NCBI GenBank assembly: GCA_021773135.1
Contig: JAJFKP010000023.1
Location: 1 to 64,000, forward strand
Source of the DNA: Woeseiaceae bacterium
Lineage (GTDB): Bacteria; Pseudomonadota; Gammaproteobacteria; Steroidobacterales; Woeseiaceae
Reading direction: 5' to 3'
DNA: 64,000 nt
Below the pieces are notes generated by a model. The model saw nothing but the letters and a program-made list of their open reading frames with translations, was not told the origin of the DNA and did no database searches. Both the position numbers and the translations under genes were made by a program. Positions 1-64,000 of this stretch are shown here, piece by piece (positions within the stretch are counted from its first letter, which is position 1; each line of letters begins with the position of its first letter).

Positions 1-151
1 ACAACGACGCAGACAGCGGAACCATGTAACCCTTTCCTGACCAAGTAAAAAACATAGCTGGTTTCTCCCAATGTAAGCAATGCCTATTTGTGCATGCGCA
101 AACGAGGGGGAAACTGCGCCAAACAATTCAGCGCAGGTTTAGGCGAGATTA

Positions 152-300
152 GGGGTCAAACCGATCTGAAAAAGGGGTCGAACCGATTTAATCGGCACAC
201 CGAGAATCCGTCCGAATCGCTATTCTGTATGAGTGTCGACTAAATCGGTTCGACCCCTTTCTATCCCCGGAGGGTCGATTAAATCGGTTCGACCCCATTT
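152..300 (-). repeat. REPIN-like repeat, compound copy 1
   Basis: A degenerate GGGGTCAAACC arm at 152, then GGGGTCGAACCGATTTAATC at about 174, and two inverted arms ending in CGGTTCGACCCC at about 256 and 296. Read on the minus strand the spacer resembles the CGACACT...GAATAGC core of the other copies, so this copy is reversed relative to most of them. Confidence 0.8.
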
Positions 301-310
301 TATCCCGCAA

Positions 311-324
311 TTGTAAGATTTACG
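311..324. promoter_or_regulatory. Candidate enhancer site (TTGTAAGATTTACG)
   Basis: Contains the palindromic 12-mer GTAAGATTTACG, found again at 21787-21798 between two other sigma-54 promoters. It lies about 55 bp upstream of the -24 element at 379. Proposed, by inference, as a binding site for the NtrC-type activator encoded at 12448-13743. Confidence 0.45.
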
Positions 325-378
325 TGACACCAGGTTCGGGCATACCACCATAGCCGCTGTTTCTCCTTGTTGGTCGAC

Positions 379-396
379 TTGGCACGAAAACTGCTT
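379..396 (+). promoter_or_regulatory. Sigma-54 promoter
   Basis: TTGGCACGAAAACTGCTT: the -24 GG and -12 GC are separated by exactly 10 bases and the -24 box TTGGCACG is consensus. The predicted start site near 406 leaves a leader of about 22 nt before the ATG at 428. Confidence 0.85.
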
Positions 397-427
397 GACT
401 CATTGAGACATTCGAAGGAGATTGCCA

Positions 428-877
428 ATGAACAAGTACACCGCGGTACAAAAGTTGATCCAGCTCGAACACGACATGGTCAAAGCGTGCGACACCGCAA
501 GTACCAAAAGTAACCGTGAGCGTACGGCCACGAAACTGCGCGAGTTTCGGCAGGATCATGTGCATCACACCGAAAATCTCGGTGCCGTGCTCGAGAACTT
601 CGACGAAGACGTCCCAGACGGACCGGATGCGTTCCGCTGGCTGACGCAGGGCAGAGTGGCGCTCGCAAACCTGGTCGGGCTCGAATACGATCTGCTGGGC
701 GCGCTCCACAACAACGCAGAGATGGTTGCTAACGCTTACGAAGAGGCGCTGACACTGGATGACCTCGACGCCGCCATGCAGCAAACGCTGAAAGCGAACC
801 TTGATGACCTGGGACGTCACCGCAACTGGTTGAACAAGCGACGAGCGGCACTCAGCGACGCCACCGCAACGCCATAA
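428..877 (+). CDS. Ferritin-like four-helix protein (PA2169/DUF2383-like)
   Basis: 149 residues, almost entirely helical and charged, with the spacing of His/Glu residues (LEHD near residue 15, QDHVHH near 44, GLEYD near 85) seen in PA2169/DUF2383-type ferritin-like proteins, which are thought to bind di-metal centres in stress conditions. The start is the ATG at 428, with GAAGGAG seven bases upstream, rather than the in-frame TTG at 422. It follows a sigma-54 promoter and is probably co-transcribed with the acetyltransferase 38 bp downstream. The fold is well supported; the exact function and metal are not known from sequence. Confidence 0.75.
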   Translation: MNKYTAVQKLIQLEHDMVKACDTASTKSNRERTATKLREFRQDHVHHTENLGAVLENFDEDVPDGPDAFRWLTQGRVALANLVGLEYDLLGALHNNAEMVANAYEEALTLDDLDAAMQQTLKANLDDLGRHRNWLNKRRAALSDATATP

Positions 878-915
878 ATTCGCAAGCGAAATACGCATTC
901 AATGCAGGAGACATC

Positions 916-1230
916 ATGACTACAGGAAACAAGAATCAGTCGAACGTGGCAGAACGGCCGTGGGTCCATCACAACCAGGAGAAGAACCGCTTCGAAATTA
1001 GCCTCGACGGCGCCGATCCGGCACACGCGGATTATCGCCGGAAAGGAGACACGCTCGAATTCCACCACACGTTTGTCCCTGAGTCAGCACGCGGACAAGG
1101 TCATGCGGCAACGATTGTGCGTGCCGCGCTGGACTACGCACGGGACAACAAGTTCAAGGTTGAGCCCAGCTGTTCTTACGTTGCCGGCTACATCAAGCGC
1201 AACCCGGAGTATCAGCCGTTACTGAAATAG
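916..1230 (+). CDS. Small GNAT-fold N-acetyltransferase (YidJ/NATD1 type)
   Basis: 104 residues, the usual size of the short GNAT family. The acetyl-CoA loop appears as ARGQGHAATIV, followed by a helix and the family C-terminal signature with Pro-x-Cys-x-Tyr (EPSCSYV). AGGAG lies just upstream of the ATG. The substrate is unknown for the family. The 38-bp gap behind the ferritin-like gene suggests one sigma-54-driven transcript. Confidence 0.85.
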   Translation: MTTGNKNQSNVAERPWVHHNQEKNRFEISLDGADPAHADYRRKGDTLEFHHTFVPESARGQGHAATIVRAALDYARDNKFKVEPSCSYVAGYIKRNPEYQPLLK

Positions 1231-1235
1231 GAAAT

Positions 1236-1466
1236 AGGGGTCGAACCGAATTAACCGAAAGGAAATAGGGGTCGAACCTAATTAACCGACAGTTTGAGTG
1301 AATAAGGCCAAGGAAATAGGTGGCCACTATGAAATAGAGGTCTAACCGAATAATCCAGCATGCCGGGTGAAAAAGGCCATAGTCCGAAGAGACACGGAAA
1401 AAAAGGTCGAAAAAGTACGGGTCGAAGCGAATTAATCGACACATAGCGTGAAAATAGCCACAGCTC
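1236..1466 (+). repeat. Decayed array of REPIN left arms, copy 2
   Basis: Several degenerate forward arms (GGGGTCGAACCGAATTAACC at 1237, GGGGTCGAACCTAATTAACC near 1268, AGGTCTAACCGAATAATCC near 1340, GGGTCGAAGCGAATTAATCG near 1419), each followed by spacer-like sequence (CGACAGTTTGAGTGAATAAG, CGACACATAGCGTGAAAATAG). No intact right arm is present, so this looks like a decayed multi-copy array. Confidence 0.7.
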
Positions 1467-1518
1467 GCAGAAGCGCATTCGAACGACGATCCGGCAATGC
1501 GAGGCCAGTGTCGCTAAT

Positions 1519-2325
1519 TTATACCGCCAAGCTGACGCGATAGCCGTTGTGCTTACGAACGTTCAGGACGCGGTTGTCGTCGAATATCAGGTACTGACCC
1601 TTGATGCCGGCGAGGCAACCCTCGATCTCCGCGTGCTTGTCAAAGCCGACACTCTTTACTTTCTCCGGGTACCGCTCTACGGGATATTCGATCGCGCATA
1701 CGGTGTCATCAGTGTCGATAAACTGCCGCAGGTCGGCGTCGAGTGTGTCAATCAACGATGTTTTCCTGGCAACGAGGTCGACATCAATCACCTCATTTTT
1801 CAACATGCGCTGCCAGTTTGTACGATCTGTCAGGTGCTCTTTCATGGCAACCTCAACAAGGCCGGCCGTGTAGCGATTGGGGACGCGAGCAAAGACGATG
1901 GCATCGGTTGCGCCCTGATCGATCCAGCGTGTGGGCATTTGCGAGGCCCGCGTGATGCCCACTTTGACCGCGGAGCTCCGAGCGAGATAGACAATCTGCT
2001 CGACCAGGCAGTGTTCCTCAGCCCAGCCCATGTCTCGCGCCTCACCTTCGTGCGCCCGGCACAGCTCCGGTCGGATAATGCACTCGCTGGCTTGCGGGGC
2101 GTCCCGAAAGCACGGGTAGCAGAAGCCCTGGCCGAATGACTTCTTTGTCAGCTGGCCGCAGGCAATGCAGTTGATTGTGCCGTCAAAACTCAGCCTGATG
2201 GATTTGCCGATGAGCGCGTTCATATCGATTGGCGTGTCATCGAGCTTCAGCGTGTAGTGCGCGACATCCTCAAGTCGGGTCTGCATTTTTCGCAGGTTTC
2301 CGGAAGGGTCTGCTTGAGAGTTCAT
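1519..2325 (-). CDS. DUF2797 family protein with zinc-finger-like cysteines
   Basis: 268 residues. A Cys cluster at about residues 53-95 (CIACG, CYPC, then further Cys and His) looks like a metal site. A following segment with the pattern VYLA...KVGITR...RW..QGA recalls a GIY-YIG-like fold and is typical of DUF2797 proteins. Function is unknown; a nucleic-acid role is an inference from the fold. No good Shine-Dalgarno precedes the ATG at 2325; an internal ATG 13 codons later is an alternative start. It runs in the same direction as the UdgX pair upstream, 49 bp away, so it may be read from the same LexA-controlled transcript. Confidence 0.75.
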   Translation of the reverse strand: MNSQADPSGNLRKMQTRLEDVAHYTLKLDDTPIDMNALIGKSIRLSFDGTINCIACGQLTKKSFGQGFCYPCFRDAPQASECIIRPELCRAHEGEARDMGWAEEHCLVEQIVYLARSSAVKVGITRASQMPTRWIDQGATDAIVFARVPNRYTAGLVEVAMKEHLTDRTNWQRMLKNEVIDVDLVARKTSLIDTLDADLRQFIDTDDTVCAIEYPVERYPEKVKSVGFDKHAEIEGCLAGIKGQYLIFDDNRVLNVRKHNGYRVSLAV

Positions 2326-2374
2326 AAGGAGCGCCTGCTTTGTTCGTTGTTCGGGTCAGCGTGATTGTAGTGCA

Positions 2375-3838
2375 TTAGGCGGGAACTGATGTAGCCAGCG
2401 CTTCTGCACGTCGCAGATCGTCAATAAACTGCAGTCGCTGTTCGTGTGCCGCCGCCCGATCCGGCAATCTAAGTAAGTAGGAGGGGTGCACCGTAACCAG
2501 GACAACGTCGCCTGTATCGCTGGTAAAAGCCTGCCCACGTACATCCATGACCTTGACCGGGTGCCCGAGTGTCGCGCGAGCAGCCGTTGCACCTAACGCC
2601 AGCGTAACCCGTGGCGCTACAATGTCGCGCTCGAAGTCGAGCCACCAGCGGCAGGTTTCGATTTCGGTCGCGTTCGGTCGCTGGTGTATGCGTCGCTTGC
2701 CGCGCGGCTTGAACTTGAAATGTTTGACGGCGTTCGTAAGGTATACCGACTCGCGCTCGATGCCGGCTTCCTGCAGCGCCTCCAGCAGCACCTTCCCGGC
2801 CGGGCCGACAAATGGGCGTCCCACAAGGTCTTCTTCATCACCCGGTTGCTCGCCGACAAGCATCAGTCGCGCATCGGCCGCACCCTCTCCCGGGACTGCC
2901 GCAGTTGCCGTCTCACACAATTCGCATCGCGCACACTGCTGCAATGATGTTGTCAGGTCCGGGAGAGTCTTCGGCTCCGCCATGGTTTGCGTCACCATGC
3001 CCGGCTGTTCGGCGACCAGTTTCTGGGCCGTCACCAGACAAGGCGCCGCGCCTGCAGGCGCGGCGCGTTGCGCTCGTTGTGCGCTTCGCGATAGCTCCGG
3101 TATAAGGCGGCTTTCGGGCAGGTTCCGCCAGTATTTAACCGGCATTTCGGAACGCATCGCGTTTAACTTCAGTCGCGCCGGGTTGAAAATGCTCGAGTAA
3201 TATACGCGCCAGTAATTTTCCAGCGCGTCACCGTCAGGACAGTCACGTCGATTCGCACCATCGCCGTAGGTCAGCGCATGGCCGTCCCAGTGTGCACTGC
3301 GCGCCGGCGTCACGATGGACCAGCGCATGCCGGAGAAGCGGCGCGAGAAAAAGGGCGCGGTACGTTCGACGATGTGGTGTTCCGGCTCGAACCATGCGAC
3401 GAACGCTTCGCCAGCGTCACTTTCAACACGACGGAAACGAACAAATGCCTTCATCTTGTGCGAGTCTCGTCGAACTGATTTCGCCAACCGCCGCGCCGCA
3501 TATACATCGACGTCGGCGCGATTATCCAGAAGCTGCGGCACATCCTTCACTCGCCACAAGAGCCGGTACAGTAAAGCGAATCGGGAGTCATCGTTGTGGC
3601 ATAAAACATCGCGCGCAAGAGCAGGAAATTCCTTCGGCACGCGAATCACTTGTCCCTTATTCGATGTGCCTGCTGCGACATCGGCTGGTCCGCTGCCGAA
3701 CAGGTCGGCACTCGTCGAAGCAAGTCTGAACCCGACTCGTTCGGGCGCAACTCCGGCTGCCAGCAGCCTGCGGGCGGCTGTACGCCATTCGCTATAGCTC
3801 GCGACGTTTTCGAGCGTTACTGAAACCGGTGCCGTCAA
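2375..3838 (-). CDS. udgX: UdgX-type uracil-DNA binding protein fused to DUF4130
   Basis: 487 residues. The N-terminal half (to about 245) is the DUF4130/TIGR03915 domain that accompanies the radical-SAM partner. The C-terminal part (about 290-480) is a family 4/5-like uracil-DNA glycosylase with the GEQPG motif, the HPSYLLR motif and the UdgX-specific KRRIH insertion, whose His forms a covalent bond with the uracil-site DNA in characterised UdgX. Cysteines (CARCELC and a later Cys) fit an iron-sulfur cluster. Its ATG overlaps the stop of the radical-SAM gene by 4 bp (ATGA), so the two are translationally coupled. Likely SOS-induced through the LexA box at 5103. Confidence 0.93.
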   Translation of the reverse strand: MTAPVSVTLENVASYSEWRTAARRLLAAGVAPERVGFRLASTSADLFGSGPADVAAGTSNKGQVIRVPKEFPALARDVLCHNDDSRFALLYRLLWRVKDVPQLLDNRADVDVYAARRLAKSVRRDSHKMKAFVRFRRVESDAGEAFVAWFEPEHHIVERTAPFFSRRFSGMRWSIVTPARSAHWDGHALTYGDGANRRDCPDGDALENYWRVYYSSIFNPARLKLNAMRSEMPVKYWRNLPESRLIPELSRSAQRAQRAAPAGAAPCLVTAQKLVAEQPGMVTQTMAEPKTLPDLTTSLQQCARCELCETATAAVPGEGAADARLMLVGEQPGDEEDLVGRPFVGPAGKVLLEALQEAGIERESVYLTNAVKHFKFKPRGKRRIHQRPNATEIETCRWWLDFERDIVAPRVTLALGATAARATLGHPVKVMDVRGQAFTSDTGDVVLVTVHPSYLLRLPDRAAAHEQRLQFIDDLRRAEALATSVPA

Positions 3839-5070
3839 CCGAAAAAATCGCGCTGCACCGGGACCGGCGCCACCTGTGCGCGCAGACTTGCCGACTCAAG
3901 CGAGTGTGTCGGCACCCAGTCCCGCGCCACGATAAAGGGTCGTATCTTTACGACTGACGTTGTCAGCCTGGCGATGTCGGCAAGACGTAATGCGCCCAGT
4001 CGACGTGCTTTAACAATGGCGCCGACGCTGCGCGTTCCCAAACCGGGTACGCGTAACAGCTCACTTCGCGTGGCCTTGTTAACGTCGACCGGAAAGCGCT
4101 CGCGGTTCTTCAGTGCCCAGGCCAGTTTAGGATCGATATCCAGATCGAGCATGCCGTTGTGCCCGCCCGAGACAATCTCATCCAGTTCAAATTTATAAAA
4201 GCGCAGCAACCAGTCTGCCTGGTACAAGCGATGTTCGCGCTGTAACGGTGGTGGCTGCGGTGGCAGGTGGCTGCTCGGGTGAGGCGTCGGGCTAAAAGCG
4301 GAATAGTAAACCCGCCGCAGCTTGTATCCCGCATATAACGATGCGCTTGTCGTCAGAATCTTGCGGTCGTCCGACTTGTCTGCCCCGACGATCATCTGCG
4401 TACTTTGCCCTGTTGCCTTAATCGCGCGCGGATTCGGGTGGCGGCTCTTTTCCTTCTTCTCGTCGATCTTGGTTCTTACTGCTGCCATCGCACTTCTTAT
4501 GCGACTGGCATCCTTTTCCGGCGCCAGCTTACCCAGGCTTTTTCGACTGGGTAACTCTACGTTGATCGACAATCGGTCAGCATAACGTCCCGCGGCCTCG
4601 AGCAATTCCGGCGCCGCATCCGGAATTGTTTTCAGGTGGATGTAGCCGTTAAATTCGTGCGTCTCTCGCAACAAGCGAGCGACGGATACCATTTGCTCCA
4701 TCGTGTAGTCGGGACTGCGAATGATGCCGGACGAAAGAAACAGGCCCTCGATGTAATTGCGCTTGTAAAAGTCCATTGTCAGCTGCGCGAGCTCCGCGGC
4801 GCCGAAACGCGCGCGCTGTACATTGCTGGACACGCGGTTAACGCAATACAGGCAATCGTACTGACAGTAGTTGGTCAGCAGCACCTTCAACAGGGAAATG
4901 CAGCGACCGTCCGGCGCGTAGGAATGGCAGATGCCCATGCCCTCGGTGGAACCGATGCCGCCGGTGCCCACCGAGTTGCGTTTTTGGGCACCACTGGATG
5001 CACACGAGGCGTCGTATTTCGCCGCATCAGCGAGGATCGCGAGTTTATCGACTGTATTCAGGTGCGGCAT
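3835..5070 (-). CDS. Putative DNA modification/repair radical SAM protein (TIGR03916)
   Basis: 411 residues. The radical-SAM cluster motif is CQYDCLYC (CX3CX2C) near residue 70, and a C-terminal helix-hairpin-helix (VPGLGTRSVGAIVKARR) suggests DNA binding. This family occurs nearly always beside the UdgX/DUF4130 gene, as here, and is thought to act in DNA repair; its reaction is not established. The ATG at 5070 lies about 33 bp inside a near-consensus LexA operator. Confidence 0.93.
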   Translation of the reverse strand: MPHLNTVDKLAILADAAKYDASCASSGAQKRNSVGTGGIGSTEGMGICHSYAPDGRCISLLKVLLTNYCQYDCLYCVNRVSSNVQRARFGAAELAQLTMDFYKRNYIEGLFLSSGIIRSPDYTMEQMVSVARLLRETHEFNGYIHLKTIPDAAPELLEAAGRYADRLSINVELPSRKSLGKLAPEKDASRIRSAMAAVRTKIDEKKEKSRHPNPRAIKATGQSTQMIVGADKSDDRKILTTSASLYAGYKLRRVYYSAFSPTPHPSSHLPPQPPPLQREHRLYQADWLLRFYKFELDEIVSGGHNGMLDLDIDPKLAWALKNRERFPVDVNKATRSELLRVPGLGTRSVGAIVKARRLGALRLADIARLTTSVVKIRPFIVARDWVPTHSLESASLRAQVAPVPVQRDFFG

Positions 5071-5102
5071 AGGAATATCGGCTGTGAACGGGCGGCCAGA
5101 AA

Positions 5103-5122
5103 TACTGTCTTTTTATACAGTA
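5103..5122. promoter_or_regulatory. LexA (SOS) box
   Basis: TACTGTCTTTTTATACAGTA: it has the CTGT-N8-ACAG core with TA flanks on both sides, close to the enterobacterial consensus. It sits 33-52 bp upstream of the radical-SAM start on the minus strand, so the radical-SAM/UdgX pair should be DNA-damage inducible. Confidence 0.85.
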
Positions 5123-5256
5123 ACTGTCAAGATAACCAGTAGTTTTGGTGCCGCCGTGGTAGCGGGACCCGCAGCACCTCAGGCATCTGTGGCGACGGCG
5201 TGGATGCCGCTGTCGGGACGGGGATTCAGGCCGGCGCAACCACGTTGACGATACAC

Positions 5257-5274
5257 ATGGCACGCATTGTGCAG
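5257..5274 (+). promoter_or_regulatory. Sigma-54 promoter
   Basis: ATGGCACGCATTGTGCAG: TGGCACG box and GC at the correct 10-base spacing; the -12 element is GTGC instead of TTGC. It is about 50 bp upstream of the GTG start of the DUF421 gene. Confidence 0.7.
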
Positions 5275-5324
5275 TGTTTCAAGCAGAAACCTGTGAACGG
5301 CAATCGACAATTACCGGAGTGAAC

Positions 5325-5858
5325 GTGGACAGATTATTCTATTACAACCTCGACAACCTGCTGCGAATAATCATTACGGCACCCGTCATGTACATAGCGG
5401 TGGTCGCCTTCATCCGCGTGAGCGGCAAGCGCACGATGGCGCAAATGAACAATTTTGACTGGGTCGTGACAATTGCGATGGGCTCGCTGGTCGCATCGAG
5501 CATTGTCTTCAAGGATGTGACCATTATCGAAGTGTTGCTCGCCATGCTGATCCTGTTAATTTTTCAAACTCTTGTAACAAAGTTGACGTTGCGCAGTGAA
5601 ACCTTTGCCGATGTCATCAAGGCACGGCCGACATTGCTCGTGTACCGCGGCGAATTTTTACAGGATGCGCTGGAGAAAGAGCGCGTCAGCAGCGGCGAAG
5701 TGTATGCGGCGATACGCCAGGCGGGGATAGCATCAATGGACGATGTTCTGGCGGTAACGCTGGAATCAGACGGTTCCGTGAGCGTCCTGCCTTCTACAGA
5801 CGTCTCTTCTGCGACCATAACGACCCTCACCGGTGTCGGCGGCGTTCCCGACGACTAG
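5325..5858 (+). CDS. DUF421 membrane protein (YetF/YcaP family)
   Basis: 177 residues from the GTG at 5325, which has GGAG five bases upstream; the longer open frame from 5274 would overlap the promoter. Three N-terminal membrane segments are followed by a cytoplasmic domain with the family signature RPTLLVYRGEFL and the end of a small beta domain (VLAVTLESDGSVSVLP). The family forms inner-membrane proteins of unknown biochemical role, often in sporulation or stress contexts. It is monocistronic behind a sigma-54 promoter. Confidence 0.88.
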   Translation: MDRLFYYNLDNLLRIIITAPVMYIAVVAFIRVSGKRTMAQMNNFDWVVTIAMGSLVASSIVFKDVTIIEVLLAMLILLIFQTLVTKLTLRSETFADVIKARPTLLVYRGEFLQDALEKERVSSGEVYAAIRQAGIASMDDVLAVTLESDGSVSVLPSTDVSSATITTLTGVGGVPDD

Positions 5859-5904
5859 GCAGGCGCGGCGCGCTCAATCGCCAATTTTCGTTCGTCATTC
5901 AAAA

Positions 5905-5922
5905 CTGGTACGAAGCTTGCAT
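5905..5922 (+). promoter_or_regulatory. Sigma-54 promoter
   Basis: CTGGTACGAAGCTTGCAT: correct 10-base GG-GC spacing and a perfect TTGC -12 box; the -24 box has T for C (TGGTACG). About 65 bp upstream of the CsbD start. Confidence 0.75.
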
Positions 5923-5988
5923 TATCTATTCGTGTAGCGAAGCGTGATTTCGCGCTCTGCACAACAACCATTACCTGGAGGAAAGAAA

Positions 5989-6162
5989 ATGAGCGGAACC
6001 AAAGACAAAATCAAAGGAAAATACGACCAGGCGGCAGGCAAGGTCAAAGACGAAATTGGCGAAGCGACTGACAATGAAGAGCTTGAAACTGAAGGTGAGC
6101 TGCAGAACGTCAAAGGTCACGCCGAAGAAGCCAAGGGCAAAGTTAAAGACGCTCTGGACTAA
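5989..6162 (+). CDS. CsbD family stress protein
   Basis: 57 residues, starting at the ATG at 5989 behind TGGAGGAAAG. The sequence begins MSGTKDKIKGKYDQAAGKVK, the standard CsbD opening, and is rich in Lys, Glu and Gly. CsbD-like proteins accumulate under general stress in many bacteria, but no mechanism is known. A second copy lies at 21919. Confidence 0.93.
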   Translation: MSGTKDKIKGKYDQAAGKVKDEIGEATDNEELETEGELQNVKGHAEEAKGKVKDALD

Positions 6163-6181
6163 ACGCGATCCAAAGTCCCGC

Positions 6182-6210
6182 CCAGGCGCGCCGCCGGTCG
6201 GCGCGCCTGG
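6182..6210 (+). terminator. Strong GC hairpin after csbD
   Basis: A 12-bp perfect stem (CCAGGCGCGCCG with its complement) around a 5-base loop, 19 bp after the CsbD stop. There is no T-run, so it may stabilise the mRNA 3' end rather than terminate alone. Confidence 0.6.
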
Positions 6211-6293
6211 CAGGACCCTGTAACTACGTCGCTGAAATGTAATTTTTACCGGCGCCTGCCTGGCTGCACAGCGCCCCCTCACGGACCAAAACC

Positions 6294-6953
6294 ATGAACA
6301 ACAGAATTTTTTCTCAGCCGTTACCCATACTCTCAGCATTGATGCTAATCCTGCTACTGAGCGGCTGTGCAACGGCCTACTACAACACGCTCGAAAAATT
6401 CGGCATCGAAAAGCGCGATATCCTTGCATCGCGCATTGACGATGCACAGGACGCCCAGGGCGACGCGAAAGAACAGTTTACTTCGGCACTGGAGCGCTAC
6501 CGATCGGTCATCAAAGTTGATGGTGGCGAGGTTGAAGAGGTTTACGACACGCTGAATGCCGACTTCGAACGTAGTCAGAGCAGAGCCGCCGACGTTAGTG
6601 AACGAATCGACGAAGTGGAATCCGTTGCCGAAGATCTCTTCGATGAATGGCAGGAGGAGATTGCCCTGTTTTCTGACGCAGACTTGCGTCGCCAGAGCCA
6701 GGCAATGTACCGCGAAACGCGGCGCGACTACCGCGACTTGCTGCAGGCGATGCATCGGGCTGAAGCAAAGATGGATCCTGTATTGACACTCTTTCAGGAC
6801 CAGGTGCTTTTCCTGCGACACAATCTCAACGCGCGCGCGATTGGCTCCCTGCGAGCAGAGCTCGACACAATCGAGCAGGCGACTCAATCGCTCATCGAGG
6901 AAATGGAGCGATCAATTGCAGAAGCTAACGCGTTTGTTGCTTCTATGTCGTAG
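6294..6953 (+). CDS. DUF2959 lipoprotein
   Basis: 219 residues. A signal sequence ends in the lipobox LLSGC near residue 24, predicting an outer-membrane or periplasmic lipoprotein. The rest is a long helical, coiled-coil-like chain typical of DUF2959 (YYNTLEKFGIEKRDIL near the start). Function unknown. No clear sigma-54 promoter was found upstream; only a poor GG-N10-GC match occurs near 6252. Confidence 0.85.
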   Translation: MNNRIFSQPLPILSALMLILLLSGCATAYYNTLEKFGIEKRDILASRIDDAQDAQGDAKEQFTSALERYRSVIKVDGGEVEEVYDTLNADFERSQSRAADVSERIDEVESVAEDLFDEWQEEIALFSDADLRRQSQAMYRETRRDYRDLLQAMHRAEAKMDPVLTLFQDQVLFLRHNLNARAIGSLRAELDTIEQATQSLIEEMERSIAEANAFVASMS

Positions 6954-7827
6954 GCACCCGCGAACGGTCCTTACCTGCCCAATCAACGTGATTAACTGCC
7001 ATTGCGCAGTTCCGGCTCCGCGCAGATTTTCGGTGCCGCCACAATAACCTTTCGCTTCCGGCAAAACGCCGGTAGCGTCGTCCCCGGACGCTTTCTCCGG
7101 ACGCTTTCTCCGGACGATTCCCCCGGATCTGTACCGCTACGCCTCCTGAGCGGCGAATTTGGCATCCGTATGTCCCGCGATACAATCTCGCAGGCCTGGT
7201 GCGACCTCGTCACCATGGCATCTGCAGCACCCCGAGACTGGTTTCAAACGGCGGGAAGCCGTTCTTTGCCCTATGAAACTGATCGAGAATCGACGGGCCA
7301 CCGGCCATGCAGCCGATCGCAGGATTGCGAAGTTCGGGCGCACGAACAATGACTATTTCAGGCACGGATCATCTCAATGACTGCAATGCGACCATATGGC
7401 ACCCGCGATCGATTTCATGAACCGTAACCATGCGCAGCGCGCAGAACCGATAGTGAACCCGCAGAGCGCAAGGCGCTACTCGTTACCGAAGCGGGGTCAC
7501 GACTGGTTCAATAATAGTGGTGACGCCTGAGTGCATACGCGAAATAGTCACGAAAGGGAGTACAACGATGCCAGGCGACCTGCGGGAAGACGACCAGGTA
7601 AGGTGGGAACGGGGTCGTGGTTTCGCCGCAGCCAGTAACACCCCGCGCTTCACAGCCAGGGTCACCTGCACCATCGACGGCTCAGAGTGACCAGGGATGT
7701 TATTGAAGATGGTTCAGCGTATCGGGTAGGCCAGGCTGACGGCAGCCGTGTATTGAAGTCTGCAGGGGAGATTAAAACATCTGACCAGCGTTAGTTGCTC
7801 TCCGTACCGCCGGAGGTCTTACTTCTT
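6954..7827. other. 874-bp region without a convincing gene
   Basis: Small frames exist on both strands but none has a recognisable domain, a ribosome binding site or plausible composition. The region includes a short tandem repeat at 7084-7127. It may be a decayed gene or a regulatory/structural spacer between the DUF2959 gene and the convergent lipid-kinase operon. Confidence 0.5.
7084..7127. repeat. 13-bp tandem repeat
   Basis: CCGGACGCTTTCT occurs twice in succession and then a third, diverged unit (CCGGACGATTCCC). Confidence 0.7.
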
Positions 7828-8781
7828 TCAAGCTACCAGTGAATTCTGGCTACCCTCGTCGGACTGTTCGGATTCCGCACCATACTGATCGTTTTCCGCA
7901 TCGCATACTGCGGCTTGTTCGCGGGAAACATATACCTGCATCGCATTTTTGATCGTATGGCAGCGGATCGGTGTCTTCGATAACAACTCTCCATCTGCCG
8001 TCACGTCGCATTGTCGACGCACGTCAAGTTCAACTCGCTTGCCTGTCGCGTAAAACAGTTTCTCGTCGTCTTTAACGGCACCAAACTTCAATCGCGTGCC
8101 ACGCAGGAACAGTTGCAACGGCGTCAGTGGACGCACGCATAATACGTGTAACACGCCGTCATCTATTCTAGCGTCTTCGCACACCGTCATACCGCCACCA
8201 TAGTGCCGACTGTTGCCAATCGTAATCTGCACAAACGGCAGGCGGTGCTCGCGCCCGTCAATCCTCAGTGTTGCGCGGTAGCGCCGCCGCTTGTAGAAGA
8301 CCTGGATCAGGCTTTCGAGGTAGGCGATAACGCCCAGGCGTTTCTTGGTATCCCGATCGAGCTGTTTGGTGAGTTCCGGACCGAGTCCGACACCGACAGC
8401 ATTAAGGAAGTAGTGGCCATTTACTACGCCGACGTCAACGCCATGCGTCTTGTTATCGCAAATCGTTTTGGCGGCTTCGACCGGGTCGCTGGAGAGGCCC
8501 AGGCTGTGTGCAAAGTCGTTGGCGGTGCCAAGCGGCAACACGCCGAGCGGCAGCCCGGTCGCAACAATGTCGGACAAGACTGAGCTCAGTGTCCCATCTC
8601 CTCCGGCAACCACGACGCGTTCAAGGCCCGCACCGAGTTTCGCTATGCGTTCCGGTACTTCTTCCTCGCCGCCCAGTTTCATGACGTCTACGGGACCCAG
8701 TTCGGATAACGCAGCGACGACCTCGTCGAGATCGGCATCACCATTGCGGCTGTAAGGATTAACGATTAGTAAAGTAGACAT
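7828..8781 (-). CDS. YegS/diacylglycerol-kinase-like lipid kinase
   Basis: 317 residues from the ATG at 8781. It has the kinase signatures AGGDGTLSSVL near residue 65 and LPLGTANDFA near residue 90. The family phosphorylates diacylglycerol, phosphatidylglycerol or sphingosine-like lipids at the inner face of the membrane. The C-terminal 30 residues are an unusual Glu/Asp/Ser/Gln-rich tail. The start overlaps the stop of the VTT gene (TAATG), so the two form an operon. An open frame extends 34 codons upstream but lies inside the VTT gene. Confidence 0.88.
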   Translation of the reverse strand: MSTLLIVNPYSRNGDADLDEVVAALSELGPVDVMKLGGEEEVPERIAKLGAGLERVVVAGGDGTLSSVLSDIVATGLPLGVLPLGTANDFAHSLGLSSDPVEAAKTICDNKTHGVDVGVVNGHYFLNAVGVGLGPELTKQLDRDTKKRLGVIAYLESLIQVFYKRRRYRATLRIDGREHRLPFVQITIGNSRHYGGGMTVCEDARIDDGVLHVLCVRPLTPLQLFLRGTRLKFGAVKDDEKLFYATGKRVELDVRRQCDVTADGELLSKTPIRCHTIKNAMQVYVSREQAAVCDAENDQYGAESEQSDEGSQNSLVA

Positions 8782-9527
8782 TATTTCGATGCTCCCATTC
8801 GCGAGTTCAGTGCCCGTTTTCCGTAAAACAACATTATTGCGACCAGAACGATGCTGACGACTACGCCGCCATAGAGCAGCCATTGCTGGAGCTCCGTCGG
8901 CCCGCCGTCTTCGTTCAGCATCGCTTTGCCACCGACCCAGCCCAGGTAGACCTGCGCCAGCCCGACCGGAATAAATCCGAGAATGCTCGGCACGATATAG
9001 GTGCGGAAGGGAAGGCCGGTTGTGCCGAATCCGTACCCGCCAATGATTCCCGGAATAAACGGGTTAAGGCGAATCAGGAATACCACTTTGAAGCTCTCTT
9101 CTTTGACCATGTGCAGCAGGCATTCGACATTCGGCAGGCGGGCAAGTCGCCGTTCAACCCAGTCGCGCGCAACGTTGCGTGCGATAAAAAACGACAGTGC
9201 GTGTGCTGTGGCGGCTGCAACCAGCACCGCACCAATCGCCACCGGAAAACTGAACATGAAGCCTGCAGAGACGTTAAACAACGTCCGCGGGATTCCGACG
9301 AGTGCACACACCACGTATAAACAGTAGAAGACCAATATGCTGATTGGCCCGCTTGCATCAATCCAGGCGACCGCGCTTCTGATGTAATCCGTAACCGGCA
9401 GTGCCTGCCAGATCCCGTACAGCAACAGGCCGACGGCCGCGGCGCCCAAAATCAATACAATTGTCGTTCGCTTTTCCGGAACAAGAGATGAACCGGCTGG
9501 GGATGCTGTCGTACATGGCGAACTCAT
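8781..9527 (-). CDS. TVP38/TMEM64 (VTT) family membrane protein
   Basis: 248 residues with about five membrane segments and the VTT signature LNPFIPGIIGGYGFG near residue 155. Members of this DedA-related family are linked to lipid scrambling and envelope homeostasis. It is coupled to the lipid-kinase gene, which suggests that substrate lipid and transbilayer movement are connected; that link is inference. Confidence 0.88.
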   Translation of the reverse strand: MSSPCTTASPAGSSLVPEKRTTIVLILGAAAVGLLLYGIWQALPVTDYIRSAVAWIDASGPISILVFYCLYVVCALVGIPRTLFNVSAGFMFSFPVAIGAVLVAAATAHALSFFIARNVARDWVERRLARLPNVECLLHMVKEESFKVVFLIRLNPFIPGIIGGYGFGTTGLPFRTYIVPSILGFIPVGLAQVYLGWVGGKAMLNEDGGPTELQQWLLYGGVVVSIVLVAIMLFYGKRALNSRMGASK

Positions 9528-9605
9528 AGCAACACCTCACTGGTTTTCGACTGTTCGAGCGCGCTGCTATCAGAGCCTGGCGAAAGACGGCCGGAAAGGA
9601 AAAGT

Positions 9606-9663
9606 GTCGCTGCAATGGACCGCGACATCGTCGGGGGAAGGAGAACCCGGCCATTGCAGCGAC
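9606..9663. repeat. Inverted repeat with 13-bp perfect arms
   Basis: GTCGCTGCAATGG at 9606-9618 and its exact complement at 9651-9663, separated by 32 bp. It is 79-136 bp upstream of the VTT gene. It could be an operator or a leader stem-loop. Confidence 0.75.
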
Positions 9664-9859
9664 TACGACGCCAGAAACGGTTCGCCAACCTCAGTACTTT
9701 GCAATCAGCTCTGTTTTTCATCTGTTTCTCCGGCTTCGGTCAGCGCGCGTGCCAATATTTGCTGCAGATGTTGCAAGTCCTGTGCCAGCCTCGCAGTAAG
9801 GCGCAAACCCGGTTGGTTCCGGCGCTGATCCCGTTCCTGTCCGCAACGCACCTGGCAAA

Positions 9860-9898
9860 CTTTGCAAAATGCCGCGGAATTTTGTCGTTCTTACCAAG
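9860..9898. promoter_or_regulatory. Candidate enhancer for cardiolipin synthase gene
   Basis: Contains TTTGCAAAAT and, 20 bp later, TCGTTCTTACCAAG, which matches TCGTTCTTACAAAG upstream of the entericidin gene (23137-23150) at all but one base. It ends about 80 bp before the -24 element. Confidence 0.4.
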
Positions 9899-9980
9899 TG
9901 GCGGTCGCTTTGCGCGCCAATAACAGGATGCTGTGCCGCCACGCAGGTGTAATCGAATGAATCCGCTTGGAAAAATTTTT

Positions 9981-9998
9981 CTGGCACGAAACCTGCTG
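9981..9998 (+). promoter_or_regulatory. Sigma-54 promoter
   Basis: CTGGCACGAAACCTGCTG: consensus TGGCACG and the correct 10-base spacing to GC. It starts about 80 bp upstream of the cardiolipin synthase ATG. Confidence 0.85.
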
Positions 9999-10063
9999 TT
10001 AAATCAATATGAATTCCCGATTGGACCTAACCAGATGCAAGTGACCAACAGGCGGTATACACC

Positions 10064-11338
10064 ATGTTTATGACCGGGCTGGCGATTGTCGGCGCTCTGT
10101 TAATCGGCATTGTCGGCATCTATGGCACGCTGTCGTGGCTGGCGCGCCGCCGCCGCACCCCTGGCTGGGAGATCGAAGCGGAATCTTTGCCTGCAGTGTC
10201 CCGCCTGCTGCCGACACTTGCGGCGATGACAAACAGCCAGCGCTTTCAGCAATCCGCTGTCGAAATTTTTCAAAATGGCTCGATATTCGACGCGATTCTT
10301 GCAGACATCGACAACGCGCGAGCGACGATTCACCTCGAAACGTACGTCTGGGAAAAAGGCGAGCTGGAGGAGCGCTTCGTAGGCGCATTGACAGGCGCGG
10401 TGGAGCGAGGTGTTGCGGTTCGGCTCATTATCGACGACATCGGCTCATACAAGCGTGGCTCGAATGTCTTTGAGCAATTGCGCGCGGCAGGGATCCAGTT
10501 ACATATTTTCAGTCCGCTGACGCTGACGCGGCTGCACCGCTTTAACGAACGCACTCACCGCAAGGTCATCATTATCGATGGCTCGGCTGCCTATACCATG
10601 GGTCATGGCATCAGCGATAATTGGCTCGGCGATGCACAGGACGAGGAACATTATCGTGACACCGGCGTAAAGATTACCGGGCCGGCTGTGAAAGGCCTGC
10701 AGGCGGTTTTCGTGACGGAGTGGGCCGCCGTTAAACACGAGCTGTTATATGGCGATGAGGTTTTCCCACCGCTGGAACCGGCCGGCGACGCCGATATATG
10801 CGTTGTATCAAGCAATGTCGGTGACCGCTACTCATACGTTGAGCTTGCCTTTACGCTTTCTATCGCCGCTGCAAAAGAAGAGATACTGATCCAGAATCCT
10901 TACTTCGCACCGGACCCGGATATTATTCAATTATTAGGGGACCGGGCGAGAAGCGGCGTCAAAGTTACGTTAATGCTGCCCGGCGGCGCGACGGATTCTT
11001 ACCTGTTACGGCTGGCCGCCAGGCATCTCTATCCCGATCTGCTGGAAAGTGGCGTAACCATTCTCGAATACAAGCCCACACTGAGCCACCAGAAGGTCAT
11101 GATCGTTGACGGAGAGCTCTCGCGGGTCGGCTCGACCAACTTCGACTGCCGGTCACTCGAACTGAACTCGGAAGCCGGCGTTATTATCCAGGACAAGGCG
11201 GTGGCAGCTGCGCTCAAAGCGCAGTTCCTGCGCGATGCGGAACACTGCACACCTATATCAACAAAGGATCTGAAGAAGGTTTCGCTGCCTGCGCGAGTAG
11301 CGATGGCCGGCGTCTATCTGCTGCACGGCCAGCTCTGA
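10064..11338 (+). CDS. Cardiolipin synthase / PLD-superfamily phosphatidyltransferase
   Basis: 424 residues with one N-terminal membrane anchor and two HKD motifs: HRKVIIIDGSAAYTMG near residue 167 and HQKVMIVDGELSRVGS near residue 345. Two HKDs with this length fit bacterial cardiolipin synthases, which condense phosphatidylglycerol with another phospholipid in the inner membrane. Its sigma-54 promoter and the neighbouring PLDc_N, VTT, lipid-kinase and APP1 genes suggest stress-controlled phospholipid remodelling. A second PLD protein lies at 53589-54917. Confidence 0.9.
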   Translation: MFMTGLAIVGALLIGIVGIYGTLSWLARRRRTPGWEIEAESLPAVSRLLPTLAAMTNSQRFQQSAVEIFQNGSIFDAILADIDNARATIHLETYVWEKGELEERFVGALTGAVERGVAVRLIIDDIGSYKRGSNVFEQLRAAGIQLHIFSPLTLTRLHRFNERTHRKVIIIDGSAAYTMGHGISDNWLGDAQDEEHYRDTGVKITGPAVKGLQAVFVTEWAAVKHELLYGDEVFPPLEPAGDADICVVSSNVGDRYSYVELAFTLSIAAAKEEILIQNPYFAPDPDIIQLLGDRARSGVKVTLMLPGGATDSYLLRLAARHLYPDLLESGVTILEYKPTLSHQKVMIVDGELSRVGSTNFDCRSLELNSEAGVIIQDKAVAAALKAQFLRDAEHCTPISTKDLKKVSLPARVAMAGVYLLHGQL

Positions 11339-11351
11339 CATTCGTCACAGC

Positions 11352-11363
11352 CTTGTAAGAATC
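11352..11363. promoter_or_regulatory. Candidate enhancer site
   Basis: CTTGTAAGAATC, a match to the recurring TTGTAAGA half-site, 79 bp upstream of the -24 element at 11442. Confidence 0.4.
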
Positions 11364-11441
11364 TCCCACCTGCCTGTAGCTATTGCCGGTTGCCTGTCGG
11401 AGTGAAAATTCGTAACTCATTGATTTTATTGTACATAAAAG

Positions 11442-11459
11442 TTGGCACGATTTCTGCTT
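11442..11459 (+). promoter_or_regulatory. Sigma-54 promoter
   Basis: TTGGCACGATTTCTGCTT: consensus -24 box and correct spacing. The leader to the ATG at 11531 is about 60 nt. Confidence 0.88.
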
Positions 11460-11530
11460 AGTAGTTACTGAGGGTCAAAAAAATCGTCATTGACGAACAC
11501 AGTAATTATTTACTACACGGGAGAAACGAA

Positions 11531-11716
11531 ATGGAAGGTTTAATTGGATTGGTAATTCTGGCGCTGGACATCTACGCGATCGTGCAGATCGTTGGCAGCG
11601 GAGCAAGCACAGGCGCAAAGATTGGCTGGAGTCTGCTCGTACTGTTACTGCCAGTTGTTGGCTTGATCATCTGGGCCTTTGCAGGTCCGCGCGGTCGATC
11701 GGCAGTCAGTATATAA
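11531..11716 (+). CDS. Stand-alone PLDc_N domain membrane peptide
   Basis: 61 residues made of two membrane helices (VILALDIYAIVQIV and SLLVLLLPVVGLIIWAF) ending in a GPR motif. This is the PLDc_N domain normally found in front of cardiolipin synthases, here as a separate gene just after such an enzyme. GGGAGAAACG precedes the ATG. It may modulate the synthase or another membrane protein (inference). Confidence 0.85.
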   Translation: MEGLIGLVILALDIYAIVQIVGSGASTGAKIGWSLLVLLLPVVGLIIWAFAGPRGRSAVSI

Positions 11717-11720
11717 ACTT

Positions 11721-11761
11721 GTTGCATCCGGCGGCATCAACAATGCCGCCGGCTCTGCAAC
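11721..11761. terminator. Hairpin between PLDc_N gene and secreted-protein gene
   Basis: CCGGCGGCA pairs with TGCCGCCGG around a 7-base loop, with outer GTTGCA/TGCAAC pairing. No T-run follows, so termination may be incomplete. Confidence 0.5.
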
Positions 11762-11778
11762 CGCATCGAAAAAAAATC

Positions 11779-12135
11779 ATGATGAACTGGAATAAACAAA
11801 CTCGAAGGCTTGCAGTAGTCCCGATCCTGTTTATGACTTTGGGTCTGATTTCTGCAACAAATGCTCTCGCAGACGAGCAATTTTCAATAGCCAAGCTGCT
11901 GGACAGTCCTGACTACGTGGAATACCTCTCGCTACCGGAGGATGTTGACCAGCACCCGCTTGAAAAGCCACGCGACATCGTGTTGCCGGAGCACGAACCA
12001 GCCATCGTTTCGTTCGCGAAAGAATGTGCTTCCCTGAATGCTATACCGCTTTTCGACTTGAAGCGTGACGCGGACCGTCGTGTATTCGTGGGTATAAACT
12101 TCGACGGCTACCTGGGCATCCACGGCCAGCTCTGA
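11779..12135 (+). CDS. Small secreted protein of unknown function
   Basis: 118 residues from the ATG at 11779. Residues 1-31 form a signal peptide (VVPILFMTLGLISATNALA) and the mature chain is acidic with no recognised domain. The first of two adjacent ATGs is used here; the open frame begins 20 codons earlier but runs through the hairpin. It is downstream of the PLDc_N gene and may share its sigma-54 promoter by read-through. Confidence 0.6.
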   Translation: MMNWNKQTRRLAVVPILFMTLGLISATNALADEQFSIAKLLDSPDYVEYLSLPEDVDQHPLEKPRDIVLPEHEPAIVSFAKECASLNAIPLFDLKRDADRRVFVGINFDGYLGIHGQL

Positions 12136-12211
12136 TCGCGGCCCCGCACCGTTCGGACCACTGCAGCGCTGTCACAGCGCGTTGTTCGCAATTTCGGAAC
12201 GGTGCCCAACT

Positions 12212-12439
12212 CTACTCAGCAGTTTTTACCACAGCACTGATCTCGTTGGCCATGGCGCCCGCCTTCGCGCATTCCTTCAACACGGTGTCGATTGCAGCCT
12301 CTACCCTGGCGGCTGCGGCGCTGTCGGCCGCGAGCATCTTTACGAGCTCCGACTGCATAGAGATGACATTCAGTGCATTGTTAATGTCATGTACCTGTTT
12401 GCGTATGGCCAGAACGTCGGCTTCGTGCAGCACGGGCAT
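12212..12439 (-). CDS. DHp-only mini histidine-kinase-like protein
   Basis: 75 residues that look like only the two-helix dimerisation/phosphoacceptor domain of a histidine kinase: VHDINNALNVISMQSEL carries an H-box-like His-Asp near residue 17. There is no ATP-binding domain, sensor or membrane segment. It begins 8 bp after the stop of the sigma-54 activator with no clear ribosome site, so it is probably translationally coupled. It could be a phosphotransfer intermediate or an antagonist of the activator; both are inference. Confidence 0.65.
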   Translation of the reverse strand: MPVLHEADVLAIRKQVHDINNALNVISMQSELVKMLAADSAAAARVEAAIDTVLKECAKAGAMANEISAVVKTAE

Positions 12440-12447
12440 AAAGAGCG

Positions 12448-13743
12448 TTACTCGGGGGTTTGGTATTCGTTGAGGCGGTTATACAGCGTCTTCAGACTGA
12501 CGCCGAGAGCCTCGGCGGTTTGCGTCTTGTTGCCATCGTAATGTTCCAGCGTCTTCGTGATCAGTTCACGCTCGACATCGCGAATTGACATACCGACACT
12601 GAGTCCGGATCCGCCGGTCAGGTTAGGCGGTTTTTCAAAGCCGCCGGGCAGTTCGTCCACCTTGTCTCTTCCCATGCACATCAGCGATGAACGCAGGACG
12701 GTGTGTTTGAGCTCACGCACGTTCCCGGGCCAGGTATGCCGCTGCAACGCATCGATAACGTTATCCGCAAAATGTCGCGGTCCGTTGTGCTCGTCGGCGG
12801 CCTCGTTGAGAAAATGCTGTGCCAGTATAGCGACGTCGCCGTCCCGGTCTCTAAGGGGTGGAACTTCGATGGGTAGCACCATGAGTCGGTAATAAAGGTC
12901 TTCGCGGAATTCTTTGGCTGCGAGCGCCTCATCAAGATCCGCATTTGTAGCAGCGATGATGCGCGCCTTGATCTCGATGTCCCGGTCTCCGCCGACGCGT
13001 CGCAGTGTCCTGTTCTCGAGTACACGTAGCAAAGCGACCTGTTGATCCAGCGGGAGCTCACCAACTTCGTCGAGGAAAACCGTGCCATTGCCAGCACGTT
13101 CGAAATAACCCAGGTGCTTGCCTGATGCGCCAGTGAAGCTGCCTTTCTCGTGCCCGAACAATTCGCTGGCGATTAATTCTGCCGGTATCGCGCCGCAGTT
13201 GACGGCGACAAACTTTTCTTTAGGTGCTCCGATCTCGTGCAATCCGCGCGCAACAAGATCCTTGCCGGTGCCACTCTCTCCCTTGATAAATACAGTGACG
13301 TTGGTCGGGCCGTAACGCTCAATATCGGCATACACTTTTTGCATTTGCGGCGAGTCGCCAACCATTCCCGCCACGCGCCCCGGCGTAGCAGGATTCGAGG
13401 CGGACTTCGTGGAAGAGGAAATTGCCGACATCAGGTCCGCTTTGTTCAGCGGCTTGACCAGGTAGTCATCCACGCGATCACGCATGGCCCGAACCGCCGT
13501 TTCGACGGACGGGTGTCCGGTTACGATCACCGTGCGCGGGCTGCCGTTACCGACGAGCTCCAGGCCACTGCCGTCCGGTAGTGCGAGGTCGACAAACTGA
13601 ATGTCAAACGTGCCGGTTGCGAGAAGGTCCTTTGCTTCTGCCACGGTCGCCGCGGTACAGACATTGAGGCCTTCTGCCGACAGCAGGGCGCAGGTAGCGT
13701 CGGTGAATCCGGGGTCGTCGTCGACGAGCAGTACATTTGGCAT
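12448..13743 (-). CDS. NtrC-family sigma-54-dependent response regulator
   Basis: 431 residues. Receiver domain (1-115) with phosphoacceptor Asp in FVDLALPDGSG; AAA+ domain (about 135-360) with Walker A GESGTGKD, the sigma-54 contact loop as GSFTGA (usual GAFTGA with Ser for Ala) and Walker B TVFLDEVGEL; C-terminal Fis-type helix-turn-helix (TQTAEALGVSLKTLYNRL). It activates RpoN promoters from distant sites. It is surrounded by 14 sigma-54 promoters within 28 kb, so it is the natural candidate to control them. No sigma-54 promoter precedes it; it probably has its own housekeeping promoter. Confidence 0.95.
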   Translation of the reverse strand: MPNVLLVDDDPGFTDATCALLSAEGLNVCTAATVAEAKDLLATGTFDIQFVDLALPDGSGLELVGNGSPRTVIVTGHPSVETAVRAMRDRVDDYLVKPLNKADLMSAISSSTKSASNPATPGRVAGMVGDSPQMQKVYADIERYGPTNVTVFIKGESGTGKDLVARGLHEIGAPKEKFVAVNCGAIPAELIASELFGHEKGSFTGASGKHLGYFERAGNGTVFLDEVGELPLDQQVALLRVLENRTLRRVGGDRDIEIKARIIAATNADLDEALAAKEFREDLYYRLMVLPIEVPPLRDRDGDVAILAQHFLNEAADEHNGPRHFADNVIDALQRHTWPGNVRELKHTVLRSSLMCMGRDKVDELPGGFEKPPNLTGGSGLSVGMSIRDVERELITKTLEHYDGNKTQTAEALGVSLKTLYNRLNEYQTPE

Positions 13744-13835
13744 TATTATTTACGCCGTCAGATGTGGTGTGGCGACCCAGTATAGACGGTCGAATCGGGT
13801 TAACCTAGCCCCCGCAAGCTTGATTTCGGCGAATT

Positions 13836-14252
13836 TCAGCGACTCTCAGCGGCCAGTCTCACAGCGGCTTCTATGTGATTCGGCAGGGCCGGCTTCTTAA
13901 TATAATCGAGCACTTCTAAGTCTTCGCTGTCGGCTCTCAAGGTTTCCATGGATGTGCCACTTACAAAAACCACTTCCGAGCCATGGCGCTTTTGTAGTTC
14001 TCGTGCAGTATCGACACCGTCACGGTTGCCCCCCAGCTGTCGGTCGCAAACTGCCACGTCGGGTGGCGCGACTGCGGCAACGGCGAGCGCCTGTCCATAA
14101 TTGGCGGCTGACGCCACAGCATAGCCGTGAGCTTCCAGAAATATCGATAAGGTCTCACGCAAGACGGGATGATCTTCTACAACCAGTACCCGCAGCACGG
14201 GGCGCGGCCTGGCGGAATCGCCTGGCGGTGCAGCGTTATCCTTCGCATTCAT
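13836..14252 (-). CDS. CheY-like single-domain response regulator
   Basis: 138 residues from the ATG at 14252, chosen because AAAGGA lies a few bases upstream; the open frame extends to 14369. It is a lone receiver domain with acidic pocket VVEDH, phosphoacceptor Asp in VCDRQLGG and Lys in YIKKPAL, and no output domain. It lies 92 bp upstream of the NtrC-type regulator in the same direction, so it may be part of a phosphorelay with it and the DHp-only protein. Confidence 0.88.
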   Translation of the reverse strand: MNAKDNAAPPGDSARPRPVLRVLVVEDHPVLRETLSIFLEAHGYAVASAANYGQALAVAAVAPPDVAVCDRQLGGNRDGVDTARELQKRHGSEVVFVSGTSMETLRADSEDLEVLDYIKKPALPNHIEAAVRLAAESR

Positions 14253-14398
14253 ACGTCCTTTCATCCCGGAACCTTTGTACATGAGCTGCTTTGCTTTTAA
14301 ATTCTTTAAACACGATATTTTGTCTGCTGTGCACCAGCCCCCGACTGCAACCGGGGATGAGTTGCTCATCGGGAGCTGGTGAACACAAGGCCTGCCAT

Positions 14399-14764
14399 TT
14401 ATTCGTCGTCTTCGTCTTCAGGGAGATCGATGTCAACGTCGGGAAGAGAAATGGTTTTTTCTTCCGTTGAAACATCAACGTCCACATCTGGAACTGTGAC
14501 GGTTCTCTCTTTCATTCGAACATCGATATCCGGTCCGCGCACGTCGTATTCGGGCAGCTTGCCGCCGTCAACGTCAACATCGACATCGGGCATGCGTCCG
14601 TCCTGCGTTTGACGTACGTCAACGTCATACTTCGGCAGCTGGCCGCTGGTACCAGAAACATCGATGTCAGGCATTTCGCCATCTTCGATCTTGTCAATCT
14701 CACAGCCGCTCAACGCGATGGCAGAAGCTGCTGCGGTAACCGTGATCATTTTCCTAATGTTCAT
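14399..14764 (-). CDS. Acidic lipoprotein with PDVDV repeats
   Basis: 121 residues. A signal sequence ends in lipobox IALSGC near residue 21. The mature part is built of repeated blocks (MPDIDVSG, KYDVDVRQ, MPDVDVDVDGG, EYDVRGPDIDV, VPDVDVDV, LPDVDIDLPEDEDDE), so Asp alternates with Val and Ile as in a repeating beta strand. It is extremely acidic and may bind cations. I do not recognise the family. It is driven by a consensus sigma-54 promoter. Confidence 0.8.
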   Translation of the reverse strand: MNIRKMITVTAAASAIALSGCEIDKIEDGEMPDIDVSGTSGQLPKYDVDVRQTQDGRMPDVDVDVDGGKLPEYDVRGPDIDVRMKERTVTVPDVDVDVSTEEKTISLPDVDIDLPEDEDDE

Positions 14765-14851
14765 TTGCTACTCCTCAAAAAGTTAAATTAGTGGGCCGGG
14801 TCGTAAGCTTTTCCGGTTGACGCAACATCTATCGCTCCGTCAATAGCTATA

Positions 14852-14869
14852 AAGCAAGAGCCGTGCCAA
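14852..14869 (-). promoter_or_regulatory. Sigma-54 promoter
   Basis: Minus strand TTGGCACGGCTCTTGCTT, an essentially perfect -24/-12 element, identical over all 18 bases to the entericidin promoter at 23041. About 90 bp upstream of the acidic lipoprotein start. Confidence 0.93.
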
Positions 14870-14931
14870 CTATGTAACTATTTGATTTTTATTAAAAAGA
14901 TGGGAATGACGCGCGCCCAAACGGAACCTGA

Positions 14932-14947
14932 TTACAAACGTTTGTAA
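14932..14947. promoter_or_regulatory. Perfect 16-bp palindrome, candidate enhancer
   Basis: TTACAAACGTTTGTAA is exactly self-complementary and lies 62 bp upstream of the -24 end of the promoter at 14852-14869. It is the clearest member of the TTGTAA-type sites near sigma-54 promoters in this window. Confidence 0.6.
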
Positions 14948-14986
14948 GGATTGCATGCCTAGAAGGAGCATGCGGCGGCGACCCGT

Positions 14987-15415
14987 TTAGCTGCGCTGGC
15001 TGACGATCCTGCGGGTACGTGAAATGTTTTTCTTGATGGCTGGCGACAGAGCTTCGCCACATTGCTCCAGCTGCTGTCCCAGGTCGTCCAGCTCCGCTTC
15101 GGCATCAGCAATGAGCGAGGTTTCCTCGGACGTGAAAGCGTCAGCCACATGCGATACGAGGCGCTGCAGCACCTCTCTTTCCGGATCCGGTTCGGTAGGC
15201 AACAGTTTCTGCCGGCGCAGTTCGGCCAACAGCGCTTTGCGGTAGTCGCCGAGCTCCGCCATCCTGGCGCTCGAGGAGTCCGCTTGATGCTGGTATGCGT
15301 GCTCCAGGAGCTGTACCTGCTCGTGCGCCGCACGCAACGCGGTCTGATAGTCATCAAGAACAATATTTTTCACGCGCGTGTCCTGTTGCTGGAAGTAGGG
15401 CCAGTCTGAAACCAC
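14987..15415 (-). CDS. Hydrophilic coiled-coil protein, unknown
   Basis: 142 residues if started at the GTG at 15415; an internal GTG at 15373, behind AGGA, is an alternative start. It has no signal peptide or membrane segment and is helical, rich in Glu, Gln, Ala and Arg with heptad-like spacing (HEQVQLLEHAYQ, ELDDLGQQLEQCGE). Family not recognised. It is divergent from the hemerythrin gene; no sigma-54 element was found for it. Confidence 0.55.
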   Translation of the reverse strand: MVSDWPYFQQQDTRVKNIVLDDYQTALRAAHEQVQLLEHAYQHQADSSSARMAELGDYRKALLAELRRQKLLPTEPDPEREVLQRLVSHVADAFTSEETSLIADAEAELDDLGQQLEQCGEALSPAIKKNISRTRRIVSQRS

Positions 15416-15480
15416 CGTCGCTCAAGCGGTGGCTTACCGCACCAGAATAGTCTGCGGGCCCCTGCAAAATGGAAACATAC

Positions 15481-15514
15481 CTTTGTAGCGCTTGCAAAGT
15501 CGTTGTAGATCGTA
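15481..15514. promoter_or_regulatory. Candidate enhancer for hemerythrin gene
   Basis: Imperfect palindrome CTTTGTAGCGCTTGCAAAG followed by TTGTAGATCGT. The pair CTTGCAAA and TTGTAGATCGT recurs with 4-5 bp spacing upstream of the entericidin promoter (23117-23140). It is 44-77 bp upstream of the -24 element. Confidence 0.5.
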
Positions 15515-15557
15515 CGCTGGCGGCTATCAGAAAGCATGACTATGAGCCGTCTGTCAA

Positions 15558-15575
15558 TTGGCCCGGAAGTTGCAT
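15558..15575 (+). promoter_or_regulatory. Sigma-54 promoter
   Basis: TTGGCCCGGAAGTTGCAT: correct spacing and a perfect TTGCAT -12; the -24 box has C for A (TGGCCCG). The leader to the ATG at 15624 is about 38 nt. Confidence 0.8.
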
Positions 15576-15623
15576 CGCATTTCCTGAACCCAAGTTTTCA
15601 AACCACCTGACAGGAGACCGGAA

Positions 15624-16079
15624 ATGAATATTTACGAACGCTTGATAGAAGATCACGGTAAACAACGCGGCATGGCAGCCGGGCTGGCTAAAACCGAAGG
15701 CGACAGTGCCGAACGTAAGCGGCTGTTTGGCGAGTTCTATAAAGAACTGGAGGCGCATGCTGCAGCAGAAGAGCAAACATTCTACGCCGAACTGCTGGGG
15801 CTGGCGGACGGTCAGGAAAAATCGCGGCACAGTGTTGCAGAACATAAAACGGCCTCCGACCTGTTAAAAGAACTGGAAAAAACGGACATGAGCAGCAGCG
15901 GCTGGCTGCAAAAGTTCAAAAAGCTCAAGCACGAAGTCGAACATCATGTCGACGAGGAAGAGAAAGAGGTGTTTCCGCTGGCACGGAAGTTGATCTCCGC
16001 AGCGCGAGCGAACGAACTGGGCGCGGATTTTGAGAAACGCAAGCAGGCTGAGCTCGAAGAACTGGCCGAGTGCGCATAA
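15624..16079 (+). CDS. Hemerythrin HHE domain protein
   Basis: 151 residues, a four-helix bundle with iron-ligand residues in the usual order: His11 (IEDHGKQ), HAAAEEQTFY, SVAEHKT and HEVEHHVDEEEKEVFP. Soluble hemerythrins bind O2 or NO at a di-iron site and serve in sensing or iron/oxidative-stress protection. ACAGGAGACC precedes the ATG. Monocistronic, between a sigma-54 promoter and a strong terminator. Confidence 0.93.
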   Translation: MNIYERLIEDHGKQRGMAAGLAKTEGDSAERKRLFGEFYKELEAHAAAEEQTFYAELLGLADGQEKSRHSVAEHKTASDLLKELEKTDMSSSGWLQKFKKLKHEVEHHVDEEEKEVFPLARKLISAARANELGADFEKRKQAELEELAECA

Positions 16080-16100
16080 CACAGGCCCGAAACGAAGAAA

Positions 16101-16137
16101 GGCTGCGCTGCAATTTGCAGCGCAGCCATTTTTTTGG
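16101..16137 (+). terminator. Rho-independent terminator
   Basis: Stem GGCTGCGCTGCA with its complement around a 3-base loop, followed by ATTTTTTT, immediately after the hemerythrin gene. Confidence 0.92.
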
Positions 16138-16157
16138 GCTGGACAATCGTTACCCGG

Positions 16158-17009
16158 CTAGATAGTCATCGCCCGGTAGCGGGAATTTACAAAACAGTAA
16201 ATTCCGTAACACACCAGTCCAATTGCCGCGATCACCAGCAGCGCCTGGCCAAAAGGCTGAGAACCGATAGTACGTAGAGCCTCACCCAGACCTGTGGGCT
16301 CTGTGGGATCTGCATTCATGGCCGCTTTCGCAATCAGGCCGCCAATAATTACCAGCGTCACCGCGCGCACGCCTATACCGACCTGTGCCAGGCGGGTCGC
16401 GAAATCTTCTTCGGACGCGTCCAGCTCAGTCGTTTTCCAGTTCTCCTTGAACTTCTTCGTGATGGAACGATAGCCCTGGTAGAGACCAACCAGCATGAAC
16501 CCGACGCCAAATGCCCCGACAACCAGGATCCCGGCGTCAGAGCTCATCAGTGATGCGGTCAACTCCTGCTTCTGGGAAGCGCCTTGACCACTGCCTGATG
16601 ATGAGACCCAGCCGGTTAGTGACACCGCATAATAGGCAAGTGCTGCATAAGTCGTTCCGCTTAAAACAAAGCCAATACGCTGCGCAAGCCCGGTGGCGTC
16701 GTCACCTTTATTTTCCGTGTCTGCAATGGCCTGGGAAAATCGCCAGACGATGTAGCCGGCCAGTCCGGCAATAAGCGCGACGAGAAGGACGTTGCCGAAC
16801 GGCTGTGACGCAATTGCCTCGACGGCGCCACGCGTGCCCTTGACATCGTTTATGCCAAACCAGCCGAATACTGCCGACGCGGTCAGTATACCGACGACGC
16901 TATAGACGACCCCTTTTGCGAGATAGCCCATACGAGCAAGCAACTTGAGGTAGCGGTGGTCTTCCCGATCGTCCACGAACGGACGATTACTCATTGTGTC
17001 AGTGTTCAT
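16158..17009 (-). CDS. DUF1206 membrane protein
   Basis: 283 residues with about six membrane segments arranged as three repeats of a two-helix unit, each starting with an ARMGYLAKGVVY-like motif (also AQRIGFVLSGTTYAALA and AQVGIGVRAVTLVIIGG). This is the DUF1206 layout; function unknown. GAAGGAG lies 8 bp before the ATG. It is 51 bp downstream of the PRC-barrel gene in the same direction and probably shares its sigma-54 promoter. Confidence 0.9.
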   Translation of the reverse strand: MNTDTMSNRPFVDDREDHRYLKLLARMGYLAKGVVYSVVGILTASAVFGWFGINDVKGTRGAVEAIASQPFGNVLLVALIAGLAGYIVWRFSQAIADTENKGDDATGLAQRIGFVLSGTTYAALAYYAVSLTGWVSSSGSGQGASQKQELTASLMSSDAGILVVGAFGVGFMLVGLYQGYRSITKKFKENWKTTELDASEEDFATRLAQVGIGVRAVTLVIIGGLIAKAAMNADPTEPTGLGEALRTIGSQPFGQALLVIAAIGLVCYGIYCFVNSRYRAMTI

Positions 17010-17060
17010 CTGTCAGTCTCCTTCAAGCGCAAGGGATCGCGGCTATTCAGGCTCGGTCGA

Positions 17061-17387
17061 TCAAGCGCGATAGTAGTTATGGACGTCGTCCCGCCACTTC
17101 GGATCGGCAGTGTTTGGCCAGTTGTCCTTGTCGAAGCCCGGCGCTCCTTTCAATCGCTCTTTGTCGATGTCCAGTACGCAACATTCGCGATTGGTATCGA
17201 TCTCGATAGCTGACATCGGTATGGCAAAAAGCTTGTCACCTATACCCATTACGCCGCCGAAAGAAAGTACCGCGTAATCCACTGCACCCTTTTCTGCGTT
17301 AATCATCAGGTCCTCGATATTGCCGAGGTCTTCATCCTGGTGATTGACGACCTTGTTGCCCGAAAGTGAGCTTGCTGATAAATGCAT
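17061..17387 (-). CDS. PRC-barrel domain protein
   Basis: 108 residues from the ATG at 17387, preceded by CAGGAGAATG. The N-terminal beta-barrel (GNKVVNHQDEDLGNIEDLMI, then YAVLSFGGVMGIGDKLFAIP) is a clear PRC-barrel of the type found in stress-linked, photosystem-unrelated proteins. The tail contains WRDDVHNYY. It likely scaffolds or binds RNA, ions or another protein; not established. Confidence 0.9.
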   Translation of the reverse strand: MHLSASSLSGNKVVNHQDEDLGNIEDLMINAEKGAVDYAVLSFGGVMGIGDKLFAIPMSAIEIDTNRECCVLDIDKERLKGAPGFDKDNWPNTADPKWRDDVHNYYRA

Positions 17388-17456
17388 TTCATTCTCCTGT
17401 TTGTTTGTAATTGAAGGATTGGTTTTGCACCGGTTAGCCGGCATCACAGGAAGTAA

Positions 17457-17474
17457 TGCAGTTTTTATGCCAGC
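17457..17474 (-). promoter_or_regulatory. Sigma-54 promoter
   Basis: Minus strand CTGGCATAAAAACTGCAT: 10-base spacing, TGGCAT -24 and CTGCAT -12. It leaves a leader of about 60 nt to the PRC-barrel ATG. Confidence 0.8.
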
Positions 17475-17668
17475 CGCATCTGGGCGCGCAGGCCCGCTCG
17501 ATACGCAGGTTCGGTTGGCCGGTCACCCTGTGGTCGCAGAATGGACCCGTAAAATATGCGATTCTTTGAAATATTTGCGTGGTGGCGCGCCCCGGGTGAT
17601 CTGCAGTGCACGTTGGTGGTTATAATGCCAACACGTCCCTGCATGCCAACCGATCGAGGTTTTAATCA

Positions 17669-18205
17669 ATGAGTGAAGAGACTCGGGCCGATGCCCCTGC
17701 AGCCAGTGCGGCTGTCGGCCTGACCCAGGACAATTTCATGCGTGACCTGATCCGGGAGCTGGCGGGTACGCTGGAAGACGTCATCGGCCTGGAAGATGCA
17801 TCGGGCTACATCAGCGTTGTTGGCCAGCTGATTGGCGAAAAGATCGATGCGGAGTACAGGAACGCACTGTCGGTCGCAAAACTGGACCAGACACAGGTGG
17901 GCGACGTACTGGTGGACCTGAAACGCAGGATCAATGGCAAATTTTTTATTATCGAGGAAGACGAGCACAAGATTGTTTTTGGCAACCATCGCTGCCCGTT
18001 TGGCGACAAAGTGATTGGCCGTCCATCAATGTGCATGATGACGTCTAACGTGTTCGGGCACATCGCGGCGGAAAACCTGGGCTATTCCAAAGTCGTGCTG
18101 GAAGAAACGATCGCCCAGGGTCACAACGGCTGCAGAGTCGTGGTTCACCTGCGAGATAACGATGCAGCGAAGTCGGCAAGCGGACGAGAATATGTCGCTG
18201 CCTGA
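17669..18205 (+). CDS. MetOD1 (methanogen output domain 1) protein
   Basis: 178 residues. After a 20-residue tail comes the MetOD1-like domain with conserved Cys in [20 protein letters not shown] and NGCRVVVHL, which could hold a metal or act in redox sensing. The domain is known mainly next to or inside histidine kinases. Its end overlaps the next gene, a hybrid kinase, by 14 bp, so it is probably the sensory partner. A TATAAT at 17621-17626 may be a housekeeping -10. Confidence 0.8.
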
Positions 18206-20300
18206 CAGCCTGACGCTGGATGACTTTGCCGACATCCTGCCGGACCCGTTTATCCTGGTGAATAAGTCCGGTGAAATCCTGTACGGCAATGCGCGGGCGA
18301 AAAGCCTCATTTTATCAAGCGAAAATGAGGCGCCGCAAAATATCAAAGACCTGTTCGAAGAGCCCGCTGAGGTCGTCGAGCGCTACCTGCTGATGTGCCG
18401 GCGCAATCTGCAGCCGGTACCGGGCAAATTCACCGTAAGAACCGCAGTTGACTCGTTCGACTCCTTCCTGGTTCACGGTGGGCGGATCCTGCGCGATAAC
18501 GTTGATGCAATTTGCCTGGATTTTCATGATAAATCCAAGGCTGGCGAAAGCGAGCGCTTCAGAACACTCAACGACACGGTCGAAAGACTGCAGCTTGAAA
18601 TTAAGACGCGCAGACAATTTGAAGCAATTCTTGAGGCTGAGAAACAAACGCTCGCCTGTGTAATCAGCGGCCAGCCTTTGCCGGTTGCAATGAACTTGCT
18701 GGCAACTGCGCTCGAAAAACAGGTAGAGGGCATGCTGACCTCGATCTTGTTGCTCGATGAAGATCAAAGCCTCAGGCATACGGCGGCGCCAAGTCTGCCC
18801 GCAGAATATTCCGCTGCGATCGACGGCCTGCAGATCGGACCAGACGTCGGATCTTGCGGCAATGCTGCCTTTACGGGTGTCACGACCATAGCTGAGGACA
18901 TCACGGAGGATGCCAGGTGGGAGCCATTCCGCGAGCTCGCAGCGGCGGCAAATCTGCGCGCCTGCTGGTCATCGCCGATTTTTTCTTCCGACGGCGACGT
19001 CCTTGGAACGCTTGCATCCTACTATCGTGTACCGCGTGCCCCGACTGACGATGAGCTGCGCCTAATCGCGAACAGCGCTTATGTGGCGGGAATCGTAATT
19101 GAGCGATATCGTTCGCAGGAAGCTTTGAACGATTTATTAGAGCGCGAAAAAAACCTTCGTGAAGCAGCTGAACAGCAAAATAAAGCCAAGGACCAGTTTC
19201 TGGCGATGCTGGGCCACGAGCTACGAAACCCCCTGAGTGCAATCGCCAATGCGGCTTTTGCGCTCGAGGCAAAATCCGGCGGTGACGACGCTGTTAGTAA
19301 ACTCTACAGAATTGTCGTCAATGAAACTTCGCTGCTAAAGCGTATTCTTGACGACCTGCTCGATCTGAATCGCCTTGGGCGCGGTGCCTTAAAATTGCAG
19401 CGCGAAAAGTTGCACCTTGGCGCATTCTTAGACGAACTGCAGATTGCCATTAAATCCGCTTACCCGGAACGTGCCATTCGCTTCGAAGTCGATGGCGAGC
19501 TGGGGGAGATTAATGCTGACGCCTCCCGACTCAGACAGTCTGTGCAGAACCTGCTGGACAATGCCGTCAAGTATTCGGAAGTTGGCGACGATGTACATTG
19601 TCGAGTCACTGCGAACGCAGATGCTATTACGATCGAGGTTGCAGATACCGGTGAGGGGATAGCAGCGGAGATTCTGCCCACGATATTCGAGCCGTTTGTC
19701 CAGGCCGACAAATCGCTGGATCGCCCTGCAAGCGGCGTGGGCCTTGGCCTGGCCCTGGTGAAGCGATTCACCGAAATGCATGGCGGGCGCATTCATGTTG
19801 AGAGCGATGGCGTCGGCCGGGGCAGCCTGTTCCGGCTGGTCATACCGCGGACCGGTGGCACAACAGGCGCTGCCGTTGCGCCGTCAAAACCGAACGGAAC
19901 GGACACGCCCCGCCGGGCCTGCAAAGTTCTCGTAGTCGAGGACAATACCAATGCCCGGGAGGGGTTGTGTCAGCTGCTGGAGATCTGGGGTCACGAGGTT
20001 TTCTCGGCTGCCGATGGCAAACAGGCCCTCGACGTTTTTCGTGACCAACAGCCCGACGTCGCGCTGGTCGATATTGGGTTGCCGGAGATTGATGGCTATG
20101 AGGTCGCGGCAACGGTGCGTAAAAACGCCGCCAACACGCACATCAAGCTGGTCGCATTAACCGGCTATGGTCAGGATGCCGATCGACAGCGTGCCATTGA
20201 CGCCGGATTCGATGCACATATTGTCAAGCCCGCAAACATTAAAGATCTTATCTCTGTATTGGGCGATCCAGCGCCGCAGGCATCAGCTTCGAGCGCGTGA
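18192..20300 (+). CDS. PAS-GAF hybrid histidine kinase with C-terminal receiver
   Basis: 702 residues from the ATG at 18192. Order: PAS (about 10-125), GAF (about 165-320), HisKA with [16 protein letters not shown] near residue 340, HATPase ([25 protein letters not shown]) and a receiver with phosphoacceptor Asp in [16 protein letters not shown] near residue 630. No membrane segment, so it senses in the cytoplasm. Its kinase-receiver tail closely resembles that of the CheB-CheR hybrid at 56744-61201. It is coupled to the MetOD1 gene; its target regulator is unknown but the CheY-like and NtrC-like proteins nearby are candidates. Confidence 0.92.
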
Positions 20301-20474
20301 CTTAGCGTCCTCCGCGGCCTCTTTCGCTTCCTCAAGCTCGCTGTCGCTAATATCTCTTGCAGCTTCTGCTCGCTCTTCAGCATCAGTGTTGTGCACGGTG
20401 TCGCGAACGTCTTCCCGGTAGCGACGGTCGGCTTCCCGATTGCCTTCACCAGGGTTTTTTGTAACGTCTTCCAT
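20283..20474 (-). CDS. Small highly charged protein
   Basis: 63 residues, nearly all charged or Ala (EAARDISDSELEEAKEAAED), likely one long helix. Its start is coupled to the AI-2E transporter stop (TAATG) and GGAGG lies just upstream. It ends overlapping the hybrid-kinase gene tail to tail by 18 bp. Family not recognised; resembles small hydrophilic stress proteins. Confidence 0.7.
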   Translation of the reverse strand: MEDVTKNPGEGNREADRRYREDVRDTVHNTDAEERAEAARDISDSELEEAKEAAEDAKSRARS

Positions 20475-21628
20475 TATCTTCCTCCTTCAGGATACATGTT
20501 AGTTGTTGATTTTGGTTTGCGTGGTTGCCGGTAAGGGCGCTTGTTGTGGCCCTGCCAGTTGTCTGATCGCAGGAACGAGCTCAGGTGTTGCTGCGCCGGC
20601 ATATGGTCACACCAGACTTTCATGCTTGTCATGATCGGCACTGCCATAAGGGCGCCGGCAACGCCCCACAGCCACCCCCAGATCAGGACTGAAATAAACA
20701 CCATGGTCGGGTTCAGCGACATGCGGCTGCCCAGTATTGATGGCGTTATTACCTGGCCTTCCAGGGTTGTCAGGATGAATATTGCAATCGGCGCAGTGAG
20801 TCCCTGGCCAACGGTTTCATAGTTCGTAAGCCCGACCACAGTCAGGACCAGTGTCGACACCACGGCGCCAACATAGGGTGCAAAATTAAGCGCCCCGATC
20901 ATCGTGCCCCAGAGCACCGGGTTTGGAAATTCGAGCAGGTACAGTATCCCGGCGGCCAATGCACCAAGGCTAATATTAATGATCGTTACTGTGCCAAGAT
21001 AAACGGACAGGTCGTTCTGAATTTCACGAGCGATGGTCACGATCCTGCGCCGGCTGGTCCAGCTGCGGGCACACTGCGTAAGGCGGCGCAACATGCCGTC
21101 GCCGGAAGCGAGCAAAAAGTAAGTCAGGAATATGACAACAGCGGCACCGGTGATGATGTACGGCAGCCCCCCCAGCACTCCCTCGAGAATGCCCGGGCCT
21201 TCGACAATGACTGACTGCGGCGCATTACTGGATTCCACGGAGGCTATTTCCTCAACCTCTTCGGCCAGCTCCTGAATCTCTGCGAACCTGCCCTTGGTCT
21301 CTATCATTTGCGACTTGAGCTCGCGCACCGTCTTCGGCACTTCCGCCAGCCATTGTTCAGCCGGCTCCGCAAGAGTCGCAATTGCCAGGCCGACAAGGCC
21401 GACCAGGGCGAGCATGATCATTGCCGCTGAGATTCGTGGCACGATGCCGATCCTGTCCATGCGGCGAACGAGAGGCGAAAGCAGCTGGTTCAGAAGGATT
21501 GCAAAAGCAATTGGCACGAGGACGTCAGACGCCAGGTAGAGCGTGTAACCGACGGCGAGGACGAACAGGCCAACGGTGGCGCCTGCCCACACCGGGGTTT
21601 GTGATTCTCGTTCAGAGATTGGTGACAT
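20474..21628 (-). CDS. AI-2E/PerM family transporter
   Basis: 384 residues with about seven to eight membrane helices and the family pattern: an N-terminal pair, a long helical periplasmic stretch (about 75-140) and a C-terminal GQVITPSILGSRMSLNP motif. Members export small molecules or act as Na+/H+ antiporters; the name AI-2E does not prove a role in quorum sensing. The chain ends in a basic Lys/Arg/Pro tail. Driven by the sigma-54 promoter at 21672. Confidence 0.9.
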   Translation of the reverse strand: MSPISERESQTPVWAGATVGLFVLAVGYTLYLASDVLVPIAFAILLNQLLSPLVRRMDRIGIVPRISAAMIMLALVGLVGLAIATLAEPAEQWLAEVPKTVRELKSQMIETKGRFAEIQELAEEVEEIASVESSNAPQSVIVEGPGILEGVLGGLPYIITGAAVVIFLTYFLLASGDGMLRRLTQCARSWTSRRRIVTIAREIQNDLSVYLGTVTIINISLGALAAGILYLLEFPNPVLWGTMIGALNFAPYVGAVVSTLVLTVVGLTNYETVGQGLTAPIAIFILTTLEGQVITPSILGSRMSLNPTMVFISVLIWGWLWGVAGALMAVPIMTSMKVWCDHMPAQQHLSSFLRSDNWQGHNKRPYRQPRKPKSTTNMYPEGGR

Positions 21629-21671
21629 GTTTGCTCCGCTACTCGTGCATGCGACTTTTTATAGTCTCTAT

Positions 21672-21689
21672 GTTGCACGGACCGTGCCA
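21672..21689 (-). promoter_or_regulatory. Sigma-54 promoter
   Basis: Minus strand TTGGCACGGTCCGTGCAA: consensus -24 and correct spacing, -12 GTGCAA. It lies 44-61 bp upstream of the AI-2E start. Confidence 0.82.
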
Positions 21690-21765
21690 AAAAGCGGGAT
21701 TCAGCTGAAATACCGCGGATCCGCCGTTTCCGCCGCGCATCCCAAGGTCCGGGCGGCCCCGGACC

Positions 21766-21798
21766 CTGCAAGAATTACCATGACCCGTAAGATTTACG
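21766..21798. promoter_or_regulatory. Candidate shared enhancer between two divergent sigma-54 promoters
   Basis: CTGCAAGAATTAC at 21766 and the palindromic GTAAGATTTACG at 21787 (identical to 313-324) lie midway between the minus promoter at 21672 and the plus promoter at 21841, so one site could serve both. Confidence 0.5.
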
Positions 21799-21840
21799 CT
21801 GGTGCCTGACGAATTCGCCCGGAATCCGCACATTTTCTCG

Positions 21841-21858
21841 GTGGCATGCAACTTGCTT
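21841..21858 (+). promoter_or_regulatory. Sigma-54 promoter
   Basis: GTGGCATGCAACTTGCTT: 10-base spacing and a perfect TTGCTT -12. The leader to the CsbD ATG is about 50 nt. Confidence 0.85.
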
Positions 21859-21918
21859 TGGTCTATATGCCGAAATAATTTGGCGCAATTCAGACCATTA
21901 ACTACGGAGGATGCGGGT

Positions 21919-22116
21919 ATGAATGAGCACGAAATCAAGGGAAACTGGAACGAGCTTAAAGGCAAAGTTAAAGCCGCCTGGGGAGAACTCACGGACGACG
22001 AGATCGACCAGGTTGATGGCGAGCTGGATCAGCTGGTCGGCGTAATCCAGCAGAAATACGGTAAGTCTCTCGAGGAAGCACGCGAATCAGTGAACGAGTG
22101 GCAGCGAAACTGCTGA
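21919..22116 (+). CDS. CsbD family stress protein (second copy)
   Basis: 65 residues, YjbJ-like, starting at the ATG at 21919 behind ACGGAGGATG. It contains IKGNWNELKGKVKAAWGELT and the family end motif. It is more like the enterobacterial YjbJ form than the copy at 5989. It has its own sigma-54 promoter and terminator. Confidence 0.93.
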   Translation: MNEHEIKGNWNELKGKVKAAWGELTDDEIDQVDGELDQLVGVIQQKYGKSLEEARESVNEWQRNC

Positions 22117-22142
22117 TTGCCTCGTCCTGACAGCAAAGCCCA

Positions 22143-22180
22143 AAAGACCGGTGGCGCAATTGCCCCACCGGTCTTTTTTT
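22143..22180 (+). terminator. Rho-independent terminator
   Basis: AAGACCGGTGG pairs with CCACCGGTCTT and is followed by a run of T, directly after the second CsbD gene. Confidence 0.92.
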
Positions 22181-22224
22181 GTTGGTGAATGGAAAGCCCT
22201 GCTGTCAGAGCACTGCGGGCTGAT

Positions 22225-22731
22225 TCAGAGCCGGAACTCGTTGCACTGCGGAGCTGCGGACTGACCGGCATACGCCATCACAGGCACAGCCGATATCGAA
22301 TTCTTGGGAGAACCTTGAATGACGCGGTCGCTGTACACGAGATAGACGACTGCGTTTCTGTCTGCGTCACAATAACGCACGATTTGCAGCTCTTTAAAGA
22401 TTAGCGAGCGCCGCTCACTGAAAATCTTTTCGCCATCCTTCAACTTCGATTTAAAGCGGACAGGACCCACCTGGCGGCAATCCAGCGACGCGTCGGATGT
22501 GTCCTCTGCGACGCCAACTGCTCCCTTCAGGCCGCCTGTCTTGGCGCGACTCAGGTAGCATGAGATGCCGTCGATGTCAGGATCGTCAAATACTTCTATG
22601 CGGATAGTATCGTCCGGGGTTAAAAACCGAAATCGGGTGTCAACCTTGCCAATCTCCTCAGCGGAAATGCCGCTTGCCAGGAACAGCGCAAAGCACGATG
22701 TATAGATTAGATTCGCAAATCGTGTTCTCAC
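22225..22731 (-). CDS. creA: CreA family periplasmic protein
   Basis: 168 residues with a signal peptide (to about 24). Conserved CreA motifs are present: EIGKVDTRFRFLTPDDTI, FDDPDIDGISCYLSRAKTGG, EDTSDASLDCRQVGP. CreA is widespread but of unknown function. It follows the entericidin gene in the same direction, separated by a hairpin, so it may be expressed partly by read-through. Confidence 0.93.
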   Translation of the reverse strand: MRTRFANLIYTSCFALFLASGISAEEIGKVDTRFRFLTPDDTIRIEVFDDPDIDGISCYLSRAKTGGLKGAVGVAEDTSDASLDCRQVGPVRFKSKLKDGEKIFSERRSLIFKELQIVRYCDADRNAVVYLVYSDRVIQGSPKNSISAVPVMAYAGQSAAPQCNEFRL

Positions 22732-22766
22732 TTCATTTTCTCCATAATTTCAAAAGCTGGAAAGAA

Positions 22767-22803
22767 ACAAGCGGGAGCTTTGCAAGCAAAATCTCCCGCT
22801 TGT
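22767..22803 (-). terminator. Hairpin after entericidin gene
   Basis: ACAAGCGGGAG and its exact complement flank a 15-base loop, just beyond the entericidin stop on the minus strand. A clean T-run is lacking. Confidence 0.65.
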
Positions 22804-22819
22804 TCTCGAGCCAAAGCAA

Positions 22820-22978
22820 TTACTCCATTGCGTCTTTGAGCTCTTCTTCGGCTTCCTCAGCTACATGCTGAATTCCTTCGCCGGTAGCTTCAACGTCCTC
22901 TCCAAGACCGCGCGTTGTGTTGCAAGCGCTCAGAGAAAAACCAGCAAGCAGTACCCAGAACAGTGTCAAATTTTTCAT
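22820..22978 (-). CDS. Entericidin A/B family lipoprotein
   Basis: 52 residues from the second ATG of an ATGATG pair, 6 bp after AAGGAG. Lipobox FSLSAC, then NTTRGLGEDVEATGEGIQ, the entericidin signature, ending in an acidic tail. Entericidins are small toxin/antidote-like envelope lipoproteins induced in stationary phase or stress. Promoter at 23041. Confidence 0.92.
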   Translation of the reverse strand: MKNLTLFWVLLAGFSLSACNTTRGLGEDVEATGEGIQHVAEEAEEELKDAME

Positions 22979-23040
22979 CATCGTCTCCTTTGCTGACAGC
23001 AGGTAGTCAGCGTCTATTGTGTGAACCTGCAATTACTACT

Positions 23041-23058
23041 AAGCAAGAGCCGTGCCAA
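23041..23058 (-). promoter_or_regulatory. Sigma-54 promoter
   Basis: Minus strand TTGGCACGGCTCTTGCTT, identical to the element at 14852. The leader to the entericidin ATG is about 50 nt. Confidence 0.93.
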
Positions 23059-23116
23059 TTTTGAAATGCGATTTTTCTGCCCTTCCTTCTCGCAGCCAGG
23101 CGCAAAATCGGTAGTT

Positions 23117-23150
23117 CTTGCAAAATTTCTTGTAGATCGTTCTTACAAAG
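23117..23150. promoter_or_regulatory. Candidate enhancer for entericidin gene
   Basis: On the minus strand it reads CTTTGTAAGAACGATCTACA and then TTGCAAGAA. It begins 58 bp upstream of the -24 element and overlaps the stop codon of the APP1 gene. It shares CTTGCAAA plus TTGTAGATCGT with the hemerythrin upstream region. Confidence 0.5.
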
Positions 23151-24387
23151 TGTCCCGTTCCTCATCCCGTGCAACGCTCTTGGCGACCTGTTCCTCCTCC
23201 CGCGACGACAGCAGGCCGATCGATCGCATATGGGTGGCGAACGCCTCACTGTCTGCACCGCGAATCATCGGCACGCCGTCGACGCTGCCGTCACGAATGA
23301 TTGCGTCGACGGACAGGTCATATTTCGAATCCATGCCCGGATCCACATCACGGATGTATATGCCCAGGATGCGGTCCGGAAACTCTTTCGCTACCGCCTG
23401 GTAAAGCGCCGCGTCATGCTGTCCGGAATCTCCAATAAGGATGGCGGGCAGGCGCGGGAATCGCTCCAGCAGCGCACGGAATGTCTCCGCCTTGTGGTTT
23501 TTCGTCGAGTGCTCGCCCCTGCCGCCGAGGTCGCGCAACAATAGCGGGCCGTGCGGGATGTCGTTGTGGTCAATGAAGTCCCGCAGCACGTCATACATGT
23601 TCCAGCCTGAATTCGAAACGTAAAATACCGGGTTTGCGGAGCTGTCATCCGCATAATCCACCAGTTCGCGATAGAGGCCGGCAACGCCATCCAGCGGCTT
23701 GCGGGTCTTGGCGTTATGCAGGAACGTGAGCTGGGCGGCGCGCAGCTTGCGGGTGATCCCCGTATGAATGACGGTGTCGTCCATGTCACTGATAATCATG
23801 AAGCGCGCATCGGGATCCGCCATCCTGACATTGTGGGTGTTGACCAGCGTTCCACCCCGAGTCATCACGGTTGCGCGCACCTCATGATATTCATCGCGTG
23901 CGTCACTGACGTCAAACTTCGCTTCGTAATAACCCTCATCGTCCGACGTGACCGTCTGCGCCTCGCCTTTGTAATCGAGAGTGACGCAAACGCCGCTCAG
24001 TTCGTCAGTCTCCCAGCGCCTGAAAGACGAACGCAGGTTGTCCCACCAATTATCGTCATCTGTCGGTGCGTTGCTCGGTTTGTTGGCGAGAATTCGGCCC
24101 CTGACCCAAAGCTGCTCGCCGTTACCGTATCCGGTATAGGCGGCGATCTGGCGCGGCGACTCTGAAGACGTGCACGCAGCAGTGGGTTGCCTGTTCGCTT
24201 CGTTGGTGTCGCCAGACGCTGCCGTTTCCTGATTGTGGTTCATTGCTTCGCTCCCGGTATCCGTTGCGGTGTATTCATGCTGTTCTGTCGCCGCCTGACA
24301 GCCAGAGCTGCCGAGAAGCATCCATCCGATCAGCGTGGGCAACAATGTGGCGTGCCACACGCCTGCTTTTCTTATTGGGAAACTCAT
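23143..24387 (-). CDS. APP1-type phosphatidate phosphatase domain lipoprotein
   Basis: 414 residues from the ATG at 24387. Signal with lipobox-like GSSGC near residue 27, a beta-sandwich-like middle domain, then the App1 catalytic domain with the HAD-type motif SDMDDTVIHTG near residue 215 and FYVSNSGWNMYDVL near residue 265. App1 in yeast dephosphorylates phosphatidate. Here the enzyme is predicted to act in the periplasm or outer membrane. The open frame extends 87 codons upstream through the promoter, so that start is rejected. Confidence 0.88.
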   Translation of the reverse strand: MSFPIRKAGVWHATLLPTLIGWMLLGSSGCQAATEQHEYTATDTGSEAMNHNQETAASGDTNEANRQPTAACTSSESPRQIAAYTGYGNGEQLWVRGRILANKPSNAPTDDDNWWDNLRSSFRRWETDELSGVCVTLDYKGEAQTVTSDDEGYYEAKFDVSDARDEYHEVRATVMTRGGTLVNTHNVRMADPDARFMIISDMDDTVIHTGITRKLRAAQLTFLHNAKTRKPLDGVAGLYRELVDYADDSSANPVFYVSNSGWNMYDVLRDFIDHNDIPHGPLLLRDLGGRGEHSTKNHKAETFRALLERFPRLPAILIGDSGQHDAALYQAVAKEFPDRILGIYIRDVDPGMDSKYDLSVDAIIRDGSVDGVPMIRGADSEAFATHMRSIGLLSSREEEQVAKSVARDEERDTL

Positions 24388-24435
24388 ACTGTTCAAGCCC
24401 TCCGAATAAAACCTACTGTGTGTTTGCCTGTTAGT

Positions 24436-24453
24436 AAGCAAGACGCATGCCAA
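24436..24453 (-). promoter_or_regulatory. Sigma-54 promoter
   Basis: Minus strand TTGGCATGCGTCTTGCTT: 10-base spacing, TTGCTT -12. About 50-65 bp upstream of the APP1 start. Confidence 0.88.
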
Positions 24454-24519
24454 TCGACGACAGCTTCTCCAGCCTCGCGTCTTCAGGCGGCGGCGCCTTG
24501 AATCGGGCATTTTTTTCAA

Positions 24520-24541
24520 TACAACATGTAGATGCTGCAAG
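24520..24541. promoter_or_regulatory. Candidate shared enhancer
   Basis: Contains ATGTAGATGCTGCAAGG, related to the TTGTAGATCG and TTGCAAG sites. It lies 67 bp upstream of the APP1 -24 box and 40 bp upstream of the DUF4235 -24 box, between two divergent sigma-54 promoters. Confidence 0.35.
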
Positions 24542-24580
24542 GTTTTGCGGTTAAAGAGCGCTTTGTTGCTTCGTTGGCCG

Positions 24581-24598
24581 TTGGCATAAAAGTTGCAA
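24581..24598 (+). promoter_or_regulatory. Sigma-54 promoter
   Basis: TTGGCATAAAAGTTGCAA: 10-base spacing and TTGCAA -12. The leader to the ATG at 24634 is about 25 nt. Confidence 0.85.
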
Positions 24599-24633
24599 CC
24601 ACATACGCATGAGTTGACTCGATGGAGAACACC

Positions 24634-24882
24634 ATGAACTCGAAACACAGTCTTGCCGGCGGCATCGTTGCAACTGCTTTGCTGATGGCATCGAGCGCGC
24701 TGGCGCGCCGTGGCACGGAAAAATCCTGGGCCCTGATTGCGGGCAAGGAACCTCCGACTGAGGATACAAACAATGAAGTCGACCTGAAGGAGGCGATAAC
24801 CTGGGCGCTGGTTTCAGGCGCCGTTGTTGGCCTGACTCGGCTCGCGGTGCGCCGCGGACTGCTGTTCAAGAAGGTCGTGTGA
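24634..24882 (+). CDS. DUF4235 membrane protein
   Basis: 82 residues from the ATG at 24634, with GGAG 8 bp upstream. Two membrane helices (GGIVATALLMASSALA and ITWALVSGAVVGLTRLAVRR) flank a loop with EKSWALIAGKEPP. Typical DUF4235; unknown function, often in stress or plasmid-borne envelope clusters. Confidence 0.88.
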   Translation: MNSKHSLAGGIVATALLMASSALARRGTEKSWALIAGKEPPTEDTNNEVDLKEAITWALVSGAVVGLTRLAVRRGLLFKKVV

Positions 24883-25042
24883 AAGGGTAGCTGCCGGGAA
24901 ATCGCCAATGGCGTATAATGCTCGGCCGTTTACCCGACAGGCAGTGATCGATCAATACGTATTTTCCGACATCAAACCTAATATCGAGCCAGGCCACCGC
25001 AGTCTCTGAAGTGTGCACGCAAGCGGGGCAGGGTGAGCGGCC

Positions 25043-26104
25043 TTGGTGAGTAGCGCAGCACAGATTGCCTACGCACCCTGCGGTTTCCTCGATCAGCGGG
25101 ACGCGATAGCAGCAGAAGTGATGTCGAGAATGTTCGCCGCGGATATGTCCTTGCGCGATGCACAGGATCGCGCCGAGATGGATAAGTACCGTGAAGATAT
25201 CGGCTTCCATATTTTATATCTTGCGGAAGCCATTGCCGCGCGCGCACCGGGCCTGTTTCGCAACTACACCGACTGGGTTGAGGACGTTTTGAACGGCCTG
25301 GGTTTCAGGACGGACCAACTGCAAAATTGCTTCCGCATCATTGCGGCAGTGCTGCAGGAGCGCGACTACCTCGTGGATGCAGATATCGCTGTCGAATACT
25401 TGAACCACGCGATCACGAGGCTTGGTTCGCCGAAGGACGCCACCATTTCCTCGTTGGACACCGCGAATGAGCCGGCGCAACACATGCTTGCCGAATTACT
25501 TGCCTGTCGACGTTCGAAAGCTTTCGAAATTGTTGAAAAGGCGGAAGCGAATGGACTGCCACTTGCCGACATTTACCTGCAGCTATTTCAGCCTGCGCTG
25601 CGCGAAGTCGGGCGACTCTGGCAGCAGAATAAAATTTCCGTGGCCCAGGAGCACTATTGCAGCGCCGCTATCCAGCTAATGATGGGCCGTCTTGCTGCAA
25701 AAATTTTTTCAAGCAAGCGAAACGGCTACACAATCGTTTCGGCATGCGTTGGCAAAGAGTTGCACGAGATAGGACTGCGAATGATCGCAGATATTATGGA
25801 GGCCTCTGGCTGGGAAACACACTTCCTGGGTGCTAACGTTCCAACCGGAGATCTGGTCGCGATGGTTCGTGACACACGGGCTGATGCGCTCTGCCTGTCC
25901 GTTACATTGACCTCGAATTTGTTTCACTTGAATGAGGTGATACTGGCGATGCGCGCAGAGACCGATCTCCAGCACGTCAAAATCATCGTTGGCGGGTATC
26001 CGTTTATTTTGCAGCCTGATTTGTGGCGGACCGTCGGCGCTGACGGTCACGCGCCTGATGCTGCCAGCGTCAACAGGATTTGTCTGGACCTTGTCGAACA
26101 GTAG
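25043..26104 (+). CDS. Cobalamin-binding sensor protein (CarH/LitR-like B12 domain)
   Basis: 353 residues; start is TTG 25043 or GTG 25046. After an N-terminal helical region (1-140), a B12-binding cap carries the W-x9-EH signature (LWQQNKISVAQEH) known from adenosylcobalamin photoreceptors. The Rossmann-like B12 domain follows with KELHEIGLRM (E-x-H-x-x-G in place of D-x-H-x-x-G, also typical of that group) and later LGANVP and IIVGGYPF. There is no DNA-binding domain, so the signal probably goes to the histidine kinase whose gene overlaps this one by 14 bp. Confidence 0.88.
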   Translation: MVSSAAQIAYAPCGFLDQRDAIAAEVMSRMFAADMSLRDAQDRAEMDKYREDIGFHILYLAEAIAARAPGLFRNYTDWVEDVLNGLGFRTDQLQNCFRIIAAVLQERDYLVDADIAVEYLNHAITRLGSPKDATISSLDTANEPAQHMLAELLACRRSKAFEIVEKAEANGLPLADIYLQLFQPALREVGRLWQQNKISVAQEHYCSAAIQLMMGRLAAKIFSSKRNGYTIVSACVGKELHEIGLRMIADIMEASGWETHFLGANVPTGDLVAMVRDTRADALCLSVTLTSNLFHLNEVILAMRAETDLQHVKIIVGGYPFILQPDLWRTVGADGHAPDAASVNRICLDLVEQ

Positions 26105-27314
26105 TCATCATCCGTCGGCACAGCTGGCGCTGTTATGCGACCGTGACGGTGTCGTGCAGCACTGGCTGCACGACGGCATCGGTGCCAGCGAGGTGCACCC
26201 GGAAAATTGCACCTTTGTCCGATTGCTGCACGAGTCGAACCAGGTCAAAGGCCTGAACTTTCTTTCAACCCTGACAGGCAAGCGCGTCGCTGCCGACTGG
26301 GACCTTTGCTTTGCGGTGCCGGGCGGTGGCATTGAGGTATTGCACGTCGCGGGAAGCTGGTGCGATAAAGGTGCTCTGGTGCTGGCGGGAAATGCGACAT
26401 CATCACTGCAGAGTTTGTGCAACGATGTACGTGAACTACACCCTGACGTTGCATCCGCTTGCGACAAGATTGCTGCCGAATTCCAGGCCGATGAAAAGAT
26501 CGACGACACGGCTGTCTATGCACAGTTAATGCAAATGTACAACGATTTTGCCCGGATGCAGCGTGAATTTGCGAGCCAGAACGCAAAACTGATTCGCCTT
26601 GCTGACGAGAAGGAGGATATGCTGAATATTGCTGTGCACGATCTGCGCAGTCCGCTGAACGCAATTTCGTTACTGGCGAGTTCGGTAGAACAGCTCGCGC
26701 AGGATCGCCTGACCGACCGCGAAGTGTCCCTCCTAAACAGGATCGTTGACACGGCCGGCGAAATGGGCACTACGGTTACCCGGATTCTTGACGACGCAAA
26801 GCATGATCCGAGCGGACCGGTGGTGGAGTTTGTGCCAGGCGACATGCATGCGCTGGTCGCTGCCAGAATTGAGTTACTCGGTGCCCTGGCGACGCGTAAG
26901 TCCATTGAAATCAAACTATTGTGTGAGGATGAGCTGCCGCCGATTCCGTTTGACAGGACGCATATGCCGCACGTCGTTGATAACGTCCTGGGTAATGCTA
27001 TTAAGTTCTCGCCGACCGGCGGCGATGTTGAAATTCATCTGCACAAGAACGGCGATGAGATGGTGCTCGAATTCTGTGACCGTGGCGAGGGCATTCCCGC
27101 AGGCGAAGACAAACTGATATTTAACTCGTTTGAAACCGGATCAGTGCGACCCACTGACGGCGAAGCCAGCAACGGCCTGGGCCTGGCAATTTGTCGCTCG
27201 ATAGTGGCTGCCCACAACGGCACCATCGTCGCCGACAACAGGGATGGTGGCGGTGCGGTATTCCGAATTACGTTGCCGCTGCGACAGCAGGGGCTGCGCG
27301 CCAGCAAGATTTAG
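26091..27314 (+). CDS. Cytoplasmic sensor histidine kinase
   Basis: 407 residues if started at TTG 26091; no ATG is well placed and the open frame extends further upstream inside the B12 gene. A PAS-like N-terminal region (1-150), coiled coil, HisKA with MLNIAVHDLRSPLNAI near residue 185 and HATPase motifs NVLGNAIKFSPTGG and GLGLAICRS. No receiver and no membrane segment. The partner is probably the B12 protein just upstream; the output regulator is not encoded next to it. Confidence 0.85.
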   Translation: MSNSSHHPSAQLALLCDRDGVVQHWLHDGIGASEVHPENCTFVRLLHESNQVKGLNFLSTLTGKRVAADWDLCFAVPGGGIEVLHVAGSWCDKGALVLAGNATSSLQSLCNDVRELHPDVASACDKIAAEFQADEKIDDTAVYAQLMQMYNDFARMQREFASQNAKLIRLADEKEDMLNIAVHDLRSPLNAISLLASSVEQLAQDRLTDREVSLLNRIVDTAGEMGTTVTRILDDAKHDPSGPVVEFVPGDMHALVAARIELLGALATRKSIEIKLLCEDELPPIPFDRTHMPHVVDNVLGNAIKFSPTGGDVEIHLHKNGDEMVLEFCDRGEGIPAGEDKLIFNSFETGSVRPTDGEASNGLGLAICRSIVAAHNGTIVADNRDGGGAVFRITLPLRQQGLRASKI

Positions 27315-27655
27315 CTTTGCGCGGAACTCTCGGCTGCTGATACTGCTGAAATCGGTTTGCCGATGATGCGCCAGGCCAGGAATGATGCTTCCAACGCTTT
27401 CAGCGCGCGACTTTTGCCTTCGCGGCGCACAGAAGTTTCGCCGTCAGACTCATCCCCCCGGTCTCTCTCTGCTCGTTTGGGTTTACCTGTGGCGGCGAAG
27501 CCGACTAAGAAGGCCAGTAGCAGAGACTCAGGTTGACCAAACGTCTGCTGCGACCAGTGTTTCGCGGTGCGCCGAATTTTGTGCAATCGCTGCGCTTGCA
27601 GGTCAGCCTGCTTCGCAAGCACACTCACTTCTGTTTTTTGCTGTTTTAATATCAT
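27311..27655 (-). CDS. Unknown protein of the DUF883/YqjE operon
   Basis: 114 residues with a mildly hydrophobic middle (LLLAFLVGFAATG) and basic ends. It is third in the operon and overlaps the YqjE-like gene by 4 bp (ATGA), occupying the position that YqjK has in the enterobacterial yqjD-yqjE-yqjK operon; sequence similarity to YqjK is not evident to me. It meets the histidine-kinase gene tail to tail with a 4-bp overlap. Confidence 0.65.
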   Translation of the reverse strand: MILKQQKTEVSVLAKQADLQAQRLHKIRRTAKHWSQQTFGQPESLLLAFLVGFAATGKPKRAERDRGDESDGETSVRREGKSRALKALEASFLAWRIIGKPISAVSAAESSAQS

Positions 27656-28065
27656 GATTCTGCATTGTCCGGGTCAAACATACTTTTTCGGGTAGCGCGA
27701 AACTCAACGTTTCTGCCAAGACGCATTGTGGCCCGAAGCAGCAACGCGGCGATCAGAACATGAGCTAAGGCGAGGCCCAGAAAGATTGTCCATAACGACC
27801 AACCGAAGCCAAGCAGCACGTTAACCAGTGCAGCAACGCCAAGACCCCAGGCAGAAAAGACAAATATGGCTCCCAGCACTGCGAGGAAAACCATCAACGC
27901 CACGCTCACGACAGCGAGACGTGCTTCAGCCGCCGCCAACCGCGTAATCGTCCCCACCCGGGAGGTCTTGGTCGTGAACCAATCAGACGCGAGCTCAGCA
28001 ATATTTGCCGAGCTCGCGTCCTGGTTTACAACCGGCGCTGCTTTCTCAGCCGCTTCAGTATTCAT
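27652..28065 (-). CDS. YqjE/phage-holin-superfamily membrane protein
   Basis: 137 residues from the ATG at 28065, with two central membrane helices (VSVALMVFLAVLGAIFVFSA and LWTIFLGLALAHVLIAALLL). This arrangement after a DUF883 gene is the standard ElaB/YqjD-YqjE pair. The role is probably membrane association under stress. Confidence 0.85.
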   Translation of the reverse strand: MNTEAAEKAAPVVNQDASSANIAELASDWFTTKTSRVGTITRLAAAEARLAVVSVALMVFLAVLGAIFVFSAWGLGVAALVNVLLGFGWSLWTIFLGLALAHVLIAALLLRATMRLGRNVEFRATRKSMFDPDNAES

Positions 28066-28077
28066 GCGAGCTTGCAA

Positions 28078-28413
28078 TTATCTGCGGAGAATTGAAGATG
28101 CGATAATGCCAGCTGCAAACGCAATGCCTGCTGAAGTCATCGGTCGCTCGCGAACAAACTGCTCAACATTGGCGACAGTCTGCTCAACCTGGCGGCTGGT
28201 AGACTCTTTCGTGTCTTCCAGCTTCTCGCCGGCAGCGTTAGCTTTGCTGCGCAGTTGAAGCTCCAGGTCTTCGGCCTTTTCGGTTGCATCGTCAATCAGG
28301 CTGTGAGCTGTTTTTCCAACGCGACGGGCTGTAGAACTGTCTGATTCCGGCGTTGGCTGCACGGCAGTCTTCGAATTTGCGCCGGCCGTCGGATTAGCTG
28401 TTTGAATAGTCAT
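28078..28413 (-). CDS. DUF883 (ElaB/YqjD) family membrane-anchored protein
   Basis: 111 residues: a disordered N-terminal third, an amphipathic helix (VEQTVANVEQFVRERP) and a C-terminal anchor (AGIAFAAGIIASSILRR), the ElaB/YqjD layout. The enterobacterial homologues tether ribosomes to the membrane in stationary phase. GGAGAACAGCC precedes the ATG. First gene of a sigma-54-driven operon. Confidence 0.9.
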   Translation of the reverse strand: MTIQTANPTAGANSKTAVQPTPESDSSTARRVGKTAHSLIDDATEKAEDLELQLRSKANAAGEKLEDTKESTSRQVEQTVANVEQFVRERPMTSAGIAFAAGIIASSILRR

Positions 28414-28498
28414 TGGCTGTTCTCCTTAGTTTAGATTGCTTGTTTACGTGCCGTTTCTGGCACGCCAGTTACGTAAATAACTTTCTCAATCAATACCA

Positions 28499-28516
28499 AT
28501 GCAGTTTCTGTGCCAA
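28499..28516 (-). promoter_or_regulatory. Sigma-54 promoter
   Basis: Minus strand TTGGCACAGAAACTGCAT: 10-base spacing, TGGCAC -24, CTGCAT -12. About 85 bp upstream of the DUF883 ATG. Confidence 0.83.
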
Positions 28517-28632
28517 ACTGAAAATCTCGCAAATAACGCACTTTCGAGCCTGCCAGGCGGAAAATTTACGGAAAAATTTTCAAGGTCACGTAATTTTTGC
28601 ACACTGTTTGGAGGATTTTCGTCGCCAGGAAT

Positions 28633-28736
28633 AGGGGTCGAACCGAATTAAGGATAGGGGTCGAATAAGGATAGGGGTCGAACCGAATTTGCCGACACTC
28701 CGAAAATCGGTTCGACCCCTTATCTTCGACCCCTTC
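28633..28736 (+). repeat. REPIN-like repeat, copy 3
   Basis: Three forward arms in succession and then CGACACTCCGAAAATCGG with right arm CGGTTCGACCCC, plus an extra partial TTCGACCCC arm. Confidence 0.85.
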
Positions 28737-28999
28737 TTCTGAACCACGCGTTTCTTGTCGTCGAAACGCACAGCTATGCCCAGATCGACTGGTTTTCGGA
28801 ATCTGTTCTGCATAACGTGTTGGGCTTCTGTTCAGTCCCTTTCCCCGAATCCGTGTCCGGGCGAAACTGCAGGAGAAACGGCCGGGCTATCAGGGCGCGG
28901 TCGTCGAATGGCTGCTGAAAGTGCCCGCCTGGATAATGCGCCAGGCCGCGTGATAAATCGTTTGCCCTGTAATAAGCTAAAGAAAAGGAGGCTGCCAAC

Positions 29000-29881
29000 A
29001 TGCGACAAGAAGAAATCGATGACCAGGTTTTCGAACTTTATGACGAGTATTGCCACGGCCATATGGACCGCCGTGAATTCTTTGATCGTGCCGCGAAACT
29101 GACGATAGGCGGCGTATCGGCCGTGGCCATGGCTGAAGCACTGATGCCGAACTACGCTGATGCACAGGAAATTCTGTTTACTGACGAGCGCATCAAGGCG
29201 AACTGGGTTAGCTATCCATCGCCGGGTGGCACCTCTGGTGACATGCGGGGTTACCTTGTTGTACCCGCAGGCGACGGTCCTTTCCCGGCGGTCCTGGTCA
29301 TGCATGAGAACCGTGGCTTGAACCCCTACGTACAGGACGTCGCAAGGCGTTTCGGCGTCGCCGGATTTCTTGCGCTAGCGCCCGACGGCCTGGCGCCGAT
29401 TGGCGGCTATCCCGGTAACGACGATGATGGTCGTACTATGCAGCGCACCCTGGATCAGGCTGAGTTACGCCAGGACATGGTCAACAGTGCCCGCTATGTC
29501 AAAGTCCACGACCTGTCGAATGGCAAGCTCGGTGCAACCGGGTTCTGCTGGGGTGGGGGCACCACGAATTTCCTCGCCACCGAGCTGGGCGAAGACCTTA
29601 ACGCCGGGGCACCGTTTTACGGCAGTGCGCCGGTCACGAATGAAGTTTCGAACATCAAAGCGGCTATGCAGATCCACTACGCCGAGGACGATGAACGCGT
29701 TAACGCGATGCGACCGGATTACGAGGCGGCGCTTGAAGCCAACGGTGTGACGTATGAAATGCACACCTATCCCGGGACTCGGCACGGATTCCATAATTAC
29801 TCAACGCCGCGCTACCAACCCGAGGCCGCACAGTTGGCATGGGAAAGGATGGTCGCATTTTTCGGCGAACACCTGAGCTGA
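29000..29881 (+). CDS. Dienelactone hydrolase family protein with Tat-like leader
   Basis: 293 residues. The first 55 include DRREFFDRAAKLTIGG, a twin-arginine-like signal, then a dienelactone-hydrolase fold with nucleophile Cys in GFCWGGG near residue 180, Asp in YAEDDERV and His in GTRHGFHN near residue 260. The Cys nucleophile is normal for this family. It is probably exported to the periplasm; the substrate is unknown. AAGGAGG precedes the ATG. Confidence 0.9.
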   Translation: MRQEEIDDQVFELYDEYCHGHMDRREFFDRAAKLTIGGVSAVAMAEALMPNYADAQEILFTDERIKANWVSYPSPGGTSGDMRGYLVVPAGDGPFPAVLVMHENRGLNPYVQDVARRFGVAGFLALAPDGLAPIGGYPGNDDDGRTMQRTLDQAELRQDMVNSARYVKVHDLSNGKLGATGFCWGGGTTNFLATELGEDLNAGAPFYGSAPVTNEVSNIKAAMQIHYAEDDERVNAMRPDYEAALEANGVTYEMHTYPGTRHGFHNYSTPRYQPEAAQLAWERMVAFFGEHLS

Positions 29882-29886
29882 TATCT

Positions 29887-29970
29887 AAGGGGTCGAACCG
29901 AATTAGGCAACAACGCATAAATCGGTTCGACCCCTTATTTTGCGATAAATCGGTTCGACCCCTTTTTTTC
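29887..29970 (+). repeat. REPIN-like repeat, copy 4
   Basis: AAGGGGTCGAACCGAATTAG, a short spacer (CAACAACGCAT), AAATCGGTTCGACCCC and a second right arm 22 bp later. Confidence 0.88.
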
Positions 29971-30010
29971 TCCATTATCATAATTTCTTAGTTTCTCCAC
30001 GGGCTAAACG

Positions 30011-30610
30011 ATGAAACAGCTCACCATCATAGTCGTTGCGGTGCTCGCACTAGCTGGCGGTTGGTTTTTCCTTTCTCCCCTCTTTATTGATCAAGCAGTC
30101 GATGAAGACTTCAGCTTCACACTTGCCAGTGGCGAAGTTGATATGTCCAAAATTATGGCAATGTCCGAAGTTGATCGAATGTCCATGAAGAAGGAGATCA
30201 TGGCTGCTGGCGCTAATGGGTCGGATGCAATGGTCGATGAGACGATGCCCTCGGAATCACCAGCGCTCGTCGCGCAGGGGCAGTTCACTGACGCCGATGC
30301 GATTCACAAAGGCAGTGGTCGGGCAACCTTGTATCGGCTGCAGGATGGCGCCCATGCAATTCGCTTCGAGGAGTTTCGAACCACCAATGGCCCGGCCCTG
30401 GTCGTCTATCTCGCCAAACACCCGAATCCGCAAAGTGCATCCGATGTGACTGACGTAGGCTTCGTTGATCTGGGTAAGTTAAAAGGGAACGTAGGTAATC
30501 AGAACTACCTGATACCTGCCGGCACACCTGTTGGTGAATTCAATAGTGTTGTGATCTGGTGTGAATTATTTGACGTTCTGTTCTCGCCGGCTGCACTTAA
30601 TCGAACTTAA
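30011..30610 (+). CDS. DM13 domain protein, membrane anchored
   Basis: 199 residues: one N-terminal membrane helix, a linker, then a DM13 domain (about 95-195) ending in the signature VVIWCELFDVLFSPA with its conserved Cys. DM13 domains are proposed to act in electron transfer or redox chemistry outside the membrane. Confidence 0.88.
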   Translation: MKQLTIIVVAVLALAGGWFFLSPLFIDQAVDEDFSFTLASGEVDMSKIMAMSEVDRMSMKKEIMAAGANGSDAMVDETMPSESPALVAQGQFTDADAIHKGSGRATLYRLQDGAHAIRFEEFRTTNGPALVVYLAKHPNPQSASDVTDVGFVDLGKLKGNVGNQNYLIPAGTPVGEFNSVVIWCELFDVLFSPAALNRT

Positions 30611-30617
30611 AGAGATC

Positions 30618-30669
30618 AAGGGGTCGAATTGACTCAATATTCTCCCGCAAAAATCAGTTCGACCCCTTT
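30618..30669. repeat. REPIN-like repeat, copy 5 (short, diverged)
   Basis: AAGGGGTCGAATTGACTC and AAATCAGTTCGACCCC as inverted arms with a short spacer. Confidence 0.75.
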
Positions 30670-30727
30670 GGTTCCCAGAGTACGTTGTGCTGCATTGGGG
30701 CCAATATCGCAGGCCACTTTCTATAAA

Positions 30728-32437
30728 CTAGCGTGCGACCGGAATGATGAACTCATCGAGCAGGAATTCGATGTGATCTGCTCGACTCAGCAGGTTTCCT
30801 TCATGGTTAAACCCGACACTGGTGTCAAACCTTGCGCGCTCAACTGATGAAAGCAACCCTTGGATGAACCTACGTGCGAGGTAATATCTGCCGCGATTGT
30901 GGAGCCGTTCCGCCAGATACGCCTTAAGATATAATTTTAAAAAGTCTCTCCTTTTCAGTGCTGGCCGCGCATTGCGCACAGCAGTCACGAGCGTGTTGAG
31001 TTTCGTACTGGTCAGATCCACAAAGGCTTGCGTTACGGCCTGAGGGTCCGTATCGAAATTCAGTCCGAAATCGATATGCAGACCTACAACAATGTACGAA
31101 AATCCCCGCACTCGTCCACGGGAACTGCCGCAATCGTTGGTGAGTGCGATGGCGCTTCCCTCGATGACATTAGCACTATCGGACGGCTGCCATACGAAGG
31201 CGCTCTGTAACTGAGGATCGCCGACTATCGGAATGTTGCAATCGATAGGATTGCTGACGAACTGGTCGGGAAACACCGTGTTTGAAATTGTATCTTCCAG
31301 AATATCGAAGTTGGTCTCGGTAACGATTACCTGGAATTCCGGTGAACCACACAGGTGGGCAGGAATGATTAACTCGCCATCGAACAGAACCTGGGGCGTT
31401 TGACCGTCACAGCGCCCGTTCGCATCGGCCCTGGAATCGAGAACCGGAACTACGGTCTGCGTGATAGTTGCACCCGGTGGCGGAACAAAATTATCCGGCA
31501 AGGTGAATTCGTGCAGGCCGGTCGGGTTACACCCGCCAGCAGTCGCCACGCAGTCGTCGGCTGGTACGGTTACTTCGTTTGGCACGACAGGAGCAGCAAT
31601 ATCGATTTGGGTACTATTGCCCCCGCCCACCGTCCAAATTGACACCCTTACTCGCGATATGTTCGGTGGAAAACCGGCAATGAGCCTGTCGCTCGATAGC
31701 ATGTCAGTAGTGCCAACGATTGATACTTGAATTGAATTTATCAACTGACCGCCCAGTTGAGCTCCGTTATCAATGTTATCGACGAAAATCCAGACCTGGT
31801 CATTCGGGACTGGAAGATTGTCTCTTACAGTAACGTCCCCTCCGCTACCTTGAATTTCCAATTGTAGGGCCGGAAGATCAACCGTGACCTCGATTGTTGC
31901 ATTTGGATATTGCCCGATGTCGAAGACCGGATCAGTATCAGCGACGGTCTGGTCAAGAGAAATCGTAATGTCGCCCGGGTCGCCGATACTGAAGAGTCCT
32001 GCGAGCGGTCCCTGTGTAACTGTGACGTTGCCCGAAAACGTGGCTGATGTCGGACTTTGAGTAATTGTGTACGTCCATCGCGTTGTAAACCAACCATCCG
32101 ATGGATCGCCGAAATTGCCTGGAGTAAGTTCCCAACATTGTGTGCACGGCAAGGTTGGATTTAACATGCCGCTGGCCGTCGCGAATCCTGGAATGTCCGG
32201 GACATAGGAGATGCCTGTATACGATAGCTCCCCGCTTGTCGTGGTTCCGGTAACGCCTGAGAATGCGACAATTTCCTCGAACTGCAGCAGTCCGTCACCA
32301 GTATCGTCAAAGACTACAGAGAAATCAGAAAAGAAAGAGTTGCCACGAGCATTGAGTTGCATAAGTTCAGCATGCGCAGAAGGTAACCAGCACATCATCA
32401 ATATGGAGGCAATTTTCAGGTTTCCGGATTTGCGCAT
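30728..32437 (-). CDS. Large secreted protein, unknown
   Basis: 569 residues from the ATG at 32437. Signal peptide to about 24 (ILMMCWLPSAHA), then DDTGDGLLQFEEI, similar to a calcium-binding EF-hand loop, a long beta-rich Cys-containing middle, and a C-terminal helical domain (LYLKAYLAERLHNRGRYYLA) like the small helical modules that end some secreted bacterial proteins. No known catalytic motif was recognised. Confidence 0.7.
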   Translation of the reverse strand: MRKSGNLKIASILMMCWLPSAHAELMQLNARGNSFFSDFSVVFDDTGDGLLQFEEIVAFSGVTGTTTSGELSYTGISYVPDIPGFATASGMLNPTLPCTQCWELTPGNFGDPSDGWFTTRWTYTITQSPTSATFSGNVTVTQGPLAGLFSIGDPGDITISLDQTVADTDPVFDIGQYPNATIEVTVDLPALQLEIQGSGGDVTVRDNLPVPNDQVWIFVDNIDNGAQLGGQLINSIQVSIVGTTDMLSSDRLIAGFPPNISRVRVSIWTVGGGNSTQIDIAAPVVPNEVTVPADDCVATAGGCNPTGLHEFTLPDNFVPPPGATITQTVVPVLDSRADANGRCDGQTPQVLFDGELIIPAHLCGSPEFQVIVTETNFDILEDTISNTVFPDQFVSNPIDCNIPIVGDPQLQSAFVWQPSDSANVIEGSAIALTNDCGSSRGRVRGFSYIVVGLHIDFGLNFDTDPQAVTQAFVDLTSTKLNTLVTAVRNARPALKRRDFLKLYLKAYLAERLHNRGRYYLARRFIQGLLSSVERARFDTSVGFNHEGNLLSRADHIEFLLDEFIIPVAR

Positions 32438-32527
32438 CGTGATCCCCTGTTTATATTTTTTTTGGGTACGAATAATCTCAATAAACGTAGAATATGAAAA
32501 CTGCGTTTCGGGGGTTGGCTCCGACAA

Positions 32528-32894
32528 CGATTTCTTTTGGGCGAGTGCCAGTTACGTCTTCAAGACTAATCTCATGCTTCACTCAGAGCTTAGCCCAATA
32601 AGGGTCAGATTGCATGGAGAACATTTACATAATGCGAGTCGTAGAATGCTGAACCAGTGTTACTTCCTGTAATAGCAACTTGACCATAGTCTGCGAGCGC
32701 AGCACCAAGCAACTCAGAAGTGCAAGACAAGCGTTATTGGTATAATGGATTGATCAAACTGCTGTAAATAGCAAGATTAGATTGGTTGGGAAATATTTCA
32801 CGGCCGCGAGAAGTAATAATTTGCGACCTCTGACAGGTCGGATTCGAAGACGTTTTGCCACTGGTTTGATACGAAAGCAGGGTGTGTTCAGATA
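32528..32894. other. 367-bp gap upstream of the TIR gene
   Basis: No gene is seen. It contains an isolated AGGGTCAGATTGCATGG (near 32600) similar to the second repeat family, and a TATAAT at 32741-32746 that could be a -10 box without a clear -35. Confidence 0.45.
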
Positions 32895-35123
32895 ATGAAT
32901 TCTCGTACTTTTCCAGAAACAAAGCAGCATAAGTATCGGGCGTTTATAAGTTACAGCCACGCGGATGAAAAGCGGGCGACTCAATTGCACAAAACCCTTG
33001 AGTCATATCGCGTCCCGAAACATCTCGTTGGGCAAACGACATCACGAGGTCCGATTCCGAAAAGACTCGCACCGATATTCCGCGATCGCGACGAGCTTCC
33101 CAGCGCGACCGATCTTGGAGGAGCGATTAGCGCTGCCCTCGCAGACTCTGCCTGTCTTATTGTCATCTGTTCACCGGATGCGGCCCGATCGCGATGGGTC
33201 AATGAAGAGATACATCAGTTCAAACGGGTTCATGGCGAAGACCGGATTTATTCACTGATCGTCGCCGGTGAGCCCAATGTGTCGTCCAGGACCGAGTGTA
33301 ATGACGAAGAGTGTTTTCCTCTGGCCTTGCGCGTCAAGCTCGGGCCTGGCGGCGAATTAAGCGATCAACCTGCTGAACCAATTGCTGCGGACGCCCGACC
33401 TGGAATGGACGGTTTCGCAAATGCTCGGCTCAAACTAATTGCCGGGATGTTGGGCGTCGGATTTGACGACTTGCGCCAACGCGAACAGCAACGGCGCTCT
33501 CGGCGCATGGCAATCATTGCCGCCGCGTCGCTGGCTGGCATGATTGTCGCATTCGGGCTTGCAGCCACTGCTTGGCTGGCGCGTGCCGAAGCCGAACTCC
33601 AGCAGGCTCGCGCGGAGGCCGAAGCGGAAACGTCGCGACAGACCACCAATTTTCTCGTTGATCTCTTCAAGGTCTCAGATCCAAGCTCATCGCGCGGCGA
33701 TGAATTCAGTGCGCACGAAATTCTCGACAGAGGTGCCGAGCGGATCGAGCAGGAACTCTCCGATCAACCGACCATCCAGGCGACGCTCATGGATACACTG
33801 GGCGCCGTATATACCGGGCTGGGTTCTCTCGATCGGGCATCGCCGTTACTGGAAAATGCACTTGAGCGTCGTCGTAGATTGTATGGAGACACTCATTCCG
33901 ATGTTGCGCAGAGCCTCAGCAATCTAGGTCAGGTTCTGAAGCTAACAGCTGACTATCAGGAATCGGAAACAAGGTTTCGCGAAGCCCTGAAAATCCGCCG
34001 TGAGTTACTTGGTGACTCGCATCCGGACGTCGCACAAAGTATTAATGATCTCGGAGACTCGCTCACCAGACAGGGCCAGTTTGATGCGGCTGAGCAGTTG
34101 TTTCGCGAAGCGCTCGCGATACGCAGAGAGAATTTTGGCGATAGTCATCCTGACGTTGCCCAGTCGCTCGAGGATCTGGCGCTGAACCTCTTCGACCAGG
34201 GAGATCAAGAGACGCCCATACCATTGTTGCGAGATGCCGTTGTAATTCGATACAGGGTCAATGGGGATCCGCATCCGGACCTGGCCGAGGCATTAAACAA
34301 CCTCGGTTTCGTTCTCGGAGAGCTGGGTGAGCACGATGAGGCAGAAAAGTTGTTCGGGAATGCCCTCGCGATGAAAAGGCGCCTATTGCCTGAACCGCAC
34401 GCAGAGATTGCGATGGGATTAAACAACATCGCCTTCGTATTGCATGACAAGGGTGAGTATGACAAAGCCGAGTCAGCTTATAGAGAAGCCTTGGCAATGC
34501 AAAGACAGGTGTTTGGCAATGAACACACGGACGTCGCCATGAGTCTAAACAACCTGGCATATCTGTTGTATGACAAAGGAGAGTTGACGTCGGCAATTGA
34601 TATGTCAACTCAGTCTCTGGCTATCAATCTTGCGGTCCTGGGCAGTGATCATCCCGCTATCACCAGAAGCATGAGCAATCTTGCGCTCTGGTATTTTGAA
34701 GTCGGTGACTATAAATCCGCCGAGCAAATTCTGCAGAAATCCCTCAGTATTCAGAGCGACCTGTCAGAGGATACGCGACCCGATGTGGCGGGGAGTATGG
34801 CCATGATGGCCTACGTATATGTGGAAACCGGGCGACAAGAGGAGGCGCGCGATATTGCCGCAGAGGCGAAACAAATTCTCACCAGTGCACTATCAGCCGA
34901 TCATTGGAGAACCAATATGGCTGCCGGCGCGGAAGGCGCGGCCCTGATGGAACTTGGTCAGTTCCAGGAGGCAGAAACAATCTTGTTGAACAGTCATGCG
35001 GTCCTGTCAACGGACAGAGCGGCACTTCCGGTGTTTGCTCTAATGGTTAGGCGTCGACTAGCGTTGCTCTACGACGCTTGGGATAAACCGGAAGACGCCG
35101 CTCGCTATTCGAATATGCCCTGA
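32895..35123 (+). CDS. TIR-transmembrane-TPR protein
   Basis: 742 residues. A TIR domain (about 12-170) begins YRAFISYSHADE and carries SRWVNEEI, where the Glu corresponds to the catalytic Glu of NAD-cleaving TIRs. One membrane helix (MAIIAAASLAGMIVAFGLAATAWLA) at about 205-230 and then about ten kinesin-light-chain-like TPR units of 42 residues (e.g. GDSHPDVAQSLEDLA). The TIR would lie inside and the TPRs outside if the usual orientation applies. It could be an NADase effector or a scaffold; the lone gene carries no recognised defence partner. Confidence 0.88.
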   Translation: MNSRTFPETKQHKYRAFISYSHADEKRATQLHKTLESYRVPKHLVGQTTSRGPIPKRLAPIFRDRDELPSATDLGGAISAALADSACLIVICSPDAARSRWVNEEIHQFKRVHGEDRIYSLIVAGEPNVSSRTECNDEECFPLALRVKLGPGGELSDQPAEPIAADARPGMDGFANARLKLIAGMLGVGFDDLRQREQQRRSRRMAIIAAASLAGMIVAFGLAATAWLARAEAELQQARAEAEAETSRQTTNFLVDLFKVSDPSSSRGDEFSAHEILDRGAERIEQELSDQPTIQATLMDTLGAVYTGLGSLDRASPLLENALERRRRLYGDTHSDVAQSLSNLGQVLKLTADYQESETRFREALKIRRELLGDSHPDVAQSINDLGDSLTRQGQFDAAEQLFREALAIRRENFGDSHPDVAQSLEDLALNLFDQGDQETPIPLLRDAVVIRYRVNGDPHPDLAEALNNLGFVLGELGEHDEAEKLFGNALAMKRRLLPEPHAEIAMGLNNIAFVLHDKGEYDKAESAYREALAMQRQVFGNEHTDVAMSLNNLAYLLYDKGELTSAIDMSTQSLAINLAVLGSDHPAITRSMSNLALWYFEVGDYKSAEQILQKSLSIQSDLSEDTRPDVAGSMAMMAYVYVETGRQEEARDIAAEAKQILTSALSADHWRTNMAAGAEGAALMELGQFQEAETILLNSHAVLSTDRAALPVFALMVRRRLALLYDAWDKPEDAARYSNMP

Positions 35124-35163
35124 AAGCGGTGACGAATACATGCCGCGATGCAAAACTGTATTC

Positions 35164-35216
35164 AGGGTCAGAATGCAAGCTCATTCAGCAAGTTGAGAAG
35201 TTATTGCTCTGACCCG
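35164..35216. repeat. Second repeat family (GGGTCAGA...TCTGACCC)
   Basis: AGGGTCAGAATGCAAG and TTATTGCTCTGACCC as inverted arms about 23 bp apart, distinct from the GGGGTCGAACC family. Confidence 0.65.
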
Positions 35217-35236
35217 AATATACCAGGCCCAATTCT

Positions 35237-36958
35237 TCAGTCTGTCTCTATTGGTTTTGCATAAACCACTTTCCCACCGATAACGGTCATGTCCGGCTCG
35301 ATTTTCCAGATGTCCTCCGCCGGTATGGTCATGTAGTCCATCGGGATAACGACGAAGTCAGCCAGCTTGCCGACCTCGATGGAGCCCAGCACGTCTTCTG
35401 CATGCATTGCATAGGCGCCAGCCATGGTCGCGGCGTACAGCGCCTCTTCCCGGGTCAGGGCTTCCTCAGGAAACCATCCGCCCGGTGGATTGTTTTGCCT
35501 GTCCTGGCGGGTCACGGCCGCATGTAACGTGTAGAACGGATTATAAGGCGACACCGAATAGTCCGTGCCGGTGGCGACTACAACGTCATTTTCTAACAAC
35601 GTTTTCCAAATGTATGCGCCCTTCATGCGCTCAGATCCGAGCCTGGCTTCGGCAAAGTGCATGTCTTCTGTTGCATGCAGAGGTTGCATCGAGGCGATCA
35701 CGCCAAGTTCGGCAAGTCTTGGCAGATCTTCAGGGGTGATTACCTGTGCGTGCTCAAGTGCGAACCGCACGTCGTGACCGTTCTTGCCGGTTTGTTTCAA
35801 TGCAGCTTCGAATGCGTTGAGCGCGATGCGATTGGCCGCATCGCCGATCGTATGGATGCGCATGTTGAACCCGATTCTCAGAAGCTCTATCGCGGTCGCG
35901 GTTGTCTGGTCCTCGGATGACCGGGGCTCGCCGTGAAAATCGGGATAGTCGGCATACTCTTCCAGGAAATGCGCGCCACGAGAGCCGAGTGCACCGTCAA
36001 GCAGGATCTTCACTGACTGTACAAACAGCTTGTTTTCGTAATTCAGCGGACCGCCCATTCGCCTAGCAGTATCAGCGTGGACCATCTGGTTGATTCTCAC
36101 TCTGAGCAGCCCGACTTCGTAGAGTTTCAGTTCCCGCATGACATCGTCGTAGGAAGTGCCACTGCTGGCGCCATGCAGGGTAGTCAGCCCGGCGGCCAAC
36201 GCGAGTTGTGTCCCTTCGACGAGATTGCGGCTCAGTTCATAGTCTGTCATTGGCGGCAGTGGCGGTATGAGCTCAAGAAGCTGAGGCGGCGCCCTCTCGA
36301 CAAACTCACCGGTGGGCTCGCCGTTTTCATCTTTCTTGATGTGACCGCCTTCCGGATCAGGGGTGTCGCGGGTGATGCCCGCCAGTTCCAGTGCTTTACT
36401 GTTGGCGGCGCTGCCGTGTGTGTAGCGGATGATGTACACCGGGTTATCAGGCGCAACTGCGTCAATCAGTTCCCTCTGCCATACCGGCGGTTCCCAGACA
36501 TCGGACATCCAGCCACGCAACACGAGCCACCTCGGCTCAGGACCAGGCCGCATGCCAGCACCTGATGCCAACGAACGCGTGACCACCTCCTGCATGCGCT
36601 CAACGCTGGCCCATTCACCAATCGTTGCGCGGATGTCCGGAATACGTGGGTACAGTTCCCTTTCGCCAAACCGAATATGGATGTGCGCGTCGTGCAAGCC
36701 GGGGACAACTGTTTTGCCATCAAGGTCGACCACGAAAGTAAGTGGCCCGATATGTTCGCGGGCGCCGGCATTATCACCCACGTAGATGAACGAGCCGTCC
36801 TTCACCGCAAAAGCGGAAGACTTGCCAAAGACTTCGTTAACCGTGTAGACGGTTCCGTTTACGTAAACCGTGTCAGCATCTTGTGCGAATACTGACGCAG
36901 GCAACGCCGCAAGCAGGATACTGAGGAGCCCAGCACCTACTTTGTTGGATATTGGCAT
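35237..36958 (-). CDS. Secreted amidohydrolase (YtcJ-like)
   Basis: 573 residues from the ATG at 36958, with signal peptide SILLAALPASVFA. Metal-binding HxH in LHDAHIHIRFG and later amidohydrolase motifs (HTIGDAANR, ATGTDYSVSPYNPFY) match the YtcJ group of the amidohydrolase family 3. Substrate unknown; probably periplasmic. Confidence 0.9.
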   Translation of the reverse strand: MPISNKVGAGLLSILLAALPASVFAQDADTVYVNGTVYTVNEVFGKSSAFAVKDGSFIYVGDNAGAREHIGPLTFVVDLDGKTVVPGLHDAHIHIRFGERELYPRIPDIRATIGEWASVERMQEVVTRSLASGAGMRPGPEPRWLVLRGWMSDVWEPPVWQRELIDAVAPDNPVYIIRYTHGSAANSKALELAGITRDTPDPEGGHIKKDENGEPTGEFVERAPPQLLELIPPLPPMTDYELSRNLVEGTQLALAAGLTTLHGASSGTSYDDVMRELKLYEVGLLRVRINQMVHADTARRMGGPLNYENKLFVQSVKILLDGALGSRGAHFLEEYADYPDFHGEPRSSEDQTTATAIELLRIGFNMRIHTIGDAANRIALNAFEAALKQTGKNGHDVRFALEHAQVITPEDLPRLAELGVIASMQPLHATEDMHFAEARLGSERMKGAYIWKTLLENDVVVATGTDYSVSPYNPFYTLHAAVTRQDRQNNPPGGWFPEEALTREEALYAATMAGAYAMHAEDVLGSIEVGKLADFVVIPMDYMTIPAEDIWKIEPDMTVIGGKVVYAKPIETD

Positions 36959-37051
36959 TGATCGTCCCCCGTCTATTCTTGTTATTGACAATCCTTAATT
37001 CTAGCAGAAGGGGGGTTAACAGGATTTGGTCGCCGGGTGACCCGTAAAGTT

Positions 37052-37130
37052 AAGGGGTCGAACCGATTTAGAAGTTAAGGGGTCGAACCGAATTATGCGT
37101 TGTCGATTAATTCGGTTCGACCCCTTTAGG
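37052..37130 (-). repeat. REPIN-like repeat, copy 6
   Basis: A forward arm AAGGGGTCGAACCGATTTAG, then AAGGGGTCGAACCGAATTAT and TTCGGTTCGACCCCTTTAG. Read on the minus strand the spacer (AATCGACAACGCATAA) matches copy 4, so this copy is reversed. Confidence 0.82.
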
Positions 37131-37997
37131 TTAAAACGTGAATAAAATTCCAATTTCGGGAGCGAAATTTGCGGCTTTCTTCGTCACCCCGAATCCGCTG
37201 TTGAGTTTCAGCATCGCGCCGGGCCTCAGGGTCAACTGCGCTTCTCCGATAATGCTGACCTCGTCCTCTTCGCCCTCCAGCGTGGCCACTAATCGCCATC
37301 GATCATTGACACGTTTCAGGTACTCAAGCGCGTATTCGCCGAGTTCGACTTTGCTCTCCGCGCCATCGTAGGCAATGGACACTCGGCCGTTCAGGGTGCC
37401 CCAGTCAAAGCCGCGGATGAACCCGGCACCCACGGCGAACTCCACATCAGTCGCACCAATAAGTGCTTTCGTGTCCTGAAACGGGAATTCCACTTCAAAG
37501 AAACTGTACAGCGCCGGGCGCTCGGGCGTCTCGCCTCGCCACAGCCAGCGCAGTTGAGCCTCGGCGCCAGCGAATCCCGACTCTTTCGTTCGGGCCGGCA
37601 GGGGTGATGCATCCAGAGCTGATTTATCCAGAATTGCCGACGCGTACAGTTCCGCTTCGAATTCAATCGCGAGTTTGTCGCTAAAGCCATAACCGATGAA
37701 AAGTACCGCTTCGTGCTGGGTACCTTCGCCGAAAAATTCCTCTTCGCCCACCACGCCGGGTCGCGGAAATCCGAATTCCCGCGGATCGTACTCTTCGTCG
37801 CTGTTGCTCGAATACTCGTAAAACGGATATACCATCCATTGGCCACTCTCTATATAGGTGCCGAACAACGACGTCGGCACGCCCGGACCACGATCCTGAA
37901 GATAGTCTGGCAGCGGCTCCTCGGCACTGGCGGCATGGGTTGCAAGCAGTACGATGGCGAGAGATAACAGGTAAGGAATAATAGACGAGCGGCGCAT
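37131..37997 (-). CDS. Outer-membrane beta-barrel-like protein
   Basis: 288 residues from the ATG at 37997, with a signal peptide ending in THAASA. The mature chain has alternating aromatic strands and ends in PEIGILFTF, the C-terminal Phe typical of outer-membrane barrels. It resembles the MetA/phenol-degradation type of uncharacterised barrels. Function unknown. Confidence 0.75.
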   Translation of the reverse strand: MRRSSIIPYLLSLAIVLLATHAASAEEPLPDYLQDRGPGVPTSLFGTYIESGQWMVYPFYEYSSNSDEEYDPREFGFPRPGVVGEEEFFGEGTQHEAVLFIGYGFSDKLAIEFEAELYASAILDKSALDASPLPARTKESGFAGAEAQLRWLWRGETPERPALYSFFEVEFPFQDTKALIGATDVEFAVGAGFIRGFDWGTLNGRVSIAYDGAESKVELGEYALEYLKRVNDRWRLVATLEGEEDEVSIIGEAQLTLRPGAMLKLNSGFGVTKKAANFAPEIGILFTF

Positions 37998-38339
37998 GGT
38001 CAGATCTCCGGTGTGTTGGCAGGAACAAAGCAACACGCGAGTGACTGCGTAGGGTTCGCACCCTCTTATTAGGTAAGACGGGCGAAACACCGGAAACCGG
38101 TCGGTACATCGAACGAAATTGTCTCCAAAGGCCGTCGGCCTGGCTGGAAACACGGATTGAAGCAGGAACTCGTCGGCAGAAATGCGGAGTTTTTACTTTG
38201 GCCCCAAAAGTTGGAGCAAAGCGGTGGTCCCAAATGAGGAACACATAAACCGAAGGTCAGGCTAAAAAAAATCCCTGTGATCCGGAGTCTTAACGCTTAC
38301 CCCGACGCTATTGTCACCTCGGCCAGCATCGAAAGCTTC
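37998..38339. other. 342-bp gap
   Basis: Nothing recognisable: no gene, repeat or clear promoter. Confidence 0.5.
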
Positions 38340-39455
38340 TTACTCCGTCATCGAGTCCATAGCAATGATGACCTTGCCACGCGCACGCTGCGTTTCCAGG
38401 TATCGCAAGGCATCCGCGGTTTCAGCCAACGAATAACGCCGGTCAATCCGCGACGTCAGGCGCCCGTCAGCCATCAGGCTGGCGAGGTATTCGAGGTCAT
38501 CGCCCTCCATCTCGGCCAACATCGTGCTTATTTCCTGGTCGACGAAAGGTGACACTATCGCTGCTTTCACGGGTGGCATCAGAGGAGCGACCCAGTTTCC
38601 CTTTGGGCCGCCGACTATGACCATGCGTCCCTGCGGCTTAAGTACACGGCGATTCGCGGTCAGAGACTGGTTGCCGACCATGTCGACGATCAGGTCATAT
38701 TCGTTACCGCTCTCGGTATAGTTTTCATTCTTATAATCGAAAACGTGGTCGGCTCCGAGTGCGCGCACCATCTCGACATTGCGGGTGCTGCAAACACCGT
38801 GTACTTCGGCGCCGAGCGCTTTCGCAATCTGCACGGCATAGGTGCCGACACCACCCGATGCACCGTTGATCAGCACTTTTTCGCCGGCCTTCAATTTGCC
38901 GTCGTCGCGCAGCGACTGCAGAGCGGTTATTGCGGCAATTCCGACAGCCGCGGCCTCGTCAAAACTGACGTTCTCAGGTTTCACGGCTATTGCGCCGTCG
39001 TCAGGAACTTGCAGAAATCTGGCGAACGCACCGCTTCGTCCGCCAAACACGGCATCGCCGACGGCGAATTTGCTAACGTTGCTTCCAACCTCGGCGATCA
39101 CGCCCGCAAAATCGACTCCCATGCGCTGATCACTTGGCTTGCCAATGCCTGATACAAGGCGCATCAGGTAGGGGGAACCACGCATGTAGTGATAGTCGAG
39201 AGGATTTACGGCTGCGGCTTTAACCTCCACGATGACGTCATTCGGTCCCGGTTTCGGTTTTTCGACGTCAATATATTCAAGCGCCTCAGGCCCGCCATAG
39301 CAGCGTGATACAACGGCCTTCATTGACTCTGCGGCACCAGAGACGCCTGGTGGCGGCCCGCAGTCAGACGTGTAGCTGATCGAAAAAGCGAGCGCGACAA
39401 TGGCCAATGTCAGGAAGGTCAGCATGCCGCTGATGATTTTGTACCGAAGTTTCAT
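38340..39455 (-). CDS. Membrane-anchored zinc-independent alcohol dehydrogenase / quinone oxidoreductase
   Basis: 371 residues. One N-terminal membrane segment, then an MDR-family fold with the NAD(P) motif GASGGVGTYAVQIAK near residue 200 and GVDFAGVIAEVG near residue 115. Lacks the zinc ligands of classical alcohol dehydrogenases, so it is likely a quinone/enone reductase. An anchored member is uncommon. It overlaps the DUF1801 gene by 4 bp. Confidence 0.88.
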   Translation of the reverse strand: MKLRYKIISGMLTFLTLAIVALAFSISYTSDCGPPPGVSGAAESMKAVVSRCYGGPEALEYIDVEKPKPGPNDVIVEVKAAAVNPLDYHYMRGSPYLMRLVSGIGKPSDQRMGVDFAGVIAEVGSNVSKFAVGDAVFGGRSGAFARFLQVPDDGAIAVKPENVSFDEAAAVGIAAITALQSLRDDGKLKAGEKVLINGASGGVGTYAVQIAKALGAEVHGVCSTRNVEMVRALGADHVFDYKNENYTESGNEYDLIVDMVGNQSLTANRRVLKPQGRMVIVGGPKGNWVAPLMPPVKAAIVSPFVDQEISTMLAEMEGDDLEYLASLMADGRLTSRIDRRYSLAETADALRYLETQRARGKVIIAMDSMTE

Positions 39456-39793
39456 TGATCACCCATAGGTCGCGAAAACGCCTGCTCGATCATCTCACGA
39501 ACGAACTTTGATTGGATATCGTCCGGGCTCACCAGTTTGATGTGCCGTCTGAATTTCCCCTTGCCTTCCAACACAGACTCGGGGTCGCTGAATTTATAGC
39601 CGTTACCAAATTCCAGGCTCACATGGTTCTTGTATACAAAGTGACCGCATACCCTTGTCTCGTGAACACCTGGCTGGCGTTCGAACACAATGCCGCCATA
39701 CATCGGTCGACGACCGGCGTCGGGACAAACCTCCGCAATTATGGCATCTATTGCGGCGGTGATTTCCTCGGCGGTGGTTAGGACGAAGGTCAT
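39452..39793 (-). CDS. DUF1801 (YdeI/YdhG-like) protein
   Basis: 113 residues with RRPMYGGIVF and FVYKNHVSLEFGNGYKF, the compact single-domain fold of DUF1801 (frataxin-like YdhG/YdeI superfamily). Ends LVSPDDIQSKFVREMIEQAF. Role unknown. It overlaps the downstream oxidoreductase start by 4 bp, so the two form an operon. Confidence 0.82.
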   Translation of the reverse strand: MTFVLTTAEEITAAIDAIIAEVCPDAGRRPMYGGIVFERQPGVHETRVCGHFVYKNHVSLEFGNGYKFSDPESVLEGKGKFRRHIKLVSPDDIQSKFVREMIEQAFSRPMGDQ

Positions 39794-39812
39794 GGCTATA
39801 CTCCAGGAAATA

Positions 39813-39893
39813 GGGGTCGAACCGAATTACACGACACTTGGAGTGCATAGCAGACCGCGGCCGAATAGATAAAAAATCGGTTCGACCCCTTAA
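39813..39893 (+). repeat. REPIN-like repeat, copy 7
   Basis: AGGGGTCGAACCGAATTACA, core CGACACTTGGAGTGCATAGC and right arm AAATCGGTTCGACCCC. One of the intact full-length copies of about 80 bp. Confidence 0.9.
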
Positions 39894-39908
39894 TCGTGTT
39901 TCCCAGGA

Positions 39909-40844
39909 CTAATTGACACGAATCCGGCCTGAGCCGGTGTCGATCCGCAGGAGTGGCCCGCCGCCGCGAACCGAACCGACAACGTGCTTCTTCGAGATAC
40001 TGCCACTCACCGTCAGCGGGTGATCTATATCGATTCCACCGGAGTTCGATTCGGCGTCCAGTTCGAAGGCGGCGTCCGCCGGCAGGGACACGCGAACGGC
40101 GCCAGAGCCCGTATCCAGCTCCCAGTCTCCTTCCTGGCGACCGTCGACGGTGATGCGACCGCTGCCGGCGCTGGCGCGAACAGATCCCGCGACGCCATTC
40201 AGATCAATACTTCCGGAGCCCGTCGAGACGACAACATCACCCGAAGCACTTTGCTGCAAATAAATGCTGCCGCTGCCGGACTCGCCGTCAAACGCGCCCG
40301 CTATGCCTTCGGCACGAACTGAGCCACTGCCTGTGCGCGCTTTGGCGGGCCCGGAGATGTTGTGGAGCTGCACGCTCCCCGATCCTGTATGTACATCGAC
40401 GGGGGCCGCGATATCGCTGACCGATATTGAGCCAGAACCCGTCTCCGCAAAGATTTCGGTTCCCGTTGGAGCAATGATCTCGTAGCTGATGCTGATTCTG
40501 TTTCTAATCTTGCGATCGGGGAAAGGACCAACGCGCAGGCGACCACCGTCCATCTCAATCGGTGGGTTGTCCTCTATTTCCTGGATAATTTCATCGGCAT
40601 TGCGAGGTTTGCCCCAGAGAAAACGTCGTTGTACCTGTATCTCGCCGATGACGATTATCTCATCACCAGATCCTGTGCGAATTGTGACTGACCCACTGCC
40701 AGTATCGACATCAAGTTTGAGCGGCTCACTTACCGCAAAACTCCTTTCAAACCTGCCGTCGGCTGCGCTGGCATCAGAGGCCAGCAGCGCGTAAGACAGG
40801 AGTAGCGTGAGAACTATCGAGCTCGTTTTAGTCGCAGCATGCAT
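39909..40844 (-). CDS. Secreted DUF4097 beta-solenoid-like protein
   Basis: 311 residues with a signal peptide to about 28, then many beta repeats spaced by TGSGS/AGSGR turns (e.g. VDTGSGSVTIRTGSGD, AETGSGSISVSD), which is the DUF4097 putative-adhesin pattern. Function unknown. The ATG at 40844 is used; no strong ribosome site is visible. Confidence 0.87.
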   Translation of the reverse strand: MHAATKTSSIVLTLLLSYALLASDASAADGRFERSFAVSEPLKLDVDTGSGSVTIRTGSGDEIIVIGEIQVQRRFLWGKPRNADEIIQEIEDNPPIEMDGGRLRVGPFPDRKIRNRISISYEIIAPTGTEIFAETGSGSISVSDIAAPVDVHTGSGSVQLHNISGPAKARTGSGSVRAEGIAGAFDGESGSGSIYLQQSASGDVVVSTGSGSIDLNGVAGSVRASAGSGRITVDGRQEGDWELDTGSGAVRVSLPADAAFELDAESNSGGIDIDHPLTVSGSISKKHVVGSVRGGGPLLRIDTGSGRIRVN

Positions 40845-40925
40845 CGGCGGTCTCCGGAGTTTCAGCCAGTATTCTATTGTAGATGCGTGCTGAGCGAATT
40901 CGGATTAAACACCGCTTACAAGAAT

Positions 40926-41040
40926 AAGGGGTCGAACCGAATTAAACGACACTTTGCGTGAATAGCGGGCCAGGGCGTGGTCGGCAATAAATCGGTCCGA
41001 CCCCTATATTATTGGCAGAAAAATCGGTTCGACCCCTTTA
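40926..41040 (+). repeat. REPIN-like repeat, copy 8
   Basis: AAGGGGTCGAACCGAATTAA, core CGACACTTTGCGTGAATAGC (best match to the family consensus), a right arm at about 41000 with one change (TCGGTCCGACCCC) and a second intact right arm ending at 41040. Confidence 0.92.
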
Positions 41041-41043
41041 ATT

Positions 41044-41805
41044 CTAGATCCTGTAGTCCGGGTTCTCGTATTCGAAGCGGCAGCCCGCTTTCCAGGCGTT
41101 TCGATCGTTCCCGTGGTTTGGTAATCCGCCGGCGTCTTTCAGCATGCGGGCCATGTGCATCAGGTTCCACGTCATGATCGTCGTGTTGCGTTGCGTGAAT
41201 TCGTTGTCGAATCCGACCGGTTTGGCGTTCTCCTGTTCGTCGCCGTAGGACGGACCCGGGCCGGCCTCACCGATCCAGCCGCAGTCCGCTTGCGGCGGGA
41301 TCACGAAACCCAGGTGCTGCAGCGCATAGAGAATCGTCATCGCGCAGGCTTTGACCCCGTCCTCGTTACCGGTGATGACTGTGCCACCGACCTTTCCGTA
41401 GAAAATGCTTTGCCCCTTGTCGTTAAGCTTGCCGCTCATTGCGTACAGACGCTCGATGATGACGCGGCAAACCGAACTTTCCTCCCCGAGCCAGATCGGT
41501 GTGCCCACGATCAGGATGTCGGCCTGCTCGACCACCTCCCAGATATCAGGCCAGTCATCGCGATCCCAGCCGTGTTCCGTCATGTCCGGCTGCACGCCGT
41601 AGGCAATCTGGTGGGCTGCCGCGTGCACGTAGTCCACCTTGATGTCGTTGCTTTCCATGATGTCGCCCGCGACCGACATCAGGATGCGTGTGTGCGATTC
41701 CTTGGCGTTTTTCTTCAGCGAGCAGTTGATCAAGACCGCCTTCAGGTCCGAGAAATCTTGCGTATTCTTGTCACACAGTGCTTTTTGTTGGTCATTCATT
41801 GTCAT
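41044..41805 (-). CDS. Flavodoxin-like NAD(P)H-dependent FMN reductase
   Basis: 253 residues of flavodoxin/NADPH-FMN-reductase fold: LKAVLINCSLKKNAKESHT as the FMN phosphate loop and ILIVGTPIWLGEESS as the second flavin loop. Probably reduces FMN or quinones in the cytoplasm. AAGGGACAG precedes the ATG. Confidence 0.88.
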   Translation of the reverse strand: MTMNDQQKALCDKNTQDFSDLKAVLINCSLKKNAKESHTRILMSVAGDIMESNDIKVDYVHAAAHQIAYGVQPDMTEHGWDRDDWPDIWEVVEQADILIVGTPIWLGEESSVCRVIIERLYAMSGKLNDKGQSIFYGKVGGTVITGNEDGVKACAMTILYALQHLGFVIPPQADCGWIGEAGPGPSYGDEQENAKPVGFDNEFTQRNTTIMTWNLMHMARMLKDAGGLPNHGNDRNAWKAGCRFEYENPDYRI

Positions 41806-41857
41806 GTCTGTCCCTTTTGTATTCGGACACTATACCCAAGACCGGAAATGCGGGCAT

Positions 41858-41938
41858 AAGGGGTCGAACCGAATTAAACGACAGTTTTTGAAAGGCTGGC
41901 CGGGAGTGGTTAGCCAAAAAATCGGTTCGACCCCTTAA
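41858..41938 (+). repeat. REPIN-like repeat, copy 9
   Basis: AAGGGGTCGAACCGAATTAA, core CGACAGTTTTTGAAAGGC and right arm AAATCGGTTCGACCCCTTAA. Confidence 0.9.
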
Positions 41939-42055
41939 TCTTGCTTCGAGTAACATGACGCAAGGTCAGGAACCCGGAATGTGTAGCCGGTTTGCGTTAC
42001 CAGCGGCGCAGTAAAGAGCGTCGCGTCCGATATCAAAATAGAGGGGATCAACACT

Positions 42056-42514
42056 GTGAAAAGAATTTTCAGCCTGGTAATCGTCGCACTGCTGTCGCTT
42101 GCAGCGATGGCCGACCATCATGACGAGGAAAACGCGGATCTGTATGCGGCAATCCATGCATTCGACAACGCCTATGCCACCAATGACACCGAAACCTATT
42201 TCGGCTACTACGCCGAGGATGCGACCGTGTTTTTTTCAGGTGACCGACAGAGCCTGGCTGAATACGCAGAGAGCTGGCCGACGTTAATGGAAGCGGGCGG
42301 CGGTGTTGAGAAGAACGAGATGTCAGACCTGAAGGTTCAGGTATTGCCGGGTGGCAATGTCGCAGTCTCGACGGCTTTCATCGACAACATCACGCGCTCG
42401 CCCGATGGTTCAAAAGATACGATAAGGGCATTCGAAACCGACGTGTGGCAAAAGACTGACGGCGAGTGGAAGGTTATTAGCCTGCACTACACGGAATTGC
42501 CGGCCAAAGATTAG
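42056..42514 (+). CDS. Secreted NTF2/SnoaL-like protein
   Basis: 152 residues starting at GTG 42056, with a signal peptide (FSLVIVALLSLAAMA) and a SnoaL/NTF2-like cone fold (HAFDNAYATNDTETYFGYYA, then WKVISLHYTELP). Such domains bind small hydrophobic ligands or act as isomerases. Its last bases overlap the convergent symporter gene by 4 bp. Confidence 0.85.
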   Translation: MKRIFSLVIVALLSLAAMADHHDEENADLYAAIHAFDNAYATNDTETYFGYYAEDATVFFSGDRQSLAEYAESWPTLMEAGGGVEKNEMSDLKVQVLPGGNVAVSTAFIDNITRSPDGSKDTIRAFETDVWQKTDGEWKVISLHYTELPAKD

Positions 42515-43956
42515 AAAAGCTCGCGGTCTTCTTCCGTAGCATGCTCTGTCAGCAAGGACACGATCACGAGCACCGGTAAACCGACCATCCAGCCCGTGTA
42601 AGAGGCCGCGAATCCGTAGGGTTCGCCAAGCAGCGACCAGACGACCGCGGCGGATCCTCCACCGAGTATGCTCCAGTAAGCACCCGCAGCGGTTGTGCCG
42701 CGCCAGAACAACAGGCCAAGCATCGGGAAGAACAGACCGGCGGCACCAAACGTGTATGCATAGAGAATGAGGTCCAGGATGTTTGGTACAAGATAGGCAA
42801 GCCCGATGCCAAGTACGCCGAGCACAATTGTCATGATTCTCGCGACGCGAACAAGGGACTTCTCACTCGCGTCGGGTTTTAAGTGTTTGCGGTAGATGTC
42901 GTTCGTAAATATTGCGACAGGGCCCATGAGAACCGAGTCTGCGGTCGACATGACGGCCGCTACGTAAGCGGCTATAACAATTCCCGCGACACCTGCAGGC
43001 AACAGCTCCATTATGACCATGGGTGTCGCCATTTCCGGGTCGTCGATCTCGGGCAACAGCATGCGGGCAAGCATGCCGATCAAGGTGCTGCCTATCGCAA
43101 ACAATGGCCACTCGATCGGGATGCCGGTCAACAGGAACGCACGACGGGCCGTCTGCTCGTCACGTGCAGCGATGATTCGTTGCATTGCCGCAATCGAAAT
43201 AAACCAGATCGGGAAGATCGCGAAGAACCAGCCGAAGATCTGTTTCCAGCCTACGGCACCCCAGTCCACCAGCGATGCAGTTTCCGGATTGGCTGTAAAG
43301 TGATCGACAATGCCGGTCCAGCCGCCAACCTGGTACAAACCGAGCGGCACCGCGATAAAAATAACGCCGACGAGCAGTACGATCATCTGGAAGACATCCG
43401 TATAGATAACCGCTTTAAGTCCGCCCAGCGCCGTATAGGCCAGAACAATCGTGCCCGACAACACGACCGCAAGCGTCAGTCCCATGCCAACAGTGACCTG
43501 GATCAGCTTGGCACCCGCGATGATCTGTCCACCCACGAACGTGAACCAGGCGATGCCGATGACAACGGCCGCAACCGTACCGGTACGCCGGTCAAAGCGC
43601 GCTTCGAACAGGTCCCCCGTTGTAAGGCCCTTCACTTTATCCGCCCAGCGTTTGACCTTGGGCACCATCAGGAACGACACCATAACGATGCTCAGGCCCG
43701 AGATCGCGATCAGCCAGGAGCCCGAGATGCCGAGCGTGAAGCCAAGGCCACCCATCGCAATACTGAAGCCACCGCCCAAGTCGGTTGCTGCCGTCGACGC
43801 GGTCGTCTGTAACAGGTTCATGTTACGGTCGGCGGCTAGGAATGACTCGCTCTCGCCGGTGCCGCTTTCCTTTCTGGCGACGCTGATGCCGATCCAGATC
43901 AGAACGACGAAATAGACACCCATTGCGAGTAAGTCCAGGCCATGCAGTGCTGTCAT
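42511..43956 (-). CDS. Sodium:solute symporter (SSS family)
   Basis: 481 residues from the ATG at 43956. About 13 membrane helices and SSS-family features (LAYTALGGLKAVIYTDVFQ, AAVMSTADSVLMGPVAIFTN). It imports a Na+-coupled solute that cannot be named from sequence alone. Confidence 0.92.
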   Translation of the reverse strand: MTALHGLDLLAMGVYFVVLIWIGISVARKESGTGESESFLAADRNMNLLQTTASTAATDLGGGFSIAMGGLGFTLGISGSWLIAISGLSIVMVSFLMVPKVKRWADKVKGLTTGDLFEARFDRRTGTVAAVVIGIAWFTFVGGQIIAGAKLIQVTVGMGLTLAVVLSGTIVLAYTALGGLKAVIYTDVFQMIVLLVGVIFIAVPLGLYQVGGWTGIVDHFTANPETASLVDWGAVGWKQIFGWFFAIFPIWFISIAAMQRIIAARDEQTARRAFLLTGIPIEWPLFAIGSTLIGMLARMLLPEIDDPEMATPMVIMELLPAGVAGIVIAAYVAAVMSTADSVLMGPVAIFTNDIYRKHLKPDASEKSLVRVARIMTIVLGVLGIGLAYLVPNILDLILYAYTFGAAGLFFPMLGLLFWRGTTAAGAYWSILGGGSAAVVWSLLGEPYGFAASYTGWMVGLPVLVIVSLLTEHATEEDRELF

Positions 43957-44043
43957 TCGTGATTCTCCGGTGGCGACAAACCGGGACATCCACAATAATT
44001 ACGTGGTCCCTGTCACCATTCTTTTCGACCCAAAGTGCGGTTT

Positions 44044-45891
44044 CTAGATCTTGCAGCGGTACGGAATATCCGCTGGTTCTCGCGGGTCAACGCCCTGGGA
44101 TTCCAGCAGCGCCATCAGATTCGGAAACAGCCGGGCGTCGAAATACGCATAACTCAGAAAGTCGCCGAGCCGCGAGAGGTCTTCAGGATCATCGAGTTCG
44201 AGCAACGTATTGAGCGCTTTTTCTTGCTGACCCATGATGCTGTGGCTGATCCAATCGGTGGAAGTATCTGGATGGTCAGTGAGAATAGTCTCGTATATGC
44301 GGGTCGCATCGGAAATTCTATTCTCGGCACAGGCCTGTCGCAGTTGCACAGTCAGTCGGCTGACCATCGGCAGATCGCTCGACTGTACTATTTGCGAAAT
44401 TCTGCTTGCCCCGTCGACATCGCCAGCCCACAACAGTGTGCGGTGTGCCTGGTACAACACGAAAGGGCTGTCTCCGACTCGTTCTATGGCGGTTCGCACA
44501 AAGGCGCGCGAGAATTGCGGGTCATCTACGATGAGTAAATGAGTCATCGATGACTGAACAACAATCACATCGTATCCGTCACGCTCCTGATAATCAGCGA
44601 TTGCAACAGCCAACTCATCGTCCATGCTTTGGTCGGCGAGCAGTGTTAGTTGCCTGTCTTGTGCGTCCTGGTCGTTCGGACGTAGCTCGAGGTACTCAGT
44701 ATTGAGACGCAACGCCCGCGAAAGCTGCATATTCTCTGTGGCTCCGAGAACCCGGTAACGGATGACGTTGGTAGCGTCTCGTTCAGTATTGATGGCATTG
44801 TCGAGGGCATCGCGAAAACGTGTCTCCATTTCCTCACGTGGCAATTCGACAATACCTGATGTGATATTCGTTTCGTCCAGTTGTACTTTCCAGAATTTGG
44901 CTAACTCCCAGTAGGCCAGCGAAAACTCCGGGTCCAGTTCGATTGCGCGCTCGAAACTGTCGCGAGCACCCAGAAATGTGTATGTGTCTCCCGTCGACAG
45001 CGTGCTGGCACCATAAGCCAAGCCTTGCAGATAAGCGTTGAACGCCGGGACCGAGGCGGTACCGGAGGACACCATTCTCGCCAGTGCCTCCGGATCCATC
45101 GCGGTTTCCAATGCAATCGCAATCTCGACAGCAATCTCTTCCTGAATCGCTATGACGTCTTCGGGATTTCGATCGTAAGTTTGTGACCAAAGGTGAAAAC
45201 CATCAGCCGCCCGAATCAGCTGCGCAGTGACACGCAACCGGTCACGATTGCGTCGCACCGAGCCTTCCAGTACGTTAACCACGCCCAGCGCTTTCGCAAT
45301 GGTTGGTACATCTTCCGCCGTGTCTTTGAACTTGAACGAAGATGTCCGGGCCGCGACCAACAGGTCCGGCGTTCGTGCGAGCGCATTCAGGATTTCCTCT
45401 GTCAGCCCATCGGCAAACCACTCCTGTGCCTGATCTGAAGACATATTGACGAAGGGCAGTACAGCGATCGAGCGAGCACTGGGGCCTTCGGCCGGCTCCG
45501 CCGCGATATTCGAAACGTCTGGTTGCTCGGCGACATTGGCCGATTCGACGACCGGCTGTCGCTCCCAAACAAAATAACCCAGCGCAACTACCAGCGTCGC
45601 AATGATTACAAAATCAAGTTTGCGGCCCGTAGAATGTGCAATTGATTCTGATCGATCGACATCTTTTTCTCGCTTGACGCCCTCCGGCGTCATCTCAAAT
45701 GCCCAGGCGAAGAACAGGGCGAGCGGTAACCCGAGGAGCAATATAACGACGACAGTTTTCAGAACCCAGTCCGGGGCTCCAAAGTTTTCAAACGCAAATT
45801 CCGCGATCTGGGCAATGACCCATCCGATGACGACATACGCGACGCCAACTCGTACGACGTTGCGTCGTTTTAATTCTGCAAATAGTGACAA
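44044..45891 (-). CDS. TolB-like/TPR membrane protein
   Basis: 615 residues if started at TTG 45891, giving the usual N-terminus LSLFAELKRRNVVRVGVAY of this family; the open frame runs to 46086 but the extra part contains a repeat remnant. Two membrane helices, a TolB/FlgO-like domain (SIAVLPFVNMSSDQAQEWFADGL) and TPR-like helices to the C-terminus. Close relatives sit behind CadC-like or adenylate-cyclase-like heads, absent here. Function unknown. Confidence 0.85.
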   Translation of the reverse strand: MSLFAELKRRNVVRVGVAYVVIGWVIAQIAEFAFENFGAPDWVLKTVVVILLLGLPLALFFAWAFEMTPEGVKREKDVDRSESIAHSTGRKLDFVIIATLVVALGYFVWERQPVVESANVAEQPDVSNIAAEPAEGPSARSIAVLPFVNMSSDQAQEWFADGLTEEILNALARTPDLLVAARTSSFKFKDTAEDVPTIAKALGVVNVLEGSVRRNRDRLRVTAQLIRAADGFHLWSQTYDRNPEDVIAIQEEIAVEIAIALETAMDPEALARMVSSGTASVPAFNAYLQGLAYGASTLSTGDTYTFLGARDSFERAIELDPEFSLAYWELAKFWKVQLDETNITSGIVELPREEMETRFRDALDNAINTERDATNVIRYRVLGATENMQLSRALRLNTEYLELRPNDQDAQDRQLTLLADQSMDDELAVAIADYQERDGYDVIVVQSSMTHLLIVDDPQFSRAFVRTAIERVGDSPFVLYQAHRTLLWAGDVDGASRISQIVQSSDLPMVSRLTVQLRQACAENRISDATRIYETILTDHPDTSTDWISHSIMGQQEKALNTLLELDDPEDLSRLGDFLSYAYFDARLFPNLMALLESQGVDPREPADIPYRCKI

Positions 45892-45987
45892 TACTTTATT
45901 CTTTGCGTCAGCAGTGATGCCACAGTATAACGGGAAAAAATCTGGAAAAGTCAGTGATTCCGGTAACCTACCGTTCATCGAAACAAA

Positions 45988-46008
45988 ATAGGGGTTAGAC
46001 CGTAATTT
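45988..46008 (+). repeat. REPIN left-arm remnant, copy 10
   Basis: TAGGGGTTAGACCGTAATTT is a diverged left arm (compare AGGGGTCGAACCGAATTA) without a matching right arm. Confidence 0.55.
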
Positions 46009-46247
46009 CCCCATGTTTGCAATACTGTGGTTCGATTCCGATTTTCCTGAAATGCTAACGGACAGTGAAGATAGCTCCCATTGCAAGGTTAAAAGAACGA
46101 ATTCTGGTGATAGTTAACTTGATTGTCGTGACCCCGTATGTGAGCTAACTTGAGTAGAATGTCCGGGGCATTCCCGGTTGCGCTCAATTGCGGCCAATCA
46201 GTGACGGTAGTATCGTCGCTGGAGTAACGGCCGACTAAAGAAAATCA

Positions 46248-47786
<1,539 letters not shown>

Positions 47787-47796
47787 GCAATAAAAT

Positions 47797-47877
47797 AGGG
47801 GTCGAACCGAATTAATCGACTCTTTGCGTGAACGGCAACCTGCGATTGGTCATATTAAAATCGGTTCGACCCCTTAA
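47797..47877 (+). repeat. REPIN-like repeat, copy 11
   Basis: AGGGGTCGAACCGAATTAAT, core CGACTCTTTGCGTGAACGGC and right arm AAATCGGTTCGACCCC. Confidence 0.9.
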
Positions 47878-47894
47878 GGCTGTCTGCATTTCAA

Positions 47895-48962
47895 TCAGAG
47901 ATCTCGTAGCCACTCCAGCGCGATGTTCAGAAACGGCCCGGCATCGGCCGTTCCACCTACGTCGCGAAATGCGTCGCCCGCACTCCCGAACAGATTGAAG
48001 TGATGGTCCATCTGCGGAACCAGCGCGAAATGTGCGAGACCCGGCTTGCGCTGGTTGACGATGCGGATCACGGTCTCGTGGCCGGCCTGGTTTTCGAACC
48101 AGTCGAATTCACCCATGGTCATCAAAACGGGGACTTCAATGCGGGCCCAGGCAGCCGTCCAGTCAGCTAGCTGTGCCTGGTGGTGAAATGCGAAAGCGCG
48201 CCCATAGTGGTCTGTCGCTGAGGTGCCGATAATGTCCGGCCAGACGTCTGCCATCCCGGGATCGGACTCAATGATATCGGGCGGATCCTGTCCTTCGAGC
48301 AGGTAGCGAGTATAGAAAGTCGTGTGTTTGCGCATGCGTGTTGCTATCTGCGCGGCATCATCGCCGCTACGTTCCATCGCATTGCGATCGAAAGCGAGCA
48401 TACGCTCGAACCAGGTCTTCGAGCCGCCGCCCCAACCGAGAACGCCGACCACATCGGGTACTCCGGCCGCCACTTCTGCCGCCATACGCGACCCCATACT
48501 GGCGCCGAACACCACGATTCTGTCGGTATTGAGGTCGTCTCGCGAGGTTAAAGCGGCGAGTGCGGCGCGGTGATCGGCGAGTTCAGTGTCGTAATCCAAC
48601 TCCCCACAGGGTCCGCCCTCCGAATCGCCGGTACCGCGCTTGTCGGTTCGCATAACCGCCCACCCGGAATCGAGAATCATACCGCGCAACATCTGAGACC
48701 AGCCGTCGTCACGATCCGGTCGAACCTCGACCGTATCGCAGGAGAGCCATTGTATGAAAAGGATGACGGGTGGTTTGTCGTCACCTTTTGGCCGCGAGAG
48801 AATGGTCCGCAGGCGAATGCCGCTTTCAACGGAGAGCGAACCGTACTCGAGCTCGATGCCCGGGTACGATTCTACGGGAGCGTCGGGCCTCCTCGGCAGG
48901 TCTGCTGTCAATGCCCAGGTGGGGATAAAATTTAAAACGAAGAAAGCTGTCAGCGCACGCAT
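47895..48962 (-). CDS. Secreted alpha/beta hydrolase
   Basis: 355 residues, signal peptide to about 20. Nucleophile Ser in FGASMGSRMAA near residue 155, an oxyanion-region FIQWLSCDT, and a C-terminal MDHHFNLFG with the likely catalytic His. CocE/peptidase S9-like or X-Pro dipeptidyl-like hydrolases look similar. AAGGAGG precedes the ATG. Substrate unknown. Confidence 0.85.
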   Translation of the reverse strand: MRALTAFFVLNFIPTWALTADLPRRPDAPVESYPGIELEYGSLSVESGIRLRTILSRPKGDDKPPVILFIQWLSCDTVEVRPDRDDGWSQMLRGMILDSGWAVMRTDKRGTGDSEGGPCGELDYDTELADHRAALAALTSRDDLNTDRIVVFGASMGSRMAAEVAAGVPDVVGVLGWGGGSKTWFERMLAFDRNAMERSGDDAAQIATRMRKHTTFYTRYLLEGQDPPDIIESDPGMADVWPDIIGTSATDHYGRAFAFHHQAQLADWTAAWARIEVPVLMTMGEFDWFENQAGHETVIRIVNQRKPGLAHFALVPQMDHHFNLFGSAGDAFRDVGGTADAGPFLNIALEWLRDL

Positions 48963-49049
48963 CGTGTACCTCCTTAGGCACAGCCAAATGCGTCGAATAC
49001 TGGTGGTACGGCCAATGGCAGTCTCGCCGATTCCGGAATCGGCAAGGAT

Positions 49050-50126
49050 TCAGCGTGAGGATGTGGTCCCTTCGACCTGCTGGCGTCGGAAATCAGTCGG
49101 CGTCATGCCCACGCGCGCCTTGAAAGCCCGGTTGAATGCACCAATGGATCCGTAACCGACCTTCATTGCGATCGACAGCACAGGCTGACGCGCCTGGTCG
49201 GGTCGCGTCAGTTCTTCGCAGGCTTCGCGGATGCGCCAGGCGTGCAGGAAATCGTTAAAATTTCGGTAAGCCAGGCCGCGGTTGATCACACGCCGCAGTA
49301 TGTGCTCGCGGGTTCCCAGCCGTGCAGCGAGGGCACCGATTGTCAGACTGTCTTCGAGGTAGAGCCGATCCTGCTCGAACGCCTGTTCAAGCCGCGCAAG
49401 CACGAGCTGTTCCGCTTTGCTGAGTGGAGTTGCTGTCTCAACGCACGCGGTTGCGAGCCAGCTCTCAGCACGTACTTGCAGTAGCAACCATGTTGCGCTC
49501 AGACTCGCGATTGAGATGAGCGCCATGTTCGCGTTGGTCAGCGTGCGAGCCGTGTTCGTACCGAACAGCAGGTTCAATGACTGAACAATGAGCGCGACGC
49601 CGAGGTATCCACCCGTCACGCCGATAAAGACCAGCCGCAAGTGCCGGCGTTGTTCCACGAGATCAGCGGGCAGGTCGTGCAACGCTTCGCCAATTGCCAG
49701 GATTACGAACACAAAAAGAATGGCATCGAACCCGAACCCAAAAAACATCTCGAAGGGTGTCGCGACACCGACGCGATAGGCTTGTAGAAATACCAGCTGT
49801 TGCCATAAACCTGCGACAGCAATCGCGCCACAGGTTGCAAAGTGCCGGGCTTGAAGTCGCTTCTTGTCCTGAAACAGCCCTCGGGCGAAAAGCCAGAACC
49901 AGACAGCCTTGGTGACACAGAGTGCCGTCAGCGGGTAGACCCAGGCTCCCAGGTAAGAGTGTGAATTCGGTGCGGAGGTCACGACAAACGCAGCAACGGC
50001 GAGCGCGAAAAGCGCTCCCGGCAGCGCAGCCGGTCGATTGTGGCCTGCGGCCACGAGACTGCCCGCAAATAATAGCGCTGACATCACGGCCGCGCTTCGA
50101 AAAACGATGTCGATAGTCTCAGGCAC
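49050..50126 (-). CDS. Membrane-embedded AraC-family regulator
   Basis: 358 residues from the GTG at 50126, behind GGAG. About seven membrane helices (1-235) precede a C-terminal AraC helix-turn-helix (SIAMKVGYGSIGAFNRAFKARVGMTPTDF). Signals at the membrane probably control DNA binding. It is divergent from nothing nearby that it obviously controls; the alpha/beta hydrolase 87 bp downstream in the same direction may be co-transcribed. Confidence 0.9.
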   Translation of the reverse strand: MPETIDIVFRSAAVMSALLFAGSLVAAGHNRPAALPGALFALAVAAFVVTSAPNSHSYLGAWVYPLTALCVTKAVWFWLFARGLFQDKKRLQARHFATCGAIAVAGLWQQLVFLQAYRVGVATPFEMFFGFGFDAILFVFVILAIGEALHDLPADLVEQRRHLRLVFIGVTGGYLGVALIVQSLNLLFGTNTARTLTNANMALISIASLSATWLLLQVRAESWLATACVETATPLSKAEQLVLARLEQAFEQDRLYLEDSLTIGALAARLGTREHILRRVINRGLAYRNFNDFLHAWRIREACEELTRPDQARQPVLSIAMKVGYGSIGAFNRAFKARVGMTPTDFRRQQVEGTTSSR

Positions 50127-50287
50127 TCGAGTCACTCCAGACCAGCGAACGACCCTGTCCCCGCCGACCGCATGCAACTATTCTGATCTCTGCACCATAC
50201 AGAACAACCGGTTGTGGCAAAGTTCCGCTGCCAACTACGGATTTACCGTTGCGCTTGGCCGAAACGTATCAACTACCTCACAGAATT

Positions 50288-50446
50288 AGGGGTCGAACCG
50301 AATTAAATGACACTTGCACAAATAGCAGCCTGTGGTTGGTTATTGATAAATCGGTTCAAAATTTAGGGGTCGAACCGCATTAAACGACACTTTTCGTGAA
50401 ATGCAGCCTGTGGTTGATCAAATAAAAATCGGTTCGACCCCTTAAT
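50288..50446 (+). repeat. REPIN-like repeats, copies 12a and 12b in tandem
   Basis: Two successive copies: AGGGGTCGAACCGAATTAAA with core GACACTTGCACAAATAGCAG and arm AAATCGGTTC; then AGGGGTCGAACCGCATTAAA with core CGACACTTTTCGTGAAATGC and arm AAATCGGTTCGACCCCTTAA. The two spacers share GCAGCCTGTGGTTG, so they arose from one another. Confidence 0.92.
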
Positions 50447-50453
50447 CTTCAAC

Positions 50454-50484
50454 AAAAAAAAGGGCCCGACAAGTGCCGGGCCCC
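50454..50484 (-). terminator. Rho-independent terminator
   Basis: On the minus strand GGGCCCG pairs with CGGGCCC around an 8-base loop and is followed by eight T, just after the glycine-zipper gene. Confidence 0.92.
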
Positions 50485-50506
50485 GATTTGCTGGCAGCCG
50501 ATTACA

Positions 50507-50968
50507 TTATCTGCCGTCGCCGTCGAAGTCGCCCGGCAGCGCACGTTCGACATGGTGCCATCCGTCACGGACGGCATCGCGTGCCTCGTTCCAGGCAAGA
50601 CGCGAGTCACCCTTTATTTCTTCCCATTTCGCACCCAGCTCGTCATCCAGGTCGTCGAAAGGACGGTCCCGATAGGTGTCGCGAGCGTAGTAGCCCAGGC
50701 CATATGCAGGCGCATAATCGTCCCAACCATTGTTGCGATCGTAGTAGTTGGTCTTCGTGTAGTTATCGCGCCAATAATCGTCGAACTCGGTTGGGTTGAC
50801 GTATTCTGCAACAGCGTCACCAGCTTTCGCGCCGCCAACGCCACCCAGAACCGCCCCAATTGCCGCGCCGATCGGTCCAGCCGCTGCGCCGGCAATTGCG
50901 CCGGCCATTGCTCCTGCGGTTGCGCCTGTGCCAGCACCAATTGAGTGATCCTTCTTCAGGTTATCCAT
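50507..50968 (-). CDS. Glycine-zipper protein
   Basis: 153 residues from the ATG at 50968 (GGAGG upstream). A strongly Gly/Ala-rich membrane-active stretch (GAMAGAIAGAAAGPIGAAIG) at about residues 18-50, then a Tyr/Asp/Trp-rich soluble tail. Glycine-zipper domains often form membrane pores or anchors; the exact role is unknown. It has the only sigma-54 promoter within the repeat-rich middle region, so it probably belongs to the regulon of region A. Confidence 0.8.
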   Translation of the reverse strand: MDNLKKDHSIGAGTGATAGAMAGAIAGAAAGPIGAAIGAVLGGVGGAKAGDAVAEYVNPTEFDDYWRDNYTKTNYYDRNNGWDDYAPAYGLGYYARDTYRDRPFDDLDDELGAKWEEIKGDSRLAWNEARDAVRDGWHHVERALPGDFDGDGR

Positions 50969-51042
50969 TTGTAGTCCTCCATTTTCAGGTTGAGTGTGAA
51001 GTTGCATGTCCTTCCGGGTTCGGACATGTTCACTGATGTAAA

Positions 51043-51060
51043 AAGCAAGACTCATGCCAG
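51043..51060 (-). promoter_or_regulatory. Sigma-54 promoter
   Basis: Minus strand CTGGCATGAGTCTTGCTT: 10-base spacing and perfect TTGCTT -12. About 75-90 bp upstream of the glycine-zipper ATG. Confidence 0.87.
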
Positions 51061-51615
51061 AATGGATTTGCCGGTCTCAATTCAATCTCAACAGCGTTAT
51101 CGATAACGAATCTGACGCGCTCGGGACGAAGTCGCACCGAAAATTCGTTTGCGACTGATGCTGGTCGAGTAATAAATACCAGCCGATTGAAAAATTTATA
51201 ACAAGGATGTCGTTAACAACGGACTGATCGAATTGCGCTGCGCGCGAAAAAGGGGTCGAACTAAATTAATAGACGCTCTGAGATAAGCAGCAAAAAAAAA
51301 GGAGTCGAACCGAATCAATTGACACTCTGCGACAAGAATTAACGATCGAGTCGTACTGTTAGCCAGCATGCGGAAATGGCGGGCAAGCTTTGCTAGGAAA
51401 AATCAGGCCGACTCCTTAATAGGGTTGGCAGACCGAAAAAATCGGTTCGACCCCTTCAAATATGCATCGCGATCGGCCCGCTTTTCTGTGATCAGGCGGG
51501 TCAACTGCGGTTCGTTCGGTCAGCTAGGCGGCCACCAATAACAAAAGTGCCAATCACCGTTTTTATCGACGTGGCAAACGGTAGCCTGACGTGTATTTCC
51601 CAAAGAATCTGCGGG
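51056..51615. other. Intergenic region with a long compound repeat
   Basis: Besides the promoter above, it holds the compound repeat at 51250-51456 and about 150 bp before the DUF2341 gene with nothing recognisable. Confidence 0.5.
51250..51456 (+). repeat. REPIN-like repeat, copy 13 (long compound)
   Basis: AAGGGGTCGAACTAAATTAA, a second arm AGGAGTCGAACCGAATCAAT with GACACTCTGCGAC, an internal diverged arm (GGCCGACTCCTTAATAGG) and a final AAATCGGTTCGACCCC. Composed of several partly decayed units. Confidence 0.82.
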
Positions 51616-53043
51616 CTATTGAATGACAGTCTTCAACAGGAAGGTCGCTGACGGTGTGCCGCTGCCACTGTCACCCTGGAACTGGCCGGACGGCGTGATC
51701 CGGATGTGCGTAACCGCCGGATCCAAACCGTTCGCGTCGGCCACTGGCGTGTAATTGAAAGACACTCCGCCGTCGCTGGAGAACGAGAGATCATCGCCGT
51801 TGTTGCCGAGCGCGGTAAAAGTGAAGGTTATGCCGCTAGCAATTACACCGTCCGAAAACTGCAGCGGTCCCGCAGTAAAGCCGTCGAAATCGACAACGCG
51901 GAGTGCTGCACCCGCATCAAGCGCATCAGTGATGACTAACGAACTGTTGTCGGCGGGGCCGGGACCCGAATTGCTGACGCGTATTTCGTTGAGTATGACA
52001 GCACCCGGTATGGCTTTTGGAGCGGTCGTCCCGTTGACCGGGTCGGACAGGGTCTGTGAACTTCGTGCGATCGTGAATTCGGGACAGCCGCTGGCCTCGA
52101 CCGGACCGAAGCTCACCACCGGCTCGCTGTTCACCGGGCACTTGGCGCTAATGAGATTCAGGTTGACAACCGAGAGCGCCTGCCAAGCGCCACCGGGCGG
52201 CTGAAACTGCGCTGTCAGGCCGCCATCGCAACAGCCCTCGAAACCAATTATGCGAATACTATGTGTGCCAGCCGACAGGTTGATCGAGCCCTGCAGCACT
52301 TCGCTCGCATTGTTCCAGTTGTTTGCCCACCAGAGATCGTCGTTCCAGCTTTCCTCGAGCGCCACATCGTCAACATACAAGCCGCCACCGCGACCGAAGT
52401 CTGCACCGTAGCGGAACTGCCAGACGCCGACCTGGGCCGCGGTGACTTCGAAAAACGCCTCGGCGAACAATCCGATATCGTTGTTGCGATTGGGTGGTCC
52501 GAACAGACTGCGGTTGTTGACACCCGTGTAAGCCGTGATGATTGAGCAGCCGTAGCCGTTAGTGCTGCCGGGCGCAGCAGCGAACGCAGCCTCGGCGCTG
52601 GCGAGGCTTGTCGGATCGGCTGGCGAATTGCGGGTATAAAATCTGACGCCCGTTTCAGTGAACGTAAGCGTAGTTGAAGTACTCGTGGCACCGGTAGGAC
52701 CACCGAAGTAGATATAGATGATGCGTCCGCCGCCCGGTATTAACGGCACACGGATCCACACAACGGCCGTGCGGCTGAACTCGTCCCATTGCTCGATATA
52801 GAAGTCGAGTTCATCCAAGTCACCCTCGTCGATGACGCGCAGGTCATCGCCGCCAGTAGACCAATCGAATTCCGCAGGCACGTTGCCCGCGTCGAGATCC
52901 AGGCGAACCTGGTAGTCGCTCAGGGGTGGCCCGGCGGGTTTGCTGATGTTCGCCGCAAACCGATAGTCCCACGCGCAATTCCACCATGCGAAAGCAGGTG
53001 TGCTGAGCATCAGCGTAAGGATTAAAAGTAGGCTGCGCGTCAC
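51616..53043 (-). CDS. Secreted DUF2341/CCXG-type protein (MshQ-like)
   Basis: 475 residues with a signal peptide to about 19. A DUF2341 domain (CAWDYRFAANISKPAGPP onward) is followed by an extracellular beta domain with GFEGCCDGGLTAQF, the CC-x-G pattern seen in MSHA biogenesis protein MshQ, and a C-terminal repeat region resembling DUF11 folds. It is exported to the surface; no pilus genes are nearby, so a pilus role is uncertain. Confidence 0.75.
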   Translation of the reverse strand: MTRSLLLILTLMLSTPAFAWWNCAWDYRFAANISKPAGPPLSDYQVRLDLDAGNVPAEFDWSTGGDDLRVIDEGDLDELDFYIEQWDEFSRTAVVWIRVPLIPGGGRIIYIYFGGPTGATSTSTTLTFTETGVRFYTRNSPADPTSLASAEAAFAAAPGSTNGYGCSIITAYTGVNNRSLFGPPNRNNDIGLFAEAFFEVTAAQVGVWQFRYGADFGRGGGLYVDDVALEESWNDDLWWANNWNNASEVLQGSINLSAGTHSIRIIGFEGCCDGGLTAQFQPPGGAWQALSVVNLNLISAKCPVNSEPVVSFGPVEASGCPEFTIARSSQTLSDPVNGTTAPKAIPGAVILNEIRVSNSGPGPADNSSLVITDALDAGAALRVVDFDGFTAGPLQFSDGVIASGITFTFTALGNNGDDLSFSSDGGVSFNYTPVADANGLDPAVTHIRITPSGQFQGDSGSGTPSATFLLKTVIQ

Positions 53044-53588
53044 AGATTCATTTCCGATGTCGCTCGCATCAGTCGAGTTTACGTAATGACCGCGATCAAA
53101 AGCGCGAACCAGGTCACTGTAAGCGGGGCTCTCCCTTCCACCGGTCGATGGAAAGCCTGGCTGTACTGCTCGGACAATCGACGCTCCAGCGCGCCCGAGT
53201 AAAAATACTCCATGCCCGGGTCGATCGATTAAACGGCAGCTCCACTGCTTCGACTACAGCGTCGGTCGCCTGGCTGCGCCGTGCTCGGACCGAATCGTCC
53301 AAAGCGGGTCTTTACCTGCGAAAACCCCGGCGCATGATAAAGGGGTCGAACCGAATAGAAAAAAGGGGTCGAACCGAATAAACAGTCAGTTTGCGAGAAG
53401 AACAGAAGATCTGAACGTATTAATAGCCAGTCTGCGAGAATGACAGGCCAGAGTTGGTAAGAAAAGGATTGGTCCGGCTCCTTAATGGAACTGGAGGGAA
53501 AAAATCGGTTCGACCCCTTTAATTTTTAACGACGGCGGCCACCAATCTTACTCCAGGCTTGGTTTGGAACGAGGATGCTGGGGCCCGC
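53044..53588. other. Intergenic region, mostly repeat
   Basis: About 190 of its 545 bp are copy 14. In the remaining part no gene or regulatory element was recognised. Confidence 0.5.
53339..53522 (+). repeat. REPIN-like repeat, copy 14 (compound)
   Basis: Two forward arms (AGGGGTCGAACCGAATAG and AGGGGTCGAACCGAATAAAC), two cores (CAGTCAGTTTGCGAGAAG and CCAGTCTGCGAGAATGAC), a degenerate arm (GGTCCGGCTCCTTAATGG) and a final AAATCGGTTCGACCCC. Confidence 0.82.
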
Positions 53589-54917
53589 TCAGTGACCGCC
53601 CTGTAGCAGCTTGGCGCTGCCATGTTTCACTTTGGACCACAAACTGCGTTCTTCCCATTGATCGGCAGTTATCTCGTCTGTGTTACGACTATCTTGCAGA
53701 AAAGTTTCCGCCATGCGCTCGGCAAAGTTCCGGTCGAGGACAATCGCATTCAGTTCGTTGTTAAATTCGATGCTGAGAACATCCAGGTTACTCGACCCGA
53801 CAGTGCTCCAGTTCTCGTCAATCACGGCGGTCTTCGCATGCAGGATGCCGCTTTTGTACTCGAAGATACGGACTCCTGCTTCCAACAGGTCAGAATAATG
53901 GGCGCGTGCTGCCAGTTCGGCAATATCGACATCGGATTCTTGCGGCAGCAGGACGCGTACATCGACGCCGCGTCGTGCGGCCACTTCCAGTTCATCTACC
54001 AGTTCATCCGTCGGTGCGAAGTAGGCCTGCGTTATCCAGATACGTGAACTGGCATTCTTGACGGCAGATATCAAGTAGTCGACGACGGTTGAGCCCAGCT
54101 CATCGTCGCCGGTTGCTGCGACAATGGCGACCTCCTGGTTTCCCACCGCCTTGAGGTCAGGAAAATAGTCGGCTTGCGCTACTGGCCGTCCCTCGGCTTC
54201 GTCCATCCAGTTTGTCAGGAAGGCTTCCTGCATAGCGGCAACGGCCGGGCCACGAATTTTCAGGTGGGTGTCGCGCCAGCTCTCGTCAAACCGCGCTTCT
54301 GACACCGCCGATTCTGAGTCGAAGCGATAGTTTTCGGTAAAATTCAAGCCTCCCGTGAAGCCTGTTTCTCCGTCTACAATCAGAATTTTCCGGTGATTGC
54401 GGTTATGCCAGTCACCCGGTTCGGTCTCCATCAACGGGTGAAATGCGAGGATGTTGATACCCCTTGATTTCAGTTCGTTAAAGTAGTCGTCGCCAGTCGA
54501 CATGCTGCCAACAGCATCGTAGCAAACGTTGACGACCACGCCGTTCGCCGCTCGCTCTGCGAGTGCGTCCGCCAGGCGGCGTCCAACCTGGTCGTCCGCA
54601 AGAATGAATGTCTCCAGGTTTATATGGTCTTCGGCGCCGTTGATCGCCGCAAACATCGCATCATAAGTTTCCGGGCCGTCTATCAGCAGCTCAACGCGGT
54701 TTCCGGCAATAACCGCACCGTCGGACGGAAAGCTTCGACCATCGTTTGTTGCGGGTGACAACCTGCTGTGAGGACCCGGAGAGGCCGTCATATTTGCAAG
54801 GTCGCCGGTAATTTTTTCAGAGTCAGTCGGCCCGCTACACCCTGATACCAGCAAACAGACAAGCACCGATGACACCAACTGACTCGTAAAAACGGATATT
54901 CGTTCGAATATTTTCAT
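53589..54917 (-). CDS. Phospholipase D / cardiolipin-synthase-like lipoprotein
   Basis: 442 residues from the ATG at 54917 (AGGAGAAATTC upstream). Signal with lipobox LLVSGC, then two PLD HKD motifs: HRKILIVDGETGFTGG and HAKTAVIDENWSTVGSSN. It is related to the cardiolipin synthase at 10064 but exported and lipid-anchored, so it should act on phospholipids in the periplasm or outer membrane. Confidence 0.9.
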   Translation of the reverse strand: MKIFERISVFTSQLVSSVLVCLLVSGCSGPTDSEKITGDLANMTASPGPHSRLSPATNDGRSFPSDGAVIAGNRVELLIDGPETYDAMFAAINGAEDHINLETFILADDQVGRRLADALAERAANGVVVNVCYDAVGSMSTGDDYFNELKSRGINILAFHPLMETEPGDWHNRNHRKILIVDGETGFTGGLNFTENYRFDSESAVSEARFDESWRDTHLKIRGPAVAAMQEAFLTNWMDEAEGRPVAQADYFPDLKAVGNQEVAIVAATGDDELGSTVVDYLISAVKNASSRIWITQAYFAPTDELVDELEVAARRGVDVRVLLPQESDVDIAELAARAHYSDLLEAGVRIFEYKSGILHAKTAVIDENWSTVGSSNLDVLSIEFNNELNAIVLDRNFAERMAETFLQDSRNTDEITADQWEERSLWSKVKHGSAKLLQGGH

Positions 54918-54944
54918 GAATTTCTCCTGCGCACAGGCAGGACG

Positions 54945-54962
54945 ATGCATTTAACGTGCCAT
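54945..54962 (-). promoter_or_regulatory. Sigma-54 promoter
   Basis: Minus strand ATGGCACGTTAAATGCAT: consensus TGGCACG and correct spacing, -12 ATGCAT. About 28 bp upstream of the PLD lipoprotein ATG. Confidence 0.8.
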
Positions 54963-54983
54963 CACATCCGCAGCCGCGTCCTG

Positions 54984-55001
54984 CTGGCATGCGTCTTGCA
55001 A
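54984..55001 (+). promoter_or_regulatory. Sigma-54 promoter
   Basis: CTGGCATGCGTCTTGCAA, sharing 15 bases TGGCATGCGTCTTGC with the APP1 promoter at 24436. It lies only 21 bp from the divergent promoter at 54945-54962. Confidence 0.87.
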
Positions 55002-55059
55002 CACACGGGTAACAGTAACAACACGGGCTGCGTACAGCGGCAGCAACAGGAACTGAACT

Positions 55060-55584
55060 ATGGCCAATGCAAACATGAATTCCGCGGTGGTGGAGCCGCA
55101 ACTTAAGGGCATTGACGGCAGGGCAGCCGTGCGTGCAGCGATTGCCGCATCGCTTTTATCACTGGTGCTCTACCTGTATCTCGTACCGGCACTGATAGGA
55201 GCCGGCAATGCTGCAACGATTGTGCGCTACATGGCGTCTGTCGTACTCGGCGCCTCGGTTTTACCGCCTCCCGCCGACTTTACCCCGTCGATTGTCGCAA
55301 CCGGGCTGGCTGTACACCTCGGATTGTCACTACTCATGGCCACCATTATTGCTTTCGTTTTACATCGCTGGGGCATGCTGATGGGCATTATCGGTGGCGT
55401 GGTACTCGGAGTTGTTTTCTTCGTAATTATTCACCACACATTGACTCTCATCTACCCACATTTCTATGCGATGAACCACTGGTCCATCGCGCTGGTACAC
55501 GCATTATTTGGCGCGACTGCCGGGGGGGTCTACGAACTGTACGAATGTGAGCCCGGCGAACAGCCTCGAGGGGAGAGGTACTAA
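55060..55584 (+). CDS. Four-helix membrane protein, unknown
   Basis: 174 residues with about four membrane segments (SLLSLVLYLYLVPALI; GLSLLMATIIAFVL; GIIGGVVLGVVFFVIIHHTL; SIALVHALFGATAGG). Not a recognised family. Its stop codon overlaps the start of the M48 protease gene (TAATG), so it is probably a partner or membrane anchor of the protease. Confidence 0.75.
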   Translation: MANANMNSAVVEPQLKGIDGRAAVRAAIAASLLSLVLYLYLVPALIGAGNAATIVRYMASVVLGASVLPPPADFTPSIVATGLAVHLGLSLLMATIIAFVLHRWGMLMGIIGGVVLGVVFFVIIHHTLTLIYPHFYAMNHWSIALVHALFGATAGGVYELYECEPGEQPRGERY

Positions 55585-56420
55585 TGCGCTACAGACAGCC
55601 AATGAGAATGGCCCCCACGCGTCGCTCAGGCGGTATGGCGCGACTGGGCATCGGGTTAATGTTCGCGGTATTCGCGTTTTTTTCCTACCAATGTTCAACC
55701 GAATACAATCCGGTGACCGGGGAAAAACAGCACGTCGCCATGACACCCGAACAGGAAATTGCACTGGGTCTGCAGGCGGCCCCCGAAATGGCAGCGCAGC
55801 ATGGAGGACTGCTGAACGACCCCGAAACACAGGCACTGATGGACCGCGTTGGAGCTGACCTCGTCCGATCCGGAATTGCAAGTGACACCGGCTGGCAGTT
55901 CGAATTCCATGTCCTGGCTGACCCGCAGACAATTAATGCGTTTGCATTGCCGGGTGGCCAGATTTTCATTACAGCGGCTCTGTTGAAGCGCTTCACGACT
56001 GAGGGCGAGTTGGCCGGCGTTATCGGCCACGAAATTGGACATGTGGTCGCCCGACATGGTGCACAGCGGCTGGCGAAGATGCAGCTGACCGAGGGCATAA
56101 CAGGTGCCGTGCTGGTCGCCGCAGGCGGCGGTGGAAGTGAAGCGCAAATTGCGCAAATGATCGGACAACTCGTCAACATGAAGTACGGCCGGGAAGACGA
56201 ACTCGAGTCAGATACGCTGGGCGTATTGCTCGTTACTGACGCCGGCTACGACCCAAGGGCATTGATCCGGGTCATGCAGATCCTGAACGATGCCAGCGAA
56301 GGCAGCCGGCCGCCGGAGTGGATGAGCACGCACCCCAGTCATGGCAACCGTGTAGAACGAATCAATGCGGCTATTGAAGAAGTATTTCCGGCGGGCGTTC
56401 CCGAAGGTCTGAAGCAATAA
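55584..56420 (+). CDS. M48 family zinc metalloprotease
   Basis: 278 residues with an N-terminal hydrophobic segment and a Cys (YQCSTEYNP) that resembles a lipobox, then the catalytic HEIGHVVARH (HExxH) near residue 148 and YGREDELESD with the third zinc ligand. It is similar to periplasmic LoiP/BepA-type proteases that maintain outer-membrane protein quality. Sigma-54 operon with the membrane gene upstream. Confidence 0.93.
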   Translation: MRYRQPMRMAPTRRSGGMARLGIGLMFAVFAFFSYQCSTEYNPVTGEKQHVAMTPEQEIALGLQAAPEMAAQHGGLLNDPETQALMDRVGADLVRSGIASDTGWQFEFHVLADPQTINAFALPGGQIFITAALLKRFTTEGELAGVIGHEIGHVVARHGAQRLAKMQLTEGITGAVLVAAGGGGSEAQIAQMIGQLVNMKYGREDELESDTLGVLLVTDAGYDPRALIRVMQILNDASEGSRPPEWMSTHPSHGNRVERINAAIEEVFPAGVPEGLKQ

Positions 56421-56743
56421 GCAGACTGTGCTTATGGCAAGGAACTTCCTGCCGACTTTTTTGCACTTAATGTCGGAAATAAACCGCGCTGCGCCGTCTG
56501 CGGATGTACCAGACGAACGATGCGCTATGGCGCAAAACGTTCGCCGCCAGGTTTGCACTGGTATCGGCCTCCCAAACGCTGATCCTGCAGTGATCATGGA
56601 GCCGCCGCTGCAACCAGTTACGCTCATGCATTCGGTTCCAGGAATTGCAGGGTGGTTGCTGGCAGTCAGCACTGTGATTTTTGCACTCACATGGAAACGC
56701 ACGTTAGGCGCGCGCCGGCCCTCGCGCAGGCGACGGTTTCAGT
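56421..56743. other. Gap of 323 bp; doubtful small ORF
   Basis: A 112-codon plus-strand frame (56428-56766) contains one possible membrane helix (GIAGWLLAVSTVIFAL) but has no homology I recognise and overlaps the 3' end of the CheB-CheR kinase gene. I would not annotate it as a gene. Confidence 0.35.
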
Positions 56744-59700
56744 TCAGGCAGGCGGCCTGTTACTGACGTTTACCAGAATCTCCTGCAGGCGACGATAATC
56801 GGCAGGCTTGGTCAGGTGCTCGTTGAAGCCGGCGTTTCGAGCGCGCTCTATGTCCTCACTGGTGCCGTAGCCGGTCATCGCCACCAGGTAAACGTCGCTC
56901 AGGGCGGCATTGGCGCGAATTTTCCGCGCTACCTCGTAGCCGTCGAGCTCGGGGAGACCGATATCGACAATAGCGACGTCCGGGTGCTGACCTTCTATCA
57001 TTTGAGCACCGCTTCGTCCGTCGGCAGCTTCGACGACCTCGAAGCCCTGAATTTCCAGTAGCTGTCGCATTGCTGCGCGACTGTCGGGTTGGTCTTCGAC
57101 CAGCACGATGCGCAGGTTGCGAACTGTTGCGTCGCCGTTGCCGGATTCCTGCGGTGGTTCGACGACCACAGAATTATCGAGTTCTGCAAGTGGCAGGTGA
57201 ACGATAAACGTGCTGCCTTTTCCGGGGCCGTCGCTCTGCGCCACGATCCTGCCGCCATGGCGCGCTACCAGGTCTTTTGCCAGTGAAAGGCCTACTCCCA
57301 GGCCGCCTTTCGTCCGGTCGAGATTACGTTGCCCTTGCACGAAAAGTTCGAACACATGCGGTAGAAGTTCTTCATCAATACCTTCGCCTTCATCCCGGAC
57401 GATAAGCCGCGATTCACCATCTTCGGCTTCCAGCACCAGCGTGACCTGCGAGCCCGCATCGGAATAACGGGCGGCGTTGGACAGCAGGTTGACGCAGACC
57501 TGCTGCAGGCGCGCGGCGTCGCCAATGCAGGGTACCGGTGTCGCTGGCACCTGCTGAATCAGCGTAACGTCCGCAGAACGCAATAAAGGCGTCGTCGATT
57601 CAACTGCATGCCGGACAATATCGCGCAAATCAATCGCTTCGGTGCGCAGTTCGATCTTGCCGCGGGCAATGCGACTGACATCGAGCAGATCATCAAGCAG
57701 CCTCGCCATGTGCCGGCATTGTCGATCGATAATATCGCGTGCCTGCGTCGAATCACCGCCGCCGCTGTCTTCCACCGTATTCATCCACTGCACCGCATTG
57801 AGCACAGCTGCCAGGGGGTTGCGCAATTCGTGCGACAACATGGCGAGAAAACGCTCGCGCTGTTGCGCCTCATACTCCATCTTCTCCTGTGCCTGCCGCC
57901 GCTCCGTGATGTCGAGGAATGTGACCACTGCACCGGTAACCTCGTCGCCGTCACGAATCGGATGGCTCCAGTACTCGACTTGAAAAGATGTGCCGTCGGC
58001 ACGCCACAGCACTTCGTTGTCCACATGTTTGTTGATACTTTTTTGTATTGCGAGGTAGATAGGGCACTCGTCATGCGGGTAAGCGGAACCGTCAGGCCGC
58101 GTGTGATGAATTAACGCGTGCATATTCTTACCGATCAGCTCGTCCGGACTGTCGTATCCCAATAGCTGCGCACAGCTGGGGTTCGCGAACGTGCAGATGC
58201 CTTCGTAGTCAATGCCATAGATAGCTTCGGCCGTAGAATCAAGTAGCAGACTGATGCGTTGCTGATTCGCCTCGGACTCGCGTTGCGCGTGCTTTAGCGA
58301 ACTTACATCGCGGGCAATCGACGATGCACCGACAATTTCACCATCAGGCGCAAGAATGGGGGAAATCGTCACCTCGACCTCGACGTTCTCCCCCTCCTTG
58401 GTACAGCGCATGGTTTCGACGCGATTAATGCGTTCGCCGCGCCTGATTTTCTCCATGAATTCTTCGAACTCATGCTCCTGTTCATCGGGAAACAGCATAA
58501 GAATGGACCGCCCGATGGCCTCCTCTGAAGTGTATCCGTACAAGCTCTCAGCCCCTTTGTTCCACGACCTAATCGTGCCGTCGAGGTCTTTGCCGATGAT
58601 GGAGTCTGACGACGACTCGACGATCGCGATGAGGCGGGCGACGTCGATGCGGGCGGCTACCAGCCCTGTGATGTCGGTGGTCGTGATCACGACGCCGCCT
58701 ATTGCGCCCGATTCCGCATCGTCTGCCTCATCTTCGGCTCCTGCCCGGGTAGACGGCGGATGATAAGGTTGTACCCGCAGGTAGTAGGTTTCGCCGCCTT
58801 CGCCGCGCACTTCTTCTTCGAGGCTTTTCCCTCCAAGCAAAACACTCTCGATATCCTGCATGAGCCCTGGCCGTTCCAGGTTGGGAGCGAAGTCGCTTAG
58901 TGATCGGCCAATATCGCTTTCAGTGATCCGGAAAACCGGTGCAATGCGGTTGGTGAAACGACGAATATGCAGGCGGTCATCCAGGAACAGAATGCCGACG
59001 TCGGTGCCATCCAGGAGGTGGCGCATATCGCTGTTCGATTCGTGCAGCTCTGCAAGCCTTTTCTGGTGTTCAGCATTGACCGTGTAAAGCTCCTCGTTGA
59101 TAGAGTGCAGCTCTTCATTGGTGCTCTGAAGCTCTTCATTTGAGGCAACCAGCTCCTCATTTGTGCTTTGCAACTCTTCATTGCTGGTTTGCAGTTCTTC
59201 CACAGTCGCCTGCAGCATTTCCTGCGTGTATGCAAGCTCTCCCTCAAGCGTGGCAACATGTTGTTTGGAAAGGTCACTGCGAGATCGTGCGGCGGCGCTG
59301 TCGTGTTCCGCTGTCACTTCAAATGCGTCGTCAAGCTCCAGGGTAATCAGCAGATGTTCACGAGAGTCCCGCGGCGACCTGACCTGGGTGACACCCAGGC
59401 GAATGACCTGCTCGCCGCTGTCCTGTTCAATACGCACGCGCGTAAATCGCGCCTCATCGCGGTTGGCAAGCGCATGGTGTACCGCCGCAGAAACCGCCGA
59501 TGCCAGTTCGGGTGGCAGCATCTCAAGCACGTTCTGCGACGGTCGTCGTTTCGGTACAACCAGGAATTGCTCCGCGCCTGCGAATACATCCACGAGCGAA
59601 TAATTCGACTCGATGAGCAATGACGGCGGCATGAAACGATCAAGCAATCTGTCATAGACGTCTATCAGCGACGCTTCGCCAGTGCTCGCTGCCTGCGACA

Positions 59701-61201
59701 GTGGACGCAGCTTCGTAGCTGCACCGGCTGAACGTACGCGCAATGCTTCAACAGACTCTGACAGGCGCACGTCCCTTAGCTTACGAAAAATTCTCAGCCG
59801 CTCGTCAATGCCGGTGAACTCGTTTGCCAGCACGTCCGGCGTCTCACTCATGCCAAGCACAAGTACGCCATCGACCTGCAGGCCGAAGTGCAGCAGCGAC
59901 AGCACCGTTCGCTGGGCTGGCGGCTCGAGATAGATCAGCATATTGCGGCAGGTAACCATGTGCATCCGGGTGAAAGGCGCATCGCGGGTGAGATCGTGCG
60001 ACGCAAACACCACGATCTTGCGCAGGTCGTTCTTAACCCGGTAACCACCGGGCACCTCGTCGAAAAAACGATCCCTGCGTGCTTCGGAAATTGTCGCTAT
60101 ACGCTCGGCCGGATATACGCCTGCACTCGCGACTGCCAACGAGCCCTGGTGAATATCGGTTGCGAGAATTTTGGCCTTGAGCGGACGCTCCAACCGTTCA
60201 TGTGCTTCCGCTACCAACATCGCGAGCGAATACACCTCCTCGCCGGTTGCGCACCCGGCAACCCAGATGCGCAGCTCTTCGTTGGTGGCTACTGCCGTAA
60301 GAATCTCGGGCAGGATGCGCTTTTCGATTGCGTCGAATACTTCCGGGTCCCGGAAAAACTCGGTAACGCCGATAAGCAGGTCGCAATACAAGGCGTCAAC
60401 CTCATCGGGGTCGCTGCGTAAACGCTCGAGGTACTTCTCCGACGAATCCAGGCCAACAAGGGCCGTGCGCCGATCGACTCGCCGCGCAACCGTCGTGGTT
60501 TTATAGAGAGAGAAATCGATGCCGGTGCTCTCATGCAGCAACCACAATATCGATTGCAGCACACCGACAGAGCGGTCGCCGTCGCGCCCGTAACGACCCT
60601 GCTCGTCGGCTCCAAGCATGCGCAGGTACTGGCCGATCTCTGTTGCTGCCAGGACCCGATCTGCGACGCCGGTTGCTGCGGCCGTCAACGGCATGCCGTC
60701 AAATTTTGCAGTATCGGGCCGTTCCACGAGTACCGTGCCGCCGTTTCGATTGATGCTGCGAATGCCACGCGATCCGTCGCTGCCCGTGCCGGACAGGACG
60801 ACGGCGACGGCACGTCGGCCTGCATCGGCTGCGAGGGACTCGAAGAACCGGTCAATGGGAAAGGATAGTTTCTGGTCCGCGGCTTTGTCATGCAGCTTGA
60901 GTCTGCCGGCTTCGATAGTCATCTCGTTGCCCGGTGGCAACAGGTAGACGCGATTGGCGACGACCTGCTCGCCGTCGTTCGCGATGCCAACGGACATAGA
61001 GGTCTGCCGGCCCAGAATTTCGTCCATCAGGCTGCGAAAATCGGGCGACAGGTGCTGCACGATGACAAACGCCAGGCCCGGCTCGTCCGGCAATTCACTG
61101 AAAACGCGCTCCAGCGACTCCAGCCCCCCGGCTGAGGCACCGAGACCGACGATAGTGGTGGTCGCTTTCGTCACGGATAGGTTCTTCTTTTTTTCTGTCA
61201 T
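56744..61201 (-). CDS. CheB-CheR-PAS hybrid histidine kinase
   Basis: 1485 residues. Order: CheB methylesterase (about 15-200; GLGASAGG, VQHLSPD, SGTGSDGSRG), CheR methyltransferase (about 215-480; VAGCATGEEVYSLA), a long coiled coil of repeated SNEELQSTNEEL (about 640-715), three PAS domains (about 720-1125), HisKA with FLAMLSHELRNPLAAV, HATPase, and a receiver with Asp in AIVDIGLPELDGYEVA. This is a known large chimera in Proteobacteria. No other chemotaxis genes are present, so it may modify receptors elsewhere or work as a stand-alone sensor. Confidence 0.95.
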   Translation of the reverse strand: MTEKKKNLSVTKATTTIVGLGASAGGLESLERVFSELPDEPGLAFVIVQHLSPDFRSLMDEILGRQTSMSVGIANDGEQVVANRVYLLPPGNEMTIEAGRLKLHDKAADQKLSFPIDRFFESLAADAGRRAVAVVLSGTGSDGSRGIRSINRNGGTVLVERPDTAKFDGMPLTAAATGVADRVLAATEIGQYLRMLGADEQGRYGRDGDRSVGVLQSILWLLHESTGIDFSLYKTTTVARRVDRRTALVGLDSSEKYLERLRSDPDEVDALYCDLLIGVTEFFRDPEVFDAIEKRILPEILTAVATNEELRIWVAGCATGEEVYSLAMLVAEAHERLERPLKAKILATDIHQGSLAVASAGVYPAERIATISEARRDRFFDEVPGGYRVKNDLRKIVVFASHDLTRDAPFTRMHMVTCRNMLIYLEPPAQRTVLSLLHFGLQVDGVLVLGMSETPDVLANEFTGIDERLRIFRKLRDVRLSESVEALRVRSAGAATKLRPLSQAASTGEASLIDVYDRLLDRFMPPSLLIESNYSLVDVFAGAEQFLVVPKRRPSQNVLEMLPPELASAVSAAVHHALANRDEARFTRVRIEQDSGEQVIRLGVTQVRSPRDSREHLLITLELDDAFEVTAEHDSAAARSRSDLSKQHVATLEGELAYTQEMLQATVEELQTSNEELQSTNEELVASNEELQSTNEELHSINEELYTVNAEHQKRLAELHESNSDMRHLLDGTDVGILFLDDRLHIRRFTNRIAPVFRITESDIGRSLSDFAPNLERPGLMQDIESVLLGGKSLEEEVRGEGGETYYLRVQPYHPPSTRAGAEDEADDAESGAIGGVVITTTDITGLVAARIDVARLIAIVESSSDSIIGKDLDGTIRSWNKGAESLYGYTSEEAIGRSILMLFPDEQEHEFEEFMEKIRRGERINRVETMRCTKEGENVEVEVTISPILAPDGEIVGASSIARDVSSLKHAQRESEANQQRISLLLDSTAEAIYGIDYEGICTFANPSCAQLLGYDSPDELIGKNMHALIHHTRPDGSAYPHDECPIYLAIQKSINKHVDNEVLWRADGTSFQVEYWSHPIRDGDEVTGAVVTFLDITERRQAQEKMEYEAQQRERFLAMLSHELRNPLAAVLNAVQWMNTVEDSGGGDSTQARDIIDRQCRHMARLLDDLLDVSRIARGKIELRTEAIDLRDIVRHAVESTTPLLRSADVTLIQQVPATPVPCIGDAARLQQVCVNLLSNAARYSDAGSQVTLVLEAEDGESRLIVRDEGEGIDEELLPHVFELFVQGQRNLDRTKGGLGVGLSLAKDLVARHGGRIVAQSDGPGKGSTFIVHLPLAELDNSVVVEPPQESGNGDATVRNLRIVLVEDQPDSRAAMRQLLEIQGFEVVEAADGRSGAQMIEGQHPDVAIVDIGLPELDGYEVARKIRANAALSDVYLVAMTGYGTSEDIERARNAGFNEHLTKPADYRRLQEILVNVSNRPPA

Positions 61202-62031
61202 GGGACAAACGGAGCCTGAGATTCCAATAGAATAAATGAGCCCCGCGCCCGGGTCGACATGACCCGCACAGGCTTGCCCGAACTGTGGGCCGACTGAGAA
61301 GACCTGATGCTCTGTTTTGCCTTGTTTCTTGGCATCTTGCTATCTGATTTCATTCCGGCACTGCTCAAGCATCAGGTGAACATCGCCCCCGTCGGCGCGC
61401 GCCCTGGTGGCCGCGATTGGCGGCCGGAGGCCACGCTTGCGGAACTTGAGCCGTGCAAAGCGGAGACGAGACCAACGACGGCGATGACCTGGCCATAAGT
61501 CTCGCAGCGCCCGGCCCGGCTTTCATCAAACGGGGACAGGCGCTGTTAATCCGGCCGGGTAGTGTGCCTGAAAGCTATATCACCGCCTTGCAACCCTGTT
61601 GTGAATTGCAGACGCGGCTGGTGGCTTCTGGTTTGCGGTTCCGGTAGTACTCGTGATGCGGAGAAAATCAGCCGGACCAGCTGAGTTCGGTATTCTGGTA
61701 AGAATTGTCCGGATAAATTTCATATCTGATACCGGCAGCTCGGAGTGGTATTGCTGCAAACGCCAGGTGAATCTGCGCTCTAACCCGAATAAAATCCTCA
61801 AATTCAGGATCTGCCGCAGCGGGCGGTCGCAAGGAGTAAACGGGCAACGAATTCGTGTCGCCTATAGCCCCCGACACTGATTACAGCAGCGCAACGGCTC
61901 AAAAAACAACAATCACTTGTGCTTGCAGGCAAGAAAGGTGTCAGAATAATTCTTGAGGAAAACATCGAAAATAGACATGACGCCTTCTTTAGCGCATTGC
62001 CGAAACCATCTCGAACCCGGAATCTAGCTGC
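61202..62031. other. 830-bp gap between the kinase and recQ
   Basis: No supported gene; the few small frames have no domain or ribosome site. No repeats of either family and no clear promoter elements were found. Confidence 0.5.
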
Positions 62032-63834
62032 ATGAGTCTTTCCCCACAATTAGTGCTGAAAGACGTTTTCGGCTACCCGGAGTTCCGCGGACAACAGCAG
62101 TCGATCATCGAGGCCGCGTTGCAGGGTCGCGATTCGCTGGTGATCATGCCGACAGGCGGTGGCAAGTCGCTGTGTTACCAGATTCCGGCAATGCTGCGAG
62201 AGGGGACCGGTCTCGTTGTATCGCCTCTGATTGCGCTGATGCAGGATCAGGTAACGGCGCTGCGTGAAGTTGGTATTGCGGCAGAGTTTCTCAATTCCAG
62301 CCAGTCGCCAGATGAGAGACGTGAGGTGATGAACAAGCTCCGGCAGGGCAAGTTACAGCTCCTGTACATTGCCCCGGAGCGCCTGGTCACCGGGCACACC
62401 CGGTCACTGCTACGCGATGTGCCCCTGTCAATAATTGCTATTGACGAGGCCCACTGTGTGTCGCAGTGGGGCCATGACTTTCGTCAGGACTACCTGGGGC
62501 TGGGAGATCTGGGTGCGTTGTTCCCCGGCGTCCCGCGGATGGCGGTTACGGCCACTGCAACCGGAAAGACGCGGCAGGAAATTGTCACTCGACTCGAACT
62601 GCACGAGCCCGACATCTTCGTCGCGCCTTTCGACCGGCCCAATATCGGTTACACGGTGCAGGTCAAAACTGATGCGCGTGGGCAATTGCTGAAATTCCTC
62701 CAAACCCATCGCGATGAAGCCGGAATCGTCTACTGCCTGTCGCGCAAGAAAACAGAAAGCATCGCCACCTGGCTGTGCGGACAGGGCTTCGAGGCGCTGC
62801 CGTACCATGCCGGGCTCGCCGCCGATGTGCGGGCAGAAAACCAGCGCCGCTTTCTCGCTGAGGACGGTCTGGTGATCGTCGCGACAATCGCATTTGGAAT
62901 GGGAATAGACAAGCCGGATGTGCGCTTTGTCGCCCATCTTGATTTGCCCAAGAGCGTCGAGTCCTATTACCAGGAAACCGGCAGGGCGGGCAGAGACGGT
63001 GAGCCTGCTGACGCCTGGATGGTCTACGGCCTGCAGGATGTCGTGCGCCTGCGGCAGATGCTCGATGAATCGCAGGCCGACGAGGAATACAAACGCTACG
63101 AAGGCGCCAAGATCGATGCGTTACTGGGTTGGTGCGAGGTCATCGGCTGCCGACGTCGGCCGCTGCTCGCATATTTCGGCGACTCGCAAAACGAGGATTG
63201 CGGCAACTGTGATGGCTGCCTGACGCCGGCCAACACCTGGGACGGGTCAGAAGCGGGCCAGAAACTACTGTCGGCTGTGTATCGAACAGAGCAGCGCTTT
63301 GGTGCCGCACACCTTGTCGACGTGCTGTTGGGGAAAAAAACGGACAAGGTTCAGCAGCATGGGCACGAACAGCTCAGTGTGTTTGGAATAGGGAAGGACC
63401 TGCCCTCGACCACCTGGCGCTCGGTCGCACGCCAGCTGATCGTTGCCGGCCACTTGCGCTCAGATGCGGCGCGTTTTGGTGCATTGGTCCTGACAGAAAC
63501 GAGTCGTGGCGTCCTGCGGGGGGAGACGCCCTTACAGTTCCGGGAAGATCCGAAACGGTCAGTGGTCTCATCGAAGAAGGTCGCCGCAATTCGAGTGGTT
63601 GGCGAACAGGACGAAAGTTTGTGGGAAGCGCTGCGCGCGTGCCGGCAGTCGCTGGCGAGTGAACACAATGTGCCCGCATACGTTATTTTCCACGATAAAA
63701 CTTTGCACGAAATGCTTGCTTACCGACCACAAACGGCGTCCGATATGCTGGGTATCAGTGGCATCGGGCAAACAAAGCTCGATCGCTACGGCGACCGGTT
63801 CCTCTCTGTTCTTCGCGGTGAGCCGGCCGCTTAG
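62032..63834 (+). CDS. recQ: RecQ ATP-dependent DNA helicase
   Basis: 600 residues. Superfamily 2 helicase motifs: [17 protein letters not shown] (motif 0), [15 protein letters not shown] (Walker A), [15 protein letters not shown] (DEAH), [10 protein letters not shown] (motif VI); a zinc-binding domain with CNCDGC-like Cys (NCDGCL) near residue 395; winged helix; and a C-terminal HRDC domain ([19 protein letters not shown]). It acts in replication-fork repair. No LexA box was found near its start. Confidence 0.97.
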
Positions 63835-63851
63835 CAGTGACGGGCGGGATT

Positions 63852-63902
63852 GGGTCAGAGAAAAAACCCGCTTTGGCGGAGCGCAAACTTTCACTCTGAC
63901 TC
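63852..63902. repeat. Second repeat family, another copy
   Basis: GGGTCAGAG and CTCTGACTC as inverted arms about 33 bp apart, like the element at 35164-35216. Confidence 0.5.
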
Positions 63903-64000
63903 GAAACAGTTCCCACGCCCGTTTGCCGTTCCGCCCGTTAAAAACTTGCAACTTTCGGCAGGTGCTTCGATCATACGCCCTGAGGTTCAGGAAGGCTCAG

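Follow-up and report, generated by a model that had tools for sequence, protein, structure and literature searches.

A hairpin-only DHp protein paired with an NtrC-type sigma-54 activator and a putative stress regulon in gammaproteobacteria

In the CckA-ChpT-CtrA, Spo0F-Spo0B-Spo0A and Pak-SdrG-PhyT-PhyR systems, a kinase-derived DHp protein with no autokinase activity moves phosphate between receivers (PMC3433190, PMC5898713). The DHp-type phosphotransferases compared here (Spo0B, ChpT and PhyT) all retain a dead ATPase-like domain, and a natural version consisting of the hairpin only would reveal the minimal unit of a His-Asp relay and how kinases get stripped down. Here we describe a candidate for such a protein, encoded in a 64,000-nucleotide stretch of Woeseiaceae DNA (the window), together with its relatives. 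Like Spo0B of Bacillus and ChpT of Caulobacter, it has a DHp-type hairpin with a phosphoacceptor-type His and lies between signalling proteins that carry receivers on one side and a response regulator that binds DNA on the other; ChpT also shares with the family a Pro at H+5 and a hairpin of like length (PMC3433190). In contrast to both, the whole protein is 63-115 aa long without a C-terminal domain, its gene adjoins that of its regulator, the partner is either a sigma-54 activator of the NtrC type or a REC-GGDEF protein, and the transfer is a prediction. Because the C-terminal domain of Spo0B and ChpT is absent, we do not class the DHp-only protein as a member of their family.

The LuxO-LuxU pair of Vibrio offers another parallel, since it also joins a sigma-54 activator of the NtrC type to a small phosphotransfer protein able to collect signals from several kinases, and the genes of the activator and the phosphotransfer protein are paired. 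LuxU, however, is a monomeric Hpt bundle, whereas the DHp-only family matches HisKA and not Hpt. The isolated DHp domain of EnvZ likewise comes without an ATPase domain, but it is a laboratory fragment and not a natural gene. The alphaproteobacterial PhyT/SdrG/PhyR system is similar in its response-regulator-driven stress regulon, its lone receiver and its kinase-derived phosphotransferase (PMC5898713), but PhyT is anchored in the membrane and has a degenerate ATPase domain, and the output is the EcfG sigma factor instead of sigma-54. In the open-access literature, our searches yielded no account of DHp-only proteins or of the regulon considered below.

The operon and its smallest gene

The operon runs along the minus strand from 14764 to 12212, in the order lipoprotein-like gene, lone receiver, activator and DHp-only protein. 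These genes and the nearest candidate kinase are:

12212-12439, minus strand: DHp-only protein, 75 aa; HDINNALN at residues 17-24, phosphoacceptor-type His17
12448-13743, minus strand: NtrC-type sigma-54 activator, 431 aa; REC with D52, AAA+ with GSFTGA, Fis-type HTH
13836-14252, minus strand: lone receiver; Asp/Ser/Lys active-site set complete
14399-14764, minus strand: lipoprotein-like protein, 121 aa, PDVDV repeats; first gene after the operon's sigma-54 promoter
18162-20300, plus strand: GAF-HisKA-HATPase-REC hybrid kinase without Hpt, weak PAS match; nearest candidate kinase, presumed link to the operon

The activator, with the Pfam domains Response_reg, Sigma54_activat and HTH_8, has the features of the NtrC family, namely a REC domain, a GAFTGA-type loop (here GSFTGA), a Fis-type HTH and intact phosphorylation residues. 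The first-pass annotation had described a 75-residue DHp protein 8 bp after an NtrC-type activator, with a CheY-like protein before the activator and no complete kinase in the operon. The 8-bp gap and both genes with their domains were confirmed, and the CheY-like protein is the lone receiver at 14252-13836 (Pfam Response_reg, a single REC), which starts with the ATG at 14252 with AGGA ahead. The absence of a complete kinase holds for the window, where the nearest hybrid kinase lies ~4 kb from the operon and is divergent. That kinase is preceded and slightly overlapped by a frame at 17669-18205 with a match to MetOD1 (methanogen output domain 1). Two further overlapping frames at 25043-27314 encode a 353-aa protein, a candidate sensor of possible B12-binding type, and a histidine kinase; among the other proteins of its own genome, this kinase, through its DHp region, matches the DHp-only family best (E 6e-5).

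On its own, the 75-aa protein matched HisKA (PF00512) weakly, at E 0.0057, below the Pfam gathering cut-off. Among 18 family members searched with profiles (E up to 0.1), 17 matched HisKA, the best at 3.5e-8, and none matched Hpt. No HATPase domain was found by Pfam, so the protein is not a complete kinase, and a C-terminal degenerate ATPase-like domain is also absent, as the chain stops after the hairpin throughout the family. An AlphaFold2 monomer model gave an antiparallel two-helix hairpin (residues 6-36 and 40-74; mean pLDDT 94). Foldseek and VIA-align searches with this hairpin returned generic helical hairpins, in which the LvrB and DesK kinases appeared beside many unrelated entries; since such searches cannot separate a DHp hairpin from other helical hairpins, they were left out of the evidence. 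A PDB profile search gave weak matches only, with LvrB as the sole kinase with a sizeable match.

Relatives from the same family of bacteria are ~59-64% identical to the window protein and occupy the same position. The dN/dS ratios of the five closest plausible orthologue pairs were 0.06-0.21; between the window and the Woeseia locus L006, the proportion of nonsynonymous differences was 0.29, with saturated synonymous sites (0.81). Because the relatives lie in the same place, 57 homologues exist and dN/dS is low, the small ORF is, as judged from sequence, a conserved gene under purifying selection and no chance ORF, contrary to the lack of conservation that the first-pass annotation had named as grounds against its reading. 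The idea that it is a decayed, functionless relic of a histidine kinase could draw on its shortness, its weak HisKA match by itself and its rarity in the window's own family, where a short frame occurs in 2 of 107 genomes. This reading is already contradicted and highly improbable, as size and position are kept in many genera, close pairs have the low dN/dS given above, and a His and a Glu are invariant.

Relatives, gene neighbourhoods and conserved residues

We collected ~57 distinct DHp-only relatives of 63-115 aa from at least five gammaproteobacterial families. A wider search found short frames in 14 genomes of another order, and in one large family of that order 54 of 196 genomes and 18 of 52 genera were positive; among those 54, G748 has a long-frame kinase match only and G751 has such a match besides the short one. 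The proteins also occur in families f1, f204, f205 and f223, G1072 representing one such further family. A scan of named genomes gave no matches with the window protein alone as the query; with a three-member alignment, it found two loci in Woeseia MAGs and a distant acidobacterial full-length kinase.

Directly upstream of the 57 DHp-only genes stands an NtrC activator in 50 cases, a REC-GGDEF gene in five and a lone receiver in one, and the remaining gene, which the script left unassigned, is also downstream of an NtrC frame. The activator/DHp pair, whose conservation across genomes the first-pass annotation had suggested examining, is thus widely retained, and what stays constant is a DHp-only protein together with a response regulator. 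The operon of the large family comprises the NtrC activator, the DHp-only protein, a CHASE3 kinase, a lone receiver and a REC-HisKA-HATPase-REC-REC hybrid kinase. The hybrid kinases adjoining DHp-only genes contain receivers and no Hpt. NtrC-DHp pairs without a kinase are found in the window, in the first copy at L098 and in L115.

Closer to the window, an activator orthologue with 79% identity was found only in a genome that also has the DHp-only protein, and one with 48% in a third genome. The whole window arrangement is kept at L006 of genome G026. The second copy in that genome (L005, 435-1303) has the lone receiver and the DHp-only protein with no activator between them, and the gap between these two genes contains no activator remnant. 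The PDVDV lipoprotein-like gene keeps its position at both loci. At L062 of genome G016, an activator of 47-48% identity and a related lone receiver stand beside a kinase, and the DHp-only protein was not found.

The search pattern used for the counts demanded H, L and N at three positions, so the apparent invariance of these residues is partly built in. With this bias, the His is present in 57 of 57 members, and two further members found without the pattern keep it (HDARKPLNRL and HDLRKPMNGI), contrary to the loss of the His that the first-pass annotation had named as grounds against its reading. Outside these positions, H+5 is Pro in 52 of 57 members and H+14 is Glu in all 57. The residue at H+1 is D in 50 of 57 and N, T or S in the other seven. 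At H+4 (n=57), the counts are K 19, G 13, N 11, A 10, S 2 and R 2, so that the family has mostly K, G or A, unlike the T or N of bifunctional kinases. Because H+4 varies and some members lack the acid at H+1, the residues speak against both a kinase and standard phosphatase chemistry in most of the family.

These residues bear on a rather unlikely yet substantial alternative, in which the DHp-only protein is a negative regulator. On this view, it would bind the receiver of the activator and either hasten the loss of its phosphate or keep it sequestered, and direct phosphorylation of the activator would fall to another kinase, such as the CHASE3 kinase in relatives. The EnvZ DHp domain alone retains phosphatase activity, and N at H+4, as in phosphatase-competent DHp domains, is shared by the window protein, the two relatives close to it and the members paired with GGDEF proteins. 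A complete kinase is co-encoded in most relatives, which on that count makes a brake as plausible as a relay, and PhyT is a precedent because it both sequesters PhyR and transfers phosphate (PMC5898713). However, 46 of the 57 members have K, G, A, S or R at H+4, residues that standard phosphatase chemistry would not favour, and mere binding would not need an invariant His.

A sigma-54 promoter cluster with a common palindrome

The strict sigma-54 site pattern (TGGCAYGNNNNYTGCW) has nine matches in the window, against 0.12 expected, and 31 in the genome, against five in the reversed control. The nine sites fall within 1.4% of the genome (binomial p ~3e-10). Strict and looser sites together precede DUF2383, YetF-like, two CsbD, TVP38-like/DAGK-like, phospholipase-D-like, hemerythrin, PRC-barrel, AI-2E, APP1 and DUF883-like genes, and the operon itself. 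The features around the operon are:

9772-9787, minus strand: sigma-54 promoter toward TVP38-like (8781-9527) and diacylglycerol-kinase-like (7828-8883) genes; palindrome at 9852-9867
9982-9997, plus strand: sigma-54 promoter of phospholipase-D-like gene 10064-11338
11443-11458, plus strand: sigma-54 promoter of the gene for a 61-aa PLDc_N-like membrane protein, 11531-11716
14853-14868, minus strand: sigma-54 -24/-12 promoter TGGCACGGCTCTTGCT, upstream of the lipoprotein-RR-NtrC-DHp genes
14932-14947, no strand assigned: perfect palindrome TTACAAACGTTTGTAA, ~80 bp upstream of the operon's -24/-12 site; putative activator site
15559-15574, plus strand: sigma-54-like site upstream of hemerythrin-domain gene 15624-16079
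17457-17472, minus strand: sigma-54-like site (9/11 positions) upstream of PRC-barrel gene 17061-17447
21674-21689, minus strand: sigma-54 site upstream of AI-2E-family transporter gene 20474-21628
21842-21857, plus strand: sigma-54 promoter of a CsbD-like gene from 21919, divergent from the site at 21674-21689
24437-24452, minus strand: sigma-54 promoter of APP1-type phosphatidate phosphatase gene 23143-24387

The cluster has an outlier at 53592-55581, where a membrane-protein gene and a second phospholipase-D-like gene have divergent sigma-54 sites between them.

To model the palindrome, regions 40-200 bp upstream of 14 window promoters were used for EM, which yielded the core TGnAAAnnTTTnCA with a score of 43.0, against 30.7 for the best of 12 dinucleotide shuffles. 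The model replaced GTAAGAACGA, a candidate from the first k-mer hunt that was not above chance at one mismatch. Because the window's own promoters served to train the palindrome, the independent tests are those elsewhere. None of the 22 other sigma-54 sites of the same genome scored above 6.3 (null 95% point, 6.6); they include sites before genes that we take, from their sequences, to be glnK-, glnA-, pilA-, pspA- and flagellar-like. At L062, in another genus and near the activator of 47-48% identity, a region common to two sigma-54 sites, one of them before a BON-like gene, scored 11.7. In the distant family, similar palindromes (TGTAAAnnTTTACA) stand ahead of BON, DAGK-like, hemerythrin and DUF1328-like genes. 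Six sites there precede BON, hemerythrin or DAGK-like genes, and some of these are orthologous; five of the six passed the 95% shuffle point under the window palindrome model, and two DUF1328-like sites fell below it, so that support for the palindrome in distant relatives is modest on these scores. Taken together, the activator appears to control the stress-gene cluster around its operon.

The probable partner and a proposed mechanism

The pairing of the DHp-only protein with the adjacent regulator is well supported. The divergence of the DHp protein tracked that of the activator's receiver beyond that of the AAA+ domain, with a partial r of 0.56 (n=48, Mantel p 0.001) and, in a second set, 0.38 (n=25); the activator's receiver is therefore the best supported candidate partner in these sequence comparisons. 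No co-divergence was found between the lone receiver and the DHp protein in relatives (partial r 0.13). The CHASE3 kinase gave a partial r of 0.09 or 0.52 with the activator's receiver, depending on the segment used.

The same comparison bears on a split arrangement, in which the DHp-only protein would serve a histidine kinase as an accessory subunit, mixing with, or being trans-phosphorylated by, the CHASE3 or hybrid kinase. The CHASE3 kinase is the next gene in most relatives, and its partial r with the DHp protein was 0.31 in the smaller set, but this value was 0.01 in the larger set, and pairs without that kinase exist (the window, the first copy at L098, L115 and the GGDEF pairs). We regard this arrangement as improbable. 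An initially strong contrast between the DHp-only protein and the CHASE3 kinase in the larger set was lost with longer kinase segments.

Our preferred reading, to which we assign a probability of about 0.5, is that the DHp-only protein acts on the NtrC receiver as a phosphotransferase made of the hairpin alone. The 75-aa protein would be a presumably dimeric histidine phosphotransferase cut down to the DHp hairpin, Spo0B/ChpT-like, that docks on the receiver of the adjacent activator. Through its invariant His, it would pass a phosphoryl group to that receiver, and back, the phosphate coming from the receiver of a hybrid kinase or from the lone receiver as candidate donors. The phosphorylated activator would then bind the TTGCAAAnnTTTGCAA-like palindrome and drive the sigma-54 promoters of a local stress and envelope regulon, its own operon included.

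Observations in favour of a relay are the conserved pairing, the invariant His, the co-divergence with the receiver and the sigma-54 cluster with its common palindrome; by analogy, the parts list of the operon and the Hpt-less hybrid kinases nearby may also point to one, as they resemble known relays. Against it, the lone receiver gave no co-divergence with the DHp protein, the N at H+4 in the window protein fits a phosphatase motif, and the relay step may be unnecessary in most relatives because the operon has a complete CHASE3 kinase that co-diverges with the activator's receiver. The first-pass annotation had left a relay and an inhibitory module side by side; the pairing, the His and the receiver co-divergence now add to that picture, and phosphotransfer is favoured, although the choice between relay and brake lies beyond sequence.

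More broadly, we put at slightly under even odds the existence of a new sigma-54 stress system of gammaproteobacteria, in which an NtrC-type activator is reached through the smallest natural DHp phosphotransferase and the module is reused beside a receiver-diguanylate cyclase. The likely regulon (CsbD, BON, hemerythrin, PRC-barrel and phospholipid genes), with a definable activator site, would be common to the window's family and another gammaproteobacterial family. Stress genes of this kind are generally attributed to RpoS or ECF factors, and the link to a stress regulon is the unexpected part.

Two side observations concern the module elsewhere. DHp-only paralogues lie downstream of REC-GGDEF genes at L060 (4667-5920), L109, L112, L113 and L114, with N or S instead of D at H+1, and in these loci the module may be reused for c-di-GMP signalling. 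In the E. coli IncC plasmid pB39_C (NZ_OQ420468.1; L017, 1826-3201), a truncated NtrC gene and the first ~38 DHp residues abut erm(42), which suggests that the erm(42) module acquired chromosomal DNA from a bacterium with the NtrC-DHp operon.
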